The notes beneath the pieces were generated by a model. That model saw nothing but the letters and a program-made list of their open reading frames with translations. It made no database searches and was not told the origin of the DNA. The translations under genes and the position numbers were made by a program. Positions 1-54,759 of a DNA stretch of 54,759 nt are shown here, one piece after another. Numbering within the stretch: position 1 is the stretch's first letter; every line of letters begins with the position of its first letter. This stretch comes from Paracoccaceae bacterium (GTDB lineage: Bacteria; Pseudomonadota; Alphaproteobacteria; Rhodobacterales; Rhodobacteraceae). The stretch covers positions 1 to 54,759 of the forward strand of contig JAOTXT010000025.1 in assembly GCA_029862205.1 (NCBI GenBank). The letters run 5' to 3'.

Positions 1-888
1 TTCGGTCTGGCGACCTCGCTGGGCTTCGGCGCCGAGCAGGCGAATGCGGGGCTTGAGTTCCTGTTCGGCATTCCGGTGACAGACGCCTCGAAAGTGATCC
101 TGATCGTCGCGATCACCTGCGTGGCGCTGGTCTCGGTGTTGGCAGGGCTGGATGCGGGCGTCAAACGCCTCTCCGAGATCAACATGGTCTTGGCGACGCT
201 GCTGCTGCTGTTCGTGATCATTGTTGGCCCGACGATCGGCATCATCACCGGCTTCTTCTCGAATCTCGGCGCCTATTTCCAATACCTGCCGGCGCTGTCG
301 AACCCGGTAGGGCGCACGGACGCCAACTTCGCCGCCGGCTGGACCGCCTTCTACTGGGCCTGGTGGATCTCCTGGTCGCCGTTTGTCGGCATGTTCATCG
401 CACGCGTCAGTCGTGGCCGTTCGGTGCGCGAGTTCATCATCTGCGTGCTGCTGATCCCTTCGGCGGTTTCCGTGCTTTGGATGACTGCGTTCGGCGGCAC
501 GGCGATCAGCCAGATCGTCAATGACGGTTACACCGCGGTCGGTGACGCCTCGCTGGAGTTGAAGCTGTTCGTAATGCTGGAGGCGCTTCCGCTGACCGCG
601 ATCACGTCGTTCATCGGGATTGTGCTGGTGATTGTGTTCTTCACCACCTCGTCCGACTCCGGGTCGTTGGTGATCGATACTATTACCGCCGGGGGCAAGG
701 TCGATGCGCCGGTATCCCAGCGGGTGTTCTGGTGTTCGTTCGAGGGGCTGGTGGCGATCGCGCTGTTGCTGGGCGGCGGACTAGGCTCGCTGCAAGCAAT
801 GGCGGTCTCGACGGGCTTCCCGTTCACCATCGTGCTGCTCCTGGCCTGCTATGCGATCATCAAGGGTCTGCGCGACGAGCCGAGGTGA
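1..888 (+). CDS. BCCT-family transporter, C-terminal part (5' truncated by window)
   Basis: The reading frame is open from the first base, so only the last 295 residues are seen. The family imports betaine, carnitine, choline or DMSP-type quaternary or sulfonium compounds across the inner membrane, driven by Na+ or H+. The aromatic signature of the substrate-binding helix is clear at about residues 113-130 (FYWAWWISWSPF), followed by the conserved arginine-rich loop SRGRSVREF. Near residues 214-225 is the conserved TTSSDSGS segment. Several hydrophobic helices follow and the protein ends shortly after the last one, with no long cytoplasmic tail. A strong terminator lies 35 bp downstream. The exact substrate cannot be read from the sequence. 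A link to the carnitine-type cluster 21 kb away is possible but is inference. Confidence 0.93.
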   Translation, partial: FGLATSLGFGAEQANAGLEFLFGIPVTDASKVILIVAITCVALVSVLAGLDAGVKRLSEINMVLATLLLLFVIIVGPTIGIITGFFSNLGAYFQYLPALSNPVGRTDANFAAGWTAFYWAWWISWSPFVGMFIARVSRGRSVREFIICVLLIPSAVSVLWMTAFGGTAISQIVNDGYTAVGDASLELKLFVMLEALPLTAITSFIGIVLVIVFFTTSSDSGSLVIDTITAGGKVDAPVSQRVFWCSFEGLVAIALLLGGGLGSLQAMAVSTGFPFTIVLLLACYAIIKGLRDEPR

Positions 889-922
889 ATGGCTTCAAGA
901 ATGCAGCCTCCCAGACTGCATG

Positions 923-950
923 GGGTGCACTCCGGTGCGCCCTTTTTTTT
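923..950 (+). terminator. Rho-independent terminator after BCCT gene
   Basis: An 8-bp stem (923-930 with 935-942, one G-U pair) closes a TCCG tetraloop of the very stable UNCG class and is followed directly by eight T residues (943-950). It sits 35 bp after the transporter stop codon and is oriented to end that transcript. Confidence 0.88.
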
Positions 951-1219
951 GCGCGAAGCGGTCTTGTGCGAGCGCTCACGTCGGTACCGCGAGCTTCGCT
1001 TCTCCCGCAATTCTGGACAAGTGGACGGGATATTTGGTGATCGGCAGATGCAGGAGGCAGACCGCACCATAGCGAATGCTAACATAAGCGCCCTGATTGA
1101 CCGCATTTGGCACGAAGCTGACCTATGTGTGTCCGCCATCCATGTCCGCTAACGAGCTCGAAGCGGGCAACTTCAAACTGCGACACTACCGGAAATTTGT
1201 CTCACCGAATCGAGTTCAC

Positions 1220-1234
1220 AGTGATATGTTCACT
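1220..1234. promoter_or_regulatory. Candidate operator upstream of SnoaL-like gene
   Basis: AGTGA-TATGT-TCACT is a perfect inverted repeat with 5-bp arms, 30 bp before the start codon of the next gene. The GTGA/TCAC half-sites resemble binding sites of CRP/FNR or GntR-type regulators, but the 5-bp spacer does not match the usual 6-bp CRP spacing. The assignment is tentative. Confidence 0.25.
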
Positions 1235-1263
1235 TTATGTTCCATTCAATCAGGGAGATTTGA

Positions 1264-1644
1264 ATGTCCGAGATGAGCACCCGCGAGATCGCCGACAAGC
1301 TGATCGGCTACTGCCGGTCCAACGACACCCAGACCGGGTTGACCGAGCTCTACGACCCGGATGCCGTCTCGGTCGAGGCCATGGCGATGCCGGGCCAGGA
1401 AAGCGCCGAGACCCATGGCGTCGAGGGGATTCGGGGCAAGCATGTCTGGTGGGAGAACACCTTCGAGGTGCACTCCTCCAATGTAGACGGGCCTTACATG
1501 CACGGTGATGACCGGTTCGGGGTGATCTTCCAGATCGACGTGACCAATCGCGAGACCAGCGAGCGAAATGCGATGAAGGAGCTCGGCATCTACCACGTGG
1601 CGGGCGGGAAGATCGTGCGCGAGGAGTTCTTCTACACGATGTGA
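1264..1644 (+). CDS. SnoaL-like / NTF2-fold protein
   Basis: A small 126-residue protein whose length and pattern fit the SnoaL-like branch of the NTF2 superfamily. It has an N-terminal helix pair (EIADKLIGYCRSND), a central stretch beginning YDPDAVSVEAMAMPG that lines the cone-shaped pocket in this fold, then beta strands ending in KIVREEFFYTM. The family includes polyketide cyclases, isomerases and many proteins of unknown function, and no specific catalytic residue set can be assigned here. The start at 1264 is supported by GGGAGA seven bases upstream. It appears to be a single-gene unit with its own promoter, since a terminator separates it from the BCCT gene. It carries no signal peptide, so it is probably cytosolic. 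Confidence 0.8.
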   Translation: MSEMSTREIADKLIGYCRSNDTQTGLTELYDPDAVSVEAMAMPGQESAETHGVEGIRGKHVWWENTFEVHSSNVDGPYMHGDDRFGVIFQIDVTNRETSERNAMKELGIYHVAGGKIVREEFFYTM

Positions 1645-1797
1645 TCCGTGCGGTGAAACGCACGCCGGCGCCCGGCCAATTCCGTTGCGCGAAAGAGAGC
1701 ACCAGCGCACTCCGTTCGTTACCAAACGGTGAACTTTGGAAATTTCCCTTTGGGATCAGTGCTCTGTTAAGGCTCTCACATGTGAGACGATCACGCA

Positions 1798-1818
1798 CTC
1801 ACCCGGTTCTCGGGTGAG
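1798..1818. terminator. Hairpin between convergent genes
   Basis: CTCACCCG (1798-1805) pairs perfectly with CGGGTGAG (1811-1818) around a 5-base loop, between the ends of the convergent SnoaL-like and lolA genes. Neither side has a T tract, so intrinsic termination is uncertain. A second palindrome, TCTCACATGTGAGA, lies at 1774-1787. Confidence 0.35.
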
Positions 1819-1830
1819 GGTCCGCCCACC

Positions 1831-2433
1831 CTAGACCGGGTCCTCGATGAAGAAGAGCTTCGGGTCCAGCTTCACGTTTGCCCGCATTTCACTTAGGGCC
1901 ACTGTGGTGGTCAGGCCTTGGGCATCGACCACGATCCACTGGCGCAGCTCCAGCGGATTGTCGGCGAAGACCATGGTGATCGAGCCCTGATCGGGCTCGT
2001 TCGGATCGACCGCCGTCACCCGCATCAGACCCGGCGCCCGCTCGATCGCGCGCACCGAGTTCTCGGATTTCAGATCGACCCGCTTCTTCAAAAGGATCGA
2101 GAGCGGCGTCTGGCCGAGCGGGATCCGGTCGAGCGTGTTCAGCCGCGTGTCATAGACGCCAACCCAGGTGCCGTCGGCGATCACCAGCGCGGGATTGGGC
2201 GGCTGGTATTCGAACCGGATCCGCCCCGGACGGCGCAGGTAAAAGAGGCCCTCCGAGAGCTCACCGTCGTGGCCCACTTGGACGAAATTACCTACAAGCG
2301 TGGTGACGCCATTCAGGTAGTTCGAGATCCGCGTCAGGTCGCGCGCATCGGCGCCCGACATCTGGGCCGCAGCCGGCCAGGCCGGAAGGGCGAGGGCGGC
2401 AAGCGCGCCAGCAAGAAAGGTTCGTCTGCTCAT
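1831..2433 (-). CDS. lolA: Outer-membrane lipoprotein carrier LolA
   Basis: A 200-residue periplasmic chaperone that accepts lipoproteins from LolCDE and ferries them to the outer membrane. The first about 24 residues form a signal peptide ending AAAQ. The n-region SRRTFLAG fits the twin-arginine motif, so Tat export is possible. The mature part has the LolA features: an early LTRISNYLNGVTTLVGNFVQ segment, RRPGRIRFEY (the 'rPg.mRfeY' strand typical of LolA), the VYDTRLNTLDRIPL strand and the late DPKLFFIEDP. It lies 114 bp downstream of ftsK on the same strand, a common order in Rhodobacterales. LolB is often absent from alphaproteobacteria, and no LolB is seen nearby. Confidence 0.93.
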   Translation of the reverse strand: MSRRTFLAGALAALALPAWPAAAQMSGADARDLTRISNYLNGVTTLVGNFVQVGHDGELSEGLFYLRRPGRIRFEYQPPNPALVIADGTWVGVYDTRLNTLDRIPLGQTPLSILLKKRVDLKSENSVRAIERAPGLMRVTAVDPNEPDQGSITMVFADNPLELRQWIVVDAQGLTTTVALSEMRANVKLDPKLFFIEDPV

Positions 2434-2547
2434 GGTGCCTATATGGTGTCGGGTTCTGGGGTTTTGAACGGCTGCGGCCCGCCAGTCCGGCGAACTTAAC
2501 CGACGCGGGCGGGCGGGGGAACTGACATTCGGACGGCGAAAGGCCCG

Positions 2548-5145
2548 CTACCGCTCCTCGATCATGATCTCACGCTTGCCGACCGCGTTGGCAGAGCTGA
2601 CCACGCCCTGGGATTCCATCTGTTCGACCAGGCGCGCGGCCTTGTTGTAGCCGATGGCGAGTTTCCTCTGGATATAGCTGGTCGAGCATTTCCGGTCACG
2701 CGCGACGATCGCCACCGCCTTGTCGTAGAGCGTGGCTTCGTCGTCCGAGGCACCAGCCAGCCCCAATTTCTCATCCACCAGCGCCTGGGTTTCCTCGTCG
2801 CCACCGTCGGTCACCGCGCCGACATAGTCCGGCTGACCAAGATCCTTCAGGTGATTGACCACCTCCTCGACCTCCTGGTCCGAGACGAAGGGACCGTGCA
2901 CGCGGGTGATCCGCCCGCCCCCGGCCATGTAGAGCATGTCGCCCTGACCCAGCAACTGCTCGGCCCCCTGCTCGCCCAGGATCGTGCGGCTGTCGATCTT
3001 CGAGGTGACCTGGAACGAGATCCGGGTTGGGAAGTTCGCCTTGATCGTGCCTGTGATCACGTCGACGGAGGGCCGCTGGGTCGCCATGATGAGATGAATC
3101 CCCGAGGCCCGCGCCATCTGCGCCAGGCGTTGGATGCAGGCCTCGATCTCCTTGCCGGCAACCATCATCAGGTCGGCCATCTCGTCGACGATGACGACGA
3201 TGTAGGGGAGTTCCTCGGGCGTCAGCGCCTCGCTCTCATAGACCGGCTCGCCGGTCGTGTCGTCGAAGCCGGTTTGCACCACCCGGCTGAAATCCTCGCC
3301 CTTCTCCAGCGCCTCGCGGACCCGGGCGTTGTAGCCGTCGATGTTGCGCACCCCCAGCTTCGACATCTTTCGGTAGCGCTCTTCCATCTCGGCCACGACC
3401 CATTTCAGCGCAACCAGCGCCTTCTTCGGATCGGTCACCACCGGCGCCAGCAGATGCGGAATGTTGTCGTAGACGCTGAGTTCCAGCATCTTTGGGTCGA
3501 TCATGATCAGCCGGCACTGCTTGGGGCTCAGCCGGTAGAGCAGGCTCAGGATCATCGTGTTGATCGCCACCGACTTGCCCGAGCCGGTGGTGCCCGCGAT
3601 CAGCAAGTGAGGCATCTTGGCCAGGTTTGCGACGATCGGCTGACCCGAGATGTCCTTGCCCAGCGCCAGTGCCAGCTTGATCTGGTTGTCGCCATAAGCC
3701 GGGCTTTCGATCAGCTCGCGCAGCAACACCCGCTCGCGTTCGGGATTTGGCAGCTCGATGCCGATCACCGATCGTCCAGGCACGGTGGAGACGCGGGTCG
3801 AGAGCGCCGACATCGAGCGCGCGATATCGTCCGCAAGGCCTATGATCCGGCTGGCCTTCAGGCCAGGTGCGGGTTCGAGCTCGTAAAGGGTAACCACCGG
3901 ACCCGGCTTGACCGCGGTGATCTCGCCCCGGACCCCATAATCCTCGAGCACCGTTTCGAGCATCCGTGCGTTTTCGTGGAGCGCATTGCCCGAGGCCTGC
4001 TGGCGCATGATCGCGATTTTCTGCTCCAAGAGCGCCAAAGGCGGCGCCTGGTACTCCTCCGCCTCGTTCATGCTTTCGAACAGCATCGGCTCGCGCTCGC
4101 GCGCGGCACGGCGGCTCATCTTCTGACGCTTCGCCGCGGGCGTAGCTACCGGCGCCGCCGGTTCCTCGCCAACCGCGACACCGCCGCTGGCCGCCAATTT
4201 CGGGCCGCCCGGCGACGCCGGTGTCGAGGCCTCCTCATCCGATCCGGCGCTGAGGCCGGTCAGAGAACGGATCGCCTGCTGAACGCCCAGCGGTCCGTCA
4301 TCCACTGGTCCCGTGTCTTTCTCGAAGTCAATTCCATCCGCGCGCGGCGCCGCGCCGCCGCTCTTTGTGCGTGCACGGCGGGCGCGGACCTCGGCGAAAC
4401 GGTCTCGCCAGCTTCCGGTCGGGACAGCGGGCTCCATGCGCTCCGAGCGCGGCTGCGTCCGATGCTCCTTGACCTTGGCGATGGCCGCGGCGGATTGGGA
4501 CATGATCAGACCGAAGATCGTCAGCGCCGCGCGCGTCAGCGAACGCAGCATCCAACGGGCGATCGCCTTCGCTTCGGGCGCGGTCATGCCGAGCGAAACT
4601 GCTCCGGCCACCGCCATTGCAAGCCCGAAAACAACCGAGATGAAGACCAGAACGCCGTTTGGCTCCATTGGCAGAAGCCCGATCAACGAGACCACGATGG
4701 TGTCGCCGATGAAACCGCCCAGACCTGAAGATAGTTGCCAACTGGCGCCTGGAGCATGAGCCGAGGCGAAAATCATCGCCGCGAAAAACGCGACGGGGAA
4801 CGCGATGACCCGCCCGGTCAGGCGAAACTCGCCCAGATGCATCAGAAACCGTACTGCCCAAACGCCCAGGAAGATCACGATCGCCCAGCTTGCCAGACCA
4901 AACGCCCGCATCATCGGGTCGGCGATAATCGCGCCCGGCCGGCCGAGCCAATTCGACGGCGGTTCGCCGGTCGCGCTGAACCGGCTCGGGTCGTCGACAT
5001 CGTAACTGGCCAGGCAAAGCGCCAGCAAGATCGCCAGCGCGCCCCAGCCGATACCGATCAGCTCATGCAGCCTACGGCGCATCGCCTCGGACATCTCGCT
5101 GTCGACCAGCGGTGTTGAGCGGCTATCGCCCGAGAAAAATGCCAT
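2548..5145 (-). CDS. ftsK: DNA translocase FtsK
   Basis: An 865-residue septum-located DNA pump that clears the chromosome terminus from the division site and activates XerCD recombination at dif. Four to five transmembrane helices occupy roughly residues 25-215. An acidic and Ala/Pro-rich linker runs to about residue 360, and the RecA-like motor follows. The Walker A motif GTTGSGKS lies near residue 515 and the Walker B motif [12 protein letters not shown] near residue 647. The C-terminal gamma winged helix (about 795-860, [20 protein letters not shown]) reads KOPS sequences. Length and domain order are normal for alphaproteobacteria. The gene starts 18 bp after the aminotransferase gene ends and is followed by lolA, so the three are probably co-transcribed. 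Confidence 0.97.
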
Positions 5146-5163
5146 TCCCGCTCCCCTCGCTCC

Positions 5164-6372
5164 TCAGCTCAAGACCGCGCGCAATGCTTCCAGGCCCCGG
5201 CGCACCTCGCCGGCGGGCGCGACCAGCGCCAGGCGCAGATAGGCATTGCCCGGGTCACCCCCACCCAGCGACGCCGGTGTCGGACGCGAAAGATACTTTC
5301 CCGGTAAGCACTTCACCCCCGCCTCGCGCCACAGGCGCAAGGCCGCTTCCTCGCCGGCCCCCTCGCCCACCCGCAGCCAAAGGAAAAACCCGGCCTGGGG
5401 CGACATGTAGCCCGGCATGTTGCGAAGTATATCATCTGCGAGCGCAAATTTCTCCTGGTAGAGCGCGCGATTGGTCTCGACATGGGTTTCCTCGGCCCAA
5501 ACGGCGGCAGCGGCGTACTGCGCCGGGATCGGCATCGGCGCGCCCGCATACGAGCGAAGCTGGCGCATCGCGGCCAGGTTTCCGGAGCCGGTCACCGCAA
5601 AGCCCGAGCGCAGCCCCGCCAGGTTCGATCGCTTCGAGAGCGAGTGGAACGCGACCAGCCGGTCCGGGTCGGCGCCGATCTGTGCCGCGACCTCAAGCGC
5701 GCCGGTCGGCGGCGCCTCGCGGTAAATCTCGCAATAGCATTCGTCGGCAAAGACACGGAAATCGTGTGTCTCGGCAAGCTCGAGCAGGGTCGTCCAGTAG
5801 GCCCGATCCGCCACCGCCCCCTGAGGATTGGCGGGCGAGCAGATATAGGCGACCGTGGTCCGGTCGAGCAGGTCTTTCGGGAGATCCGCGAAATCCGGCA
5901 GATGCCCGGTCTCGGCCGTGCAGGGCAGATAGACGGGTTCCGCACCGGACGCGAGCGCCGCCACCGCGTAACATTGATAGAACGGGTTCGGCAGCAATAC
6001 GGCTGGGCGCTGACCGTTCTTTGCCTCGGGCGAGAGCGCGAGGCACGTGTTGAAGAGCCCCTCGCGGGTGCCGTTCAAGGGCAGAATGTTCTTGTCCGGG
6101 TCGCGATACGCCTCGGCCATCCCATATCGGCGCTCGAGCCAGTCGCTGATCGCCTGGCGCAATTCCGGGATGCCCTCGTTCGGCGGGTAGCGGTTCAACG
6201 TAGATGCGTGCTCGGTCATGATGCCGGGAACGAAATCGGGGATCGCGTGCTGCGGCTCGCCGATCGACATCGCGATTTCGGGGCCGCCGGGCTGGATACC
6301 AGCCAGCAGCGCCCGCAGCCGCGGAAACGCATATTCCGGTAAGTCCTCGAACCGGGTCGGGAACTGCATCAT
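5164..6372 (-). CDS. PLP-dependent aminotransferase, class I/II (DapC-like)
   Basis: A 402-residue fold-type I aminotransferase. The Schiff-base lysine is K247 in SLSKRSNLAGLRSGF, a sequence typical of N-succinyl-diaminopimelate aminotransferases (DapC-like) and related enzymes. SPANPQG (about 179-185) and ADECY (209-213) are the conserved PLP-contact motifs, and the C-terminal arginine that binds the substrate carboxylate is in NAYLRLALV. Two Met codons in tandem (6372 and 6369) can serve as start. It lies directly upstream of ftsK on the same strand. A lysine/peptidoglycan-precursor role would fit that position, but assignment of the substrate is inference because close families use many amino donors. 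Confidence 0.85.
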   Translation of the reverse strand: MMQFPTRFEDLPEYAFPRLRALLAGIQPGGPEIAMSIGEPQHAIPDFVPGIMTEHASTLNRYPPNEGIPELRQAISDWLERRYGMAEAYRDPDKNILPLNGTREGLFNTCLALSPEAKNGQRPAVLLPNPFYQCYAVAALASGAEPVYLPCTAETGHLPDFADLPKDLLDRTTVAYICSPANPQGAVADRAYWTTLLELAETHDFRVFADECYCEIYREAPPTGALEVAAQIGADPDRLVAFHSLSKRSNLAGLRSGFAVTGSGNLAAMRQLRSYAGAPMPIPAQYAAAAVWAEETHVETNRALYQEKFALADDILRNMPGYMSPQAGFFLWLRVGEGAGEEAALRLWREAGVKCLPGKYLSRPTPASLGGGDPGNAYLRLALVAPAGEVRRGLEALRAVLS

Positions 6373-6455
6373 CTGCCTCGTGGGTGCGGAGCGCCTAACG
6401 CACTCTCTTCGCGGCAGAATACCGGGTTGACGCGGAGAGGTCCAGCCGCGCCCGG

Positions 6456-7166
6456 TTAAGACGCCGCAACCTGAAGCCTTCCAGTGACACCGTGCAGATC
6501 TATCAGGCGCTGGATCAGGCCGGACTGTCTGGCCTCGGCGACGAAGGCGGTCAGGAAGACCAGCGCCTCCGCGTCTCCAGGACGGGTGCCGATCGCCTGC
6601 TGAACGGTCGAGAAATGGCCGTCAAGCACGCGCGCGCCGGGCAAGCCGGCTGCGTTGTCGATCAACGCGGGTCTGAGGCCCGCCAGGGCGTCGAGACCTG
6701 TGCCGACAAACAGGTCGTAAGCCCCCTGAAGGCCCTCGGCCCGGCAAAGCTTAGCATGTTCGAGCGTCCGGCTGAGATAAAGATCATAGGCGCTTCGGCT
6801 CGAGACCGCGATGCGGACGCCAGGGCGGTCGACCTCGGCGATCTCGGCAATCGGGCTGCCGGCGGGCACCAGATAGGTCGCGGCGATTTCCACGTACGCC
6901 GGCGCGAAGGCGATGGTCTCGGCCCGTTTCGGATCGGCGGCGATCAGGCCGACGTCCCATTCGTCGCGCACAAGCGCATCGGCGACCTCGCCAGGGGTCG
7001 CGTATGGGATTAACTCGACGCCGATGCCCAGCCGCTCGGCGATCGCGGCAGCCATGCTGGGCGAGCCGTCCTCGCTGCGGCCGGTCACAAGCAGGATGTT
7101 GCCCAGATTGATGGCGGCGCGCAGGGTGCCGGTCGGCGCCAGGCGCGCCGCGATCTCGTGTGCCAT
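6456..7166 (-). CDS. Solute-binding-like protein (PBP type 2 fold) without signal peptide
   Basis: A 236-residue protein matching family 3 solute-binding domains: TLRAAINLGN at the first strand, then an AAAIAERLGIGVELIPYATPGEVADAL segment (listed here in parts), EWDVGLIAADPKRAETIAFAPAYVEI, and a hinge followed by a second lobe. Export proteins of this class start with a signal peptide, but this one begins MAHEIAARLAPTG and has no hydrophobic leader, so it is probably cytosolic. It may be a ligand sensor or an enzyme of the cyclohexadienyl-dehydratase type rather than part of an ABC importer; no permease or ATPase gene is near. It starts 3 bp after the HD phosphohydrolase gene ends, implying translational coupling. 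Confidence 0.75.
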   Translation of the reverse strand: MAHEIAARLAPTGTLRAAINLGNILLVTGRSEDGSPSMAAAIAERLGIGVELIPYATPGEVADALVRDEWDVGLIAADPKRAETIAFAPAYVEIAATYLVPAGSPIAEIAEVDRPGVRIAVSSRSAYDLYLSRTLEHAKLCRAEGLQGAYDLFVGTGLDALAGLRPALIDNAAGLPGARVLDGHFSTVQQAIGTRPGDAEALVFLTAFVAEARQSGLIQRLIDLHGVTGRLQVAAS

Positions 7167-7169
7167 GGC

Positions 7170-8036
7170 TTAGTCCGAGGTCGCGTCGGGTCCGGGAAAC
7201 GGCCCCAGATAGCTGGTGCGATGCTGCACCTGGAAGATGTGGTTGTAGAGCTGCGCCACCCACTGCTTGCCCTCGACCGTCTGCTCGAGATAGCGCAGCG
7301 CGCCACCGATATAAGGCTGCACCTCGGACCAGAAAAACTCGGGGTAGCGGTCGACCAAATCCATCGCCGTCTCGTAGCCCAATTTGCCGGCCAATCCGGT
7401 CTCGACGAACTCGTGGTAAAGACCATTGATCTTGCGGTGATAGAACGGGTCGCCCATCTGGCCGATCAGGTCGGCCGCACGGACCAGAGCCGGCTCGCAA
7501 TCGGTCGGGGTGTTGCGCTGCCCCTCGGGCACCGGGAAGCGGGTGTATTCCAACGCACTGACAATCCGCTCCTCGTCGATGAGGTCGGAATCGGCGAAAC
7601 GCTCGCGCACATAGATGATCCCGCGGTCCACGTGATAGGGCGCCAGATAGGCGTCCGAGGTTCCGCGCGGCGGCTTGATCGTCTCGCCGGCCTGATTGAT
7701 CACCACCTCGTCGGCGGTATCGCGGCTGCAGGCACCGCGCGCATAACCAACGTCATGGACCAAAAGCGCCATCGTGTAGTGGATCCAGTCCTCGGGCTTC
7801 AGCGCTTCCGAGAGAAGGCGCCCGCGCAGGATCTGCTGGCCGACCAGCGTCACCATCATAGTGTGCTCGGCATTGTGGTAGAGCGCGTTCGAGTTGCCGA
7901 GCCGTTCAAGAACCAGGCGTGCGGCGCCGCCCAGAAAGGCGGCATATTCCGGTTTTCGCCCGGAAAAATGCTCAAGATAGAGATTAGAAAGGTAATCTCC
8001 AAATGCGGCAGTGACAATGGCCGTCGGGTTAAACAT
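7170..8036 (-). CDS. HD-domain metal-dependent phosphohydrolase
   Basis: A 288-residue protein with the HD-superfamily metal ligands visible: H54 and H58 in YHNAEHT, the H94-D95 pair in LLVHDVGYARG, and a later Asp in ADLIGQMGDPF. The family hydrolyses phosphoester bonds, often of nucleotides or cyclic nucleotides, with divalent metals. The HNAEH form resembles the phosphodiesterase-like branch, but the substrate is not readable. It is probably soluble and cytosolic. It is coupled to the downstream solute-binding-like gene (3-bp gap) and lies 50 bp downstream of the amidase gene. The pairing of a leaderless ligand-binding domain with an HD enzyme suggests a ligand-dependent reaction, which is inference. 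Confidence 0.85.
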   Translation of the reverse strand: MFNPTAIVTAAFGDYLSNLYLEHFSGRKPEYAAFLGGAARLVLERLGNSNALYHNAEHTMMVTLVGQQILRGRLLSEALKPEDWIHYTMALLVHDVGYARGACSRDTADEVVINQAGETIKPPRGTSDAYLAPYHVDRGIIYVRERFADSDLIDEERIVSALEYTRFPVPEGQRNTPTDCEPALVRAADLIGQMGDPFYHRKINGLYHEFVETGLAGKLGYETAMDLVDRYPEFFWSEVQPYIGGALRYLEQTVEGKQWVAQLYNHIFQVQHRTSYLGPFPGPDATSD

Positions 8037-8086
8037 GACTGTCCTATGAATACCTTATCTTGCTCAAAAAAGAAACTCGCGCCGCC

Positions 8087-9433
8087 TCACCCCGCGCGCA
8101 CGACCGGCTCGACCGCGCGCCCCAGCGCCAGCAGCAAATCCTCCTGGCCCGACCCGCCGACCAGCATCAGGCCGCACATCGGCGCCGCGACCGGAACGGT
8201 CAGCGCGCTGAGGACCAAGAGGTTGCCGAGCCTCGTGTTGCGCAACGCCAAGAGATTGCGCTCGGCATAGAAACTTTCCTCGCTCAGCAGGCGGTCAACG
8301 GGTGGCGGCAGGCAGGGCGAGCTCGGCATCAGGATGACTCCCTGCTCGCTCATCCGGCGCTGGATCCGCTTCGAGAGTTTGTCGAGTTCCGCCAAGGCCC
8401 GGGCATCCTTCTTCGGATCGGCGCCCATGCCCGAGCGAAAACGCTTTTCGATGAACTCGAACATCACGCCGGGATTGACCTCGATGGTCTCGCCCCAGAT
8501 GCGCCACGCCTCGCTGTTCACCACTGGCGAGACGGTGACGGTGACATCAATGGCCTCGGCCAGTTCCGGCACCGGGCCTCGATTGATCTTCGCGCCCGCC
8601 GAACCCAGCGCATCGACCGCGGCCTCGAAAGCGGCCAAGGGCTCGGGATCGCAACCATCCAGCACAACGGTCTCGGGCACCAGAAACTTGACCTTGCTCA
8701 GATCAGCGGCCGCCGGCACTTCCTGCGGGCGCTGCGCCAGCACAGAAAAGAAGAGCCCGCAATCCTCGACCGTATGGCAGAGCGGGCCGACCGTGTCATA
8801 GGTGGTCGAGAGCGGCACCACGCCGTCGCACGGGATCACGCCCGCCGTGGTTTTCAGGCCCGCAAGCCCGTTCCAGGCCGCCGGAATCCGCACCGACCCG
8901 CCAGTATCCGAACCGATCCCCGCCGCCGCCAGCCCCAGGGCGACCGAGACGGCCGCGCCGGAACTGCTGCCCCCAGGCGCACGGGCAGGCTCGAAGGCGT
9001 TCGGCGGGGTCGCGGTCTTGGGATTGACCCCAAGGCCGGAAAAGGCGAGCTCAGACAGATGGGTCTTGCCGAGGCATACCAGCCCAGCAGCACGGGCCGC
9101 AGTGAAACAGGCGGCATCCTTATCCGCGACTTTGCCCTTGAGCAGCATCGAGCCGGCCTCGGTCACCTCGCCCGCGATGTCGTAATTGTCCTTCCAACTG
9201 ATCGGCACCCCGTCCAACGGCCCAAGCCGCGCGCCGCTTTTTGCACGGTCGGCGGCCTCGGCAGCCTCCACGCGGGCGCGTTTCGGCGTCAACCGCGCGT
9301 AGATCCGATCGGCATCCGGGTGCGCATCGATGGCATCAAGGAAGACGTCGGTCAGCTCGCGTGGATCGATCCGTCCGGCGCCGATTCCGCGCCCCAGTTC
9401 GGCCGCGTTCGCGTCCCGCCAACGCTCGCTCAT
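8087..9433 (-). CDS. Amidase (amidase-signature family)
   Basis: A 448-residue amidase-signature hydrolase with the complete Ser-cisSer-Lys triad: K81 in SWKDNYD, S156 in PGGSSSGA and S180 in GSDTGGSVRIPA. The 99- and 24-residue spacings match the family. These enzymes hydrolyse amides, carbamoyl or aminoacyl-tRNA amides. No gatB/gatC genes are near, so this is a metabolic amidase rather than GatA. The start at 9433 is chosen because GAGGAG lies just upstream, although the frame stays open for another 39 codons; that extension would run into the divergent hydroxylase gene and lacks amidase homology. It is probably the first gene of a minus-strand run to lolA. Confidence 0.9.
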   Translation of the reverse strand: MSERWRDANAAELGRGIGAGRIDPRELTDVFLDAIDAHPDADRIYARLTPKRARVEAAEAADRAKSGARLGPLDGVPISWKDNYDIAGEVTEAGSMLLKGKVADKDAACFTAARAAGLVCLGKTHLSELAFSGLGVNPKTATPPNAFEPARAPGGSSSGAAVSVALGLAAAGIGSDTGGSVRIPAAWNGLAGLKTTAGVIPCDGVVPLSTTYDTVGPLCHTVEDCGLFFSVLAQRPQEVPAAADLSKVKFLVPETVVLDGCDPEPLAAFEAAVDALGSAGAKINRGPVPELAEAIDVTVTVSPVVNSEAWRIWGETIEVNPGVMFEFIEKRFRSGMGADPKKDARALAELDKLSKRIQRRMSEQGVILMPSSPCLPPPVDRLLSEESFYAERNLLALRNTRLGNLLVLSALTVPVAAPMCGLMLVGGSGQEDLLLALGRAVEPVVRAG

Positions 9434-9530
9434 AATCAACTCCTCACGCCGTCCGCCGCACCGTTTCGCCGCATCCCTACCGGTTGCCGGCCAATAGACA
9501 ATCCGCCAGCGCCGCCCGATAGTAAAGACC

Positions 9531-10772
9531 ATGTCGCATCGGCACGACATTCTGATCGTCGGCGGCGGGCTGGTCGGTCCGGCCCTAGCGCTGGCCCTGG
9601 CCGAGGTTGGCTTCGATGTGGCGATCGTCGACCAGGTCGCGCCCGAGCGGCGCGCCGCGCCGGACTTCGATGGCCGCGCCTATGCGGTGGCATTGGGCTC
9701 ATCCCGGCTGCTCGACACGATCGGCATCTGGGAGGCGGTCGCGGAGAAGGCCGAGCCCGTGCGCGACATCCATGTCGGCGAAGGCGTGCCAGCAGACGTG
9801 CCGCTGCTGCATTTCGACCCGCGCGAAACCGACGACGGCCGGGTCGGCTGGATCCTCGAGGACCGCTGGCTGCGCGGAGCGCTGTTAAGCGCCCTGGATC
9901 AGGCGAAGTCGGTGACCCAGATCGCACCCGCCGAAATTGCCGAGGCCGAATTCGACGCCTATAGCGCAACCCTGCATATTGCGGAAGGCGGCACCTTGCG
10001 CGCACCGCTCGCCATAGCCTGCGACGGGCGGCGCTCGCCACTGGCCCAAGCCGCCGGGATCCGGCGGCTGCGATGGGGCTATGGCCAGACTGGATTGGTC
10101 AACGCGATCAGCCACGAACTGCCACATCATGGGCTCGCGCATCAAAGCTTCTTTCCGGGCGGCCCGTTTGCCGTCCTGCCCCTGCCGGATGACGGTGATG
10201 ACGGCGGCGGCGAGCACCGCTCCTCGCTGGTCTGGTCCGAGCGCACCGAGGAGGCCGAGCGGCTGCACGCGCTCGATGACGACGCTTTCATCGAGGCGGT
10301 GGTCGAGCGGATCGGCCCGCGGCTTGGTAAGATTGGCCTGGCGGGCAAGCGCTGGGCCTATCCCTTGGACCTGACGCTGGCCGAGCGCTATGTGGCGCCG
10401 CGCCTGGCGCTGGCGGGCGATGCGGCACATGGCGTGCACCCGATCGCGGGCCAAGGCCTAAACATGGGTCTGCGCGACGTCGCCGCCCTGGCCGAGGTGC
10501 TGGTCGACGCGGCACGGATCGGCGAGGATATCGGAGCGCTGAATGTGCTCGAACGCTACCAGGCCTGGCGGCGCTTCGACGCGACAACCTTCGCCCTGGG
10601 CATGGACACGCTCAACCGGCTCTTTTCGAACGACAATCCGGCGGTCAAATTGGCGCGCGATGTAGGCTTGGCCGCGGTCAACCGCACCGGCCCGCTCCGC
10701 CGCGCCTTCATGCGCGAGGCGGCTGGGACGGCAGGCGAGGTGCCGCGTTTGCTAAGGGGGCAAACACTGTAG
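9531..10772 (+). CDS. UbiH/UbiF/COQ6-family FAD-dependent hydroxylase
   Basis: A 413-residue flavoprotein monooxygenase of the ubiquinone-ring hydroxylase family. The N-terminal dinucleotide-binding motif is VGGGLVGPALALALAE (about residues 10-26). The middle ACDGRRSPLA corresponds to the DG fingerprint that contacts NADPH and FAD. LAGDAAHGVHPIAGQGLNMG (about residues 295-313) is the second FAD motif with the UbiH-type H-P-x-x-G-Q-G-x-N-x-G pattern. The most likely role is one of the C1/C5/C6 hydroxylations of ubiquinone synthesis at the inner membrane; which one cannot be told. COQ9, another ubiquinone protein, is in the same window at 51431. It is divergent from the amidase gene, with about 97 bp between starts. 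Confidence 0.92.
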   Translation: MSHRHDILIVGGGLVGPALALALAEVGFDVAIVDQVAPERRAAPDFDGRAYAVALGSSRLLDTIGIWEAVAEKAEPVRDIHVGEGVPADVPLLHFDPRETDDGRVGWILEDRWLRGALLSALDQAKSVTQIAPAEIAEAEFDAYSATLHIAEGGTLRAPLAIACDGRRSPLAQAAGIRRLRWGYGQTGLVNAISHELPHHGLAHQSFFPGGPFAVLPLPDDGDDGGGEHRSSLVWSERTEEAERLHALDDDAFIEAVVERIGPRLGKIGLAGKRWAYPLDLTLAERYVAPRLALAGDAAHGVHPIAGQGLNMGLRDVAALAEVLVDAARIGEDIGALNVLERYQAWRRFDATTFALGMDTLNRLFSNDNPAVKLARDVGLAAVNRTGPLRRAFMREAAGTAGEVPRLLRGQTL

Positions 10773-10854
10773 CGGCAGGCCTTTTGGCTTGCCCTGCCCG
10801 CCGCGCCGTCCATACTCCGGCTTGGGTGGCGAACGGTCGACAGGAGGTGCGTCG

Positions 10855-11232
10855 GTGCAAAAGGTAAAGTTTCAGGCTGGCGAGATGATCTTCGCCGAGG
10901 GGGATCCGAGCGACCATTGCTATAAAATCGTTTCTGGCAAGGTCGAGATCAATTTGGACGTGCCTGGCATGATGGCGCGCGGCCGAAAGGAGACGGTTGC
11001 GACCTGCGGCCCCGGCGAAGTGATCGGCGAGATGAGCGTGATCGAAAGCGGCGCCCGATCCGCATCAGCCGTCGCCGTCGAGCCCACAATCTGCAACGCC
11101 TATACCGCGCAGGAGATCCTTCATGCGCTCGAAACCAACCCCCAAGAGGCGATCGCCTATATCAAGACGCTGATCCGACGTATCCGCGAAACCAACCGCA
11201 GGGTCTCGTGGAACGCCGGGCACCGCCTCTGA
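10855..11232 (+). CDS. Stand-alone cyclic-nucleotide-binding domain protein
   Basis: A 125-residue protein consisting of a single cNMP-binding jelly roll: FQAGEMIFAEGDPSDHCYKI at the start, then the glycine-rich turn SGKVEI, and the phosphate-binding cassette GEVIGEMSVIESGARSASAV with the conserved Glu and Arg that bind cAMP or cGMP. There is no helix-turn-helix, kinase or channel domain, so it may be a regulatory subunit that acts on a partner. The GTG start at 10855 is preferred because AGGAGG lies seven bases before it; the frame is open upstream but without homology. It follows the hydroxylase by 82 bp on the same strand. Confidence 0.85.
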   Translation: MQKVKFQAGEMIFAEGDPSDHCYKIVSGKVEINLDVPGMMARGRKETVATCGPGEVIGEMSVIESGARSASAVAVEPTICNAYTAQEILHALETNPQEAIAYIKTLIRRIRETNRRVSWNAGHRL

Positions 11233-11250
11233 CGGCTCGGGCAGCGCCCG

Positions 11251-12156
11251 TTAGCCGGCCAATAGCAACAGCAAGATCGCACCGACCACCATCAGGACGC
11301 CCAGCACCTCGATGGCGGTGACCTTCTCGCGGAAGAAAACCAGGGTCGCCATGAAGGTGAAGACCAGCTCGATCTGGCCCACTGCGCGCACATAGGTTGC
11401 GTTTTGGATGGTGAAGGCGGTGAACCAGCAGATCGAGCCGATGCCGCCCGCGATTCCGACCGGACCCGCCCAGCGCCAGTGTTGCATGACCCGGCCGATC
11501 TCGCCTGGCGCGCGCCAGATCATCCAGGCGCCCATGATGACCGTCTGCAGCACCACGCTGACCAACAGGGTGAACCCCGCCGCCATGGGGATGTTGTCAT
11601 GCTCCAAGGCAAGCGCGCCGCCGCGGTAGAAGACCGAGGACGCGCCCAAGAGCGCCGCCGACAGCAGCCCGATCATCGTCGCCTTCTCGGTCAGCCCGGA
11701 CCGGAGGGCGCCCAGCGTCAGGTTGCTCTGGGTCATCGACAGGCAGACCACGCCAGCCGCGCTTATGGCGATGGCGAGAATCGCGATGGCGGTCAGCCCG
11801 TCGCCCAAAATCAGGGCGCTCAGCCCCGCGACCATCACCACTTCCAGCTTCGAAAACGTGGTGCCGACTGCGAAACTGCGGAACGAGAACATCCACAAGA
11901 GCACGACCGTGAACAGGATCTGGCTGAGCCCGCCGGCCAGGCAATAAGCCAGGAACAGCCAATTCGGCTGCGGCAGGGCAAGGCCGCCGACGCTGTTCAA
12001 ACCCCAGACATAAGCCAGCGCCAAGGGCCATGCATAGACGAACCGCGCATAGGCTGCGCCCAGCGTCGAAAGCCTGCCCTTGATGTGCTTTTGCAGCGCC
12101 GAGCGCAGGTTCTGCAGGAACGCCGCGGCAATGGTGATTGGAATCCACAATTCCAT
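11251..12156 (-). CDS. EamA-family (DMT) transporter
   Basis: A 301-residue inner-membrane protein with about ten hydrophobic helices arranged as two EamA repeats, the usual drug/metabolite-transporter layout. Conserved features include a helix starting PITIAAAFLQNLRSALQK, the SFRSFAVGTTFSKLEVVM segment at the end of repeat 1, and ALLVVGAILLLLLAG-like C-terminal hydrophobicity (VLMVVGAILLLLLAG). The substrate is unknown; the family exports amino acids, nucleobases and similar small molecules. The ATG at 12156 is chosen over an upstream Met at 12201 because GGGGGAG precedes it and it gives the correct first helix. It is convergent with the cNMP-binding gene and follows the DUF1538/PII/CBS operon on the same strand after 85 bp. 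Confidence 0.88.
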   Translation of the reverse strand: MELWIPITIAAAFLQNLRSALQKHIKGRLSTLGAAYARFVYAWPLALAYVWGLNSVGGLALPQPNWLFLAYCLAGGLSQILFTVVLLWMFSFRSFAVGTTFSKLEVVMVAGLSALILGDGLTAIAILAIAISAAGVVCLSMTQSNLTLGALRSGLTEKATMIGLLSAALLGASSVFYRGGALALEHDNIPMAAGFTLLVSVVLQTVIMGAWMIWRAPGEIGRVMQHWRWAGPVGIAGGIGSICWFTAFTIQNATYVRAVGQIELVFTFMATLVFFREKVTAIEVLGVLMVVGAILLLLLAG

Positions 12157-12241
12157 GGCGGCTCCCCCAGTTGCCGCGGCGGCGTCCACGGCGGCGGGCA
12201 AAGTTGAAACGGTTTTCCCAGACCAGGTAAAGGGGCGGTGG

Positions 12242-12661
12242 TCAATTGCCTGGCGCCGGCAACTCCTTGCGCTCGGCGAAGCCGACCACCAGGTCGCGCA
12301 GGGTCACGAGCCCCACCAGTTCATTGTCCCGGGTGACCAGGGCGCGGTTGATTCCCAGCCGCGACAGCAGGCGGATCGCGTATTTCACGTTCATGTCGGC
12401 CGCCACCGCCAGGGCCGGCTTGGTCATCACCTCGTAGACGCTGGTGCGCGCGACCGAACGGTTCGCTCCCACCACCTTGGCGGCGATGTCGCGCACGGTG
12501 ACGATGCCGTATTCGTCGTCGGCGTTGCGCCGCTCGATCACCAGCGAACTGACGCCCAGATTCTGCATCTCGGCGATCGCGTCCTGCACCCGCGCCAACC
12601 CGTCGATCTTGTGCAGCGTCGTGCGCATCAGGGCAGCGACCTTAATAACCGGATCCGGCAT
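12242..12661 (-). CDS. CBS-domain pair protein
   Basis: A 139-residue protein made of two CBS motifs and almost nothing else: ALMRTTLHKIDGLARVQDAI into YGIVTVRDIAAKVV, then VYEVMTKPALAVAADMNVKY into ELVGLVTLRDLVVGFAE. CBS pairs bind adenine nucleotides and act as energy- or ligand-sensing modules. The ATG overlaps the stop of the PII-like gene by one base (TGATG) and follows GAGGAGG, so translation is coupled. As the last gene of the DUF1538-DUF1538-PII-CBS operon, it probably gates or senses for the membrane proteins. That role is inferred from the operon only. Confidence 0.9.
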   Translation of the reverse strand: MPDPVIKVAALMRTTLHKIDGLARVQDAIAEMQNLGVSSLVIERRNADDEYGIVTVRDIAAKVVGANRSVARTSVYEVMTKPALAVAADMNVKYAIRLLSRLGINRALVTRDNELVGLVTLRDLVVGFAERKELPAPGN

Positions 12662-13014
12662 CACAAATCCTCCTCGCCGATTTCCTGCTCGATTGTCTCG
12701 ATCTGCGAGCGCAGGCCAATCGCGTCCTCGATGTCGATCTGAAAAGCGACGCCCGCGCCAGGGTCGACATCGAAGCGGCATGCCGCGCCGATCGCCTCGA
12801 GAATATCGCGGCTCAGGTGCTCCTCGACCAAAAGCAGGATCACATCGCGTTGCCCGGCCACGGTCAGGCCCAGGAACGTCTTGGCGGGCTTCAGTCCCTC
12901 GCCCCGGGCGCTCTGGATGATCGTGCATCCGGTTCCCCCGTGGGCGCGCGCGGTCTCGATCACAAGCTCGGTCTGCTTGTCCTCGGTCATTACCACCAGC
13001 AGTTTGAATTTCAT
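12661..13014 (-). CDS. PII-like signalling protein
   Basis: A 117-residue protein of PII (GlnB/GlnK) fold: [16 protein letters not shown] is the first beta-alpha unit, TIIQSARGEGLKP leads into the T-loop region, and RDVILLLVEEHLSRDILEAI is the third strand and helix. The T-loop is shorter than in GlnB and has no tyrosine where uridylylation (Tyr51) normally occurs, so classical nitrogen-status modification is unlikely. The start at 13014 follows GGGAGG and overlaps the upstream DUF1538 stop as ATGA. PII-like proteins often bind a transporter encoded next to them, as with SbtB or AmtB-GlnK. By analogy this one may plug or gate the DUF1538 pair. That is inference. Confidence 0.87.
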   Translation of the reverse strand: MKFKLLVVMTEDKQTELVIETARAHGGTGCTIIQSARGEGLKPAKTFLGLTVAGQRDVILLLVEEHLSRDILEAIGAACRFDVDPGAGVAFQIDIEDAIGLRSQIETIEQEIGEEDL

Positions 13015-13832
13015 GGAGCAGGTCCTCCCTCCAGCGCCCCGTCGGGGCTTTTGGCACGCAGATTTCGTCGCTCGATCCACTCGCCGATCTGGGCGTAGCC
13101 CATCACGGTGATCATCGGGAAGAGGCTGGCCAATGCGATCAGCCCGAACCCGTCAATCAGGGGGCTGCGCCCGGGCACGGTCGACGCCAGCCCAAGCCCC
13201 AGCGCCGCCACCAGCGGTACGGTAACCGTCGAGGTCGTCACCCCGCCGCTGTCATAGGCCAGCGGGATGATCATGCGGGGCGCATAGATTGTCTGTACGA
13301 CCACGATCATGTAGCCCACGATCATGTAGAGGTAGAGCGGGGTGCCGGTCACGATCCGGAAGACGCCCACCGCCAGGCTGAGCGCCACGCCCAGAGCCAC
13401 TGCAATCCTCAGGCCCCACGCCCCGACCGTGCCTCCCGAGACCATGCTCGCCTTCAGCGCGACGGCGATCAGCGAAGGCTCGGCAATGGTGGTCGCGAAT
13501 CCAATCGCGAAGGCGAAGAGATAGGTCCAATAGTAGTCGTGCCAGGCCAGATCCGCCGCCGCCCGGCCTGCGCCGACAAAGCCCGGGTCGGTCAGCTGCG
13601 ACGCCATGCCCTTGCCTAGTGGGAACAAGGCGTGCTCGAGCCCGAACAGGAAAAACCCCAACCCCAGCACCACATAAACCGAACCAATCAGCACCTGGCG
13701 CAAGTTGGCGATCCGTTGCCGCAAGACGCCCAACTGGAACCCCAACAGGATCGCCGCGATCGGTGCAACGTCGCGCAACGTGCCGATCATCGTCCACATC
13801 AGATCCGTGGCGAGGCTCATGCCAGTGTTCAT
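13011..13832 (-). CDS. DUF1538 membrane protein, second copy
   Basis: A 273-residue polytopic membrane protein of DUF1538. Two conserved loops stand out: [13 protein letters not shown] in the first half and [17 protein letters not shown] in the second. Both recur almost unchanged in the upstream gene product, so the two proteins are homologous partners. The polar residues inside hydrophobic surroundings (T-T-x-A-E-P and D-S-G-G-V-T-T-S-T) suggest a substrate or ion pathway. The start at 13832 is chosen because it overlaps the previous stop as ATGA and has GGAGG seven bases before it; an ATG two codons earlier is too close to the ribosome-binding site. The transported substrate is unknown. Confidence 0.88.
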
Positions 13833-14572
13833 GCCCATGCCTCCACCACGATGCCGAAGACCAGGACAAAGGCGATCGGCATCAGGCTGGCGAAGGCGAT
13901 CAGGCCGAACCCCTCGATCATGGGGTTGCGGCCCTTGATCATGCCGGCCAGCCCCACCCCCAACGCGGTCACCAGGGGCACGGTAATAGTCGACGTGGTC
14001 ACCCCTCCACTGTCATAGGCGATGCCGATGATCGCCTCGGGCGCCACGGCGGTCAGCGCCACCACCACGACATATCCGCCGATGATAAGCCAATGGACCG
14101 GCCAGCCCTTGAGGATGCGCACCACGCCTAGGATCAGCGAGGCGCCGACCGAGACCGCCACCGTATAGCGCAGCGCATCCGCGTGCCTGGCCTCGCTTAC
14201 CTCCCCGGCCGGAATTGCGCCGCCGGCCGCCATCACCCGCGCGGCCTCGCCGCTAACCGCGATCAGCGCCGGTTCCGCGACTGTGGTCCCGAAGCCCAGG
14301 CTAAACGCGAAGACAAGCAGCCAGATCAACGAGCCCTTGCGCACGAAGGCGTCCGCCAGCGCCTCGCCGATCGGGAACAGCGCCATCTCCAGCCCACGGA
14401 TGAAGATCGCCAAGCCCAACAACACGAAGACGAAGCCGATGGCGATCTCGCCCAGATTCTCCACAGGCTGGCCGATCACCACGGCTTGGAAAAAGGCGAC
14501 GATGATCACAATCGGCGCCAGATCGCGGAGCGTTCCGCCGAGCAGACCGAAGAGCCCTCCCACCACGCCCAT
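13829..14572 (-). CDS. DUF1538 membrane protein, first copy
   Basis: A 247-residue polytopic membrane protein, first gene of a four-gene operon (DUF1538, DUF1538, PII-like, CBS). It carries [13 protein letters not shown] and [17 protein letters not shown], matching the downstream copy. Many family members are one long protein with both halves; here the halves are separate genes, so a heterodimer is likely. The ATG at 14572 is preferred over frame extension to 14629, because the extra residues ([15 protein letters not shown]) look non-coding and a GGAA stretch precedes 14572. It starts about 90 bp after the Trm112 gene, so its own promoter is possible. Function is unknown; a regulated ion or metabolite channel is the working guess. 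Confidence 0.87.
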
Positions 14573-14663
14573 GATCCGTTCCGGCCCCCTCGCGCATTTG
14601 ACCGACCTGCCCGAGTCTAGAGCAGGCAAACGGGTTTTGAACAGGGGGCTTGCCGTCGCGGGG

Positions 14664-14849
14664 CTATCCGTCGAGCTTGCGCGCCTCGTCGATCAGCATG
14701 ATCGGAATGCCCGAGCGGATCGGATAGGCCAGCATCGCTGTGCGCGAGATCAATTCGCCGTTATCGGCGTCATATTCCAATCGCCCGCCGGTCGCCGGGC
14801 AGACCAGGGATTCAAGAAGTTTCGGGCTGGGCTTCTGTGTCTCGGCCAT
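14664..14849 (-). CDS. Trm112-family protein
   Basis: A 61-residue protein of the Trm112/YcaR family: [17 protein letters not shown] near the N-terminus and [19 protein letters not shown] at the C-terminus are diagnostic. Eukaryotic Trm112 activates methyltransferases acting on tRNA, rRNA and release factors; bacterial copies are thought to have similar partner roles but are little studied. Only one cysteine of the zinc-site region is present, as is usual in bacterial members. It starts 3 bp after the LON-domain gene ends and is the last gene of a ybbN-LON-Trm112 run. Confidence 0.92.
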
Positions 14850-14852
14850 GGT

Positions 14853-15506
14853 TCACTGCACCTTATTGTCGTCTTCCCCGCCCGAGGCGATGGCGAACGT
14901 CATCAGCGCAAGCAGCGTCTCGGTCCGGTCCGAGAGCTTGGGCGCCTCCAACAACGCCTGCTTCTCTTCGACCGCGAACGGGCACATCATCGAGAGCGAG
15001 TTGATCAGAAGTTCGGGTTCCGCCTCGCGAAGGCTGTCCCAGTCCGATGCCAGCTTCACTGCGTCAAAATAATTGCGCAGCGTGCCCAGACTCTCGGCGC
15101 GGTCAAAACCCATCCAATCATCGGCCGCGCCCAGATCATCGGCAAAGCTCGCCCAATCTACCCGGACGCGGCGATACGGCGTAAAGCCCTCCAGCTCGCC
15201 CCCGATCCGGAAACGGCAGATTCCGGTCAAGGCGATCAGATAGCGCCCGTCCTCGGTTTCGCTGAGGCTGGTGATCCGGCCGGCACAGCCGATCGTGTGT
15301 AGCTTGGGTTGGGGCGCGCGGCCCTCATATGGCTGCACCATGCCGATCAGCCGGTGGTCCGAACGCAGCGCGTCGTCCAGCATCGCCAGATAGCGCGGCT
15401 CGAAGATGTTGAGCGGCAGCCGGGCGTGGGGGAGCAGCAGCGCCCCGGGCAACGGAAAGACCGGGATGACTTCGGGCAGGTCCGCGAGGGCGAAACGCCG
15501 TGTCAT
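14853..15506 (-). CDS. LON N-terminal substrate-binding domain protein
   Basis: A 217-residue protein consisting of the Lon protease N-domain only, with no AAA or protease part. It begins PEVIPVFPLPGALLLPHARL followed by LNIFEPRYLAMLDDAL, the hallmark of this domain, and continues with GCAGRITSLSETEDGRYLIALTG (given in part) and GICRFRI. Such stand-alone domains may bind unfolded or specific proteins as adaptors; no enzymatic role is known. The gene lies 26 bp after ybbN and 3 bp before the Trm112 gene, an arrangement common in Rhodobacterales. Confidence 0.92.
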   Translation of the reverse strand: MTRRFALADLPEVIPVFPLPGALLLPHARLPLNIFEPRYLAMLDDALRSDHRLIGMVQPYEGRAPQPKLHTIGCAGRITSLSETEDGRYLIALTGICRFRIGGELEGFTPYRRVRVDWASFADDLGAADDWMGFDRAESLGTLRNYFDAVKLASDWDSLREAEPELLINSLSMMCPFAVEEKQALLEAPKLSDRTETLLALMTFAIASGGEDDNKVQ

Positions 15507-15532
15507 CGAGCCTCCTCAGGCAAGATCTCCCC

Positions 15533-16453
15533 TCACGCGAATATCATCGACGAAAGCTGCCGTCGGCCCTTGAGCGTCAGAGGGTCATTGGGGCCAAAAC
15601 TCTCGAACAGCTTGAAGAGCTGATCCTTGGCGGCGCCGTCATTCCATTCCCGGTCGCGGCGGAAGAGTTCCAGCAGGGCGCTCACGGCCCCTTCCCGGTC
15701 GCCATCGGCCAGTAGCGCCAGGGCCAGATCGTAGCGCGCCTGGTGATCGTCCGGGTTCGCATCCAGCTTGGCGGTGAACTCGGCCGCCTCGCCCGTATCC
15801 TTGGTCTGCTCGGCCAGGTCCAGTGCCGAACGCGCCGCCGAGATGGCCGGATCGTCGGCGATCTCGGGCGGGGCCATGGCCAGCACCTCACGCGCCTGAT
15901 CCACATCGCCCGAGGCCAGATGCGCGCGCGCCAAACCGCCGATGGCGCGGGCATTGCCTGGCTCCTCGGCCATCACGGCCGCGAAAACCTGCGCCGCATC
16001 CGCCGCCGCGCCAGCCTCCAGCATCTGGTCCGCCTGGTCGAGCGCTTCGCCGAGACCATTGCCGCCACCGCCCAGCTCGGCCTGCTTGGCGACGAAGGCC
16101 TTGACCTCGGATCCGGGCAGGGCGCCCATGAATCCGTCGACCGGCTGGCCATTGTGAAAGGCGAATACCGCCGGGATCGATTGCACGCGCAACTGCGCCG
16201 CGACCTGCTGGCTTTCATCGATGTTGACCTTGACCATGCGCACCGCGCCGTTGGCGTCACGCACCGCCTCTTCCAGCGCCGGGGTCAGCTGGCGGCACGG
16301 GCCGCACCAGGGCGCCCAGAAATCGACGATCACCGGCGCCTCGCGCGACGCCTCGATCACGTCGGCCATGAAGGTGGCGTCGGTGGCTTCCTTGATCAGG
16401 TCGCCCGGGGCCTCTGCACCGTTGGAATCTGGCGCATTGCCAAGCTCGATCAT
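15533..16453 (-). CDS. ybbN: Thioredoxin-domain co-chaperone YbbN (CnoX)
   Basis: A 306-residue protein with an N-terminal thioredoxin domain (about residues 20-135) and a C-terminal TPR-like region (about 145-300). The active-site motif WCGPC is intact (C50 and C53), unlike E. coli YbbN, which lacks the pair, so redox activity is likely here. The tail has the repeated helical hairpins ARAIGGLARAHLASGD and HQARYDLALALLADGD and ends with the family motif LFESFGPNDPLTLKGRRQLS. The family protects proteins from over-oxidation and hands clients to DnaK/GroEL. It is the first gene of the ybbN-LON-Trm112 set. Confidence 0.94.
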   Translation of the reverse strand: MIELGNAPDSNGAEAPGDLIKEATDATFMADVIEASREAPVIVDFWAPWCGPCRQLTPALEEAVRDANGAVRMVKVNIDESQQVAAQLRVQSIPAVFAFHNGQPVDGFMGALPGSEVKAFVAKQAELGGGGNGLGEALDQADQMLEAGAAADAAQVFAAVMAEEPGNARAIGGLARAHLASGDVDQAREVLAMAPPEIADDPAISAARSALDLAEQTKDTGEAAEFTAKLDANPDDHQARYDLALALLADGDREGAVSALLELFRRDREWNDGAAKDQLFKLFESFGPNDPLTLKGRRQLSSMIFA

Positions 16454-16523
16454 CGCTGGTCCTCGAAGGTCAATCGGTCAGATCACCACATAGGGCCTAA
16501 GAATGGCCGCGTCCATGGGCTGC

Positions 16524-17084
16524 CTATTGTTGCCCCTGTTCCTGGGCGGCGCGCCGGGCACGCTCCTGCGCCTCCAGCCGCTCAAAATCGACCATGACGG
16601 GGGTATGCCCGGTCAGTGTCAGGAACTTTAGGAACCCGGTCTTCGAGATCGCGGTCGTGGCCTCGTTGTGCAGCGGGTGGAAGTTCAGGGGATCGTGCTC
16701 CAGCATCTGGATGTCGAGGGCCACGTTCACCCGGTGCGCCTCGCGGTCGTTCAACAACCCGAAGGGCGTCACGGCGCCCGGCAGGACCCCCAGCACCTCC
16801 CACAGCAACTCGGCCTTGCCGAAGCTCAGGCACTTGGCGCCCACTTCCTTTTCCAGATCGCGGATGCGGATCTGCCGGTGCTCCAGGCAGGTGGCCAACC
16901 AGATCGCCCCCTTCTTGTCCTTCATGAACATGTTTTTGACGTGCCCGCCCGGCAGCTCACCGCGCAGTGCCTGGGACTCTTCAACGGTGAAGAGCGGCGG
17001 GTGGGTGTGGTGCGCGTATGCGGTACCGTTTGCCTCAAGCAAGGCATAGAGTTCGGCCTGGCCGGCCTTGGTGTTATCGGTCAT
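16524..17084 (-). CDS. Prolyl-tRNA deacylase domain protein (ProXp/YbaK family)
   Basis: A 186-residue trans-editing hydrolase of the YbaK/ProX superfamily, which removes mischarged amino acids (typically Ala) from tRNA-Pro. Signature features are HHTHPPLFTVEES near residue 25, the lysine segment GGHVKNMFMKDKK with the catalytic-type lysine, and GAVTPFGLLNDREAHRV (the conserved G-x-V-T/S-P-F-G-L). The NEATTAISKTGFLKFL stretch near residue 145 matches the C-terminal G-x-x-P/T region. Its length is normal. It is 90 bp from the MFS gene on the same strand and probably expressed alone. Confidence 0.92.
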   Translation of the reverse strand: MTDNTKAGQAELYALLEANGTAYAHHTHPPLFTVEESQALRGELPGGHVKNMFMKDKKGAIWLATCLEHRQIRIRDLEKEVGAKCLSFGKAELLWEVLGVLPGAVTPFGLLNDREAHRVNVALDIQMLEHDPLNFHPLHNEATTAISKTGFLKFLTLTGHTPVMVDFERLEAQERARRAAQEQGQQ

Positions 17085-17174
17085 CGGTTGCGCCTTTAGA
17101 GAGAATCGGCGCGCACCCTAACGCGCACCGCACCCCCGCGCCACCATCCGCAAGTGCGCGTTATTCGCATCCAC

Positions 17175-18425
17175 TCACGCCGCCACCGGCTCCGGCGTCG
17201 GCAGCCGCCTCGGCAGGCAGGCCACGGCGATGAAGATCACCAGCGCGGTCGCCGCCAGGATCCGGAACAGCGTGTCGAACCCCCAATTGTCGTAGACGAA
17301 GGCGATCAGCGGTAGGGCCAATGCCAGCACCGAGAAGCTGACGACATAGCGGATTCCGTAGACCCGGGCGCGGAACGGGCCGGAGGCCATCTTGCCGATC
17401 ATATAGTCGTTGATTGGAATCTGCCCGAAGGCCCCAAGCATGAAGCCCAGCGCCACCGCGAAGGCGACCCCGTCGGTCAGCCCCGGCATCAGCGAGAAGA
17501 AGACGATCTGGATGAGCGCCGCGCCCATGAAGACCCGCCGGGGCCCGAACCGGTCAAGCGACATGCCGACGATCAATTGCGCCACCGAAGCAATCGCAAA
17601 GGTCAGGAAGGCCAGCGAGCCTATCATGGTGGCCACATCCGCCTCGCCCAGGATGATCCGGTCCGCCACATCGGCCAGGCGCGCCGCTAGGCCCCGCAGC
17701 CGTTCGTCGAAGATTTTCGGCAAGGCGAAAGTGGTCGACTGGAAGATGATCGACGAGACTGCCGTGGTCAGGAAAACGATGGCCGAGACCCGGACCAAGA
17801 GCGCCTTCTGGCCCGGGTCGATGGCGCCTGCACTGGACTTGGCATCTGGCTTGGGCGCCTTGCGCTCTTCATTGATCCCCTCCCAGCGCAGCACCGTGTA
17901 GATCACGCCCAGTACGATGCAGACGACGCCTGGCACGACAAAGGCCAGCCGCCAGCCGCCATTGTCGATCAGATACCCGGTGATCAGTGCCGCGCTGGCC
18001 ACGCCCAGATTCCCCCAAACCCCGTTCACCGCGATCCGCATCCCTGTATTGCGCCAGCGCATGGTGACGATGGCCAGCCCCACCGGGTGGTAGATCGCCG
18101 CGAACATGCCGATGACGAAGAGGCCAATCCCGATCTGCAATGGCGTCTGCGCGAAGCTGGTGGCGATCGAGGCCAGCCCGATCCCGACAAAGAAGACCGC
18201 CATCATCCCGTCGCGCGTCCAGCGGTCGGCCAGCCAGCCAGCCGGCAAGGCAAAGACCCCGAAGGCGAAAAAGCCGGGCGTCGCATAGGCCAGAAGCTCG
18301 GCATAGCTCAGGCCCCATTCCCGGATCAGCGCCAGCGCGGCCACGGTGGCGAAGATCAGTGTGAACAGGTGGTCCAGGAAATGGCCCAGGTTCAACAGCA
18401 GAAAATATGCGCGGTCTCTGGTCAT
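17175..18425 (-). CDS. MFS transporter, fosmidomycin-resistance (FSR) like
   Basis: A 416-residue major-facilitator protein with about twelve hydrophobic helices in two halves joined by a charged loop (EGINEERKAPKPDAKS). The first half has LNLGHFLDHLFTLIFATV and FAAIYHPVGLAIV. The A-x-Y/F-H-P-x-G motif and the early HxxxD-like residues are typical of the FSR-type branch, which exports small toxic molecules. The DRWTRDG loop between helices 2 and 3 is the usual MFS motif A position. The gene is divergent from an AraC regulator with 56 bp between the starts, so that regulator probably controls it. The substrate is unknown. Confidence 0.88.
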   Translation of the reverse strand: MTRDRAYFLLLNLGHFLDHLFTLIFATVAALALIREWGLSYAELLAYATPGFFAFGVFALPAGWLADRWTRDGMMAVFFVGIGLASIATSFAQTPLQIGIGLFVIGMFAAIYHPVGLAIVTMRWRNTGMRIAVNGVWGNLGVASAALITGYLIDNGGWRLAFVVPGVVCIVLGVIYTVLRWEGINEERKAPKPDAKSSAGAIDPGQKALLVRVSAIVFLTTAVSSIIFQSTTFALPKIFDERLRGLAARLADVADRIILGEADVATMIGSLAFLTFAIASVAQLIVGMSLDRFGPRRVFMGAALIQIVFFSLMPGLTDGVAFAVALGFMLGAFGQIPINDYMIGKMASGPFRARVYGIRYVVSFSVLALALPLIAFVYDNWGFDTLFRILAATALVIFIAVACLPRRLPTPEPVAA

Positions 18426-18481
18426 CGCGGCCTCGATTGCTATTGGTCGCTCAGTGATAGCTGTGGCAGGATATCGTTGTC

Positions 18482-19345
18482 ATGCCAAATATCGTCGAGA
18501 ATCTGCCAAGTGCACAACGCAGCACTGACCCGCGCGATTACCAGGCGGTGCCGCGCCCCATGGCGGCAATGGCCAAGGCGTTCGCGGACCGGGCCGAGAT
18601 CGCCCCACACAGCCACCATCGCGACCAGTTGCTGTTCGCCGTGCGCGGCACGATGCGCGTCCGAACCGAGGCGGAGGCTTGGATCGTTCCACCTTATCGT
18701 GCGGTTTACATCCCTGGCGGCATAACCCATGCGATGAGCATCCGCGGCGATCTCGAGATGCGCACGCTCTATATCGCGCGCGGGACCGATCCCGGCCTGC
18801 CGGCCCTGCCGATCGTGCTCGAAGTCTCCGACCTTTTACGTAGTCTTATCCTGGCCCTGATCGACGAGCCGGTGCTCTACGATCAGACCGGACGCGGCGG
18901 AGCCATGGCGACCCTGATCCTAAGCGAGATCACTGGCGCCCGCCGCCTGCCGCTCGGCCTGACCCTGCCCCAGGACCCACGGCTGGCGAGGATTTGTGCC
19001 GCTCTGATCGCCGACCCGGGCACACGTCTCACCCTGGACGCCTGGGCGGATCATGCAGGTGCGTCGGCCAGAACCTTAGCACGCCTTTTCACCCGTGAAA
19101 CCGGTATGAGCTTCGGTGCCTGGCGCCGTAGAGTGCGCCTGCAATCCGCGGTCGAACAGATCGTCGCGGGAGCGTCGGTCGACCGTGTCGCGGCGGATTG
19201 CGGATACCGGAGTGCGAGCGCGTTCGCCGTGGCGTTCCGCCGTTCGGTCGGAGTTGCGCCGACGACGCTGCGCCGCGCATCGGATGGCGGAAGCGCCGTC
19301 TACGGACGGCTCGGCGAGGCAACGGGCGCGAGCCAGCCCCGGTAG
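18482..19345 (+). CDS. AraC-family transcriptional regulator (cupin + HTH)
   Basis: A 287-residue regulator. The N-terminal cupin part includes HSHHRDQLLFAVRGTMRV and PYRAVYIPGGITHAM, a ligand-sensing layout seen in NimR-type AraC proteins. The C-terminal DNA-binding domain (about residues 175-275) has both helix-turn-helix units: LTLDAWADHAGASARTLARL and VDRVAADCGYRSASAFAVAF, followed by FRRSVGVAPTTLR. It is divergent from the FSR-like MFS gene, the usual arrangement for local control of an exporter. Its last 46 bp overlap the end of the convergent DUF4166 gene. Confidence 0.92.
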   Translation: MPNIVENLPSAQRSTDPRDYQAVPRPMAAMAKAFADRAEIAPHSHHRDQLLFAVRGTMRVRTEAEAWIVPPYRAVYIPGGITHAMSIRGDLEMRTLYIARGTDPGLPALPIVLEVSDLLRSLILALIDEPVLYDQTGRGGAMATLILSEITGARRLPLGLTLPQDPRLARICAALIADPGTRLTLDAWADHAGASARTLARLFTRETGMSFGAWRRRVRLQSAVEQIVAGASVDRVAADCGYRSASAFAVAFRRSVGVAPTTLRRASDGGSAVYGRLGEATGASQPR

Positions 19346-20982
19346 CGCACCATCAGGCCTAAAAGCGGCAGACGGATCTCTACATGGAAGCGGAATTTCC
19401 CGTCCTCGACCGTCTCGAAGCTTTCGCCCCTGGGCATCAGGAAGCGCGGCATCGGCACGCCGAACGCGGTCCAGCGGCGCGGCACCAGGCGCAGCCGCCC
19501 AGGCTCGACGACTAGCGCCAGGCCGAAGACGAAGGGACCGAAACGCTCGGCCATTAAGTGCCGGCACGGGCCCTTGCCCGCTGATTGCCAGCTCACCAGC
19601 TTGCGGTCGTCGAAGTTGCGCTCCCATCGCTCGACACCGTCCTCGACGGTGAACGAGACGCGCACGGGCACGTCCCGCCCGGCCTTCGGGAACCGGAACA
19701 GCGCCGCGATGCCTCGTGCCAGCGGATTGCCCCCGCGCGTGACCTCGGCCCGGCCCTCGGCAACCAGGCTCTCGTGGACCTCATGCATCCGGCGCACCGG
19801 CTCGGGCAACTCGTCGAAAGCCGCGCCGAGGATGCGGCGGTAGAGCGGTGCGTCCGGCGCCGCCTCTTCCCTCAGCCCGGTGGTGATTGCGAACCGGTCG
19901 AATAGCGGCTGGTAATCCGCTAACTCCAGTTCGCGCATCGCCGCCCGGGCGCCCGGCTCGGGCCGTTCTCCCGCCAGCATCCGGCGGATCAGCGCCTCCA
20001 GCGCCATGGCCGGGATCAACGGGCCGTCATCGCCTTCGGCCAACAGGTGCCAGGATCGGGTCACCGCCGTGCCGTCACTCGTGCGCCCGGACACTTCGAC
20101 GCACATCCCGCCCCGGTGCTCGCCCCAGCGCAGGTGGTTGATCGCCCAATGGAAGAGACGCGCAAAGGGGGCGAGCGACGGCAGGGCCCGCAGCCGCACC
20201 GCCCAAGCGAACGCATTCAGGCCACGGTGCAACACCCCAGGCACCGGCCCAGCCCCCATCCAGATCGAGCGCAGCCCTGGCCATTCCCGCGGCAGCATCT
20301 GGAGGTCGGGCACGTCCACGAGCGAGAACCGGACCGGATCGAGCGGCGAGCATCCAGGCGGCGCGATAACATAGCGCCGGTTGTCGATCAGACCCCAGCT
20401 GGTCACCGGGCGGCCATCTTGCAGATGCTTCACTGGCTTGCCAGCATAGGCCGAGACCGCGCGGATCACGTTCAAGCCCACCCCTGCATAGGGCGAAGGC
20501 GCGATGCCACCGGCGATGGTCTCGACCTGGTCGATGCCTTGGCCCAGCCGGCGCGCCGCCGCGGCGGTCAGCACCGGAAAGCTGCTGACGCCGGACAGCA
20601 CGAAGACGCCGAGCGCCTTGGCCTCCGCGTTGAATTGCGCGACCCCGCGCACGAAGTCCGCTCCGTCGGCGAAGTCCATGTAGTCGATCCCCAGCGCCAG
20701 CGCCGCGCGGATCACGGCGTAAGGGTCATCACCGTAATCCTGAAACGGTCCCATCGCGTCGATGACCAGTTCCGGTGCCAGCCCGCGAAGCTGCGGCTCG
20801 ATGGGCAGATCGCGGTCGAAAACCGCGGGTTCGGCGCCCTCGAGCGTCGCGCAGAGGGCCTCGGCCTTGGCGCGGCTACGGCCGGCGATCATCAGGCCCA
20901 AGCCGGGCGCGCCCGCGACGAGGCGGGCCAGCCGGGCGCCGAAGACGCCGTAGCCTCCGAGGATCAGGACCCGCAATGCCAT
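19300..20982 (-). CDS. Saccharopine dehydrogenase-like protein with DUF4166 domain
   Basis: A 560-residue protein of two parts. Residues 1-about 370 are a saccharopine-dehydrogenase-like NAD(P)-binding module: RVLILGGYGVFGARLARLV is the nucleotide-binding turn, and FVLSGVSSFPVLTAAAARRL follows. The C-terminal about 190 residues are DUF4166 (starting near LYRRILGAAFDELPEPVRRM and ending in LMVRYRGWLAP). The combination is a known but uncharacterised architecture. The start at 20982 removes 19 residues of non-homologous lead from a possible upstream Met at 21039; both ribosome-binding sites are weak, so the start is uncertain. It lies downstream of the GlxA-type regulator gene and may be read with it. 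Confidence 0.87.
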   Translation of the reverse strand: MALRVLILGGYGVFGARLARLVAGAPGLGLMIAGRSRAKAEALCATLEGAEPAVFDRDLPIEPQLRGLAPELVIDAMGPFQDYGDDPYAVIRAALALGIDYMDFADGADFVRGVAQFNAEAKALGVFVLSGVSSFPVLTAAAARRLGQGIDQVETIAGGIAPSPYAGVGLNVIRAVSAYAGKPVKHLQDGRPVTSWGLIDNRRYVIAPPGCSPLDPVRFSLVDVPDLQMLPREWPGLRSIWMGAGPVPGVLHRGLNAFAWAVRLRALPSLAPFARLFHWAINHLRWGEHRGGMCVEVSGRTSDGTAVTRSWHLLAEGDDGPLIPAMALEALIRRMLAGERPEPGARAAMRELELADYQPLFDRFAITTGLREEAAPDAPLYRRILGAAFDELPEPVRRMHEVHESLVAEGRAEVTRGGNPLARGIAALFRFPKAGRDVPVRVSFTVEDGVERWERNFDDRKLVSWQSAGKGPCRHLMAERFGPFVFGLALVVEPGRLRLVPRRWTAFGVPMPRFLMPRGESFETVEDGKFRFHVEIRLPLLGLMVRYRGWLAPVASPSRP

Positions 20983-21049
20983 GGGATTGAGCCTGCCATC
21001 CAAAATCCGCCCCGCCGATCCGGCGAATTGCCCCACCATGCGGCCCTAC

Positions 21050-22006
21050 TCAAAAGCACGCCTGTGCCCGCGTTTCGCGCGGGCTCTCGCCGTGCCGGCG
21101 GCGATAGGCCCGGGTGAAGCTGGCGGGCGAGGCAAATCCACTCTGCCCCGCGATCTCGAGCACCGGTAGCCTGGTCTCGATCAGCAAACGCCGCGCCCTG
21201 TTCAGCCGCAACGCTTGGTAGTGCGCATACGGCGTGACCCCCAGATCGCGCAGGAACAGCGTCTGCAGGTGCCGCGTGCTCACATTCGCCGCGCGCGCGA
21301 TCCGCGAGATCGGCCACGGCTCCTCCAGGTTCGTCTCCATCGCCGCCACGGCGCGGGCCAGATGCGGCTCGCGCGGGCGCGCCAGAGCGAGCGCCGGGGC
21401 CTGATCGGCGCGCTCGGACCGCTCGTAGGTGAAAAGCTTGGCGACCTCCAGCGACAGGGGATAACCGAGCCGCACCCGGATCAGCTCCAGCATCAGGTCC
21501 AGCGTCGGCCCGGCCCCGCCCGAGGTGAAGCGATTGCCGTCGATGACGAAGCGCCGGGGTTGAATGTCGATATCCGGAAAGGCGGCGGCGAAATCCGCCA
21601 GGTCCTCCCAATGGGTGGTTGCCCGGCGCCCAGTCAGCAGGCCGGCGCGGGCCAAAGCCCAGGCCCCAGCTTCGACGCCGCCGATCATCGGCCGCGCCCG
21701 CCCAGCCCGCCCCAGCCTTCGGATCAGGCCCGAGGTGACGTGGCGCGCGATGTCGTAGGAGCCCGCGACCACGAGAGGCGCGGCGCCCGCCACTGGGTCA
21801 AAGGCCCGCGCCGCCGGGATCGGCACGCCAGCCCGGTTGGAGGCTGCCGCGCCGTCTGGTGTGGTCAGGGTCCACCGGAACTGCTCGCGCCCCAGCACCC
21901 GGTTGGCCGCGCGCAAGGGTTCGATCAAAGCCGCGACCAGGATCAGGGTCGCATCCGGCAGAACCAGGACCTCGATTTCCAGCGGCGTGGGATCAGCGGT
22001 AAACAT
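21050..22006 (-). CDS. GlxA-family (DJ-1/PfpI + AraC HTH) regulator, CdhR-like
   Basis: A 318-residue regulator with an N-terminal DJ-1/PfpI-like sensing domain (about 10-190, including GGVEAGAWALARAGLLTGRR, where GxCxGxxxLAxAGLL is usual) and a C-terminal AraC domain (about 215-315, PISRIARAANVSTRHLQTLF and VLEIAGQSGFASPASFTRAY). The nucleophile-elbow cysteine of DJ-1 enzymes is replaced by Glu-Ala here, so it senses rather than catalyses. CdhR and GbdR, which control carnitine and glycine betaine use in Pseudomonas, belong to this family. Its divergent position next to the carnitine-type genes makes it the likely activator of that run. Ligand identity is inferred. Confidence 0.9.
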   Translation of the reverse strand: MFTADPTPLEIEVLVLPDATLILVAALIEPLRAANRVLGREQFRWTLTTPDGAAASNRAGVPIPAARAFDPVAGAAPLVVAGSYDIARHVTSGLIRRLGRAGRARPMIGGVEAGAWALARAGLLTGRRATTHWEDLADFAAAFPDIDIQPRRFVIDGNRFTSGGAGPTLDLMLELIRVRLGYPLSLEVAKLFTYERSERADQAPALALARPREPHLARAVAAMETNLEEPWPISRIARAANVSTRHLQTLFLRDLGVTPYAHYQALRLNRARRLLIETRLPVLEIAGQSGFASPASFTRAYRRRHGESPRETRAQACF

Positions 22007-22098
22007 TCAGCGTTTTCTGCATATTTTTGTTCTATTCCAGACAAGCACACGGCGATGCCTCAAGGCAAGCTCGGACAAATCGATCAAGGGAGGACACC
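22007..22098. promoter_or_regulatory. Divergent regulator/carnitine-cluster control region
   Basis: This 92-bp gap between the starts of the GlxA-type regulator and the BKACE gene must hold both promoters. It contains an unusually AT-rich stretch (GCATATTTTTGTTCTATTCC, 22018-22037), in contrast to the surrounding DNA, and AAGGGAGG (22086-22093) as the ribosome-binding site of the BKACE gene. No clear operator palindrome could be fixed by eye. Confidence 0.5.
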
Positions 22099-23016
22099 AT
22101 GCCGCTCGCCATGAACCGGGACGTCTTCATCACCTGTGCCGTGACCGGATCGGGCGGCAGCCAGGACCGCAGCCCCCATGTGCCGCGCTCGCCCCAGCAG
22201 ATCGCCGAGAGCGCGATCGACGCCGCCAAGGCCGGCGCCGCCATTGTTCACTGCCATGTGCGCGATCCAGAGACCGGCGTGCCCTGCCGCGACACCAATC
22301 TGTTCCGCGAGGTGACCGGCCGCATTCGGGACGCCGAAGTGGATGTCGTTCTGAACCTGACTGCGGGGATGGGCGGCGACATAGTCGTCGGCTCGGTGGA
22401 ATCCCCCCTGCCGCTGAACGAGAACGGCACCGACATGGCCGGCGCCACCGAGCGGGTCGCCCACGTGGCCGAATGCCTGCCCGAGATCTGCACGCTGGAT
22501 TGCGGCACCATGAACTTCGCCGAGGCCGATTACGTGATGACCAACACGCCGGGCATGTTGCGCGCCATGGGCCAGATGATGACCGATCTGGGTGTCAGGC
22601 CGGAGATCGAGGCCTTCGATACCGGCCATCTCTGGTTCGCCAAGCAGCTGGTCGAGGAGGGGATCATCCAGGACCCGGTGCTGGTCCAGCTCTGCCACGG
22701 CGTGCCCTGGGGGGCGCCGGATGACCTCAACACCTTCCTGGCGATGGTAAACAACGTGCCCGACAGCTGGACGTGGTCCGGCTTCTCGCTGGGGCGCAAC
22801 GAGATGCCCTATGTGGCCGCGGCGATCCTGGCCGGCGGCAATGTGCGGGTCGGGCTGGAGGACAATCTCTGGCTTGAGAAGGGCGTGCTGGCCACCAACG
22901 CCCAACTGGTCGAGCGCGCGGTCACCATCATCGAGAACATGGGCGCGCGCGTGATCGGCCCGGCGGAGGTGCGCGAGAAGCTGAAGTTGCAGAAACGGGC
23001 GCCAAAGGCCGCTTGA
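22099..23016 (+). CDS. BKACE-family beta-keto acid cleavage enzyme (probable 3-dehydrocarnitine cleavage)
   Basis: A 305-residue protein of the BKACE (formerly DUF849) family. These Zn-dependent enzymes cleave a beta-keto acid with acetyl-CoA, giving acetoacetate and a new CoA ester. The metal ligands H51 and H53 are visible in VHCHVRD, with the TIM-barrel strands VVLNLTAGMGGD, CTLDCGTMNF and the late ANVRVGLEDNLWL-type motif (GNVRVGLEDNLWL). In carnitine users, this enzyme converts 3-dehydrocarnitine plus acetyl-CoA into betainyl-CoA plus acetoacetate. That assignment rests on the carnitine dehydrogenase two genes downstream. The ATG at 22099 follows AAGGGAGG; the frame is open further upstream but without homology. 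It is the first gene of the run. Confidence 0.92.
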   Translation: MPLAMNRDVFITCAVTGSGGSQDRSPHVPRSPQQIAESAIDAAKAGAAIVHCHVRDPETGVPCRDTNLFREVTGRIRDAEVDVVLNLTAGMGGDIVVGSVESPLPLNENGTDMAGATERVAHVAECLPEICTLDCGTMNFAEADYVMTNTPGMLRAMGQMMTDLGVRPEIEAFDTGHLWFAKQLVEEGIIQDPVLVQLCHGVPWGAPDDLNTFLAMVNNVPDSWTWSGFSLGRNEMPYVAAAILAGGNVRVGLEDNLWLEKGVLATNAQLVERAVTIIENMGARVIGPAEVREKLKLQKRAPKAA

Positions 23017-23037
23017 CCATACAAGGAGGGAGTGGCC

Positions 23038-25548
23038 ATGACCCGCCCCCTTTCCGGCATCCGCGTCCTCGATTTCGGTCAGTATCTGGCCGGGCCGCTG
23101 GTGGGCATGATGCTGGCCGATTTCGGGGCCGAGGTGATCCGGGTCGACCGGCCGCAAGGCCCTCGCTGGCGCAGCCCGGCCTTTGATATGCTCAGCCGGG
23201 GCAAGCGCTCCATTGCCCTCGATCTGAAATTGCCAGAGGGCGCCAAGACCGCCCGCGCCCTCGCCGCCCAATCAGACGTGGTGATCGAGAACTTCCGCCC
23301 CGGGGTCATGGCACGGCTCGGCCTCGACGCCGAGGCCGTGCGCGAGGCCAACCCGGACCTCGTCTATCTATCGGTGCCGGGCTTTGCCTCGACCGATCCG
23401 GAGCTGGCCCATGTCCCGGCCTGGGAGGCGGTGATCGCCGCGCGCACCGGGCAGTTCACCGATATGGGCCTCAACCGGGTGCTGATGGGGATCAACCCCT
23501 CGTTCACGCCCTTGGCGCTGGCCTCGGCCTACGGCGCGGTCTTCGGGGCGATGTCGGTCCTTTTCGCCCTGGCCGCGCGGGGCAGGATGGGGGGCGACGC
23601 CATCGAGGTGCCGCTCGCCTCGGCCCTTTTTGAGGGGCTGGTCTATAACAGTGCCCGGGTTCAGGATTATCCGGACCGCTACAAGTCCCCGCGCGAGCTG
23701 GAAATCGAGCGCCGCCGGGCGGCGGGCGAGCCTATGGACATGAGCTTCGCCGATCTGCAGGACTTCCTCGACCCTTTCTACCGCATCTATGAATGCGCCG
23801 ATGGCCAGCTCTTCTACGTGGTCGCGGCTTCGCATACCCGCCATCCCTTCCGGGTTCTTGAGGCGCTGGGCCTCGGCGATTTGGCGGCGGAGCTGCCGGA
23901 TTTCGACGTCTACCAGGACAGCCAGGCCTGGCCCGGCCCCTGGGCGCTCCGCTCCTATCCGGTGGGCGCGGAGGACCGGACCCGGATCACCCGCGCCATG
24001 GAGGCCGCGTTCCTGACTCGCCCGGCGGCGGAATGGGAGGCGATCTTCGGCACCACGCCGGCGCCTGGCACCACCCAGCAAACGACGCGGGATTGGCTCG
24101 CCGACCCCCATGCCCGTACCTCAGGCCTGATCCTCGAGGTCGACGACCCCCGCCACGGCCTCATGCGCCAGATGGGCAACGTCGCCTGGCTGGGCGATGA
24201 CCCCGGCACGCTCGCCAAAGCCGCTGGCCCCGGGCCGGATCAACACCGCGAAGACATCCTCGCCCTCGCCGCTATGGCACCCTCTCCCCCCTCGTGGGGG
24301 AGAGATGGAGAGGGGGGGACGCTGCAGGCGTTCCTGGAACCCGGCCAAGGCTGGCTCACCGGCCTGCGGGTTCTCGACGTCACCAATGTCATCGCCGGCC
24401 CGACCATCGCCTCGACGCTCGCCCGCTTCGGCGCCGAGGTCACCCAGATCAACACGATCACCCCCTCGATGGACCCCTGGAACGCCATCGTCTTCGGGCT
24501 GCACGCCAATCGCGGCAAGCGCAGCGTGCTCCTCGACATCAACGCGCGCGAGGGGCGCGCGGCCTTCGACCGCCTGCTCGCCCAGGCCGACGTGGTCACC
24601 TTCAACGGCACCAACGCCCAGCGCGACCGGCTGGGCCTGAACCCGGCGGTCCTGGCCCGATCCCACCCCGGCCTGATCCTCGTCCAACTCGATATGTTCG
24701 GCGGCCCGCGCCGGGGACCGAAATCGGACTACCTCGGCTACGACGATCTCGCCCAAGCGACTTCCGGGGTCATGTGCCGCTTCGGCGGGCGCGAGACGCC
24801 TGAAGAGCACGCCCATCTGGGCACCATCGACGTCCTGACCGGGTTCGCGGCCTGCGTGGCGCTTGGGGCCGCGCTCGTGCGACGCGAACGGACAGGTCAA
24901 GGCGGCCTGGCGCGCGCATCGCTGGCCGCCGCCGGCAACCTGATCCAGGCGCCCTTCATGTATGACTTCGAGGGCCGCGCGCCCTTCGACGAACCCTCGG
25001 GCCGCGAGGCCATGGGATGGGGGCCGTTCTACCATTGCTACCCGGCATCTGACGGCTGGTTCTTCCTTGCCGCCCCGGACGAACGGGCCGAGGCGCTGGC
25101 CCGCGTTCCAGCCTTGGCGGACCTGGCGCAACTGCCTGAGGCGGAAATTGCGGACGCACTGACCGAGCGGTTTTCGACCGAACCTCTGGCCCATTGGCAA
25201 GCTGCGCTGGATCAGGCCACGACCGTGGTCATGCCATTGGCGACGCTGGCCGGGAACCGCGACGGGAACCTGTCGCGGGAGAGCACGGACGATCCCGATC
25301 TTCGCTGCGCGACCTTCCATGCGGTGCGCCACGACCGCCACCCGATGGGCCGCTGGGTCGAACTCACTGCCCCCAATGCGGTGCGCCCCCGGAACGCCCG
25401 GATCACGATACCCGGTCATGCCCGAAAATACGGCACCGACACCCGCAATGTGTTGGCGGAACTGGGATATTCTGAGGACGATATCGACCAGATGATCGCC
25501 ACCGGCCAGGCGGGGACACACTGGTCTGAGAGATACTTGCCGGAGTGA
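23038..25548 (+). CDS. Tandem CaiB/BaiF (class III) CoA-transferase
   Basis: An 836-residue fusion of two class III CoA-transferase domains. Domain 1 (about 1-405) begins SGIRVLDFGQYLAGPLVGMM and domain 2 (about 438-836) begins TGLRVLDVTNVIAGPTIAST. The catalytic aspartate that carries the acyl-enzyme anhydride is found in domain 2 (D598, in GTIDVLTG), while domain 1 has no Asp at the equivalent place (PLALASAYG), so only the second half looks catalytic. The same two-domain plan and length occur in DddD, the DMSP CoA-transferase/lyase. Here the neighbours suggest gamma-butyrobetaine, crotonobetaine or carnitine as acceptor. A repeat element encodes part of the inter-domain linker. The ATG at 23038 has AAGGAGGG seven bases upstream; a GTG at 23032 is too close. 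Confidence 0.9.
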   Translation: MTRPLSGIRVLDFGQYLAGPLVGMMLADFGAEVIRVDRPQGPRWRSPAFDMLSRGKRSIALDLKLPEGAKTARALAAQSDVVIENFRPGVMARLGLDAEAVREANPDLVYLSVPGFASTDPELAHVPAWEAVIAARTGQFTDMGLNRVLMGINPSFTPLALASAYGAVFGAMSVLFALAARGRMGGDAIEVPLASALFEGLVYNSARVQDYPDRYKSPRELEIERRRAAGEPMDMSFADLQDFLDPFYRIYECADGQLFYVVAASHTRHPFRVLEALGLGDLAAELPDFDVYQDSQAWPGPWALRSYPVGAEDRTRITRAMEAAFLTRPAAEWEAIFGTTPAPGTTQQTTRDWLADPHARTSGLILEVDDPRHGLMRQMGNVAWLGDDPGTLAKAAGPGPDQHREDILALAAMAPSPPSWGRDGEGGTLQAFLEPGQGWLTGLRVLDVTNVIAGPTIASTLARFGAEVTQINTITPSMDPWNAIVFGLHANRGKRSVLLDINAREGRAAFDRLLAQADVVTFNGTNAQRDRLGLNPAVLARSHPGLILVQLDMFGGPRRGPKSDYLGYDDLAQATSGVMCRFGGRETPEEHAHLGTIDVLTGFAACVALGAALVRRERTGQGGLARASLAAAGNLIQAPFMYDFEGRAPFDEPSGREAMGWGPFYHCYPASDGWFFLAAPDERAEALARVPALADLAQLPEAEIADALTERFSTEPLAHWQAALDQATTVVMPLATLAGNRDGNLSRESTDDPDLRCATFHAVRHDRHPMGRWVELTAPNAVRPRNARITIPGHARKYGTDTRNVLAELGYSEDDIDQMIATGQAGTHWSERYLPE
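24279..24318. repeat. GC-rich palindromic repeat inside CoA-transferase linker
   Basis: CTCTCCCCC (24282-24290) pairs with GGGGGAGAG (24296-24304), and a further GGAGAGGGGGG tail follows. Read on the minus strand it has the same plan as each arm of the element at 29084-29214: a C-run tail of about 12 bases and then the C5-6/G5-6 hairpin. In frame it encodes the PSPPSWGRDGEGG linker between the two CaiB domains. Confidence 0.75.
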
Positions 25549-25553
25549 GCAAC

Positions 25554-27014
25554 ATGACCATCAGAACGGCCGCGATCCTGGGGGGCGGCGTCATCGGCGG
25601 CGGCTGGCTCGCCCGGCTGATCGAAAACGGGATCGAGGCCCGCGTCTTCGATCCGGACCCGGAAGCCGAGCGCAAGCTGAATGCGGTGCTCGAAAATGCC
25701 GAGCACGCCTATGGTAGGCTCACCAACGCCCCACGTGGCCCAAAGGCCGCCTGGGCGATGGCGAGAACCGTCGCAGGAGCCGCCGAGGGCGCAGACCTGA
25801 TCATCGAGGCGGTGCCCGAACGGCTCGAGATCAAGCGGCAGGTCTATGCCGAGGTCGAGAAAGTCAACGCGACCGGCGTCATCGCCTCTTCGACCAGCGG
25901 CATCATGCCGACGGAGCTGCAGGCCGAAATGGCCCATCCGGGCCGCCTTATCGTCGCGCATCCCTTTAACCCGGTCTACCTGCTGCCGCTGGTCGAATTG
26001 GTGGCGGGGGGACAGACCGACCCGGCTCACATCGAATGGGCGAAGGATTTCTATGCCAGCCTCGGGATGCACCCGCTCCATTGCCGGGTCGAGATCGAGG
26101 GCTTCCTCTCGGACCGTTTGCAGGAGGCGCTCTGGCGCGAGGCGCTCTGGCTCCTGCACGACAAGGTGGCGACCGCCGAGGAACTGGACGCCGCCATCGC
26201 CTATGGCCCTGGGCTGCGCTGGGCGCAGATGGGCACCATGCAGACCTTCCATCTCGCCGGCGGCGAGGCAGGCATGCGCGGCATGCTGGCCATGTTCGGC
26301 CCCTGCCTCAAATGGCCCTGGACCAAGCTGATGGACGTGCCCGAACTGACCGAGGATTTCGTCGATATGGTCGGCGGCCAGTGCGAGGCGCAATCGGGGA
26401 GTCTGGGCCCGCGCGAGTTGGAACGCATCCGCGACGACAACCTGGTTGCCATGCTCCATGCGCTGAAGGCCAACGACTGGGGCGCGGGCAAGACCCTGGC
26501 GGCCTACGAGGCGGGCCAGGCGATCCGCTCGGTCCCGGCCGAGCCGGATTTCTCGAAGCCCTTCATCACCGCGACTCGTCAGGTGCCCGCCGGCTGGACC
26601 GACTATAATGGCCACATGAACGAGAGCCGCTATGGTCAGATGTTCTCGGACGCCGCCGACGGGATCATGCGGATGATCGGCTCGGACGAGGCCTATGTGG
26701 CACGTGGCATGAGCTGGTTCACGGTCGAGATCCACATCCGCTATCTGGACGAGGGTATGGCGGGCGACCCCCTGACGGTCACCACCCAGGTGCTGGAGGG
26801 CCGGGGCAAGAAGATGCACCTCTTCCACCGCCTGACCCACGCTGATGGGCGGCTGTTGGCGACAGGGGAGCAGTTCTTGCTGCATGTGGATATGAACGCC
26901 CGCAAGACCTGCGATCCGGCGCCGGAGGTGACGGCGAAGCTGGGAGAGATCGCCGAGGCCCAGGCCAGCCTGCCGGCGCCCGAGGGGGCGGGCCGGGCCG
27001 TTGGGGGGCGCTAA
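25554..27014 (+). CDS. lcdH: L-carnitine 3-dehydrogenase fused to hotdog thioesterase
   Basis: A 486-residue bifunctional protein. Residues 1-about 315 form a 3-hydroxyacyl-CoA-dehydrogenase-like NAD enzyme: AAILGGGVIGGGWLARL at the N-terminus, then LIIEAVPERLEIKRQVYAEV and AHPFNPVYLLPLVE. This subfamily oxidises L-carnitine to 3-dehydrocarnitine. Residues about 335-475 form a 4HBT hotdog thioesterase (AGWTDYNGHMNESRYGQMFS, with the D-x-N-G-H-M motif), expected to release glycine betaine from betainyl-CoA made by the BKACE enzyme. The same fusion is known in carnitine-degrading alphaproteobacteria. The ATG at 25554 has GGAG eight bases upstream; an in-frame GTG overlapping the previous stop lacks spacing. 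Confidence 0.94.
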   Translation: MTIRTAAILGGGVIGGGWLARLIENGIEARVFDPDPEAERKLNAVLENAEHAYGRLTNAPRGPKAAWAMARTVAGAAEGADLIIEAVPERLEIKRQVYAEVEKVNATGVIASSTSGIMPTELQAEMAHPGRLIVAHPFNPVYLLPLVELVAGGQTDPAHIEWAKDFYASLGMHPLHCRVEIEGFLSDRLQEALWREALWLLHDKVATAEELDAAIAYGPGLRWAQMGTMQTFHLAGGEAGMRGMLAMFGPCLKWPWTKLMDVPELTEDFVDMVGGQCEAQSGSLGPRELERIRDDNLVAMLHALKANDWGAGKTLAAYEAGQAIRSVPAEPDFSKPFITATRQVPAGWTDYNGHMNESRYGQMFSDAADGIMRMIGSDEAYVARGMSWFTVEIHIRYLDEGMAGDPLTVTTQVLEGRGKKMHLFHRLTHADGRLLATGEQFLLHVDMNARKTCDPAPEVTAKLGEIAEAQASLPAPEGAGRAVGGR

Positions 27015-27018
27015 AGAC

Positions 27019-27096
27019 CAATGCCCCGGGCTCGACCCGGGGCCTCGATGAACATCGCGCAACGGCGCGAGGTCCCGGATCAAGTCCGGGACATTG
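27019..27096. repeat. 78-bp palindromic repeat, copy 1 (intergenic)
   Basis: A 78-base unit bounded by CAATG and CATTG, containing two hairpins: CCCCGGG..CCCGGGG near the left end and GTCCCGGATCAAGTCCGGGAC near the right end. Copy 2 at 32062-32139 has the same length, the same orientation and nearly identical ends; the difference is concentrated in the middle about 20 bases. It fills the gap between the carnitine dehydrogenase stop and the SDR ribosome-binding site. Confidence 0.9.
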
Positions 27097-27112
27097 TGAG
27101 AAGGAGATCACG

Positions 27113-27880
27113 ATGCCCAGCGATAGCCGCATCCTCATAACCGCCGGCGGGGCCGGGATCGGCCGTGCCATGGGCGTCGCCTTTACCGGGGCGGGCGCGC
27201 GCGTCTGGGTGACCGATGTGGATGCCGAGGCGCTCGCCGCCTGCCCCGATAGCTGGCGCAAGACCCAGGCGGATGCGGCGGACCCAGCGGCCATGTCCGC
27301 GCTGTTCAACGAGATCGAGACCGAATGGAGCGGCCTCGACACCCTTGCCGCCAATGCCGGGATCGCCGGGCCGACCGCGTTGGTCGAGGAGGTCGCGTTC
27401 GCCGACTGGAAACGCTGCCTCGCGGTCAACCTCGACGGCGCATTCCTGGCCGCGCACCACGCCGCGCCGATGATGAAGCGCCAGGGGTCGGGGGCGCTCC
27501 TGATCACCTCCTCGGTCGCCGGGCTTTTCGGCCTGCCGCGCCGCACGCCCTATTCCACGGCGAAATGGGGCATGATCGGCCTGATGAAAACCCTGGCGAT
27601 GGAGCTTGGCCCCCACGGTATCCGGGTCAACGCGCTCTGCCCCGGGGCGGTCGAGGGCCCGCGCATCGACCGCGTGATCGCCGCCAAGGCCGAGGCCGAG
27701 GGGCTGCCCATCGATCAGGTCCACGACTCGTTTGCCTCGGCCAGCGCGATGCGCACCTTCGTCACCGCCTCCGACATCGCCAATATGGCCCTGTTCCTGG
27801 CCTCGCCCGAGGCGCGCCACGTCTCGGGCCAGGCGATCGCGGTCGATGGCGGTTACTACAATCCCGACCCGAAGATCTAA
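27113..27880 (+). CDS. Short-chain dehydrogenase/reductase (SDR)
   Basis: A 255-residue classical SDR. The cofactor turn is ITAGGAGIGRAMG (Ala-Gly in place of the usual T-G at its start), and D37 in VTDVD suggests NAD preference. NAGIAG, the catalytic Ser in ITSSVAG, and the Y-x-x-x-K pair in YSTAKWG are all present, and the C-terminus ends SGQAIAVDGGYY. In the carnitine cluster it may oxidise a second hydroxy-betaine, for example D-carnitine, to the same 3-dehydrocarnitine; that is inference. AAGGAG precedes the ATG at the proper distance. It is separated from the dehydrogenase gene by the 78-bp repeat and followed 12 bp later by the acyl-CoA dehydrogenase gene. Confidence 0.92.
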   Translation: MPSDSRILITAGGAGIGRAMGVAFTGAGARVWVTDVDAEALAACPDSWRKTQADAADPAAMSALFNEIETEWSGLDTLAANAGIAGPTALVEEVAFADWKRCLAVNLDGAFLAAHHAAPMMKRQGSGALLITSSVAGLFGLPRRTPYSTAKWGMIGLMKTLAMELGPHGIRVNALCPGAVEGPRIDRVIAAKAEAEGLPIDQVHDSFASASAMRTFVTASDIANMALFLASPEARHVSGQAIAVDGGYYNPDPKI

Positions 27881-27892
27881 GGGAGACCGGCA

Positions 27893-29083
27893 ATGCATTT
27901 CGGCCTGACCGAAGAACAGCAGATGATCGTCGACACGGTGCGGTCCTTCGTTGAACATGAGATCTATCCGCACGAGGAGGAGGTCGAGCGCACCGGCGAG
28001 ATCCCGCCGGAGGTCGCCCAGGCGATCAAGCAGAAGACAATCGAGCTCGGTTTTTACGCCTGCAACTTCCCCGAGGAGGTCGGCGGAGCCGGGCTCAGCC
28101 ACCTGGAATTCGCCTTGGTCGAGCGCGAGCTTGGTCGGGGCGCCATGGGGTTGACCCATTTCTTCGGCCGACCCCAGAACATCCTGATGGCCTGCGAGGG
28201 CGACCAGCGCGAGCGCTATCTGCTGCCCGCAGTCCGGGGCGAGAAGATGGACGCGCTGGCGATGACCGAGCCGGACGCAGGCAGCGACGTGCGCGGCATG
28301 AAGTGCTTTGCCAAGCGCGACGGGGGCGATTGGGTCGTGAACGGCACCAAGCATTTCATCTCGGGCGCCGACCACGCGGATTTCCTGATCGTCTTCATCG
28401 CCACCGGCGAGGAACAGACCCATGCGGGACCGAAGAAGAAGATCACCGCCTTCCTGGTCGACCGTGGCACGCCGGGGTTCACGATCCGCCCGGGCTACAC
28501 CTCGGTCAGCCACCGGGGCTACAAGAACATGATCCTGGAATTCGACGATTGCCGCCTGCCCGATGGCCAGGTTCTGGGCCAGGTCGATGGCGGCTTCGCG
28601 GTGATGAACGAATGGCTCTACGCCACCCGGATCACGGTCGCCACTGGCTCGGTCGGCCGCGCGCGCCGCGTCTTCGACTACGCGCTGAACTACGCCGCCG
28701 AGCGTAAACAGTTCGGCCAGCAGATCGGCAAATTCCAAGGGGTCAGCTTTCAGATCGCCGACATGATCACCGAGATCGATGCCGCCGACTATCTGACGCT
28801 GGCCTCGGCCTGGCGCCTCGACCAGGGCCTGCCCGCCAACCGCGAGATCGCCAGTGCCAAGGTCTTCGCCACCGAGATGCTGGCCCGCGTCACCGACGCG
28901 GCGATCCAGATCCACGGCGGCATGGGCCTGATGGACGACCTGCCCTTGGCCCGCTTCTGGCGCGACGCAAGGGTCGAGCGGATTTGGGACGGCACGAGCG
29001 AAATCCAGCGCCATATCATCGGGCGGGAGTTGCTCCGGCCGCTGGGGCGTGATGAGAAGAACGATGTCCCTGGCGCGCCTTGA
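27893..29083 (+). CDS. Acyl-CoA dehydrogenase (probable gamma-butyrobetainyl-CoA dehydrogenase)
   Basis: A 396-residue FAD-dependent acyl-CoA dehydrogenase with the normal three-part fold: helical N-terminal domain (GLTEEQQMIVDTVRSFVEHE), beta domain (AMTEPDAGSDVRGMKC and WVVNGTKHFISGADHAD) and C-terminal helical domain (RKQFGQQIGKFQGVSFQIAD, IQIHGGMGLM). Where the catalytic Glu usually stands (YEGT) this protein has Asp366 in IWDGTSEIQR. Given neighbours for carnitinyl-CoA hydration and carnitine oxidation, the likely reaction is gamma-butyrobetainyl-CoA to crotonobetainyl-CoA. The start follows AAGGGAGA. The stop codon abuts an inverted-repeat element. Confidence 0.9.
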   Translation: MHFGLTEEQQMIVDTVRSFVEHEIYPHEEEVERTGEIPPEVAQAIKQKTIELGFYACNFPEEVGGAGLSHLEFALVERELGRGAMGLTHFFGRPQNILMACEGDQRERYLLPAVRGEKMDALAMTEPDAGSDVRGMKCFAKRDGGDWVVNGTKHFISGADHADFLIVFIATGEEQTHAGPKKKITAFLVDRGTPGFTIRPGYTSVSHRGYKNMILEFDDCRLPDGQVLGQVDGGFAVMNEWLYATRITVATGSVGRARRVFDYALNYAAERKQFGQQIGKFQGVSFQIADMITEIDAADYLTLASAWRLDQGLPANREIASAKVFATEMLARVTDAAIQIHGGMGLMDDLPLARFWRDARVERIWDGTSEIQRHIIGRELLRPLGRDEKNDVPGAP

Positions 29084-29214
29084 CACCCCCTCCCTAACCC
29101 TCCCCCCAGCGGGGGGAGGGAATATCGTCGCGGCTAGAAGGCGCTGTCCGCGCGCAAAGATCGGAGCGGGGCGCGTTCCCTCCCCCCGCTGGGGGGAGGG
29201 TTAGGGAGGGGGTG
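29084..29214. repeat. 131-bp MITE-like element with 39-bp perfect inverted arms
   Basis: Bases 29084-29122 are perfectly complementary in reverse to 29176-29214, separated by 53 bases. Each arm itself contains a short hairpin, CCCTCCCCCC-AGC-GGGGGGAGGG. The left arm begins at the base after the acyl-CoA dehydrogenase stop. The right arm ends six bases before the ligase ATG and contains AGGGAGGGGG, which serves as its ribosome-binding site. There is no open frame or transposase inside. Confidence 0.93.
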
Positions 29215-29220
29215 ACACAA

Positions 29221-31269
29221 ATGCGCGACCTCTCTCGCCTGTTCCGCCCCCGTTCGATCGCTGTCTTCGGCGGCGGCGCCTGGGGACCAGCGGTCGTCGA
29301 GCAATGCCTCAAGATGGGCTTCGACGGCGCTATCTGGCCAGTCCATCCGACACGGGATGAAATGCATGGCCTGCCTTGCTACCGCACGGTCGAGGAGCTA
29401 CCGGAAGCGCCGGATGCCAGCTTCATCGGGGTCAACCGCAACCTGACCATCGAGGTGATCGAGCGGCTCGCGCGCAGAGGCGCCGGGGGGGCGGTCTGCT
29501 TTGCCTCGGGCTTTAAGGAATCCGAGGGCGAGGGAACCGGCGGCGCGGGCCTCCAGGCCTGCCTCCTGGAGGCGGCGGGCCAGATGCCGATCCTCGGCCC
29601 CAACTGCTACGGGCTGATCAACTATTTGGACGGCGCGCTCCTCTGGCCGGACCAGCATGGGGGCGAGCGTGTGGAGTCCGGTGTCGCGATCCTCACCCAA
29701 TCCTCGAATATTCTGATCAACATGACCATGCAGGCCCGCGCCCTGCCGCTCGCCTACTGCATCGCCGCCGGGAACCAGGCGCAGACAGGGCTCGCCGAGA
29801 TGGCCATGGCGGTGATGGACGACGACCGGGTCACAGCCATCGGCCTCTATATCGAGGGAATCGGCGACGTGCGCGCCTTCGAGGCGATGGCGGCCAAGGC
29901 ACGGGCGCTAAAGAAACCCGTGGTCGCGCTGAAGGTTGGCCGCTCGGATGAGGCCCGCGCCGGCGCGGTTAGCCATACGGCGTCGCTGGCCGGCGGGGCC
30001 GCGGCTTCTCACGCTTTCATGCGCCATCTCGGGATTCCGGAACTCCATTCGATCCCCGAGTTCCTGGAAACGCTGAAACTGCTGCATGTCCTCGGTCCCC
30101 TGCCTGGGCGCGAGATTTGCTCGATGTCCTGCTCGGGCGGCGAGGCGGCGCTGATCGCCGATGCGGCGGTCGGGCGCGACCTGCGGTTCCGGCCGCTGGG
30201 CGAAGCAGAGCGCGGAGCGGTCAAGGAGAGCCTTGGGCCCCTGGTGACCGTCGCCAACCCACTCGACTACCACACCTTCATCTGGGACGACGAGCCGGCG
30301 ATGACCGCGACGTTTTCTGCGATGATGGATGCGGGATTCGACTTCTCGATCCTGGTGCTGGACTTCCCGCGCCTCGACCGCTGCTCGGACCAGGCTTGGG
30401 AGAGCGCGGTCAGCGCAATCGCCCAGGCGGCGAGCGCGACCGGCGCGCGCGTCGCTGTCGCCGCCTCAATGCCCGAGAACATGCCAGAGACGCGGGCACG
30501 TCAGTTCATGGAGCTGGGCCTCGCGCCGATGCTGGGCCTAGGCGAAACCCTGGCCGCGGCCGAGGCTGCCGCTGCGGTCGCGGACGCGTGGACGCAACCC
30601 GCCTACAAACAGGTGCTGCTGGGCGCGCCAGATCAACCTGGCTCTCGGGTTCTGGACGAGGCCGCGGCGAAATCGGTCCTCACCGCGCATGGCCTCGCTG
30701 TTCCGGCAGGCGGGACAGCGCGGAGCGCGGAAGAGGCGGTTAGGATCGCCGAAGATTCCGGATTCCCAGTCGCCCTGAAAAGCCTTGGCATCGCCCATAA
30801 AACCGACGCTGGCGCCGTTCGGCTGGGCATCACGGACGCCGAGGCGGTGGCGGAGGCTGCCCGCGCAATGCCCGGCCCCTGGCTGGTCGAGGCGATGGTC
30901 GCGGACCCAGTGGCCGAGCTGATCGTGGGCATCCTCGACGACCCGGCCCATGGGTATACACTGACCATCGGTGCCGGAGGTGTCTTGACGGAAATCCTGG
31001 AAGACAGCGTGACCTTGATGCTTCCCACCGCCGAGGCCGAGATCCGCGATGCGCTAACCCAGCTCCGCATCTGGCCGCTGCTGGCCGGCTACCGTGGCCG
31101 CCCGCCCGCCGATCTGGACGCGGTTGTGCGCGCCTGCCTGGCGGTCCAGGATTACACCTCCGCCAATGCGGGCCAGGTGATCGAGATCGACATCAACCCG
31201 TTGATCGCCACGCCCACGGGCGCCGTCGCCGCCGACGCCCTGATCCGTCTGAGGGAGAAGACCAAATGA
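29221..31269 (+). CDS. NDP-forming acyl-CoA ligase (acetate-CoA ligase/ACS family)
   Basis: A 682-residue ADP/GDP-forming acyl-CoA synthetase with fused alpha and beta parts. The CoA-binding domain comes first (RPRSIAVFGGGAWGPAVVEQ), then the ligase-CoA domain with the phosphohistidine H252 in GAVSHTASLAG, a succinyl-CoA-ligase-like segment, and a C-terminal ATP-grasp domain (SVLTAHGLAVPAGG, FPVALKSLGIAHKTDAGAV, IEIDINPLIATP). It would activate a carboxylate such as gamma-butyrobetaine or crotonobetaine with ATP. It takes the place held by AMP-forming CaiC in enterobacterial carnitine operons. The ATG at 29221 uses a ribosome-binding site within the repeat element; an in-frame GTG at 29212 lies inside the arm. 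Its stop overlaps caiD as ATGA. Confidence 0.92.
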   Translation: MRDLSRLFRPRSIAVFGGGAWGPAVVEQCLKMGFDGAIWPVHPTRDEMHGLPCYRTVEELPEAPDASFIGVNRNLTIEVIERLARRGAGGAVCFASGFKESEGEGTGGAGLQACLLEAAGQMPILGPNCYGLINYLDGALLWPDQHGGERVESGVAILTQSSNILINMTMQARALPLAYCIAAGNQAQTGLAEMAMAVMDDDRVTAIGLYIEGIGDVRAFEAMAAKARALKKPVVALKVGRSDEARAGAVSHTASLAGGAAASHAFMRHLGIPELHSIPEFLETLKLLHVLGPLPGREICSMSCSGGEAALIADAAVGRDLRFRPLGEAERGAVKESLGPLVTVANPLDYHTFIWDDEPAMTATFSAMMDAGFDFSILVLDFPRLDRCSDQAWESAVSAIAQAASATGARVAVAASMPENMPETRARQFMELGLAPMLGLGETLAAAEAAAAVADAWTQPAYKQVLLGAPDQPGSRVLDEAAAKSVLTAHGLAVPAGGTARSAEEAVRIAEDSGFPVALKSLGIAHKTDAGAVRLGITDAEAVAEAARAMPGPWLVEAMVADPVAELIVGILDDPAHGYTLTIGAGGVLTEILEDSVTLMLPTAEAEIRDALTQLRIWPLLAGYRGRPPADLDAVVRACLAVQDYTSANAGQVIEIDINPLIATPTGAVAADALIRLREKTK

Positions 31270-32051
31270 CCGAGACCCCGATCAAGACCCGCCACGAGGG
31301 CGGCATCCTGGAAGTGACCCTCGACCGGCCCAAGGCCAATGCCATTGACCTGGTGACCAGCCGGATCATGGGCGAGACCTTCCGCGACTTCCGCGACGAC
31401 CCGGGCCTGCGCGTCGCCATCCTGCGCGCCGAAGGCGAGAAGTTCTTCTGCCCCGGCTGGGACCTGAAAGCCGCCGCGGCCGGCGACGAGGTCGATGGCG
31501 ATTACGGGGTCGGCGGCTTCGGCGGCATCCAAGAACTGCCGCATTTGAACAAGCCGGTCATCTGCGCGGTCAACGGCATTTGCTGCGGCGGCGGATTGGA
31601 ATTGGCGATTTCCTGCGATCTGCTGCTGGCCTCCGAGACCGCAACCTTCGCGCTGCCGGAGATCCGCTCGGGCACGATCGCGGACGCGGCTTCGCTGAAA
31701 CTGCCGAAACGCATCCCTTACCATGTGGCCATGGACCTGTTGCTTACGGGCCGCTGGTTCGATGCCGAGGAGGCGCTGCGGTGGGGCCTGGTCAAGGAGG
31801 TCTGCAAACCCGAGGAATTGCTGGACAAGGCCTGGGAACTGGCCCGTCTGCTCGAATCCGGCCCGCCGCTGGTCTATGCCTCGATCAAGGAGGTGGTGCG
31901 CGAGGCCGAGGATATGAAATTCCAAGACGCCATGAACCGGATCACCAAGCGCCAGTTCCGCAATGTCGACATCCTTTACGGATCCGAGGACAACAAGGAA
32001 GGCGCCCGCGCCTTCGCCGAGAAGCGCGATCCGGTGTGGAAGGGGCGGTGA
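31266..32051 (+). CDS. caiD: CaiD-like carnitinyl-CoA dehydratase / crotonobetainyl-CoA hydratase
   Basis: A 261-residue crotonase-fold enzyme. It shares with E. coli CaiD the strings ILEVTLDRPKANAID, FRDDPGLRVAI, GWDLKAAAAG and the C-terminal FAEKRDPVWKGR, which is strong support for this exact family. The oxyanion-hole segments are FFCPGWDLKA and CAVNGICCGGGLELAI. The expected reaction is the reversible hydration of crotonobetainyl-CoA to L-carnitinyl-CoA. Translation is coupled to the ligase gene by an ATGA overlap. In an aerobic carnitine catabolic run it would feed carnitine to the dehydrogenase after CoA release. The stop codon overlaps the GTG of the next gene. Confidence 0.93.
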   Translation: MTETPIKTRHEGGILEVTLDRPKANAIDLVTSRIMGETFRDFRDDPGLRVAILRAEGEKFFCPGWDLKAAAAGDEVDGDYGVGGFGGIQELPHLNKPVICAVNGICCGGGLELAISCDLLLASETATFALPEIRSGTIADAASLKLPKRIPYHVAMDLLLTGRWFDAEEALRWGLVKEVCKPEELLDKAWELARLLESGPPLVYASIKEVVREAEDMKFQDAMNRITKRQFRNVDILYGSEDNKEGARAFAEKRDPVWKGR

Positions 32052-32962
32052 AGAATAGATCCAATGCCCCGGGTTCGACCCGGGGCCTCGATGATCTGAG
32101 CGCAGCGGCCTGGGGTCCCGGATCAAGTCCGGGACATTGGGTCTTGACGATCGTCGCGACCCTATTCCTCACCACCCCCGCCACCGCCCAGGACTGCGGC
32201 ACCCGCGAGGGCACCTGCCCGACTGAAAACGGCTTTTACCGTTTGATCCTGCCCGAGGGCGTCGCGGCGCCCGTCCCCGCGCTGGTCTTCCTCCATGGCG
32301 GCAGCTCAACGTCGGCTGCGGTGATGAAAAACGGCGCCATGATCCGCGAACTGGGCACCCGCGGCTACGCCCTGATCACGCCCGAGGGACAGGAAAACCC
32401 GCCCCGCCCGCGCAAGAACTGGGGGGTCTTCGACAACCGAACCCATCCCCGCGACGACATTGCCTTCGTTAAGGAGGCCATCGCCGATGCCGCCCGGCGA
32501 GGGGTCGATCCCGGCCGCGTCCTGCTGGCCGGTTTCTCGCGCGGCGGCTCGATGGTCTGGGACATCGCTTGCCGGGCCCCCGGGACCGCCCGGGCCTATG
32601 CGCCGATCGCCGGCGCGTTTTGGGAACCTCTGCCCCAGAGCTGCGCCGCCCCGGTCGACCTCTTCCACAGCCATGGCTGGACCGACCGGATTGTACCGAT
32701 CGAAGGGCGCTCGTTCCGCAATGGCCGGGTGGTGCAGGGCGACCTTTTCGCCGGGCTCGCCGTCCTGCGCCGGACCAATGGCTGCGAGCCGCAGATGCCA
32801 GACGATAGGGTCATCGACCACGAGGCCGGCCTTTGGTTCCGCCGCTGGACCGGCTGCGCGGGCGGGCGCCTGGATCTGCTGCTCCACCCGGGCGGCCATG
32901 GCACGCCGAAGGGATGGCTGACCCGGGTTCTCGACTGGTTCGAGGCCCGGCTCGCGAAGTGA
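32048..32962 (+). CDS. Secreted alpha/beta hydrolase (PHB depolymerase/LpqC-like), copy 1, with repeat in signal peptide
   Basis: About 304 residues from GTG 32048, which overlaps the caiD stop as GTGA and has GAAGGGG upstream. After MKNR come 26-27 residues encoded by the 78-bp repeat, then a hydrophobic stretch VLTIVATLFLTTPATAQ with an AxA-type cleavage site. The mature domain has LVFLHGGSS, the nucleophile elbow GFSRGGS, Asp in HGWTDRIVP and His in HPGGHGTP, so the Ser-Asp-His triad is complete. TTG at 32144 is an alternative start that would avoid the repeat but gives a very short leader. It is closely related to the next gene. The substrate is unknown; polyester or ester cleavage in the periplasm is likely. 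Confidence 0.82.
   Translation: MKNRSNAPGSTRGLDDLSAAAWGPGSSPGHWVLTIVATLFLTTPATAQDCGTREGTCPTENGFYRLILPEGVAAPVPALVFLHGGSSTSAAVMKNGAMIRELGTRGYALITPEGQENPPRPRKNWGVFDNRTHPRDDIAFVKEAIADAARRGVDPGRVLLAGFSRGGSMVWDIACRAPGTARAYAPIAGAFWEPLPQSCAAPVDLFHSHGWTDRIVPIEGRSFRNGRVVQGDLFAGLAVLRRTNGCEPQMPDDRVIDHEAGLWFRRWTGCAGGRLDLLLHPGGHGTPKGWLTRVLDWFEARLAK
32062..32139. repeat. 78-bp palindromic repeat, copy 2 (inside hydrolase coding frame)
   Basis: This copy is the same length as copy 1 (27019-27096), in the same orientation, with CAATG/CATTG ends and the same two inner hairpins. Seventy-eight bases are 26 codons, so the unit reads in frame between the MKNR start and the hydrophobic core of the hydrolase signal peptide. 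Confidence 0.9.
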
Positions 32963-33024
32963 GCTTTTCTGACGTTCTCGTGAAAAGTGGCGCATGGCCG
33001 CTTTTAATCACGCGCCGCCATTCT

Positions 33025-33044
33025 AAAATCTTCGGAAGATTTTT
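33025..33044. terminator. Hairpin between the two hydrolase genes
   Basis: AAAATCTT (33025-33032) pairs with AAGATTTT (33036-33043) around a CGG loop and is followed by one more T, then CTC. It lies 62 bp after the first hydrolase stop and 18 bp before the second start. It could work as a weak terminator in either direction. A second imperfect hairpin (CTTTTC/GAAAAG) is at 32964-32988. Confidence 0.4.
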
Positions 33045-33062
33045 CTCATCCCGGTATCGCTC

Positions 33063-33899
33063 ATGCGCTTCGTTTTCGCCCTTCTCGCCTTCGCTATCAG
33101 CGCACTGCCAACCAATGCCCAGGAGGCTTGCGGCACTCCGAAGGGCGAATGCCCGATCAGCCTGGGGTTCTACCGGCTGGCCCTGCCGGAAGGCGCGACC
33201 GGGCCGGTCCCGGCGCTGGTCTATCTTCACGGCTGGGGCAGTTCCCCGGCGGGAGTGATGAGGAACCGGGCGCTGCGAAACGGGCTTGCCGTTCGGGGCT
33301 ATGCGCTGATCGCGCCCGAGGGACGGCCGACCCACGGGGATCGCAGCCAGAAGGATTGGTCGGTGCGCGACGGCAGCGATTACGAGCGTGACGACATCAC
33401 CTTTCTGAGTGCGATTTTCGAAGATGCCGCAAAGCGCGGCGTCGACCGCAGCCGCGTCCTGCTGGCCGGCTTCTCGCGCGGCGGCTCGATGGTCTGGGAC
33501 GTCGCCTGTAACGCGCCCCGCCTGGCCCGCGCCTATGCCCCGATCGCGGGCGCCTTCTGGGAACCGTTGCCATCTGGTTGCACCGGGGGCGCCGATCTCC
33601 TCCACACCCATGGCTGGGCCGACCGGATCATCCCGCTCGAGGGCCGCTCGGTGGCGGACGGGACGCTCACCCAGGGCGACACCTTCGCCAGCCTGAAGAT
33701 ACTGCGCGCCGCCAATTCCTGCCCGGCCGAGCAGCCGGACCAGAAGCTGATCGACGAAAACGGCGACCTGATCCGGGCGTGGACCAATTGTCCCGGAGGG
33801 CGAACCGAGCTCTGGCTCCATCCGGGCAAGCACGGCACACCCAAGGGATGGCTGGCCCGCGCGCTCGACTGGTTCGAGGCGGGATTGCCGGAGGGCTAG
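33063..33899 (+). CDS. Secreted alpha/beta hydrolase (PHB depolymerase/LpqC-like), copy 2
   Basis: A 278-residue paralogue of the preceding gene, with a normal signal peptide (MRFVFALLAFAISALPTNAQ). Large parts match copy 1: CGTPKGECP, LVYLHGWGSSPAGV, LLAGFSRGGSMVWD, YAPIAGAFWEPLP, HTHGWADRIIPLEGRS and HGTPKGWLARALDWFEA. The Ser-Asp-His triad is present. The two genes are a tandem duplication; comparison shows that copy 1 carries extra residues exactly where the repeat lies. It has its own start after a hairpin-containing 100-bp gap, so separate expression is possible. Its stop codon falls at the edge of the next palindromic element. Confidence 0.9.
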   Translation: MRFVFALLAFAISALPTNAQEACGTPKGECPISLGFYRLALPEGATGPVPALVYLHGWGSSPAGVMRNRALRNGLAVRGYALIAPEGRPTHGDRSQKDWSVRDGSDYERDDITFLSAIFEDAAKRGVDRSRVLLAGFSRGGSMVWDVACNAPRLARAYAPIAGAFWEPLPSGCTGGADLLHTHGWADRIIPLEGRSVADGTLTQGDTFASLKILRAANSCPAEQPDQKLIDENGDLIRAWTNCPGGRTELWLHPGKHGTPKGWLARALDWFEAGLPEG

Positions 33900-34011
33900 A
33901 TCAAAACCGGATCAGACTGAATCAGTCTGAAAAAGGATTTTGGTCCAGACTCATATGTTTGAGCAAAATCCTAGGATCAGACTGATTCAGTCTGATCCGG
34001 TTTTGCTCTAG
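33896..34011. repeat. 116-bp palindromic element between convergent genes
   Basis: The 35-bp arms (33896-33930 and 33977-34011) are inverted copies with one mismatch, and each contains its own hairpin (TCAGACTGA-A-TCAGTCTGA). A second inner pair, AGGATTTTG/CAAAATCCT, lies between. The left arm covers the hydrolase stop codon and the right arm ends one base before the stop of the convergent methyltransferase gene. The base composition is clearly more AT-rich than the neighbours. Confidence 0.92.
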
Positions 34012-34012
34012 G

Positions 34013-34459
34013 TCAGAGCCAGCGCCGGACGCGGGCTTTGTAGGCCAGATAGGGCGCGCGCAGGTCGCGCTCCAGGATCGTCTCCTCTGGCAAAATGAAG
34101 AGTCTGACCAAGACCTGCTGGAACGGGACGATCAGGAGGAGCGCGAGCGGCGCGCCGAGGATCAGCGCTATCCCCGCCAGGATCAACAGGTCGGCCAGAT
34201 AGATCGGGTTGCGCGAAAGCCGGAACGGCCCGCCCTCGACCAGCGCGCTGGGTGCCTCGCCCGGCACGATCGTGGTACCCGCGCGGCGGAACTGGATTAC
34301 GGCCCAAGCGAAGAGGATCAGCGCAGCGCCGATCAAGCCCCAGCCCGCCCAAGCAAAGCCCGCGCCCAGCGGCGCCCAAGCCTTTGCGATCACCCAGGCA
34401 AGCCCGATGAAGCCGATCAGCCAGACCGGCGGCAGGTTCAACTTGGCCAGCAGGCTCAT
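34013..34459 (-). CDS. Isoprenylcysteine methyltransferase-like membrane protein (ICMT/PEMT family)
   Basis: A 148-residue integral membrane protein with four hydrophobic segments. FRLSRNPIYLADLLILAG is the conserved R-N-P-x-Y motif of this family, and EETILERDLRAPYLAYKARVRRWL is the usual C-terminal SAM-proximal tail with E-E and R-W. Bacterial members methylate small lipophilic or protein targets; the substrate here is not known. The start overlaps the panC stop as ATGA, so it is translated from the hemH-to-panC message. The gene ends against the palindromic element shared with the convergent hydrolase. Confidence 0.87.
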   Translation of the reverse strand: MSLLAKLNLPPVWLIGFIGLAWVIAKAWAPLGAGFAWAGWGLIGAALILFAWAVIQFRRAGTTIVPGEAPSALVEGGPFRLSRNPIYLADLLILAGIALILGAPLALLLIVPFQQVLVRLFILPEETILERDLRAPYLAYKARVRRWL

Positions 34460-35310
34460 GCCGGCCCCGCAACCGCGATATTGTCGATAAGTCGGGCGCG
34501 TCCAATGTGCGCGGCGGCGAAGACACGGGCCGGGTGCGCCGGGTCGAAGGTTTCAACCAGGGTCAGATCATCCCCATGGCGGCATTCCACGTAATCGACC
34601 TTTTCGAACCCTGCCTTCAACAATGGCGCGCGCGCCACCGCCATTTCGGCCTCGACCGCGGCGCCCTCGGCAATACGGTCGGCTGCGCGCCGCAGGATCA
34701 CGTTCAACTGCCCGGCGGCGGCCCGTTGTGCATCATCCAGATACCTGTTGCGCGAAGACATCGCCAATCCGTCCGCCTCGCGCACGATCGGCGCGCCCAG
34801 GATCTCGGTCGGGATGTCCAGATCTCGCGCCAGCCGCCTGATCACCGCCAGTTGCTGCCAGTCCTTCTCGCCAAAGACCGCGTAATCCGCCTGGGCCTGG
34901 TTGAGAAGCTTGGTCACCACCTGGGCGACCCCATCCATGTGCCCTGGTCGGGTGGCGCCGCACAGGCACTCGGTCAGCCCCTCGACCCGCACCTTGGTCG
35001 AGAATCCCGGCGGATACATCTCCTCGACCGAGGGTGCGAAGATCAGGTCGCAGCCAGCGCCTTCCAGCATCTCGGCGTCGCGCACCTCGTCGCTGGGATA
35101 GGCCTCCAAATCCTCGGCTGGGCCGAACTGGGTCGGGTTAACGAAAATCGAAGCGACAACCCGGTCCGCGCGGGCTTTGCCGAGCGTGACCAAGCTCAGA
35201 TGGCCTTCATGGAGCGCGCCCATGGTCGGGGTCAGGGCAACCGTCTCTTCCGCCGCGCGCCAAGCGCGGACGTAAGCGCGCAGATCCGCCACGGTGCAAA
35301 CGGTCTCCAT
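34456..35310 (-). CDS. panC: Pantothenate synthetase (pantoate-beta-alanine ligase)
   Basis: A 284-residue enzyme joining pantoate and beta-alanine with ATP to make pantothenate, the CoA precursor. Conserved motifs are TPTMGALHEGHLSLV (the HIGH-like ATP site), VVASIFVNPTQFGP, GFSTKVRVEGLTECLCGATR, YAVFGEKDWQQLAVIRRL and the AMSSRNRYL loop. Length and order are standard. No panB or panD is near. The gene starts 3 bp after the GH43-like gene and overlaps the methyltransferase gene by 4 bp, so it belongs to a minus-strand run beginning with hemH. Confidence 0.97.
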   Translation of the reverse strand: METVCTVADLRAYVRAWRAAEETVALTPTMGALHEGHLSLVTLGKARADRVVASIFVNPTQFGPAEDLEAYPSDEVRDAEMLEGAGCDLIFAPSVEEMYPPGFSTKVRVEGLTECLCGATRPGHMDGVAQVVTKLLNQAQADYAVFGEKDWQQLAVIRRLARDLDIPTEILGAPIVREADGLAMSSRNRYLDDAQRAAAGQLNVILRRAADRIAEGAAVEAEMAVARAPLLKAGFEKVDYVECRHGDDLTLVETFDPAHPARVFAAAHIGRARLIDNIAVAGPA

Positions 35311-35313
35311 CGC

Positions 35314-36282
35314 TCAGAGCCCCTCCAGCCGGGCGATGCCGATACCGCTTTCGCCCGCACCGCAATAAAGCAGATAGGCCACCCCGTCGTCATCGATGAA
35401 AACGCATGGATCGCGCAACTCGCGCATTGGCCCATCGACGCCGCCCATGACCGAGGTCTGCAGCGGCAGGTCCGCTCCTTCCCACGGCAGTTCCGGTTCC
35501 AGCAAAACCTGGGGTTTTGTGGCGGTCCAATCCAGCCAGTCGCCCGCCAGATCGACCGTCGCGTGCAGGATGCGCTCGGGCCGGTCACCCATACGGGTAT
35601 AGAGCAGGTTCAGCGTGTCACCTGCAAGGTGCGTCTCGCCGTGGCGGAACCCCTCGCCGATCCCTTCCTTGGCGTCGAAGGGCACAAGCTGCGGGCCTTT
35701 CTCGACGGGTGTTTCCCAAGCCGGTGTGCGCCACAGTCCGCCACCCCAAGCGATGGCGTAGATATGTCCGCAATAGGGGAAACATCGGAAATAGGGCGGT
35801 CCGAGCAAAGGCTCGAGCGCGGTGAAACTCAGCCCATCCTTTGAGATCGCGAGCCGGCTCGCCTGGTCGCCGTTCCACAAGAGCCCGTGGTAATACATCC
35901 GGAAAAGCCGCGCCTGATCGTCGACATGCACGTCCGGCGAGGCGATATGGGCGTATAGGAACCCGCCCTGCATCTTCGCCGCCCATTCCGGCTGGTCCTC
36001 GACGGGCGGCACGGGCGGGTCCTCGGCCGGAAAATGGGACTGGGCCAAGTCCAGCACACCGGGCTCGTGCATCGCCCAGGGGCCGGTCAGTTCATCCGCA
36101 AAGGCAAGGCGGATATACTTGCCCTTGTGGTCCGAGAAATAGAGGTGGTAGCGCCCCAGCCGCGCCTCGGCCCAATCGGGCATCCGCACAAGGGCCGGGC
36201 CATTGATATTGTCGCCCATCCGGGCGTCCATATGCGGCCGGATGATCGGCTCGTCCATCAGGCGAGTTGCCCGCAGCGTCAC
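35314..36282 (-). CDS. GH43-like five-bladed beta-propeller protein, function unknown
   Basis: A 322-residue protein with the look of the glycosyl-hydrolase family 43/62 propeller superfamily: YHLYFSDHKGKYIRLAFADE, LTGPWAMHEPGVLDL, LAISKDGLSFTALEPLLG and YLLYCGAGESGIGIARLEGL are typical blade strands, where the phrase 'tGPW' and 'S.DG..F' recur. I cannot identify a confident catalytic acid triad. There is no signal peptide, which is unusual for a polysaccharide-degrading enzyme. The GTG start at 36282 has GGGGG six bases upstream; ATG 36258 is an alternative. It lies between hemH and panC in one transcription unit, which gives no obvious functional link. Confidence 0.75.
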   Translation of the reverse strand: MTLRATRLMDEPIIRPHMDARMGDNINGPALVRMPDWAEARLGRYHLYFSDHKGKYIRLAFADELTGPWAMHEPGVLDLAQSHFPAEDPPVPPVEDQPEWAAKMQGGFLYAHIASPDVHVDDQARLFRMYYHGLLWNGDQASRLAISKDGLSFTALEPLLGPPYFRCFPYCGHIYAIAWGGGLWRTPAWETPVEKGPQLVPFDAKEGIGEGFRHGETHLAGDTLNLLYTRMGDRPERILHATVDLAGDWLDWTATKPQVLLEPELPWEGADLPLQTSVMGGVDGPMRELRDPCVFIDDDGVAYLLYCGAGESGIGIARLEGL

Positions 36283-36295
36283 AGCTAGCCCCCGT

Positions 36296-37366
36296 TCACA
36301 GCCACCCGGCAGCCTCGCGCGCGACGATCGCCTCGATCAGGTCGATATGCGCGTCATCGTCGTTGAGGCAGGGGATGTAAGTGAATTCCGCGCCGCCCGC
36401 CTCGACGAAGGCATCCTTGATCTCCTCGTTGATTTCCTCCAGTGTCTCGACGCAATCGGACGAGAAGGCTGGCGCGATGACGGCGATCCGCCGCTTGCCG
36501 GCCTTTGCGAGACGGGCCACTTCCTCGACCGTGTAAGGCTGCAGCCACTCCTCCGGGCCAAAGCGGGACTGAAAGGCCACCACCAATTCGTCCGCGTCCA
36601 TTCCGAGCCGTTCGCGCAACAGCCGCGATGTCTTCTGGCAGTGGCAGTGATAGGGATCGCCCTCCGTCAGGTAGCGCTGCGGAAGACCGTGATAGGACGT
36701 CACCAGGGCGTCGGGCCGGTGGTCAAGCGCTCCATAGGCCCGTTCGACCGACCCAGCCAGCGCCTCGATATAGAGCGGATCGTCGTAATAGGATGCCGCC
36801 GTGCGGATGGCGGGCTGCCATTTCATCCGCATGAGCGTGCGGAACGCGTGGTCGTTCGCCGTCGCGGTCGTGGCACCTGCGTATTGCGGATAGAGCGGCA
36901 GGAACAGGATCCGCTCGCAGCCCTGCGATTGCAGGCGCCGGATCGCCGCGTCGGTCGAGGGATTGCCGTAGCGCATGCTGAAATCGACCACGACTTTCGC
37001 ACCATGTTTCGCCTCCAGCCGCTGGCGCAGCTTGGCGGTCTGGCTGCGGGTGATCGTCAGAAGCGGACTTTCGTTCTCAGCCTCGTTCCAGATGCCGCGA
37101 TAGGCCTCACCGGAAGAGAACGGACGTTTCGAGAGCACGATCAATTGCAGGATCGGCTGCCAGAGCCAGGGCGAATAGTCGATCACCCGCTTGTCCGACA
37201 GAAACTCCGAGAGGTAGCGCCGCATCGACCAGTAGTCGGTGCCGTCCGGCGTGCCCAGATTGACCAGCAGGATGCCGACCTTCGCCGGCGCCAATGCCGG
37301 ATGGTCCGCGGGCGCATGGGCGAGCCGGCCGCGGCCCGGCATATCGGTCCCCGTTCGATCGAGCAT
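36296..37366 (-). CDS. hemH: Ferrochelatase
   Basis: A 356-residue ferrochelatase, inserting Fe2+ into protoporphyrin IX (or coproporphyrin in other lineages) as the last step of heme synthesis. Motifs: VGILLVNLGTPDG, MRYGNPSTDAAI, LPLYPQYAGATTA, TSYHGLPQRYLTEGDPY with the metal-binding His, HCHCQKTSRLL, QSRFGPEEWLQPYT and PAFSSDCVETLEEI with the acidic pair. Length is normal for alphaproteobacteria. The start at 37366 is supported by GGGGAG six bases upstream; the frame is open for another 54 codons without homology. It is probably the first gene of a run to panC and the small methyltransferase. Confidence 0.96.
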   Translation of the reverse strand: MLDRTGTDMPGRGRLAHAPADHPALAPAKVGILLVNLGTPDGTDYWSMRRYLSEFLSDKRVIDYSPWLWQPILQLIVLSKRPFSSGEAYRGIWNEAENESPLLTITRSQTAKLRQRLEAKHGAKVVVDFSMRYGNPSTDAAIRRLQSQGCERILFLPLYPQYAGATTATANDHAFRTLMRMKWQPAIRTAASYYDDPLYIEALAGSVERAYGALDHRPDALVTSYHGLPQRYLTEGDPYHCHCQKTSRLLRERLGMDADELVVAFQSRFGPEEWLQPYTVEEVARLAKAGKRRIAVIAPAFSSDCVETLEEINEEIKDAFVEAGGAEFTYIPCLNDDDAHIDLIEAIVAREAAGWL

Positions 37367-37457
37367 GAGCGTCTCCCCATCTTGGCCTGGAATGAGGTAT
37401 CGCGCAGGGCCGTGCGTTTCAACAAGGCTGCGGCGCCGGATCCCGCCCAATAGGCAC

Positions 37458-37478
37458 GGCGGACAAAGTTTGTCCGCC
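37458..37478. repeat. Short REP-like palindrome
   Basis: GGCGGACAAA (37458-37467), one G, then TTTGTCCGCC (37469-37478) form a perfect 10-bp hairpin, followed immediately by the stop codon of the methyltransferase gene on the minus strand. This GGCGGACAAA/TTTGTCCGCC unit is a common type of interspersed palindrome in proteobacterial genomes, and may also act as a 3'-end hairpin. Confidence 0.7.
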
Positions 37479-38372
37479 CTACCGTCGTTTCCCCGCTTTC
37501 TCGCCGGCGCTGATCTCGCGGGCGCCAAGCGCGTCCGCCAGGCGCCGCGTTGCCGAGCCCGGTCTCAGCGGCTGAGGCTGGTCCGGCCCAGGGGACCAGC
37601 CGGTCAAGAAGACGATCTCGAAAGTGGCCCGGATACGCCCATCCGGGGCCGAGAAATGATCCGCGTAGATCTCGCAGGCCCGGGATAGTGTGGCTCGCCG
37701 CATCGGCACGCGGCGACGCGCCGCCAGGATGTTGGTCTCGCCCATCGCCCGGAGGTCGCGCATCAGCGCCAAGGGGTCCGCATAGGTCACCTCCAGCCGC
37801 TCCGCGTCGGCGACCGGCATGGCGAAGCCCGCCCGTTGCAGCAGCGCGCCTAGGTCACGGATCTCGCCCATCGGCGCGACACGCGGGCTGAGGCCGCCCT
37901 CGATCTCGGCCTCGGCCTCGGCCAGGCTGGCGCGGAGTTCATGGAGCGTCCGCCCGCCGAAGAGCGCCGCAAGCATCAGACCGTCGGGCCGCAGCGCGCG
38001 GCGAAGCTGGATCAGATGGCCCACGGGATCGTTCAGGTGATGGAGCAGAAGCACCGAAATCGCGAGGTCGTTGGCACCCTCCGATAGGGGCAGAGTTTCG
38101 CTCTCCATCACCCCTGCGCCCTCCGCTTCGGCCATGGCGGGCGAAGGCTCAAACGCCGTGACCGCTGCACCGGGCGGCAAGGCTTCGCTCATTGCTCCGG
38201 CGCCGGTGCCGACCAGCAGAACGCGATTGAATTCGCGCTTGACCTCGGCAAGCCGCTCGGCGACCAGGCCCGCCACCTCACGACAGAGGAAATCGGCGAA
38301 GCCCGACCGCACCGCCCGGTCGCGCCGCTGGGCGAGCGTGGTTAACTCGAAGAGATCCGGGCGTTCAGTCAT
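37479..38372 (-). CDS. SAM-dependent methyltransferase, NDUFAF5/BioC-like
   Basis: A 297-residue class I methyltransferase-fold protein. RVLLVGTGAGAMSEALPPG is the SAM motif I (with T in place of the usual D/E-x-G-x-G), VTAFEPSP is motif II, and LPLSEGANDLAISVLLLHHL is motif III/IV. The C-terminal FEIVFLTGWSPGPDQPQPL and GSATRRLADAL are characteristic of the NDUFAF5 family, which in mitochondria modifies an arginine of complex I subunit NDUFS7. In alphaproteobacteria a complex I assembly role is probable, but unproven. It is divergent from comF (63 bp apart) and ends against a REP-like palindrome. Confidence 0.87.
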   Translation of the reverse strand: MTERPDLFELTTLAQRRDRAVRSGFADFLCREVAGLVAERLAEVKREFNRVLLVGTGAGAMSEALPPGAAVTAFEPSPAMAEAEGAGVMESETLPLSEGANDLAISVLLLHHLNDPVGHLIQLRRALRPDGLMLAALFGGRTLHELRASLAEAEAEIEGGLSPRVAPMGEIRDLGALLQRAGFAMPVADAERLEVTYADPLALMRDLRAMGETNILAARRRVPMRRATLSRACEIYADHFSAPDGRIRATFEIVFLTGWSPGPDQPQPLRPGSATRRLADALGAREISAGEKAGKRR

Positions 38373-38435
38373 CCTTAACCCTCATGGCGTGGATATAGCG
38401 GGCATTCAGTGTGGCGGCGAGAGTGGAGGACGCCC

Positions 38436-39203
38436 ATGGACAGCGTGGTCGGGCTTGCCGGGCCGCTGACGGATGCGCTCTTCCCGCCTGCTTGCCCCGC
38501 CTGTCGGAGCGACACGGCGCAGGCTCGGACGCTCTGCCCCGATTGCTGGGCCGAGACCGCGTTCCTGACCGGACGCGGCTGCCGGGCCTGCGGGCGAAAG
38601 GTTCCGGGGCTCGGGATCCGCGATACCAGCTTTCTGTGTGACACCTGCCAGAAATACCCTCCGGCCTGGGGCCGGGGCGTCGCGGTCTTCGCCTATCAGG
38701 GGGCCGGGCGGCGCCTGATCCTCGGCCTCAAACATGGCGACCGGCTGGACACGGTGCCGATGCTCGCCGGCTGGATGCTACGGGCGGGTCGGGTGCTGGT
38801 CGACGAAACAGAACTCATCCTGCCGGTCCCGATGCATTGGACCCGGCGGTTGGGGCGCCGGTTCAATCAATCGGCCGAGCTCGCCCGGGCCTTGGCGGGC
38901 GCTGCGGGGGCGCCGACACACTTTGCCGCAAACCTCCTGCGCCGGGTCCGGCGCACCGGCAGCCAGGATGGGCGCGACCGGGCGGCGCGGGCCGAGAACA
39001 TCGCCGGCGCGTTTGCCTTGCCCCGTGGCAGCGCTGGACGCCTTGCGGGCAAACGTGTGCTGCTGGTCGACGACGTCCTGACCACCGGCGCCACGCTCAA
39101 CGCCTGCGCGCGCCTTTGCCGCCGGGCGGAAGCGAAGGCGGTTGACATTCTCGTGCTCGCTCTTGTCAGTTTTGACGAAGCGCCCTATTTGCGCGACCCG
39201 TGA
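38436..39203 (+). CDS. comF: ComF family protein (phosphoribosyltransferase fold)
   Basis: A 255-residue ComF-type protein. The N-terminus holds zinc-finger-like cysteines (PPACPACRSD, CPDCW, CRACG, CDTCQ). The C-terminal half is a type I PRTase domain with the PRPP-binding motif VLLVDDVLTTGATLNACA. Family members take part in DNA uptake in competent bacteria, but are also widespread in non-competent ones. The ATG at 38436 is preferred, with GGAGG six bases upstream, over a GTG nine codons earlier. It is followed at 27 bp by grxC and then a nitrilase, a conserved order in Rhodobacterales. Confidence 0.93.
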   Translation: MDSVVGLAGPLTDALFPPACPACRSDTAQARTLCPDCWAETAFLTGRGCRACGRKVPGLGIRDTSFLCDTCQKYPPAWGRGVAVFAYQGAGRRLILGLKHGDRLDTVPMLAGWMLRAGRVLVDETELILPVPMHWTRRLGRRFNQSAELARALAGAAGAPTHFAANLLRRVRRTGSQDGRDRAARAENIAGAFALPRGSAGRLAGKRVLLVDDVLTTGATLNACARLCRRAEAKAVDILVLALVSFDEAPYLRDP

Positions 39204-39230
39204 GGGCACCCTACCGGAGAGCCAGAGCGC

Positions 39231-39488
39231 ATGGCGCAAATCGAAATATTCACGACCCCCTTCTGCGGCTATTGCCGCATGGCCAAGCGTCTCTTGGACC
39301 AGAAAGGCGTCGGCTATGCCGAGACCGATATCCTGACTGATCCCTCGCAGCGCGCGGTAATGATGCAGCGCGCAAACGGGCGGCGCTCGGTGCCGCAGAT
39401 CTTTATAAGCGGTGCACATGTGGGCGGATGCGACGACCTCTACGCGCTCGAACGCGCGGGGCGGCTCGATTCCATGCTCTCGGTTTGA
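39231..39488 (+). CDS. grxC: Glutaredoxin 3
   Basis: An 85-residue dithiol glutaredoxin. The active site is CGYC (C12 and C15, in TTPFCGYCRMAK). The cis-proline segment RRSVPQIFISGAHVGGCDDL provides the glutathione-binding T/S-V-P and G-G-x-D-D-L motifs. It reduces protein disulfides and glutathionylated thiols in the cytosol using glutathione. It sits between comF and the nitrilase gene, with a 3-bp gap to the latter. Confidence 0.96.
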   Translation: MAQIEIFTTPFCGYCRMAKRLLDQKGVGYAETDILTDPSQRAVMMQRANGRRSVPQIFISGAHVGGCDDLYALERAGRLDSMLSV

Positions 39489-39491
39489 TCC

Positions 39492-40334
39492 ATGTATCTC
39501 AAGGTCGCCCTCGTCCAGCTCAACGCATCCGACGACCCCGCGGCCAATCTGCCTAAGACCGAGGCGTTGATCCGTCAGGCGGCGACGGAAGGGGCCGAAT
39601 TGGTCCTGACGCCCGAGGTTACCAACATCGTCTCGGCCAGCCGGACCGTGCAGAACGCATGCTTGGCGCTGGAAGACGAGGATGCGACCCTGGCGCGGCT
39701 CCGCGCGGTCGCGGCTGAGACGCGCGTCTGGCTGTCGATCGGTTCACTCGCGCTCAAATCCGGCGATGCTGACGGGCGGTTCGTCAATCGCCAGTTCCTG
39801 ATTGCGCCGGAGGGCATGGTCGCGGCGCGCTACGACAAGATCCACATGTTCGATGTCGAGCTCGACGGGAAGGAAATCTACCGCGAGTCAAAAGGCTATC
39901 GCCCCGGCGACCGTGCGGTCACCGCCCAGACCCCCTGGGGCACACTGGGTCTGACCATCTGCTATGACATGCGCTTCCCGGCGCTCTACCGGGCATTGGG
40001 CGAGGCAGGGGCGCAGGTCCTGACCGTGCCCTCCGCCTTTACCGTGCCAACGGGGCGGGCCCATTGGGAGGTGCTGCTGCGCGCGCGGGCCATCGAGACC
40101 GGCTGCTTTGTGCTGGCCGCCGCGCAGTGGGGCACACACACCGCAAGCCGGGGCCGGGTGCGCGAGACCTATGGGCATTCCATCGCCATCGATCCCTGGG
40201 GCCGGGTCCTGGCCGACGCGGGAGAGGGCGTCGGTGTGACCCAAGTGACGTTGGATTTGGATCAGGTGGCCGAAACGCGGCGCAAGATCCCGAGCTTGGC
40301 CAACGCGCGGCAGTTCAGCCTGCCGGAAGATTAG
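39492..40334 (+). CDS. Carbon-nitrogen hydrolase (nitrilase superfamily, Nit/omega-amidase-like)
   Basis: A 280-residue nitrilase-superfamily enzyme with the Glu-Lys-Cys triad: E42 in LTPEVTN, K116 in RYDKIHMFD and C157 in LTICYDMRFP. The RYDKIHMFDV and LTICYDMRFP forms are those of the Nit1/Nit2 branch, whose members hydrolyse deaminated glutathione or alpha-keto-omega-amides, a repair function. The C-terminal GHSIAIDPWGRVLADAGEG is also characteristic. It is read with comF and grxC. Its last four bases overlap the end of the convergent FAD-linked dehydrogenase gene. Confidence 0.92.
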   Translation: MYLKVALVQLNASDDPAANLPKTEALIRQAATEGAELVLTPEVTNIVSASRTVQNACLALEDEDATLARLRAVAAETRVWLSIGSLALKSGDADGRFVNRQFLIAPEGMVAARYDKIHMFDVELDGKEIYRESKGYRPGDRAVTAQTPWGTLGLTICYDMRFPALYRALGEAGAQVLTVPSAFTVPTGRAHWEVLLRARAIETGCFVLAAAQWGTHTASRGRVRETYGHSIAIDPWGRVLADAGEGVGVTQVTLDLDQVAETRRKIPSLANARQFSLPED

Positions 40335-41779
40335 TCCGTCAGCGCCTCGTCTACCAGCACGGCGCCCGGGTTCAGGATGCCGTTCGGGTCCAGCGCCGCC
40401 TTGATCGCACGCATCGCAGCCACCCGCGCCGGGTCGCCATAGCGGATCAGATCGCCGGTCTTCATGCGTCCGATCCCATGCTCGGCGCTGATCGAGCCAC
40501 CATGGGCATCGACCAGGTCGTGGATCGCCCGGCGCACCTCAGCCGACAGGTGACGAAATTCCGAGACCGCGCGGCCTGCCGGCGGAAAGATGTTGTAGTG
40601 CAAGTTTCCGTCACCCACATGGCCGAAGCAATTGACGCGCAAATCGGAATCGAACCGGGCGACAATGGCCGGCACCTCGGCGATGAAGGCGCCGATCCGG
40701 CTGAGCGGCAGCGAGATGTCGTGAGACGAGACCGACCCGACCCGGCGGTTACACTCCGGCAGCATCTCGCGCATCCACCACATGTGGCGCCGCTGCGCCT
40801 CGTTGGCGGCAAGCACACCGTCGATGGCGAGCCCCTCCTCGAACAGCGTCTCCAGCGCCGTCTCGGCGCGGCCTCTCAGGCCGCCTTCGGCGGGGCCGGT
40901 CATCTCGACCAGCACGCGCCAGGGCGGACGGCTTTCCAGCGGGTCGGCCTTCTCAGGAAAGAACTCCGCCAGGAACGCGACGCCTTGATCGGCGATCAGC
41001 TCGAACGCCGTGACCCCATCGCCCAACCGTTCGCGAAGCGTCTGGAGCAGAGTGACGGAAGTCTCGGGCGAGGGCACGGCCAGCATCGCGGTCACGGTCT
41101 CGCCGGGCAGCGGGAACAGCTTGAGCGCTGCCGCCGTGATCACCCCAAGCGTGCCTTCCGAGCCGATCAGGAGGTTCCGCAGATCGTAGCCCGTATTGTC
41201 CTTCCTCAGCGCCTTCAGGCCCGACATCACCGAGCCGTCCGCCATCACGGCTTCGATGCCAAGGCAGAGATCCCGGGCATTGCCATAGCGAAGCACTTGC
41301 ACGCCACCCGCATTGGTGGCCAGATTGCCGCCGATCCGGCAGGTCCCCTCGGCCGCCAGCGACAGGGGGAACAGCCGCCCCACGTCGCGGGCGGTTTCCT
41401 GCAGGTCGGACAGGAAGACGCCCGCCTCGGCAATGATTGCACCGTCTTCCGGCATGATCTCGCGGACCCGGTTCATCCGCTCCAGCGACAAAACGACCGG
41501 CGTGGGACCGTCCGGCGCCACCTGCGCGCCAACCAGGCCGGTTCCGCCGCCGTAGGGCAAGACCCCAATCCGGTGGGTGTTGCAGAAGCCGACAACAGTG
41601 GCGACCTGATCGGTGGTGGCCGGGCGCAGGACCGCCGCCGCATGTCCTCGGTAGAGACCTCGCGGCTCGACCAGGTAGGATTGCGTGCTCTCATCCGAAG
41701 CCGCCAGCATTCCACCCTCCCCGACAATCCCGGACAGATCGGCAAGGTGATCGCAACTAGGTTCGATTAGCTTGGTCAT
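40331..41779 (-). CDS. FAD-linked D-2-hydroxyacid dehydrogenase (D2HGDH/GlcD family)
   Basis: A 482-residue VAO-type flavoprotein. The PCMH FAD-binding domain occupies about residues 40-220 (VLPYGGGTGLVGAQVAPDG, LAAEGTCRIGGNLATNAGGV and LLIGSEGTLGVITAA). The C-terminal FAD-oxidase domain ends with FGHVGDGNLHYNI, HGGSISAEHGIGRMK and ALDPNGILNPGAVL, including the metal-binding His and Glu residues. The family oxidises D-2-hydroxyglutarate, D-lactate or glycolate and passes electrons to ETF or quinones. The substrate is not determined by the sequence alone. It starts 13 bp after the Sua5 gene ends, so the two are probably co-transcribed. Confidence 0.92.
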   Translation of the reverse strand: MTKLIEPSCDHLADLSGIVGEGGMLAASDESTQSYLVEPRGLYRGHAAAVLRPATTDQVATVVGFCNTHRIGVLPYGGGTGLVGAQVAPDGPTPVVLSLERMNRVREIMPEDGAIIAEAGVFLSDLQETARDVGRLFPLSLAAEGTCRIGGNLATNAGGVQVLRYGNARDLCLGIEAVMADGSVMSGLKALRKDNTGYDLRNLLIGSEGTLGVITAAALKLFPLPGETVTAMLAVPSPETSVTLLQTLRERLGDGVTAFELIADQGVAFLAEFFPEKADPLESRPPWRVLVEMTGPAEGGLRGRAETALETLFEEGLAIDGVLAANEAQRRHMWWMREMLPECNRRVGSVSSHDISLPLSRIGAFIAEVPAIVARFDSDLRVNCFGHVGDGNLHYNIFPPAGRAVSEFRHLSAEVRRAIHDLVDAHGGSISAEHGIGRMKTGDLIRYGDPARVAAMRAIKAALDPNGILNPGAVLVDEALTD

Positions 41780-41792
41780 CGCGAGGTTCGGT

Positions 41793-42779
41793 CTAGCGCG
41801 CCGCTGCGGCGCGCGCCAGGCGGTCGTTTATCGCCCGACCAAGGCCATGATCCGGCACCGGGGCAGTGGCGATGATGCCGTCCTGGGGCTGTTCCGCATC
41901 GAGCGCGCGCAGATAGGCGAAGAGGTTTGCCGCCGCCTCGGCCAGATCGCCGGTGGGCGAGAGGTTCAGCGCCGGCCCCTCGATCCCGGCAGGGTCCGGG
42001 CCGAAGCCGAGCCAGGCCTCGCCCGGCACAGGCGATACCGCATTCAACCGCAGGCGGGCCGCGGGCGCATAGTGGCTGGCAAGCTGACCCGGCGCACTGA
42101 TGCCCTCGCCTGGTTCCGATCTGACAGCGCACCCAAGCATGGCTTCAATGTGCTCGACAGCCACCCCCCCTGGCCGCAGCAGGACCGGCGCGCCGCCATC
42201 GAACCCGATGATCGTCGATTCCAGGCCCACCGGGCACGGCCCGCCATCGAGGATCGCATCGATGCGCCCGCGCAGAGCCCCGAGGACATGATCGGCCGTG
42301 GTTGGGCTGACCTGGCCCGAGGGATTGGCCGACGGCGCGGCGACCGGGCCGCCGAAAGCCGCCAACACTCGCTGCGCCAAGGGATGCGCCGGCACCCGCA
42401 CGGCCAGGGTCGGCAGACCGGCGGTGACGAGATCGGCAATGCCACTGCCGGGTTTCATCGGTGCGACCAGAGTCAGCGGTCCCGGCCAGAAAGCGCGCGC
42501 CAATTCCAACGCTCCCTCTGGCAGGTCCACGAGGCGTTCCGCCGCCGCCGAATCGGATACATGGACGATCAACGGGTTGAACCTGGGGCGCCCTTTGGCC
42601 TCGAAAATTCCGGCCACCGCCCGGCCGTTCCGTGCGTCGGCGCCGAGCCCATAGACCGTCTCGGTCGGAAAGGCGACCAGACGCCCGGCGCGCAACAGCT
42701 CCGCCGCCCGTGCGACCCCGGCTGCGTCATCGGCCAGGCGCTCGGTATCGCGGACCTGATCTGAGCCTTCGACGGCCAT
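41793..42779 (-). CDS. sua5: L-threonylcarbamoyladenylate synthase (Sua5/YrdC)
   Basis: A 328-residue enzyme making threonylcarbamoyl-AMP for the t6A37 modification of ANN-decoding tRNAs. The YrdC domain (about 1-205) has GRLVAFPTETVYGLGADA, KGRPRFNPLIVHV, FWPGPLTLVAP and SANPSGQVSPTTADHV. The additional C-terminal Sua5 domain (LLRPGGVAVEHIE, PGQLASHYAPAARL) places it in the long Sua5 class rather than short TsaC. The start at 42779 follows GGAGGAAGAG; an upstream Met at 42851 would overlap the divergent acyl-CoA dehydrogenase gene. Confidence 0.95.
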   Translation of the reverse strand: MAVEGSDQVRDTERLADDAAGVARAAELLRAGRLVAFPTETVYGLGADARNGRAVAGIFEAKGRPRFNPLIVHVSDSAAAERLVDLPEGALELARAFWPGPLTLVAPMKPGSGIADLVTAGLPTLAVRVPAHPLAQRVLAAFGGPVAAPSANPSGQVSPTTADHVLGALRGRIDAILDGGPCPVGLESTIIGFDGGAPVLLRPGGVAVEHIEAMLGCAVRSEPGEGISAPGQLASHYAPAARLRLNAVSPVPGEAWLGFGPDPAGIEGPALNLSPTGDLAEAAANLFAYLRALDAEQPQDGIIATAPVPDHGLGRAINDRLARAAAAR

Positions 42780-42849
42780 TTGTCTCTTCCTCCCGGACGC
42801 CGCCCCGCTTACCTTCTGCCCCAGCCGCTGGCAAGCAACGGGACCCGAC

Positions 42850-44595
42850 ATGAGCTACCGCGCCCCAATCGCCGAAATGGAGTTCTGCGCCGCGCAGATT
42901 GTCGGTCAGGACCGGCTTGCCCAGACCTCCCGCTTCGCCGAGGCGACCTCCGAGACCCGGGCCGCGATCCTGGAGGAGGCGGCCAAGCTCTGCGAGGGGG
43001 CTCTGGTGCCGATCAACCGGATCGGCGATATTCAGCCCGCGCGGCTGGAAAACGGCGTGGTGCGCTGCCCCCCGGGCTTCCGCGAGGCTTACCAACAGAT
43101 CGCCGAGGGCGGCTGGGTCGGCATCACCGGTGATCCCGAGTATGGCGGTATGGGCCTGCCGCAATGCTTCGCCACCTTCGTCAACGAGATGATGGCATCG
43201 TCCTGCCTGGCGCTCAGCCTGAACCCGCTGATGAGCCAGGGCCAGATCGAGGCGCTGGAGCACCATGCGAGCGACGAGATCAAGGCGCTCTACCTGCCGA
43301 AGCTGACCTCGGGCACATGGAACGGGACCATGAACCTGACCGAGCCTCATGCGGGCTCAGATGTGGGCACCCTCTCGACCAAGGCCGAGCCAAACGGTGA
43401 CGGCAGCTACGCGATCTCCGGCCAGAAGATCTACATCTCGTGGGGCGACCATGATGTCTGCGAGAACATCTGCCACCTGGTGCTGGCGCGGCTGCCCGAC
43501 GGGGCGCCGGGGACCAAGGGAATTTCGCTCTTCCTGGTGCCGAAGTTCATCCCGGATGAGAACGGCAATCCCGGGGTGGCGAACAGCCTGCGCCCGGTCA
43601 GCCTGGAGCACAAGCTGGGGCTGCATGGCTCGCCGACCGCGGTGATGGAGTACGACCGCGCCAGCGGATGGATAGTGGGCGCGCCACATGGCGGAATGGC
43701 TGCGATGTTCACGATGATGAACAACGCGCGGCTCGGCGTCGGGGTCGAGGGGCTCGGCATTGCCGAGGCGGCAACCCAGAAGGCCGTCGCCTTCGCGCTC
43801 GAGCGCAAACAGGGCCGCACGCCCGACGGTTCGGGCACAATCATCGGCCACGCGGATGTGCGCCGGATGCTGATGACCATGAAGGCGCTCACGCAGGTGG
43901 TGCGCGCGATCTGCTATGATTGTGCGTTCTCACTAGACATGGGCCGCGCCGCCGAGACCGCGGATGAGCGCGAATTCCATGCCCGCCGAGGCGCCTTCCT
44001 GACGCCAATCGCCAAGGCCTTCGGCACCGATACCGGCTGCGAGGTCGCGCAACTGGGCATCCAGGTCCATGGCGGGATGGGCTTCATCGAGGAGACCGGT
44101 GCGGCTCAATACGCGCGCGATGTGCGGGTGACCGCGATCTATGAGGGTACGAACGGCATCCACGCTATGGACCTGGTTGGCCGCAAGCTCAGTGTCGACG
44201 GGGGCGAGATGGCCCGGTCGATGGAGGGCGAGATCGACGCGACTACTGCAGAGTTGGCCGCCGCGGGTCCAGACTTCGCAGCGCTCGCCCAGGCCACGTC
44301 AGATGCCGCAGGTGATGCGCGTACCGCGACCGATTGGATGCTGGAGGCGCCCGAGCAGAACGACCGGGCGGCGGGTGGCAGCCCCTATCTGCGTCTCATG
44401 GCGCTGGCCCTGGGCGTCCGCTATCTGAGCCAGGGCGCCTTGGCCGCGCGGGGCGGACCGGATGAAGCAGCGCGCCTGGCAATGGCAGTCTTCTTTGCAA
44501 CCCAGATCGCGCCTCAGACCAAGGCGCTGGCGGCAGCGGCAACTCAGGGCGCGGCGCAGCTTTATGCCTTGGACGCCGAGATGCTGGGCGCATGA
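42850..44595 (+). CDS. Large acyl-CoA dehydrogenase, DmdC-like
   Basis: A 581-residue acyl-CoA dehydrogenase of the long class that includes DmdC (3-methylmercaptopropionyl-CoA dehydrogenase of DMSP demethylation). Features: GGWVGITGDPEYGGMGLP near residue 90, NLTEPHAGSDVGTLSTKA, YAISGQKIYISWGDHD, LGIQVHGGMGFIEETGAAQY and the catalytic Glu in VTAIYEGTNGIHAMDL. The additional C-terminal about 130 residues are typical of the class. Whether the substrate is methylmercaptopropionyl-CoA or a fatty acyl-CoA cannot be read from the sequence; no dmdB or dmdD is adjacent. Its start is 70 bp from the divergent Sua5 start. The MBL-fold hydrolase follows after 16 bp. Confidence 0.9.
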   Translation: MSYRAPIAEMEFCAAQIVGQDRLAQTSRFAEATSETRAAILEEAAKLCEGALVPINRIGDIQPARLENGVVRCPPGFREAYQQIAEGGWVGITGDPEYGGMGLPQCFATFVNEMMASSCLALSLNPLMSQGQIEALEHHASDEIKALYLPKLTSGTWNGTMNLTEPHAGSDVGTLSTKAEPNGDGSYAISGQKIYISWGDHDVCENICHLVLARLPDGAPGTKGISLFLVPKFIPDENGNPGVANSLRPVSLEHKLGLHGSPTAVMEYDRASGWIVGAPHGGMAAMFTMMNNARLGVGVEGLGIAEAATQKAVAFALERKQGRTPDGSGTIIGHADVRRMLMTMKALTQVVRAICYDCAFSLDMGRAAETADEREFHARRGAFLTPIAKAFGTDTGCEVAQLGIQVHGGMGFIEETGAAQYARDVRVTAIYEGTNGIHAMDLVGRKLSVDGGEMARSMEGEIDATTAELAAAGPDFAALAQATSDAAGDARTATDWMLEAPEQNDRAAGGSPYLRLMALALGVRYLSQGALAARGGPDEAARLAMAVFFATQIAPQTKALAAAATQGAAQLYALDAEMLGA

Positions 44596-44611
44596 TTGCG
44601 AGCGAATAGGC

Positions 44612-45661
44612 ATGGATGTGCACAATGTGCCCGAGGGAATCCGTCATCCCTGGCAAGAGGCTCCGGAGGCTGGCACGGTCGTTGAGGTCGCGCCGGGCAT
44701 CCTCTGGGCTCGCTTGCCCTTGCCGATGCGGCTCGATCATGTGAATGTCTTTGTGCTCGACGACGGGCCGCACTGGACCGTGATCGATACTGGCCTGAAC
44801 TGGACGGGGTGCCGCGAGGCCTGGGAGGCATTGCTGGCGGGTCCGTTGGCCGGAAAACCGGTCGGCCGCGTGATCGTGACCCATCATCATCCGGACCATA
44901 TCGGGCTCGCGGGCTGGTTCGCCGATCAGGGCGCCGCGATATGGGCGACCCGCGTCGCCTGGCTCTTCGGGCGAATGCTGACGCTCGACCGTCATGACCG
45001 GCCCACGGACCGGCACATGGACTTCCGGCGCCGCGCGGGCATGCCGCATGACCTGCTGGCGGCCTATGCGGCTGAAAAGCCCTTCAATTTTGCCGACTGC
45101 GTCGCGCCGATTCCGCTGGGGTTCAACGCCATCGACGAAGGCGACGAGATCGCGATCGGCGGCCGGCGCTGGCGGGTGCGGATCGGCCACGGTCATGCGC
45201 CGCATCACGCAACGCTCTGGACACCGGACGGATTGGCGCTGGCCGGCGATCAGATCATCCCCGGCATCTCGTCCAATATCAGCGTCTATCCAACCGAGCC
45301 GGACGCCGATCCGCTGGGTGATTGGCTGGAAAGCTGCCGCCGGCTCCACGGCCTGGCCGAGGGCGGCGAATTGGTACTGCCCGGGCACAAGCTGCCGTTC
45401 CATGGTGTTCGCTTCCGCCTGACCCAATTGATCGAGAACCACGACGAGGCGCTCGGCCGGATCGAAGAGGTGCTCGCGTCCGGTCCGATGACGGCCGCCG
45501 AGGCATTCCCGGCCATCTTCAAGCGCAAGATCGGTGATGCGGATTACGGGCTCGCACTGGGCGAGGCGGTCGCACACATGAACCACCTGCTGAAACAGGG
45601 CCGCGTCAGCCGGCAGGAGGACAAGAACGGGGCGCTGATCTACGCCCTCGCGTCGTCGTGA
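44612..45661 (+). CDS. MBL-fold metallo-hydrolase
   Basis: A 349-residue metallo-beta-lactamase-fold enzyme. The dinuclear metal motif is intact: VTHHHPDHIGLAGW (H-x-H-x-D-H), a further His in RIGHGHAPHHATLW, the bridging Asp in LALAGDQIIPG and the last His in VLPGHKLPF. The C-terminal about 80 residues form the helical extension (RLTQLIENHDEALGRIEEVL) common in thioesterase/lactonase-like members such as LACTB2. The ATG at 44612 is chosen because homology begins with VHNVPEGIRHPW; the ribosome-binding site is weak. It lies 16 bp after the DmdC-like gene, hinting at a CoA-ester hydrolase role, which is inference. Confidence 0.9.
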   Translation: MDVHNVPEGIRHPWQEAPEAGTVVEVAPGILWARLPLPMRLDHVNVFVLDDGPHWTVIDTGLNWTGCREAWEALLAGPLAGKPVGRVIVTHHHPDHIGLAGWFADQGAAIWATRVAWLFGRMLTLDRHDRPTDRHMDFRRRAGMPHDLLAAYAAEKPFNFADCVAPIPLGFNAIDEGDEIAIGGRRWRVRIGHGHAPHHATLWTPDGLALAGDQIIPGISSNISVYPTEPDADPLGDWLESCRRLHGLAEGGELVLPGHKLPFHGVRFRLTQLIENHDEALGRIEEVLASGPMTAAEAFPAIFKRKIGDADYGLALGEAVAHMNHLLKQGRVSRQEDKNGALIYALASS

Positions 45662-45690
45662 ATGCGGCAACAGGGCACAGGAAAGCGCAT

Positions 45691-45718
45691 TTGCGGCGCG
45701 CTTAGATGCCGCTATAAC
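45691..45718 (+). promoter_or_regulatory. Candidate sigma-70 promoter for cytochrome oxidase subunit IV/pnt genes
   Basis: TTGCGG (45691-45696) and TATAAC (45713-45718) are separated by 16 bases, 43 bases before the start codon of the small oxidase subunit. This fits a housekeeping promoter reasonably, by inspection only. Confidence 0.45.
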
Positions 45719-45761
45719 AGGGGCCTCAATCACCGGTTCGACTCGCCTCGAGGGGACGACG

Positions 45762-45896
45762 ATGTCTGATTACGAGCATGGCTCGATGGATACGACGGAG
45801 CAGCAGAAAACGTTCGCCGGGCTGATCAAGGCCACCATCTGGGTCGTCGCGATCAGTGTTATCTGGCTGATCGGCCTCGCGATCTTCCGGACCTGA
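45762..45896 (+). CDS. aa3-type cytochrome c oxidase subunit IV
   Basis: A very short gene of 44 codons, MSDYEHGSMDTTEQQKTFAG followed by one transmembrane helix (about residues 24-41, TIWVVAISVIWLIGLAIF). The HGSMD...QQKTFAGFxK-type N-terminus and single helix are those of the small fourth subunit of bacterial aa3 oxidases (COX4_pro_2 family). AGGGG lies before the ATG. It is located 106 bp upstream of the transhydrogenase genes, a frequent order in Rhodobacterales. The core oxidase genes are not in the window. Confidence 0.9.
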   Translation: MSDYEHGSMDTTEQQKTFAGLIKATIWVVAISVIWLIGLAIFRT

Positions 45897-46002
45897 TCTT
45901 TCGCGTCCCGATTTCCTCAGGCATTTTTGTCATCGGCCAACGCCGGGACCGGAGGGTCGATCGGGCCTTCTGGCGATTGATGGTATTCAGCGGAGGGCAT
46001 GA

Positions 46003-47163
46003 ATGAGGATTGCAGTTCCCAAGGAGACCCGCGATTTCGAGACACGGGTCGCCGCCAGCCCAGAGACCGTAAAGAAGTTCATCGGTCTGGGCGCTCAGGT
46101 GGCGGTCCAGGCGGGTGCCGGAGATGGCGCGAGAATTCCTGACAGCGCTTACGAGGCCGCGGGCGCCGAGATTGCAAAGACTCTCGCGGCGGCGGTCAAG
46201 GATGCGGCGGTCGTGCTCAAGATCCAGCGGCCGACTGCAGCGGAGATGAAGGCGTTGGCGAAGGGGCAGAAACTGTTCTGCATCATGTCGCCATATGCCG
46301 ATCCGTCAATCATGCAGGCCTGCGCCGACAAGGGCGTCGATGCCTTTGCGATGGAGTTCATGCCCCGCATCACCCGGGCTCAGTCGATGGATGTGCTGTC
46401 GAGCCAGGCGAACCTGTCGGGCTACAAGGCGGTGATCGAGGGGGCGAACGCCTATGGCCGCGCCTTCCCGCAGATGATGACCGCGGCGGGGACCGTTGCG
46501 CCGGCCAAGGTCTTCGTGATGGGGGTGGGCGTTGCCGGCTTGCAGGCAATCGCCACCGCCCGGCGGCTGGGCGCGATCGTAACCGCCACGGACGTGCGGC
46601 CTGCAACCGAGGAACAGGTCCAGTCGCTCGGCGGCAAGTTCATCGCGGTCAAGAACGAGGAATTCGAGCAGGCCCAAACCGAAGGCGGCTATGCCAAGGA
46701 GATGTCCGACGACTACAAGCGCCAACAGGCCGAGCTGGTGGCGGGCCATATCGCCAAGCAGGACCTGGTGATCACCACTGCGCTGATCCCCGGCCGCCAG
46801 GCACCGATCCTGGTCAACGCCGAGATGGTTGCCTCGATGAAGCCCGGCTCGGTAATCGTCGATCTGGCGGTCGAGCAGGGCGGCAATGTGGAGGGCGCCG
46901 AACTCGATGCGGTGGTCGAGACCGCCAATGGGGTCAAGATCCTTGGCCTCGCCAATATGCCCGGGCGGCTGAGTGGGGACGCGTCGTCGCTCTTCGCCCG
47001 CAACCACCTGAATTTCCTGTCGCCTTTCATCGCCGAGGGCGCTTTGGCGCTCGATGACGAGGACGAACTGGTCAAGGGCACGCGGCTGACCAAGGACGGT
47101 ACCGTGGTGCATCCGAATTTCGCCGCGTCCAACAAAAACGGCGCCGACGGCAAGGAGGGCTGA
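46003..47163 (+). CDS. pntAA: NAD(P) transhydrogenase subunit alpha, part 1 (domain I)
   Basis: A 386-residue NAD(H)-binding domain I of the proton-translocating transhydrogenase, which uses the proton gradient to drive hydride transfer from NADH to NADP+. [20 protein letters not shown] is the conserved start, and [20 protein letters not shown] with VTATDVR forms the NAD-binding turn. The mobile-loop region (about residues 215-240, [16 protein letters not shown]) with its conserved Y/A residues is present. In alphaproteobacteria the alpha chain is split into two genes, as here. GGAGGG precedes the ATG at 5 bases. pntAB follows after 4 bp. Confidence 0.96.
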
Positions 47164-47167
47164 TCCC

Positions 47168-47605
47168 ATGTCCGCACTCGACGAACTAAGAGACGCCGCC
47201 GAACGAGCCGCCGAGGCCACCGCCGATCTGGCGCGGATCGCCACCGAGATCGCCGCAAACGCGCCAGAGGCGGCCGATGCGGCCGGGCATGGCGCCGCCG
47301 CGGCGACCGGGATCGACCCTTTCATGTTCCGGCTGGCGATCTTCGCGCTCGCCTGTTTCGTCGGCTACTACGTGGTCTGGTCGGTGACCCCGGCACTGCA
47401 CACGCCGCTGATGTCGGTCACCAATGCAATCTCCTCGGTCATCGTCGTCGGCGCCCTGGTGGCAGCCGGGGCCGACTTGGATGCGGGTGCGACCTGGACC
47501 ACCCGGATCTTCGGCTTCCTAGGCGTGATCCTGGCCTCGGTGAACATCTTCGGGGGCTTCCTGGTCACCGAGCGGATGCTCGCCATGTACAAGAAAAAAG
47601 ACTGA
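47168..47605 (+). CDS. pntAB: NAD(P) transhydrogenase subunit alpha, part 2 (membrane domain IIa)
   Basis: A 145-residue membrane part of the alpha subunit. An Ala-rich helical N-terminus (about 1-48) leads to three or four hydrophobic helices beginning [20 protein letters not shown] and continuing [19 protein letters not shown], which is the strongly conserved segment of this domain, and [20 protein letters not shown]. With PntB helices it forms the proton channel in the inner membrane. It lies 4 bp after pntAA and 12 bp before pntB, so the three are one operon. Confidence 0.96.
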
Positions 47606-47617
47606 GGGGGCGGATAG

Positions 47618-49021
47618 ATGGCCAATCTTGCAGCATTCGCCTACCTGGTCTCGGGCATCCTGTTCATCCTGGCGCTGCGGGGTCTGTCGCACCCGACGAC
47701 CTCGCGCCAGGCCAACCGGTTCGGCATGATCGGCATGGCGCTGGCCATGGCGACCACGCTGTTCATCTTCTCGCCACCCTCGGGCTTTGGCGGCGTGCTG
47801 CTGATCCTGATTGGGCTCGGCATTGGCGGCAGCATTGGCGCAACCATCGCCAAACGGGTGCCTATGACTTCGATGCCGCAGCTCGTCGCCGCCTTCCACT
47901 CGCTGGTTGGACTAGCGGCGGTCTTCGTCGCCGCCGGCGCGCTCTATTCGCCCGAGGCGTTCGACATCGGCGTTCCAGGCGCAATCCACACTGGCTCGAT
48001 CATCGAGATGTCGCTGGGCGTTGCCATTGGCGCTGTCACCTTCACGGGCTCGGTCATCGCATTTGCCAAGCTTGACGGGCGCATGTCCGGCGCGCCGATC
48101 CTGCTGCCGTCGCGGCATATGATCAATCTGGGCCTGGGTGCGGCGCTGGTGCTGATGGTGACCCTGCTGATCTCGACCCAATGGACCGGGTGGTTCTGGC
48201 TGATAACTTTGGCGGCTCTGGCTTTGGGCGTGTTGCTGATCATCCCGATCGGCGGCGCGGACATGCCGGTCGTGATCTCAATGCTGAATTCCTATTCCGG
48301 CTGGGCCGCGGCGGGGATCGGCTTCACGCTCGGCAACACGGCGCTGATCATCACAGGCTCGCTGGTCGGGTCGTCCGGCGCGATCCTCTCCTACATCATG
48401 TGCAAGGGCATGAACCGGGGCTTCATCTCGGTAATCCTGGGTGGCTTCGGCGGCGACGACGCCGGACCGGCGGCGAGTGGCGCTGGCGACGACCGTCCGG
48501 TCAAGCGCGGCTCGGCCGAAGATGCGGCCTTCATCATGCAGAACGCGGGGTCTGTCATCATTGTGCCCGGCTACGGCTTCGCGGTCGCCCAGGCCCAGCA
48601 CGCCCTGCGCGAGATGGGTGACATCTTGAAGGATTCAGGTGTCACAGTGAAATACGCCATCCACCCGGTGGCAGGGCGCATGCCGGGGCATATGAACGTG
48701 CTCTTGGCCGAGGCGAACGTTCCTTACGATGAGGTGTTCGAACTGGAAGACATCAACTCCGAGTTTGCCCAAGCCGATGTGGCATATGTGATCGGCGCCA
48801 ACGACGTCACTAACCCGTCCGCGAAGACGGATCCGAATTCGCCCATCGCCGGCATGCCTGTTCTGGACGTGGAGAAGGCGAAGACGGTCCTGTTCGTAAA
48901 ACGCTCGCTGGGCGCGGGCTATGCGGGGATCGAGAACCCGCTCTTCTTCATGGACAACACCATGATGCTATTGGGCGACGCCAAGAAGATGACTGAGGAC
49001 ATCGTGAAGTCGATGGATTGA
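47618..49021 (+). CDS. pntB: NAD(P) transhydrogenase subunit beta
   Basis: A 467-residue beta subunit. The first about 270 residues form the membrane domain IIb, with SGILFILALRGLSHPTTSR at the start, VAAFHSLVGLAAVFVAAG containing the conserved channel His, and IPIGGADMPVVISMLNSYSG. The C-terminal domain III (about 290-467) binds NADP(H): IIVPGYGFAVAQAQHALREM and YAIHPVAGRMPGHMNVLLAE are diagnostic, followed by VIGANDVTNPSA and KRSLGAGYAGIENPLF. Length and order are standard. It completes the pnt operon. Confidence 0.97.
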   Translation: MANLAAFAYLVSGILFILALRGLSHPTTSRQANRFGMIGMALAMATTLFIFSPPSGFGGVLLILIGLGIGGSIGATIAKRVPMTSMPQLVAAFHSLVGLAAVFVAAGALYSPEAFDIGVPGAIHTGSIIEMSLGVAIGAVTFTGSVIAFAKLDGRMSGAPILLPSRHMINLGLGAALVLMVTLLISTQWTGWFWLITLAALALGVLLIIPIGGADMPVVISMLNSYSGWAAAGIGFTLGNTALIITGSLVGSSGAILSYIMCKGMNRGFISVILGGFGGDDAGPAASGAGDDRPVKRGSAEDAAFIMQNAGSVIIVPGYGFAVAQAQHALREMGDILKDSGVTVKYAIHPVAGRMPGHMNVLLAEANVPYDEVFELEDINSEFAQADVAYVIGANDVTNPSAKTDPNSPIAGMPVLDVEKAKTVLFVKRSLGAGYAGIENPLFFMDNTMMLLGDAKKMTEDIVKSMD

Positions 49022-49108
49022 TTTCGGTGATCGTCGCCCGGTTTAATCAGGGCCGCGCCACGGTCTGGGCGCACTTGGTGCAACTTGGGCTTAACGACGT
49101 TGCGCAGC

Positions 49109-49921
49109 ATGCTGATCTATCTGGCAGTGGGACTTGCGGCCACCTGGTTGATCGCCTGCTTGGCGATGATTGTTTTCGCACGCGCTCTGATCTACCCGTT
49201 CCAACCAGGCGTCTCCGTGGCCAGCACGAACGTGCCAGAGATGCGGGTTGAGACCATTACGGCGGAGGATGACACGCCTTTGACTCTCTGGCTGGCCGCG
49301 CCGGGCGAGGGGCGGCCGGTGGTGCTCTATTTCATGGGCAACGGCGGTGCGCTGGCGGGAGATACGGGACTATTCACAAAGCTCGTGGGCGTCGGCTTCG
49401 GCGTCGCGGCGCTGAACTACCGGGGCGCGGCCGGGACCCCTGGGGAGCCGTCACAGGAGCGACTAACCGCTGACGCGCTGATGCTTTATGACGCGCTGGA
49501 TGTCCTCCTGGAGCAGACGGTGCCGCCAGAACGCCGGGTGTTCTATGGCTCCTCTTTGGGGGCCGCGCTGGCATTGCAACTCGCAGCGCGGCGTGAGGCG
49601 GCAGCGCTGGTGCTGGAGACCCCGTTCAACCGGCTTTGCGAGGTGGCGCAGCATCATTTTCCGATTTTTCCGGCCTGCCTTCTGCTGCCTTACGAGCACT
49701 GGGCCTCCTCCGATCTCATCGCCCGGATTAATGCCCCGCTCTTGATTCTTCATGGCGACGCGGACGAGACGATACCGCTGGCCCAGGGCCGAGCGCTGTT
49801 CGAGGCAGCGCCTCAACCGAAACGCCTGATCGTCTACCCCGGCGGCCGACATAACGACCTGCGCCTCCACGGCGCCGGGATGGACGCGATTGCCTTCATC
49901 GAGGCGGTTACAGGCGATTAA
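49109..49921 (+). CDS. Membrane-anchored alpha/beta hydrolase (S33-like)
   Basis: A 270-residue protein with one N-terminal hydrophobic helix (LIYLAVGLAATWLIACLAMI), then an alpha/beta hydrolase domain of the YfhR/ABHD type. VVLYFMGNGGALAGD is the oxyanion-hole strand, FYGSSLGAALALQLA the nucleophile elbow, Asp lies in ILHGDADETIPL and His in YPGGRHNDLRLHG. The catalytic domain probably faces the periplasm, anchored to the inner membrane. The ATG at 49109 is preferred to an in-frame TTG at 49085; neither has a good ribosome-binding site. It follows pntB by 87 bp on the same strand. Confidence 0.87.
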   Translation: MLIYLAVGLAATWLIACLAMIVFARALIYPFQPGVSVASTNVPEMRVETITAEDDTPLTLWLAAPGEGRPVVLYFMGNGGALAGDTGLFTKLVGVGFGVAALNYRGAAGTPGEPSQERLTADALMLYDALDVLLEQTVPPERRVFYGSSLGAALALQLAARREAAALVLETPFNRLCEVAQHHFPIFPACLLLPYEHWASSDLIARINAPLLILHGDADETIPLAQGRALFEAAPQPKRLIVYPGGRHNDLRLHGAGMDAIAFIEAVTGD

Positions 49922-49947
49922 CCGTCAATTCATCGCCCCATGGCCTG

Positions 49948-49987
49948 ATCACCTCCGCCGCAACCCATTACGGTGGAAGGAGGTGAT
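49948..49987 (+). promoter_or_regulatory. Hairpin sequestering a perfect Shine-Dalgarno sequence
   Basis: AAGGAGGTGAT (49977-49987) is the full complement of the 16S rRNA 3' end. Nine of its bases (49979-49987) pair perfectly with ATCACCTCC at 49948-49956, which imitates the rRNA tail. A four-pair inner helix (49958-49961 with 49973-49976) extends the stem. The ribosome would have to open this structure to translate the small frame that follows. Confidence 0.65.
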
Positions 49988-49992
49988 GCGAT

Positions 49993-50082
49993 GTGAGCGA
50001 AAGAAAATATCGCGCGATGATGCTTCTGATCACGCTTGCGAGCCTGATCGTTGCCATCGTCACGCTCTTGAAGGCGATCTAG
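49993..50082 (+). CDS. Candidate 29-residue single-helix membrane peptide
   Basis: From GTG 49993 the frame encodes a basic N-terminus (SERKYRAM) and one hydrophobic helix (MLLITLASLIVAIVTLLKAI), then stops at 50082. The strong AAGGAGGTGAT site ends five bases before the start, with the AGGAGG core nine bases away. An ATG two bases earlier (49991) is followed at once by TGA, giving a start-stop pair. Size, charge and helix resemble small membrane toxins or regulatory membrane peptides, and the sequestered ribosome-binding site fits a tightly controlled product. I do not recognise a family. It could equally be a non-functional frame in a structured RNA. Confidence 0.45.
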   Translation: MSERKYRAMMLLITLASLIVAIVTLLKAI

Positions 50083-50095
50083 CCTGAGAGAGCAT

Positions 50096-50121
50096 ACCCC
50101 GCGAGCAGCCACTCGCGGGGT
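50096..50121. terminator. Strong GC hairpin after small frame
   Basis: ACCCCGCGAG (50096-50105) pairs perfectly with CTCGCGGGGT (50112-50121) around a 6-base loop, 14 bases after the small frame stop. There is no T tract, so it may be a 3'-stabilising or Rho-independent-like structure of uncertain efficiency. Confidence 0.5.
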
Positions 50122-50125
50122 CATT

Positions 50126-50194
50126 GAGGTGATGTATGTGAACGAGAAACTATCGCAGGAGCAATTTAGCGGTTCTGAGGTTAGCAATCAATGA
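50126..50194 (+). other. Degenerate second copy of the small-ORF start region
   Basis: GAGGTGATG followed by ATGTGA-A-CGA and TATCGC repeats the order GAGGTGATG, ATGTGA-G-CGA, TATCGC of 49981-50013. A short frame from ATG 50132 (or GTG 50138, MNEKLSQEQ) ends at 50194. It shares the M-(S/N)-E-(R/K) opening with the first peptide but has no hydrophobic helix. I read it as a decayed or diverged duplicate. Confidence 0.4.
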
Positions 50195-50227
50195 ATGCGG
50201 CCACTGATTGCTGTCCCAAATCGGGAC

Positions 50228-50998
50228 TCAGTCCCTTCCTATGATTGCGTCAGGACCGTCCGGTCCCAACAAAGATTGCCTGTCGTCCTCCAAGACCAGG
50301 CAACTCAAGACCCCGGTGAAGACGGCACCGGTGTCGATCGCGATCCGGTTGGGATGAAGCTCGACGGTGTCGGTCGGGGTGTGGCCATGGACGATCACCG
50401 CCCCATGGTCCAGATTGGACTCCAGGAACAGCTCACGGATCCACAGCAGGTCGTGATCGGACTGCTCGTCGAGCGGGTAGCCCGGCATGATGCCCGCGTG
50501 GACGAAGGCGTAGTCTCCCTGGGCCTCCCACAAAGCGAGGCGGGCAAGGAACGCTTCGGTCCCGGGCGGAGTCGCTTCTAGGATGCGATCGCGAAAGTCG
50601 ATCATGTAGGCTTCGCGACACTCACGCATCATCCGCACCCCATCCAGTCCGAATGAATCGAGCGTCTCGATGCCCCCGTTCAGCATCCAAAGCTCGAAAT
50701 CCTCGCGATCCGGATCACGCAGGAAGTCGCGCAGGAACTGATCGTGATTGCCGATCAGGAACACCGCCTTAGGGTCCCGAGAATAGTCGATCAGCCGCGC
50801 CAGGGCGCCCGCCGAGTCCGGTCCACGGTCGATATAGTCGCCGATATGGATGACGCGCCAATCCTCGGCGGGACGGGCCTCGACATCGCGGGTGATCCGC
50901 CGGTGGACTTCGGCCAGAAGATCCGGGCAGCCATGTACGTCGCCGATCGCGTAGAGACGCATCCCCTCCGGCGCCTGGGCATCCGCCAGCTTCACCAT
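50228..50998 (-). CDS. Metallophosphoesterase (Ser/Thr phosphatase/ApaH-like)
   Basis: A 256-residue calcineurin-fold phosphoesterase with all metal-site motifs: GDVHG (about 19-23), GDYIDRGPDS (about 53-62), GNHDQFL (about 82-88) and the later HAGIMPG and VHGHTPT. The spacing and the HAGIMPG/GHTPT pair fit PPP-type protein phosphatases or ApaH-like diadenosine-tetraphosphate hydrolases; the substrate is open. ATG 50998 is chosen, with GGGGTG upstream; GTG 51004 is an alternative. The region between it and rpsU carries the rpsU terminator, so it has its own promoter or receives read-through. Confidence 0.9.
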   Translation of the reverse strand: MVKLADAQAPEGMRLYAIGDVHGCPDLLAEVHRRITRDVEARPAEDWRVIHIGDYIDRGPDSAGALARLIDYSRDPKAVFLIGNHDQFLRDFLRDPDREDFELWMLNGGIETLDSFGLDGVRMMRECREAYMIDFRDRILEATPPGTEAFLARLALWEAQGDYAFVHAGIMPGYPLDEQSDHDLLWIRELFLESNLDHGAVIVHGHTPTDTVELHPNRIAIDTGAVFTGVLSCLVLEDDRQSLLGPDGPDAIIGRD

Positions 50999-51024
50999 CG
51001 TCACACCCCAAACTCAAGCGCCAG

Positions 51025-51056
51025 AAAAGACAACCCCCGCAAGGTCATTGCGGGGG
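51025..51056 (-). terminator. Rho-independent terminator of rpsU
   Basis: On the minus strand a 9-bp stem (CCCCCGCAA with TTGCGGGGG, 51034-51056) with a 5-base loop is followed by TTGTCTTTT. It lies about 50 bp after the rpsU stop codon. Confidence 0.8.
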
Positions 51057-51105
51057 CCGGAACGAGATGCGCCCGGGTCCATGCCGGAGCGCCCCGAGGA
51101 TTGCT

Positions 51106-51312
51106 TCAGAGAAGACCTTCGCGCTGCGCTTTCTTGCGCGCGAGCTTACGCGCCCGGCGGATCGCCTCGGCTTTCTCCCGCGCGCGCTTGACCGACGGCT
51201 TCTCATAATGCTGCCGCAGCTTCATCTCGCGGAAGATGCCTTCGCGCTGCATCTTCTTCTTCAGCGCCCGAAGCGCCTGATCGACATTGTTGTCGCGGAC
51301 CTGTACCTGCAC
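51106..51312 (-). CDS. rpsU: 30S ribosomal protein S21
   Basis: A 68-residue protein of the bS21 family: [20 protein letters not shown] at the start, [20 protein letters not shown] in the middle, and a very basic C-terminus ending KKAQREGLL. It binds the small-subunit platform near the anti-Shine-Dalgarno end and assists initiation. The start codon is GTG, with AAGGTGG eight bases upstream. It is divergent from COQ9 and flanked by a promoter-like sequence and a clear terminator, so it is expressed alone. Confidence 0.97.
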
Positions 51313-51357
51313 CTACGTCACCACCTTTCCGAAGTTTCGATTTTCGCAGGAGCGGCT

Positions 51358-51386
51358 TATATACATAGGTGACCGAGTCCTGTCTA
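51358..51386 (-). promoter_or_regulatory. Candidate sigma-70 promoter of rpsU
   Basis: Read on the minus strand, TAGACA (51386-51381) and TATATA (51363-51358) are 17 bases apart, 45 bases before the rpsU GTG. The spacing is ideal and the -35 hexamer differs from consensus by one base. Confidence 0.6.
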
Positions 51387-51430
51387 GCATGGCAGCCGGG
51401 AGAAAACGCCGCATCCGCATGGTAAATAGC

Positions 51431-52138
51431 ATGAAAAAGCCCGAAAAATCCGAGGAAGACCATATCCGCGAGGCCCGTGCCCTCTTGATCGAAGCGGCGC
51501 TGCCTCATGTGCCATTCGATGGGTGGTCAAACACCACGCTGGAGGCGGCGATTGCCGAGTCGGGCGTCGATGCGGGGCTGGCGCGTCAGGCGTTTCCGCG
51601 CGGGGGGATCGACATGGCGCTGGCATTCCACCGGCAGACAGATCAAAGGCTGGCCGACGAGCTTGCCGGGGCCGATCTGGCCGCTATGCGCATCCGCGAC
51701 CGGATCACCCATTGCGTGCGGCGGCGGATCGAGCTGGTGGCGGAGAACCGCGAGGCGGTGCGCCGGGGCGGCGCGCTGCTGTCGCTGCCAATCCACGCGC
51801 CCGAGGGCGCCAAGGCGGTCTGGGAGACGGCGGACATCATCTGGAACGCCTGCGGCGACACGGCTACCGACTACAATTGGTATACAAAACGCATCATCCT
51901 GAGCGGGGTCTATTCCTCGGCCGTGCTCTTTTGGCTCGGCGATACCAGCTATGGATTCGCCAATACATGGGCCTTCCTGGACCGCCGGATCGAAGACGTG
52001 ATGCGGTTCGAGCGGACGAAGGCCAAGATGAATGAAAGCCCCTTCGTGCGCGCGGCGATGTGGGGTCCGATGCAGGTCTTGAGCGGGCTTCGCAAACCCG
52101 GCACTGCAGGCAAGGCGCCGGTCAGCCCCGCGGACTGA
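51431..52138 (+). CDS. COQ9 family protein (ubiquinone biosynthesis)
   Basis: A 235-residue COQ9 protein. EARALLIEAALPHVPFDGWS followed by TTLEAAIAESG is the TetR-like helical start typical of the family. The hydrophobic lipid-binding part includes AVWETADIIWNACGDTATDYN and YTKRIILSGVYSSAVLFWLG, and FLDRRIEDVMRFER lies near the end. COQ9 presents or channels precursors to COQ7-type hydroxylases in ubiquinone synthesis. The start is uncertain: 51431 gives a natural N-terminus, but ATGs at 51419 and 51389 are in frame and no good ribosome-binding site marks any of them. The end overlaps the convergent purK by 17 bp. Confidence 0.9.
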   Translation: MKKPEKSEEDHIREARALLIEAALPHVPFDGWSNTTLEAAIAESGVDAGLARQAFPRGGIDMALAFHRQTDQRLADELAGADLAAMRIRDRITHCVRRRIELVAENREAVRRGGALLSLPIHAPEGAKAVWETADIIWNACGDTATDYNWYTKRIILSGVYSSAVLFWLGDTSYGFANTWAFLDRRIEDVMRFERTKAKMNESPFVRAAMWGPMQVLSGLRKPGTAGKAPVSPAD

Positions 52139-53195
52139 TCCGGGTCACGTGGCCCATCTTGCGGCCAGGTCTGGTCTCGGCCTTACCATAGAGGTGCAGG
52201 CCCGCGCACTCGGCGGCGAGCTCCGTCCAATCATCCGCCTCGGCGCCGATCAGATTGGTCATCACCGCATCCGAATGCCGTGACCCGTCGCCCAGCGGCC
52301 AGCCGGCAACGGCTCGGATGTGCTGCTGGAACTGGTCGATCACGCAGGCCTCAATCGTCCAATGGCCTGAATTGTGCACGCGGGGCGCAATCTCGTTGAC
52401 CACCAGACCACCCGACGTTTGGAACAGCTCGATCCCCATCACGCCTACATAGTCGAGCGCGTTCAAGATCTTGCCTGCAAGCAAAACGGCGTCCTCACGC
52501 ACCGACCGTGAAATGGCACCCGGCACCGCCGTCGAATGCAGGATGCCGTCGCGATGGACGTTTTCGCCCGGCTCATAGCAGACCACTTCGCCGGATAGGC
52601 CCCGGGCGCCGATGACAGAAAGCTCGCGCTCGAAGTCAACGAAGCCTTCCAGCACCGCTGGCGCGCTGGCTATCGCCTCCCAGGCCGTCTCGGCTTGGCG
52701 GGCGTCCGTGACGCGCACTTGGCCCTTGCCGTCATAACCAAGGCGCCGGGTCTTCAGGATCGACGGCGTGCCAATCTCGGCCAAGGCCACCTTCAGGTCA
52801 TTGGGATCGCCGACCGCGCGCCAAGGGGCAACCGCGATGCTTAGGCTTTCGACGAAACTTTTCTCCTTCGCCCGGTCCTGACTAACCTCAAGCGCCCGAT
52901 AGCCTGGCCGGACCGGCGCATGGGCGGCCAAGGCGGCGGCGGCGCTGGCGGGCACATTCTCAAACTCGAAGGTCACTACATCGACTGCCGCGGCGAACCG
53001 GGTCAGGGCAGCTTCATTGTCATAGGAGGCGGTCGTCACCGCCGCGGCAACATCGCCCGCGGGCGGGTTGGTGCCAGGTTCGTAAATATGCGTTTTCAGC
53101 CCCAGCCTGGCCGCCGCGATCGCCAGCATCCGGCCAAGCTGACCGCCGCCCAGGATACCGATGGTACTCCCGGGGGGCAGCGGCGCATTGCTCAC
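52122..53195 (-). CDS. purK: 5-(carboxyamino)imidazole ribonucleotide synthase
   Basis: A 357-residue ATP-grasp enzyme carboxylating AIR to N5-CAIR with ATP and bicarbonate in purine synthesis. [19 protein letters not shown] is the classic PurK opening. [18 protein letters not shown] is the ATP-grasp lysine and glycine loop, and [20 protein letters not shown] with [20 protein letters not shown] completes the active site. Length is normal. Its start overlaps the purE stop as ATGA, so the two are translationally coupled. Confidence 0.97.
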
Positions 53196-53677
53196 CGCTC
53201 GGGTTCCTCGGCCACGGCATCGGTGCGCGCGGCGCGCCAGGCCTCGAGCCGGGTGGCCAGATGAGCATCCGACGTGGCGACAATGGCCGCCGCCAGCAGC
53301 GCCGCATTGGCCGCGCCTGCCTCACCGATGGCCAGCGTTCCGACAGGCACGCCCGTCGGCATTTGTACGATCGAAAGCAGGCTGTCGAGCCCGGAGAGGG
53401 CTTTGCTTTGCACCGGCACGCCCAGCACCGGAAGCCGCGTCTTCGAGGCCAGCATTCCGGGCAAATGCGCGGCCCCGCCAGCGCCCGCGATGAGCACGCG
53501 CAATCCACGCCCGGCCGCCGTCTCCGCGTATTCAAACATGCGATCGGGCGTCCGGTGAGCCGACAGGATCTTGGTCTCGTGCGCGACGCCCAGCTCGTCG
53601 AGGATCTCGGCGGCGTGCCGCATGGTCGGCCAATCAGATTGGCTACCCATCGCGATTCCAACCAATGGCTGCGTCAT
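53192..53677 (-). CDS. purE: N5-CAIR mutase, class I
   Basis: A 161-residue PurE that moves the carboxylate of N5-CAIR to give [17 protein letters not shown], the active-site His in [28 protein letters not shown] and [20 protein letters not shown] are all family motifs. The start at 53677 gives the standard length; the frame is open 15 codons upstream without homology. It is the first gene of purE-purK. Confidence 0.97.
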
Positions 53678-53784
53678 CGGCCTTGTCCCCTCTTCCGACC
53701 CGTCCGATACCCGCAACGGCACCGGCGCGCGCCAAGAAAGCGCGCACTATAGCTGCGGAGCCCCCGCCCGCAACCCTGTGGCTC

Positions 53785-53994
53785 TCAGGCGATGATATCC
53801 GGGTAGAGCTTGTCTTCCAGCCGCGAGATCTCGTCCTTGAGGTGAAGTTTGCGCTTTTTCAGCCGCTTGATCTTCAACTGGTCGCCCAGGGACGATTCAG
53901 TCAAGGCTACGATCTCGTCGTCCAGCGCGCGATGCTGCCGTTTGAGCTCGACAAGCTGGGCCATCAATAACTCATCCTGGTTCATGACTTTCAT
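53785..53994 (-). CDS. YdcH family protein (DUF465)
   Basis: A 69-residue, highly charged helical protein of the YdcH/DUF465 family. LVELKRQHRALDDEIVALTE and IKRLKKRKLHLKDEISRLED are the two heptad-patterned helices, which probably form a coiled-coil hairpin. Function is unknown in any organism I can name. It is upstream of purE on the same strand, with about 108 bp between its stop and the purE start. Confidence 0.9.
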   Translation of the reverse strand: MKVMNQDELLMAQLVELKRQHRALDDEIVALTESSLGDQLKIKRLKKRKLHLKDEISRLEDKLYPDIIA

Positions 53995-54087
53995 AGACCG
54001 GTTGTTCCCAAGATGATGCAGGGCGCTTGAACCCTATCCATGCTACGCATACTTTCCGACGACGCAACAGGTGAGTGGGAGGGACAA

Positions 54088-54270
54088 TTGGCGCTCAAAT
54101 TTGCCGTTCTGGCCGGTGCGCTGATCCTTGCATGGTTTGCCTTTGCCAAGCCACTCCGCAACTTACCACGCCCGAAGGCCAAATCGAAACGTCCGCCCGC
54201 GCCGCTGGAAGCTTGCGCGCGCTGCGGCGTCTATCGCCCTGCCGGCGAGCCTTGCGATTGCGATTCGTGA
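54088..54270 (+). CDS. Small membrane protein with C-terminal cysteine motif
   Basis: About 60 residues from TTG 54088 (GGAGGG four bases upstream), with one hydrophobic helix (LKFAVLAGALILAWFAFA), a basic Pro/Lys linker (PRPKAKSKRPPAP) and a C-terminal ACARCGVYRPAGEPCDCDS. The CxxC plus CDC may bind a metal such as zinc. An in-frame ATG at 54040 would add 16 residues but has no ribosome-binding site. It resembles PP0621-type small proteins of unknown function; the assignment is weak. Confidence 0.65.
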   Translation: MALKFAVLAGALILAWFAFAKPLRNLPRPKAKSKRPPAPLEACARCGVYRPAGEPCDCDS

Positions 54271-54386
54271 CCGGAGTTCGATATCCGGTCGTGTATTTGG
54301 GCAGTGGCTTTTCTCTCGGCGCGAAACTTCCAGTGAACGGGGCCGCCGCACCGCCCATCAGTGGTCACAGAGGCTGAGCTGACCCG

Positions 54387-54759
54387 ATGGACGCACTGCT
54401 CCTGATCCTCGGCTTGGTCCTGCTGGTCGGCGCAGGAGACGCATTGGTGCGCGGCGCCGTGGCGCTGAGCCTGAGGCTGGGAATTCCGGCGATTGTCGTC
54501 AGCGCTACCGTGGTGGCGTTCGGCACATCGGCACCCGAGCTGTTGATCTCGGTTCAGGCGGCGCTGGAAGGGGCGCCGGGCATTGCGATCGGCAATGTGG
54601 TCGGGTCCAACATCGCCAACGTGCTTCTGGTGCTCGGCGTGCCCGCATTGGTGTCACCGCTCGCCGGATGCGGTGACGACGCCAGGCGCAACCTCTATTT
54701 GATGCTGGGGGCGACGATACTGTTCACCGCGCTTTCGGTGGGCGGCACGATCTACTGGT
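54387..54759 (+). CDS. Calcium/sodium antiporter (YrbG-like), N-terminal part
   Basis: The first 124 residues of a Ca2+:cation antiporter, cut by the window end. The first helix is LLLILGLVLLVGAGDALVRG. The alpha-1 repeat is AIVVSATVVAFGTSAPELLI (the G-T-S-x-P-E motif that binds the ion), followed by AIGNVVGSNIANVLLVLGV with the conserved G-N-x-x-G-S-N. The family exchanges Ca2+ for Na+ or K+ at the inner membrane. The ribosome-binding site is weak. Confidence 0.93.
   Translation, partial: MDALLLILGLVLLVGAGDALVRGAVALSLRLGIPAIVVSATVVAFGTSAPELLISVQAALEGAPGIAIGNVVGSNIANVLLVLGVPALVSPLAGCGDDARRNLYLMLGATILFTALSVGGTIYW

Follow-up and report, generated by a model that had tools for sequence, protein, structure and literature searches.

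A proposed gamma-butyrobetaine and carnitine catabolic operon in a Paracoccaceae bacterium, with a tandem class-III CoA-transferase of DddD architecture

Does a single operon encode both the conversion of gamma-butyrobetaine to carnitine and that of carnitine to glycine betaine, and what part does a tandem class-III CoA-transferase play in it? These questions are raised by the window studied here, i.e., the whole of contig JAOTXT010000025.1 (C62; 54,759 nucleotides), from a 4.44-Mb Paracoccaceae draft genome of 160 contigs. An initial annotation had described eight genes between 21050 and 32051 as a candidate complete route. Family assignments and profile matches placed all eight as that annotation had them, with a divergent GATase1-AraC regulator opposite a plus-strand run. 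The features are:

21050-22006, minus strand: GATase1-AraC (GbdR/CdhR/GlxA-type) transcriptional regulator, divergent; PF01965 (DJ-1/PfpI) and PF12833 (AraC HTH)
22099-23016, plus strand: BKACE, proposed 3-dehydrocarnitine cleavage enzyme; PF05853, 329 bits
23032-25548, plus strand: tandem class-III CoA-transferase (tandem CaiB) of 838 aa with two PF02515 stretches; DddD architecture and placement in a sister clade; proposed as a betaine CoA-transferase
24280..24319, plus strand: in-frame, imperfectly palindromic stretch in the linker of the tandem enzyme, a linker 9-11 residues longer than in 10 aligned relatives
25545-27014, plus strand: L-carnitine 3-dehydrogenase fused to a 4HBT thioesterase (CDH-TE); NF005716, PF02737 and PF13279
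27018..27096, plus strand: dispersed repeat element, copy 1
27113-27880, plus strand: SDR dehydrogenase, candidate D-carnitine dehydrogenase; PF13561
27893-29083, plus strand: acyl-CoA dehydrogenase (ACAD), proposed gamma-butyrobetainyl-CoA dehydrogenase; PF00441/02770/02771
29081..29217, no strand: dispersed palindromic repeat between the ACAD and ligase genes, with 42-nt arms and a strong predicted hairpin (z = -11.1)
29212-31269, plus strand: ADP-forming acyl-CoA ligase of the ACD superfamily, proposed to act on gamma-butyrobetaine (and crotonobetaine); PF13549, PF13607 and PF13380
31266-32051, plus strand: CaiD, crotonobetainyl-CoA hydratase / carnitinyl-CoA dehydratase; NF002936
32061..32139, plus strand: dispersed repeat element, copy 2, after CaiD, the last gene; 89% identical to copy 1

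On the plus strand, the BKACE gene thus comes first, then the tandem CoA-transferase gene, CDH-TE, the SDR gene, the ACAD gene, the ligase gene and finally CaiD. The tandem gene overlaps CDH-TE by 4 nt, as the ligase gene does CaiD. The gaps 5' of the SDR (98 nt) and of the ligase (128 nt) consist mostly of dispersed repeats. A scan of the operon for internal promoters and terminators gave counts close to the shuffled mean (1 vs 1.1; 8 vs 5.6, sd 2.7), and such signals were discarded as an explanation.

By sequence, the module leading from carnitine to glycine betaine is complete in the window, with a dehydrogenase, a BKACE that retains its HxH motif and a 4HBT thioesterase. The BKACE gene starts at the ATG at 22099, just after a purine-rich stretch. 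Its product carries the HCHVR (HxH) motif, presumably with a role at the metal, which was found in 19/19 relatives scored. Its best matches are 68-86% identical and come from 145 of the 198 family genera examined (own genus included; one match is a fragment). CDH-TE reaches 656 bits with NF005716, above the curated cut-off of 592, and its thioesterase domain 98.7 bits with PF13279. In this lower half, the dehydrogenase would oxidize free L-carnitine to 3-dehydrocarnitine, the BKACE would convert dehydrocarnitine and acetyl-CoA to acetoacetate and betainyl-CoA, and the fused thioesterase would hydrolyze betainyl-CoA to glycine betaine. A sulfur analogue, gonyol, was considered, as a thought only, as a substrate of the BKACE and the dehydrogenase; dehydrocarnitine was kept, since the genera with these BKACE matches are mostly ones in which no tandem gene was detected. 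In R. pomeroyi on carnitine, the CdhABC proteins are reported to rise (PMC12478193).

The best NCBIfam model for the regulator is GbdR, at 224.6 bits; this is under the cut-off of 480 and counts against the pathway reading. Regulators 49-57% identical to it stand in the equivalent position in three other loci (L209, L210, and L212). GbdR and CdhR are described as GATase1-AraC regulators that govern betaine and carnitine catabolism (PMC5806209).

Among 72 NCBIfam matches of the hydratase, crotonobetainyl-CoA hydratase (NF002936) is the best, at 293.9 bits and under its cut-off of 500, which likewise counts against the pathway reading. The C-terminus is of the CaiD type (AFAEKRDPVWKGR), as the initial annotation had observed. 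GGGLEL and ALPEI, which hold the two crotonase Glu positions and which we take to serve their usual role in a crotonase-type CaiD, are both present. Among relatives, GGGLEL is found in 34/44, ALPEI in 43/44 and the C-terminal pattern in 24/44, where misses may reflect cut alignments. The ligase carries SHTA and AHKTD motifs, presumably catalytic. The ACAD, which adjoins the ligase and CaiD in related clusters too, has acryloyl-CoA reductase as its best model and reaches 177.9 bits with the CaiA model (cut-off 540), which argues against the pathway reading. In the proposed upper half, the ligase would convert gamma-butyrobetaine to gamma-butyrobetainyl-CoA, the ACAD would oxidize this to crotonobetainyl-CoA, and CaiD would hydrate the latter to L-carnitinyl-CoA. 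CoA would then have to be removed from carnitinyl-CoA before the dehydrogenase can act, a step that we would assign to either the tandem enzyme or the thioesterase. As first written, the joined route named no enzyme for this step and left the SDR unexplained. The SDR has no place in that version of the route; homologues of 50-63% identity lie within such clusters in four loci (L087, L212, L213, and L215), and it probably brings in D-carnitine.

The initial annotation had called for a synteny search for the co-occurrence of all seven genes in Rhodobacterales. In the 198 genera, CaiD was counted at at least 65% identity among the best matches, which gave 125 genomes; matches of only 45-46% (G053, G062, G116, and G184) were entered as CaiD-negative. 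Both CaiD and BKACE are present in 121 genera and neither in 49, while 4 have only CaiD and 24 only BKACE. The four with CaiD alone (G008, G021, G102, and G155) are drafts of ~330, 480, 870 and 370 contigs. The Fisher value for this co-occurrence is overstated, as it treats genera from the same family as independent. A ligase match was found in 137 genomes, 125 of which entered the linkage count, and CaiD adjoins the ligase in 116 of the 125 CaiD-bearing genera, so that the grouping of these genes is more than chance. The distance from CaiD to a BKACE is at most 12 kb in 48/125 genera, where 0.8 would be expected; in the other 77, which count against the pathway reading, this is partly due to contig ends. 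Two genera (G053 and G062) have the ACAD and the ligase beside the BKACE and, elsewhere, only a CaiD-like match of ~45%, which indicates that the trio of ACAD, ligase and CaiD is not always complete.

The linkage of CaiD, BKACE and ligase was thus borne out, but the tandem gene as a regular part of the route was not: no tandem CaiB was found in any of 40 family clusters examined, over up to 20 kb each, and it is consequently not needed for the route. These 40 loci were chosen by hand rather than at random, 20 ranking high among the CaiD and ligase matches and 20 others, six of these for a tandem-type match in the genome. Equivalent operons without the tandem CaiB and the SDR are found in N. 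petrolearium (L209) and S. meliloti (L210), and the CaiD marker occurs in rhizobia as well. Among the loci compared, the genome G004 has the ligase, ACAD and CDH-TE closest to those of the window; there, a second thioesterase lies between the ACAD and the ligase; no tandem gene was detected, and a specific search of the region from BKACE to CDH-TE gave no match. The genome screen for tandem genes scored up to four candidates per genome, and its absences are soft.

The joined route is not unique to this operon, because BKACE lies close to CaiD in the 48 genera, the set is likewise joined in Neorhizobium and Sinorhizobium, and the physiology of strain HK4 is known. That the route is real is probable, as the genes fit it and CaiD occurs almost only where the BKACE does. 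The operon as a whole is likely to serve gamma-butyrobetaine and carnitine catabolism that ends in glycine betaine with the trimethylammonium group kept, a reading drawn from sequence comparison.

The tandem protein had been correctly called as a gene, although its presentation as a regular part of the route did not hold and its DddD architecture had gone unremarked. An ordinary CaiB was rejected, with 121.1 bits for the L-carnitine CoA-transferase model (cut-off 413). The protein has YDD at 570-572 in the C-domain, with a catalytic-type Asp, and E132 in the N-domain. A search for relatives confirmed 145, of which the best 80 were listed. From the tree, L179, L181, L187, L197, L198, L200, L204, L206 and L207 were left out for length or coverage, as were L021 (partial), L122 (same protein as L007) and L123 (a further Ruegeria record). 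The window protein and 73 clade-A sequences, among them at least seven doubles in which one contig, by its length and the position, was entered twice (L006/L142, L008/L132, L009/L134, L010/L151, L011/L149, L012/L150, and L013/L202), form a clade apart from the DddD clade B, with a support of 0.997. Clade B includes S. fredii NGR234 DddD, a protein of proven activity. At 49 diagnostic sites, the window protein matches clade A at 43 and clade B at 1.

Gene neighborhoods were compared for 68 clade-A loci, which contain no such doubles but in places several species per genus, and some of whose flanks are cut by contig ends. Within 6 kb, a GATase1-AraC regulator is found for 33/68 clade-A genes vs 0/12 in clade B, a GMC oxidoreductase for 2/68 vs 12/12, and a LysR1-type regulator for 0/68 vs 10/12. 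The latter two are presumably DddA and DddR in clade B; no GMC oxidoreductase or LysR regulator was found among the 20 window proteins scanned. A BKACE of at least 79% identity lies near the clade-A gene in four loci (L134, L145, L185, and L200), against an estimated ~0.3 expected; the 64/68 loci without a close BKACE, some with flanks cut by contig ends, count against a link. In L133, the clade-A gene stands beside a gamma-butyrobetaine-dioxygenase-like gene (318 bits, under the cut-off of 414.75). D. shibae (G035) has a clade-A gene, but neither CaiD nor BKACE gave a match there within the limits applied, which indicates that clade A has no fixed tie to carnitine.

Whether the tandem enzyme is a betaine CoA-transferase of some kind is, on this evidence, an evenly balanced question. 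In its favor, gamma-butyrobetainyl-CoA is described as the joint product of two distinct class-III CoA-transferases, BbuB and BbuC, neither of which makes it alone (PMC8364193); against it, work cited in PMC7174347 holds a carnitine CoA-transferase role of DddD to be unlikely. The alternative that it is a true DddD, so that the operon would also cleave DMSP to dimethyl sulfide and 3-hydroxypropionyl-CoA, seems unlikely to us. The two groups do share a similar length, a two-domain architecture, the YDD and EEHAH-GTID motifs and 42-49% identity between the window protein and clade-B proteins, and 6/68 clade-A genes (4/12 in clade B) have a BCCT transporter within 6 kb. Moreover, D. shibae, whose sole tandem match found belongs to clade A, is said to encode DddD (PMC7934745), and a metagenome survey set its floor at 40% identity while also demanding clustering with proven DddD (PMC9327192). 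These points are opposed by the separate clade, the diagnostic sites and the different neighbors. A further proposal, also rather doubtful, makes the enzyme a member of the lower half that mainly shifts CoA from betainyl-CoA to acetoacetate, recycling both BKACE products without ATP. The tandem gene does lie between the BKACE and CDH-TE, overlapping the latter, and in 5/5 actinobacterial loci it has a carnitine-dehydrogenase-like gene on one side and, on the other, a distant BKACE (32-34%). In L200, the BKACE is preceded by an acetoacetate-CoA ligase gene (825 bits against a cut-off of 639), which indicates that acetoacetate activation belongs to that cluster. Yet the same operon encodes a thioesterase, and D. 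shibae has the tandem gene without a BKACE match.

The upper half invites other readings too. It is improbable that the trio serves another short acid, its closeness to the carnitine genes being a regulatory convenience. This would agree with an ACAD that is not a close CaiA, with a ligase whose nearest named full-length structures act on 3-hydroxypropionate, DMSP or 4-hydroxybutyrate, and with the 77 genera lacking a nearby BKACE; it agrees poorly with the presence of this BKACE in nearly all CaiD-bearing genera, with the equal arrangement in rhizobia and with CaiD as the best model of the hydratase. Far less credible is a ligase that acts as a DddX-type ATP-dependent DMSP lyase. Both belong to the ACD superfamily, DddX (7cm9) is the second PDB match (187 bits), and H255 of the ligase aligns with the phosphorylated His292 of DddX. 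However, Trp391, Glu432 and Phe435, reported as important in DddX (PMC8163506), align with H354, A395 and S398 in a hand-read HMMER alignment that is weak there.

Returning to the betaine CoA-transferase, the tandem enzyme would most likely shuttle CoA among betaines, for example from carnitinyl-CoA or betainyl-CoA to gamma-butyrobetaine, giving a free betaine and gamma-butyrobetainyl-CoA. With such a transfer, the thioester energy would be recycled onto the next gamma-butyrobetaine, and the ligase, with its ATP, would mainly prime the cycle. We tentatively extend this to clade A (D. shibae, Ruegeria, Leisingera, Roseibium, Halomonas, and others), whose members may be quaternary-amine CoA-transferases, one-chain counterparts of the BbuB/BbuC pair that can be mistaken for DddD by architecture and ~45% identity. 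If so, not every tandem CaiB protein has to be a DddD, and part of the genomic DddD counts, which bear on estimates of dimethyl sulfide producers, would not make dimethyl sulfide. More generally, a pathway of a production strain would be tied to a defined gene set, with a CaiD marker in 125/198 genera of one family and in rhizobia, and the use of gamma-butyrobetaine could be predicted from genome sequences. The route would be aerobic and would spare trimethylamine.

Several known systems resemble parts of this operon. The carnitine catabolism of P. aeruginosa, S. meliloti and R. pomeroyi (CdhABC) is likewise described with a dehydrogenase, a BKACE and a thioesterase, and that of P. aeruginosa with a GATase1-AraC regulator; these systems are the lower half only, whereas the window joins it to the upper half. 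Some enzymes of E. coli caiTABCDE act on the same compounds. That cluster likewise has an ACAD, a class-III CoA-transferase, a CoA ligase and CaiD; however, it is described as an anaerobic reduction, and the window has an ADP-forming ACD/ATP-grasp ligase rather than the AMP-forming CaiC, a tandem protein rather than CaiB and an ACAD far from CaiA. In HK4, gamma-butyrobetaine and crotonobetaine are reported to be degraded via CoA ester, dehydrogenation, hydration and carnitine (PMC3546705). For the Rhizobium/Agrobacterium-like HK4 and HK13, this sequence, with carnitine dehydrogenase and complete use, is the same as proposed here, but the portions of these accounts consulted leave the upper-half genes unnamed and a tandem CoA-transferase unmentioned (PMC3546705, PMC2131755). 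The bbu cluster of Emergencia timonensis, likened here by description, also uses two unlike class-III CoA-transferases that jointly activate gamma-butyrobetaine; in that anaerobic system, BbuB and BbuC are described as separate proteins and BbuA as releasing trimethylamine. Finally, DddD likewise combines two class-III domains in one chain of ~830 aa with a C-domain YDD, but it falls in a separate clade from the window enzyme and keeps another regulator and other neighbors.

Co-occurrence and linkage make it likely that the operon at 21050-32051 encodes a route from gamma-butyrobetaine to glycine betaine, as the initial annotation proposed; such joining of an upper and a lower half is frequent, not a rarity, and the unexpected element is the DddD-like CoA-transferase. 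ORF listing and profile scans recovered the annotated gene set on contig C62, which is the whole window within a 4.44-Mb draft of 160 contigs:

19300-21039, DUF4166 protein, flank of the operon
21050-22006, minus strand, divergent regulator
22099-32051, plus strand, run of seven genes
24280-24319, imperfect palindrome, in frame, within the lengthened linker joining the two CaiB domains
27018-27096 and 32061-32139, dispersed repeat in two copies, one on each side of the SDR-ACAD-ligase-CaiD block
29081-29217, dispersed palindrome with 42-nt arms, between the acyl-CoA dehydrogenase (ACAD) and ligase genes
32306-32995, protein without a Pfam match, flank of the operon

Overlaps of 4 nt join the genes for the tandem CaiB and for CDH-TE (carnitine 3-dehydrogenase fused to a thioesterase), and those for the ligase and CaiD. 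None of the flanking genes, the two listed above and those for a further alpha/beta hydrolase and pantoate ligase, seems to belong to the operon. For the repeat of 27018-27096, at least 51 genome matches were listed, both-strand doubles included (40 of 92 candidates scored); the palindrome of 29081-29217, whose predicted folding is far better than that of shuffled sequences, has 22 listed matches, also with both-strand doubles. At 1-888 lies the C-terminal portion of a BCCT transporter, broken by the contig edge; the fragment that ends contig C29 may be its N-terminal portion.

We regard the lower half of the pathway as well founded. In profile scans, CDH-TE scores 656 bits against a curated cut-off of 592 for carnitine 3-dehydrogenase and contains a 4HBT thioesterase domain, and BKACE is a clear member of PF05853 with the HCHVR motif. 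According to earlier studies, CdhABC protein levels rise in R. pomeroyi on carnitine (PMC12478193), one dehydrogenase is reported in S. meliloti for both the first step and glycine betaine release (PMC12482172), and in P. aeruginosa these routes are under the control of the GATase1-AraC regulators GbdR and CdhR (PMC5806209). As a possible sink, the host genome carries 14 MTTB-family genes, a large set of possible candidates for quaternary-amine demethylases; the marine glycine betaine demethylase MtgB is described as having MTTB-family-type homologues (PMC12478193).

The upper half consists of three genes conserved as a set, for ACAD, an ADP-forming ligase and CaiD. The family was sampled with one genome from each of 198 genera; at best-row identity limits of at least 65% for CaiD and 68% for BKACE, CaiD was present in 125 and BKACE in 145. 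Both occurred in 121 genera, CaiD without BKACE in 4, BKACE without CaiD in 24 and neither in 49 (Fisher value 2e-23, a guide only, as descent is ignored). By these counts the upper half exists almost only where the lower half does, as expected if it were to feed carnitine into the latter. The ligase gene adjoins CaiD in 116 of the 125 CaiD-bearing genera; in 48 of the 125, CaiD and BKACE lie no more than 12 kb apart, against 0.8 expected under random placement. Of the nine genera where the ligase does not adjoin CaiD, two lack a ligase among the matches listed; in the other seven, the listed match is on a different contig. Within 40 loci of our own choice, BKACE and CDH-TE were both present in 12, BKACE alone in two and CDH-TE alone in one (L092), where BKACE lies just beyond the stretch first fetched. 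Two genomes (G053, G062) are exceptions: ACAD and ligase stand beside BKACE, and the only CaiD-like match (~45%) is elsewhere in the genome. Among the ACADs of loci L083-L121 and L208-L215, a motif in the active-site region splits two subgroups, WDGTSEIQ (36/45) and WEGTSEIQ (9/45).

Joined clusters also occur in named records. The order in N. petrolearium is regulator, BKACE, CDH, ACAD, ligase, CaiD, and it recurs on pSymB of S. meliloti Ak57, followed by a peptide-type ABC transporter; the ligase there (L210 5927-7971) has no gene annotation and matches in two adjoining pieces. R. pomeroyi and R. conchae have the regulator and the trio, with no BKACE found within the stretch fetched around them. 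Between ligase and CaiD, R. pomeroyi (L208 9396-10001) and genome G004 (L212 3282-3884) each carry a gene for a DJ-1/PfpI-like protein. Genome G076 has, on contig C18 (L041 8918), a shorter relative of CaiB (50% over 339 aa), ~7 kb away from a joined cluster's carnitine dehydrogenase. As for physiology, HK4, a strain near Rhizobium and Agrobacterium, is described as using gamma-butyrobetaine and crotonobetaine completely, by way of a CoA ester that is dehydrogenated and then hydrated to carnitine; HK13, a mutant of it that lacks the dehydrogenase, is described as a carnitine producer (PMC3546705, PMC2131755).

The tandem CaiB has 838 aa and two class-III domains. Its sister clade A, 61-69% identical to it, enters the tree with 73 sequences, of which at least seven are doubles. 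Clade B, taken as canonical DddD, is 42-49% identical and includes Phaeobacter piscinae and the S. fredii NGR234 protein, an active DddD. In a tree rooted on one distant sequence, the window protein branches first, beside clade A (support 0.997 for the two together, 0.72 for the rest). At 49 sites diagnostic of A versus B, it has the A state at 43 and the B state at one, and an actinobacterial group has 21 and 11, respectively. D. shibae yielded a single tandem CoA-transferase match, which belongs to clade A (L122 10001-12472, pDSHI01, WP_012187170.1), and the DddD reported for this species may instead be a betaine CoA-transferase.

Within 6 kb of the tandem gene, the contexts of 68 clade-A and 12 clade-B loci differ sharply. 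A GMC oxidoreductase is found in 12/12 clade-B versus 2/68 clade-A loci, and a LysR1-type regulator in 10/12 clade-B loci. Genes for a GATase1-AraC regulator (33/68 versus 0/12), a dimethylformamidase-beta-like DMFA2_C protein (32/68 versus 0/12; ~550 aa; L188 8300-9946, L029 11003-12691 and others), CDH-TE (4/68 versus 0/12) and BKACE (3/68 versus 0/12) accompany clade A; the window operon is without DMFA2_C. BCCT occurs in 6/68 and 4/12, and another 18/68 clade-A loci have a different ~308-aa gene at the regulator position. In flanks extended to 10 kb, BKACE of at least 79% identity occurs near clade A in 4/68 loci (L134, L145, L185, L200), with ~0.3 expected by our estimate (20 kb of ~3.8 Mb). 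In Halomonas nitroreducens (L133), a gamma-butyrobetaine-dioxygenase-like gene stands beside the tandem gene, with a betaine-binding protein and carnitine-dehydrogenase-like pieces nearby; a trimethylamine-methyltransferase-family gene adjoins it in L155, and in 5/5 actinobacterial loci it sits between a distantly related BKACE and a gene resembling carnitine dehydrogenase. These neighbourhoods favour quaternary amines over DMSP. On the other side, no CaiD or BKACE match was found in the D. shibae genome and no close BKACE in 64/68 clade-A loci (flanks to 10 kb); carnitine is therefore not the sole clade-A substrate. The L145 contig (LSZA01000156.1), with an alphaproteobacteria-like BKACE-CDH-tandem CaiB cluster, is filed under the cyanobacterium Phormidium willei, probably through contamination.

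The substrates of carnitine dehydrogenase and BKACE are free acids, so CoA must be removed from the carnitinyl-CoA made by CaiD. The fused thioesterase may do this, and also release glycine betaine from betainyl-CoA. Of the loci compared, that of genome G004 comes closest to the window's in ligase, ACAD and CDH-TE; it contains a second gene for a thioesterase, placed between those for ACAD and the ligase, and no tandem CaiB was detected in the genome matches or the fetched locus. A CoA-transferase at this step would save the thioester. The class-III proteins BbuB and BbuC of E. timonensis, 30% identical, make gamma-butyrobetainyl-CoA only together (PMC8364193), and by analogy the tandem CaiB may be a one-chain counterpart of this pair. 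It has YDD in the C-domain and, by our reading, Glu132 at the matching place of the N-domain. SDR homologues (50-63%) lie within such clusters in four loci (L087, L212, L213, L215); in L213 (genome G180) the SDR is flanked by BKACE and CDH-TE, the latter matching in four pieces, and no CaiD match was found in that genome. A lower-half role, for instance as a candidate D-carnitine dehydrogenase, would fit.

In the literature covered, mostly outside subscription journals and patents and accessible in part, no assignment of the upper genes in alphaproteobacteria was found, and the present one may perhaps be new. The window's tandem CaiB has the same two-domain architecture as DddD. The window's ligase, with motifs SHTA and AHKTD (profile scan, motif check), belongs to the ACD superfamily, whereas CaiC of the E. 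coli cai system is AMP-forming.
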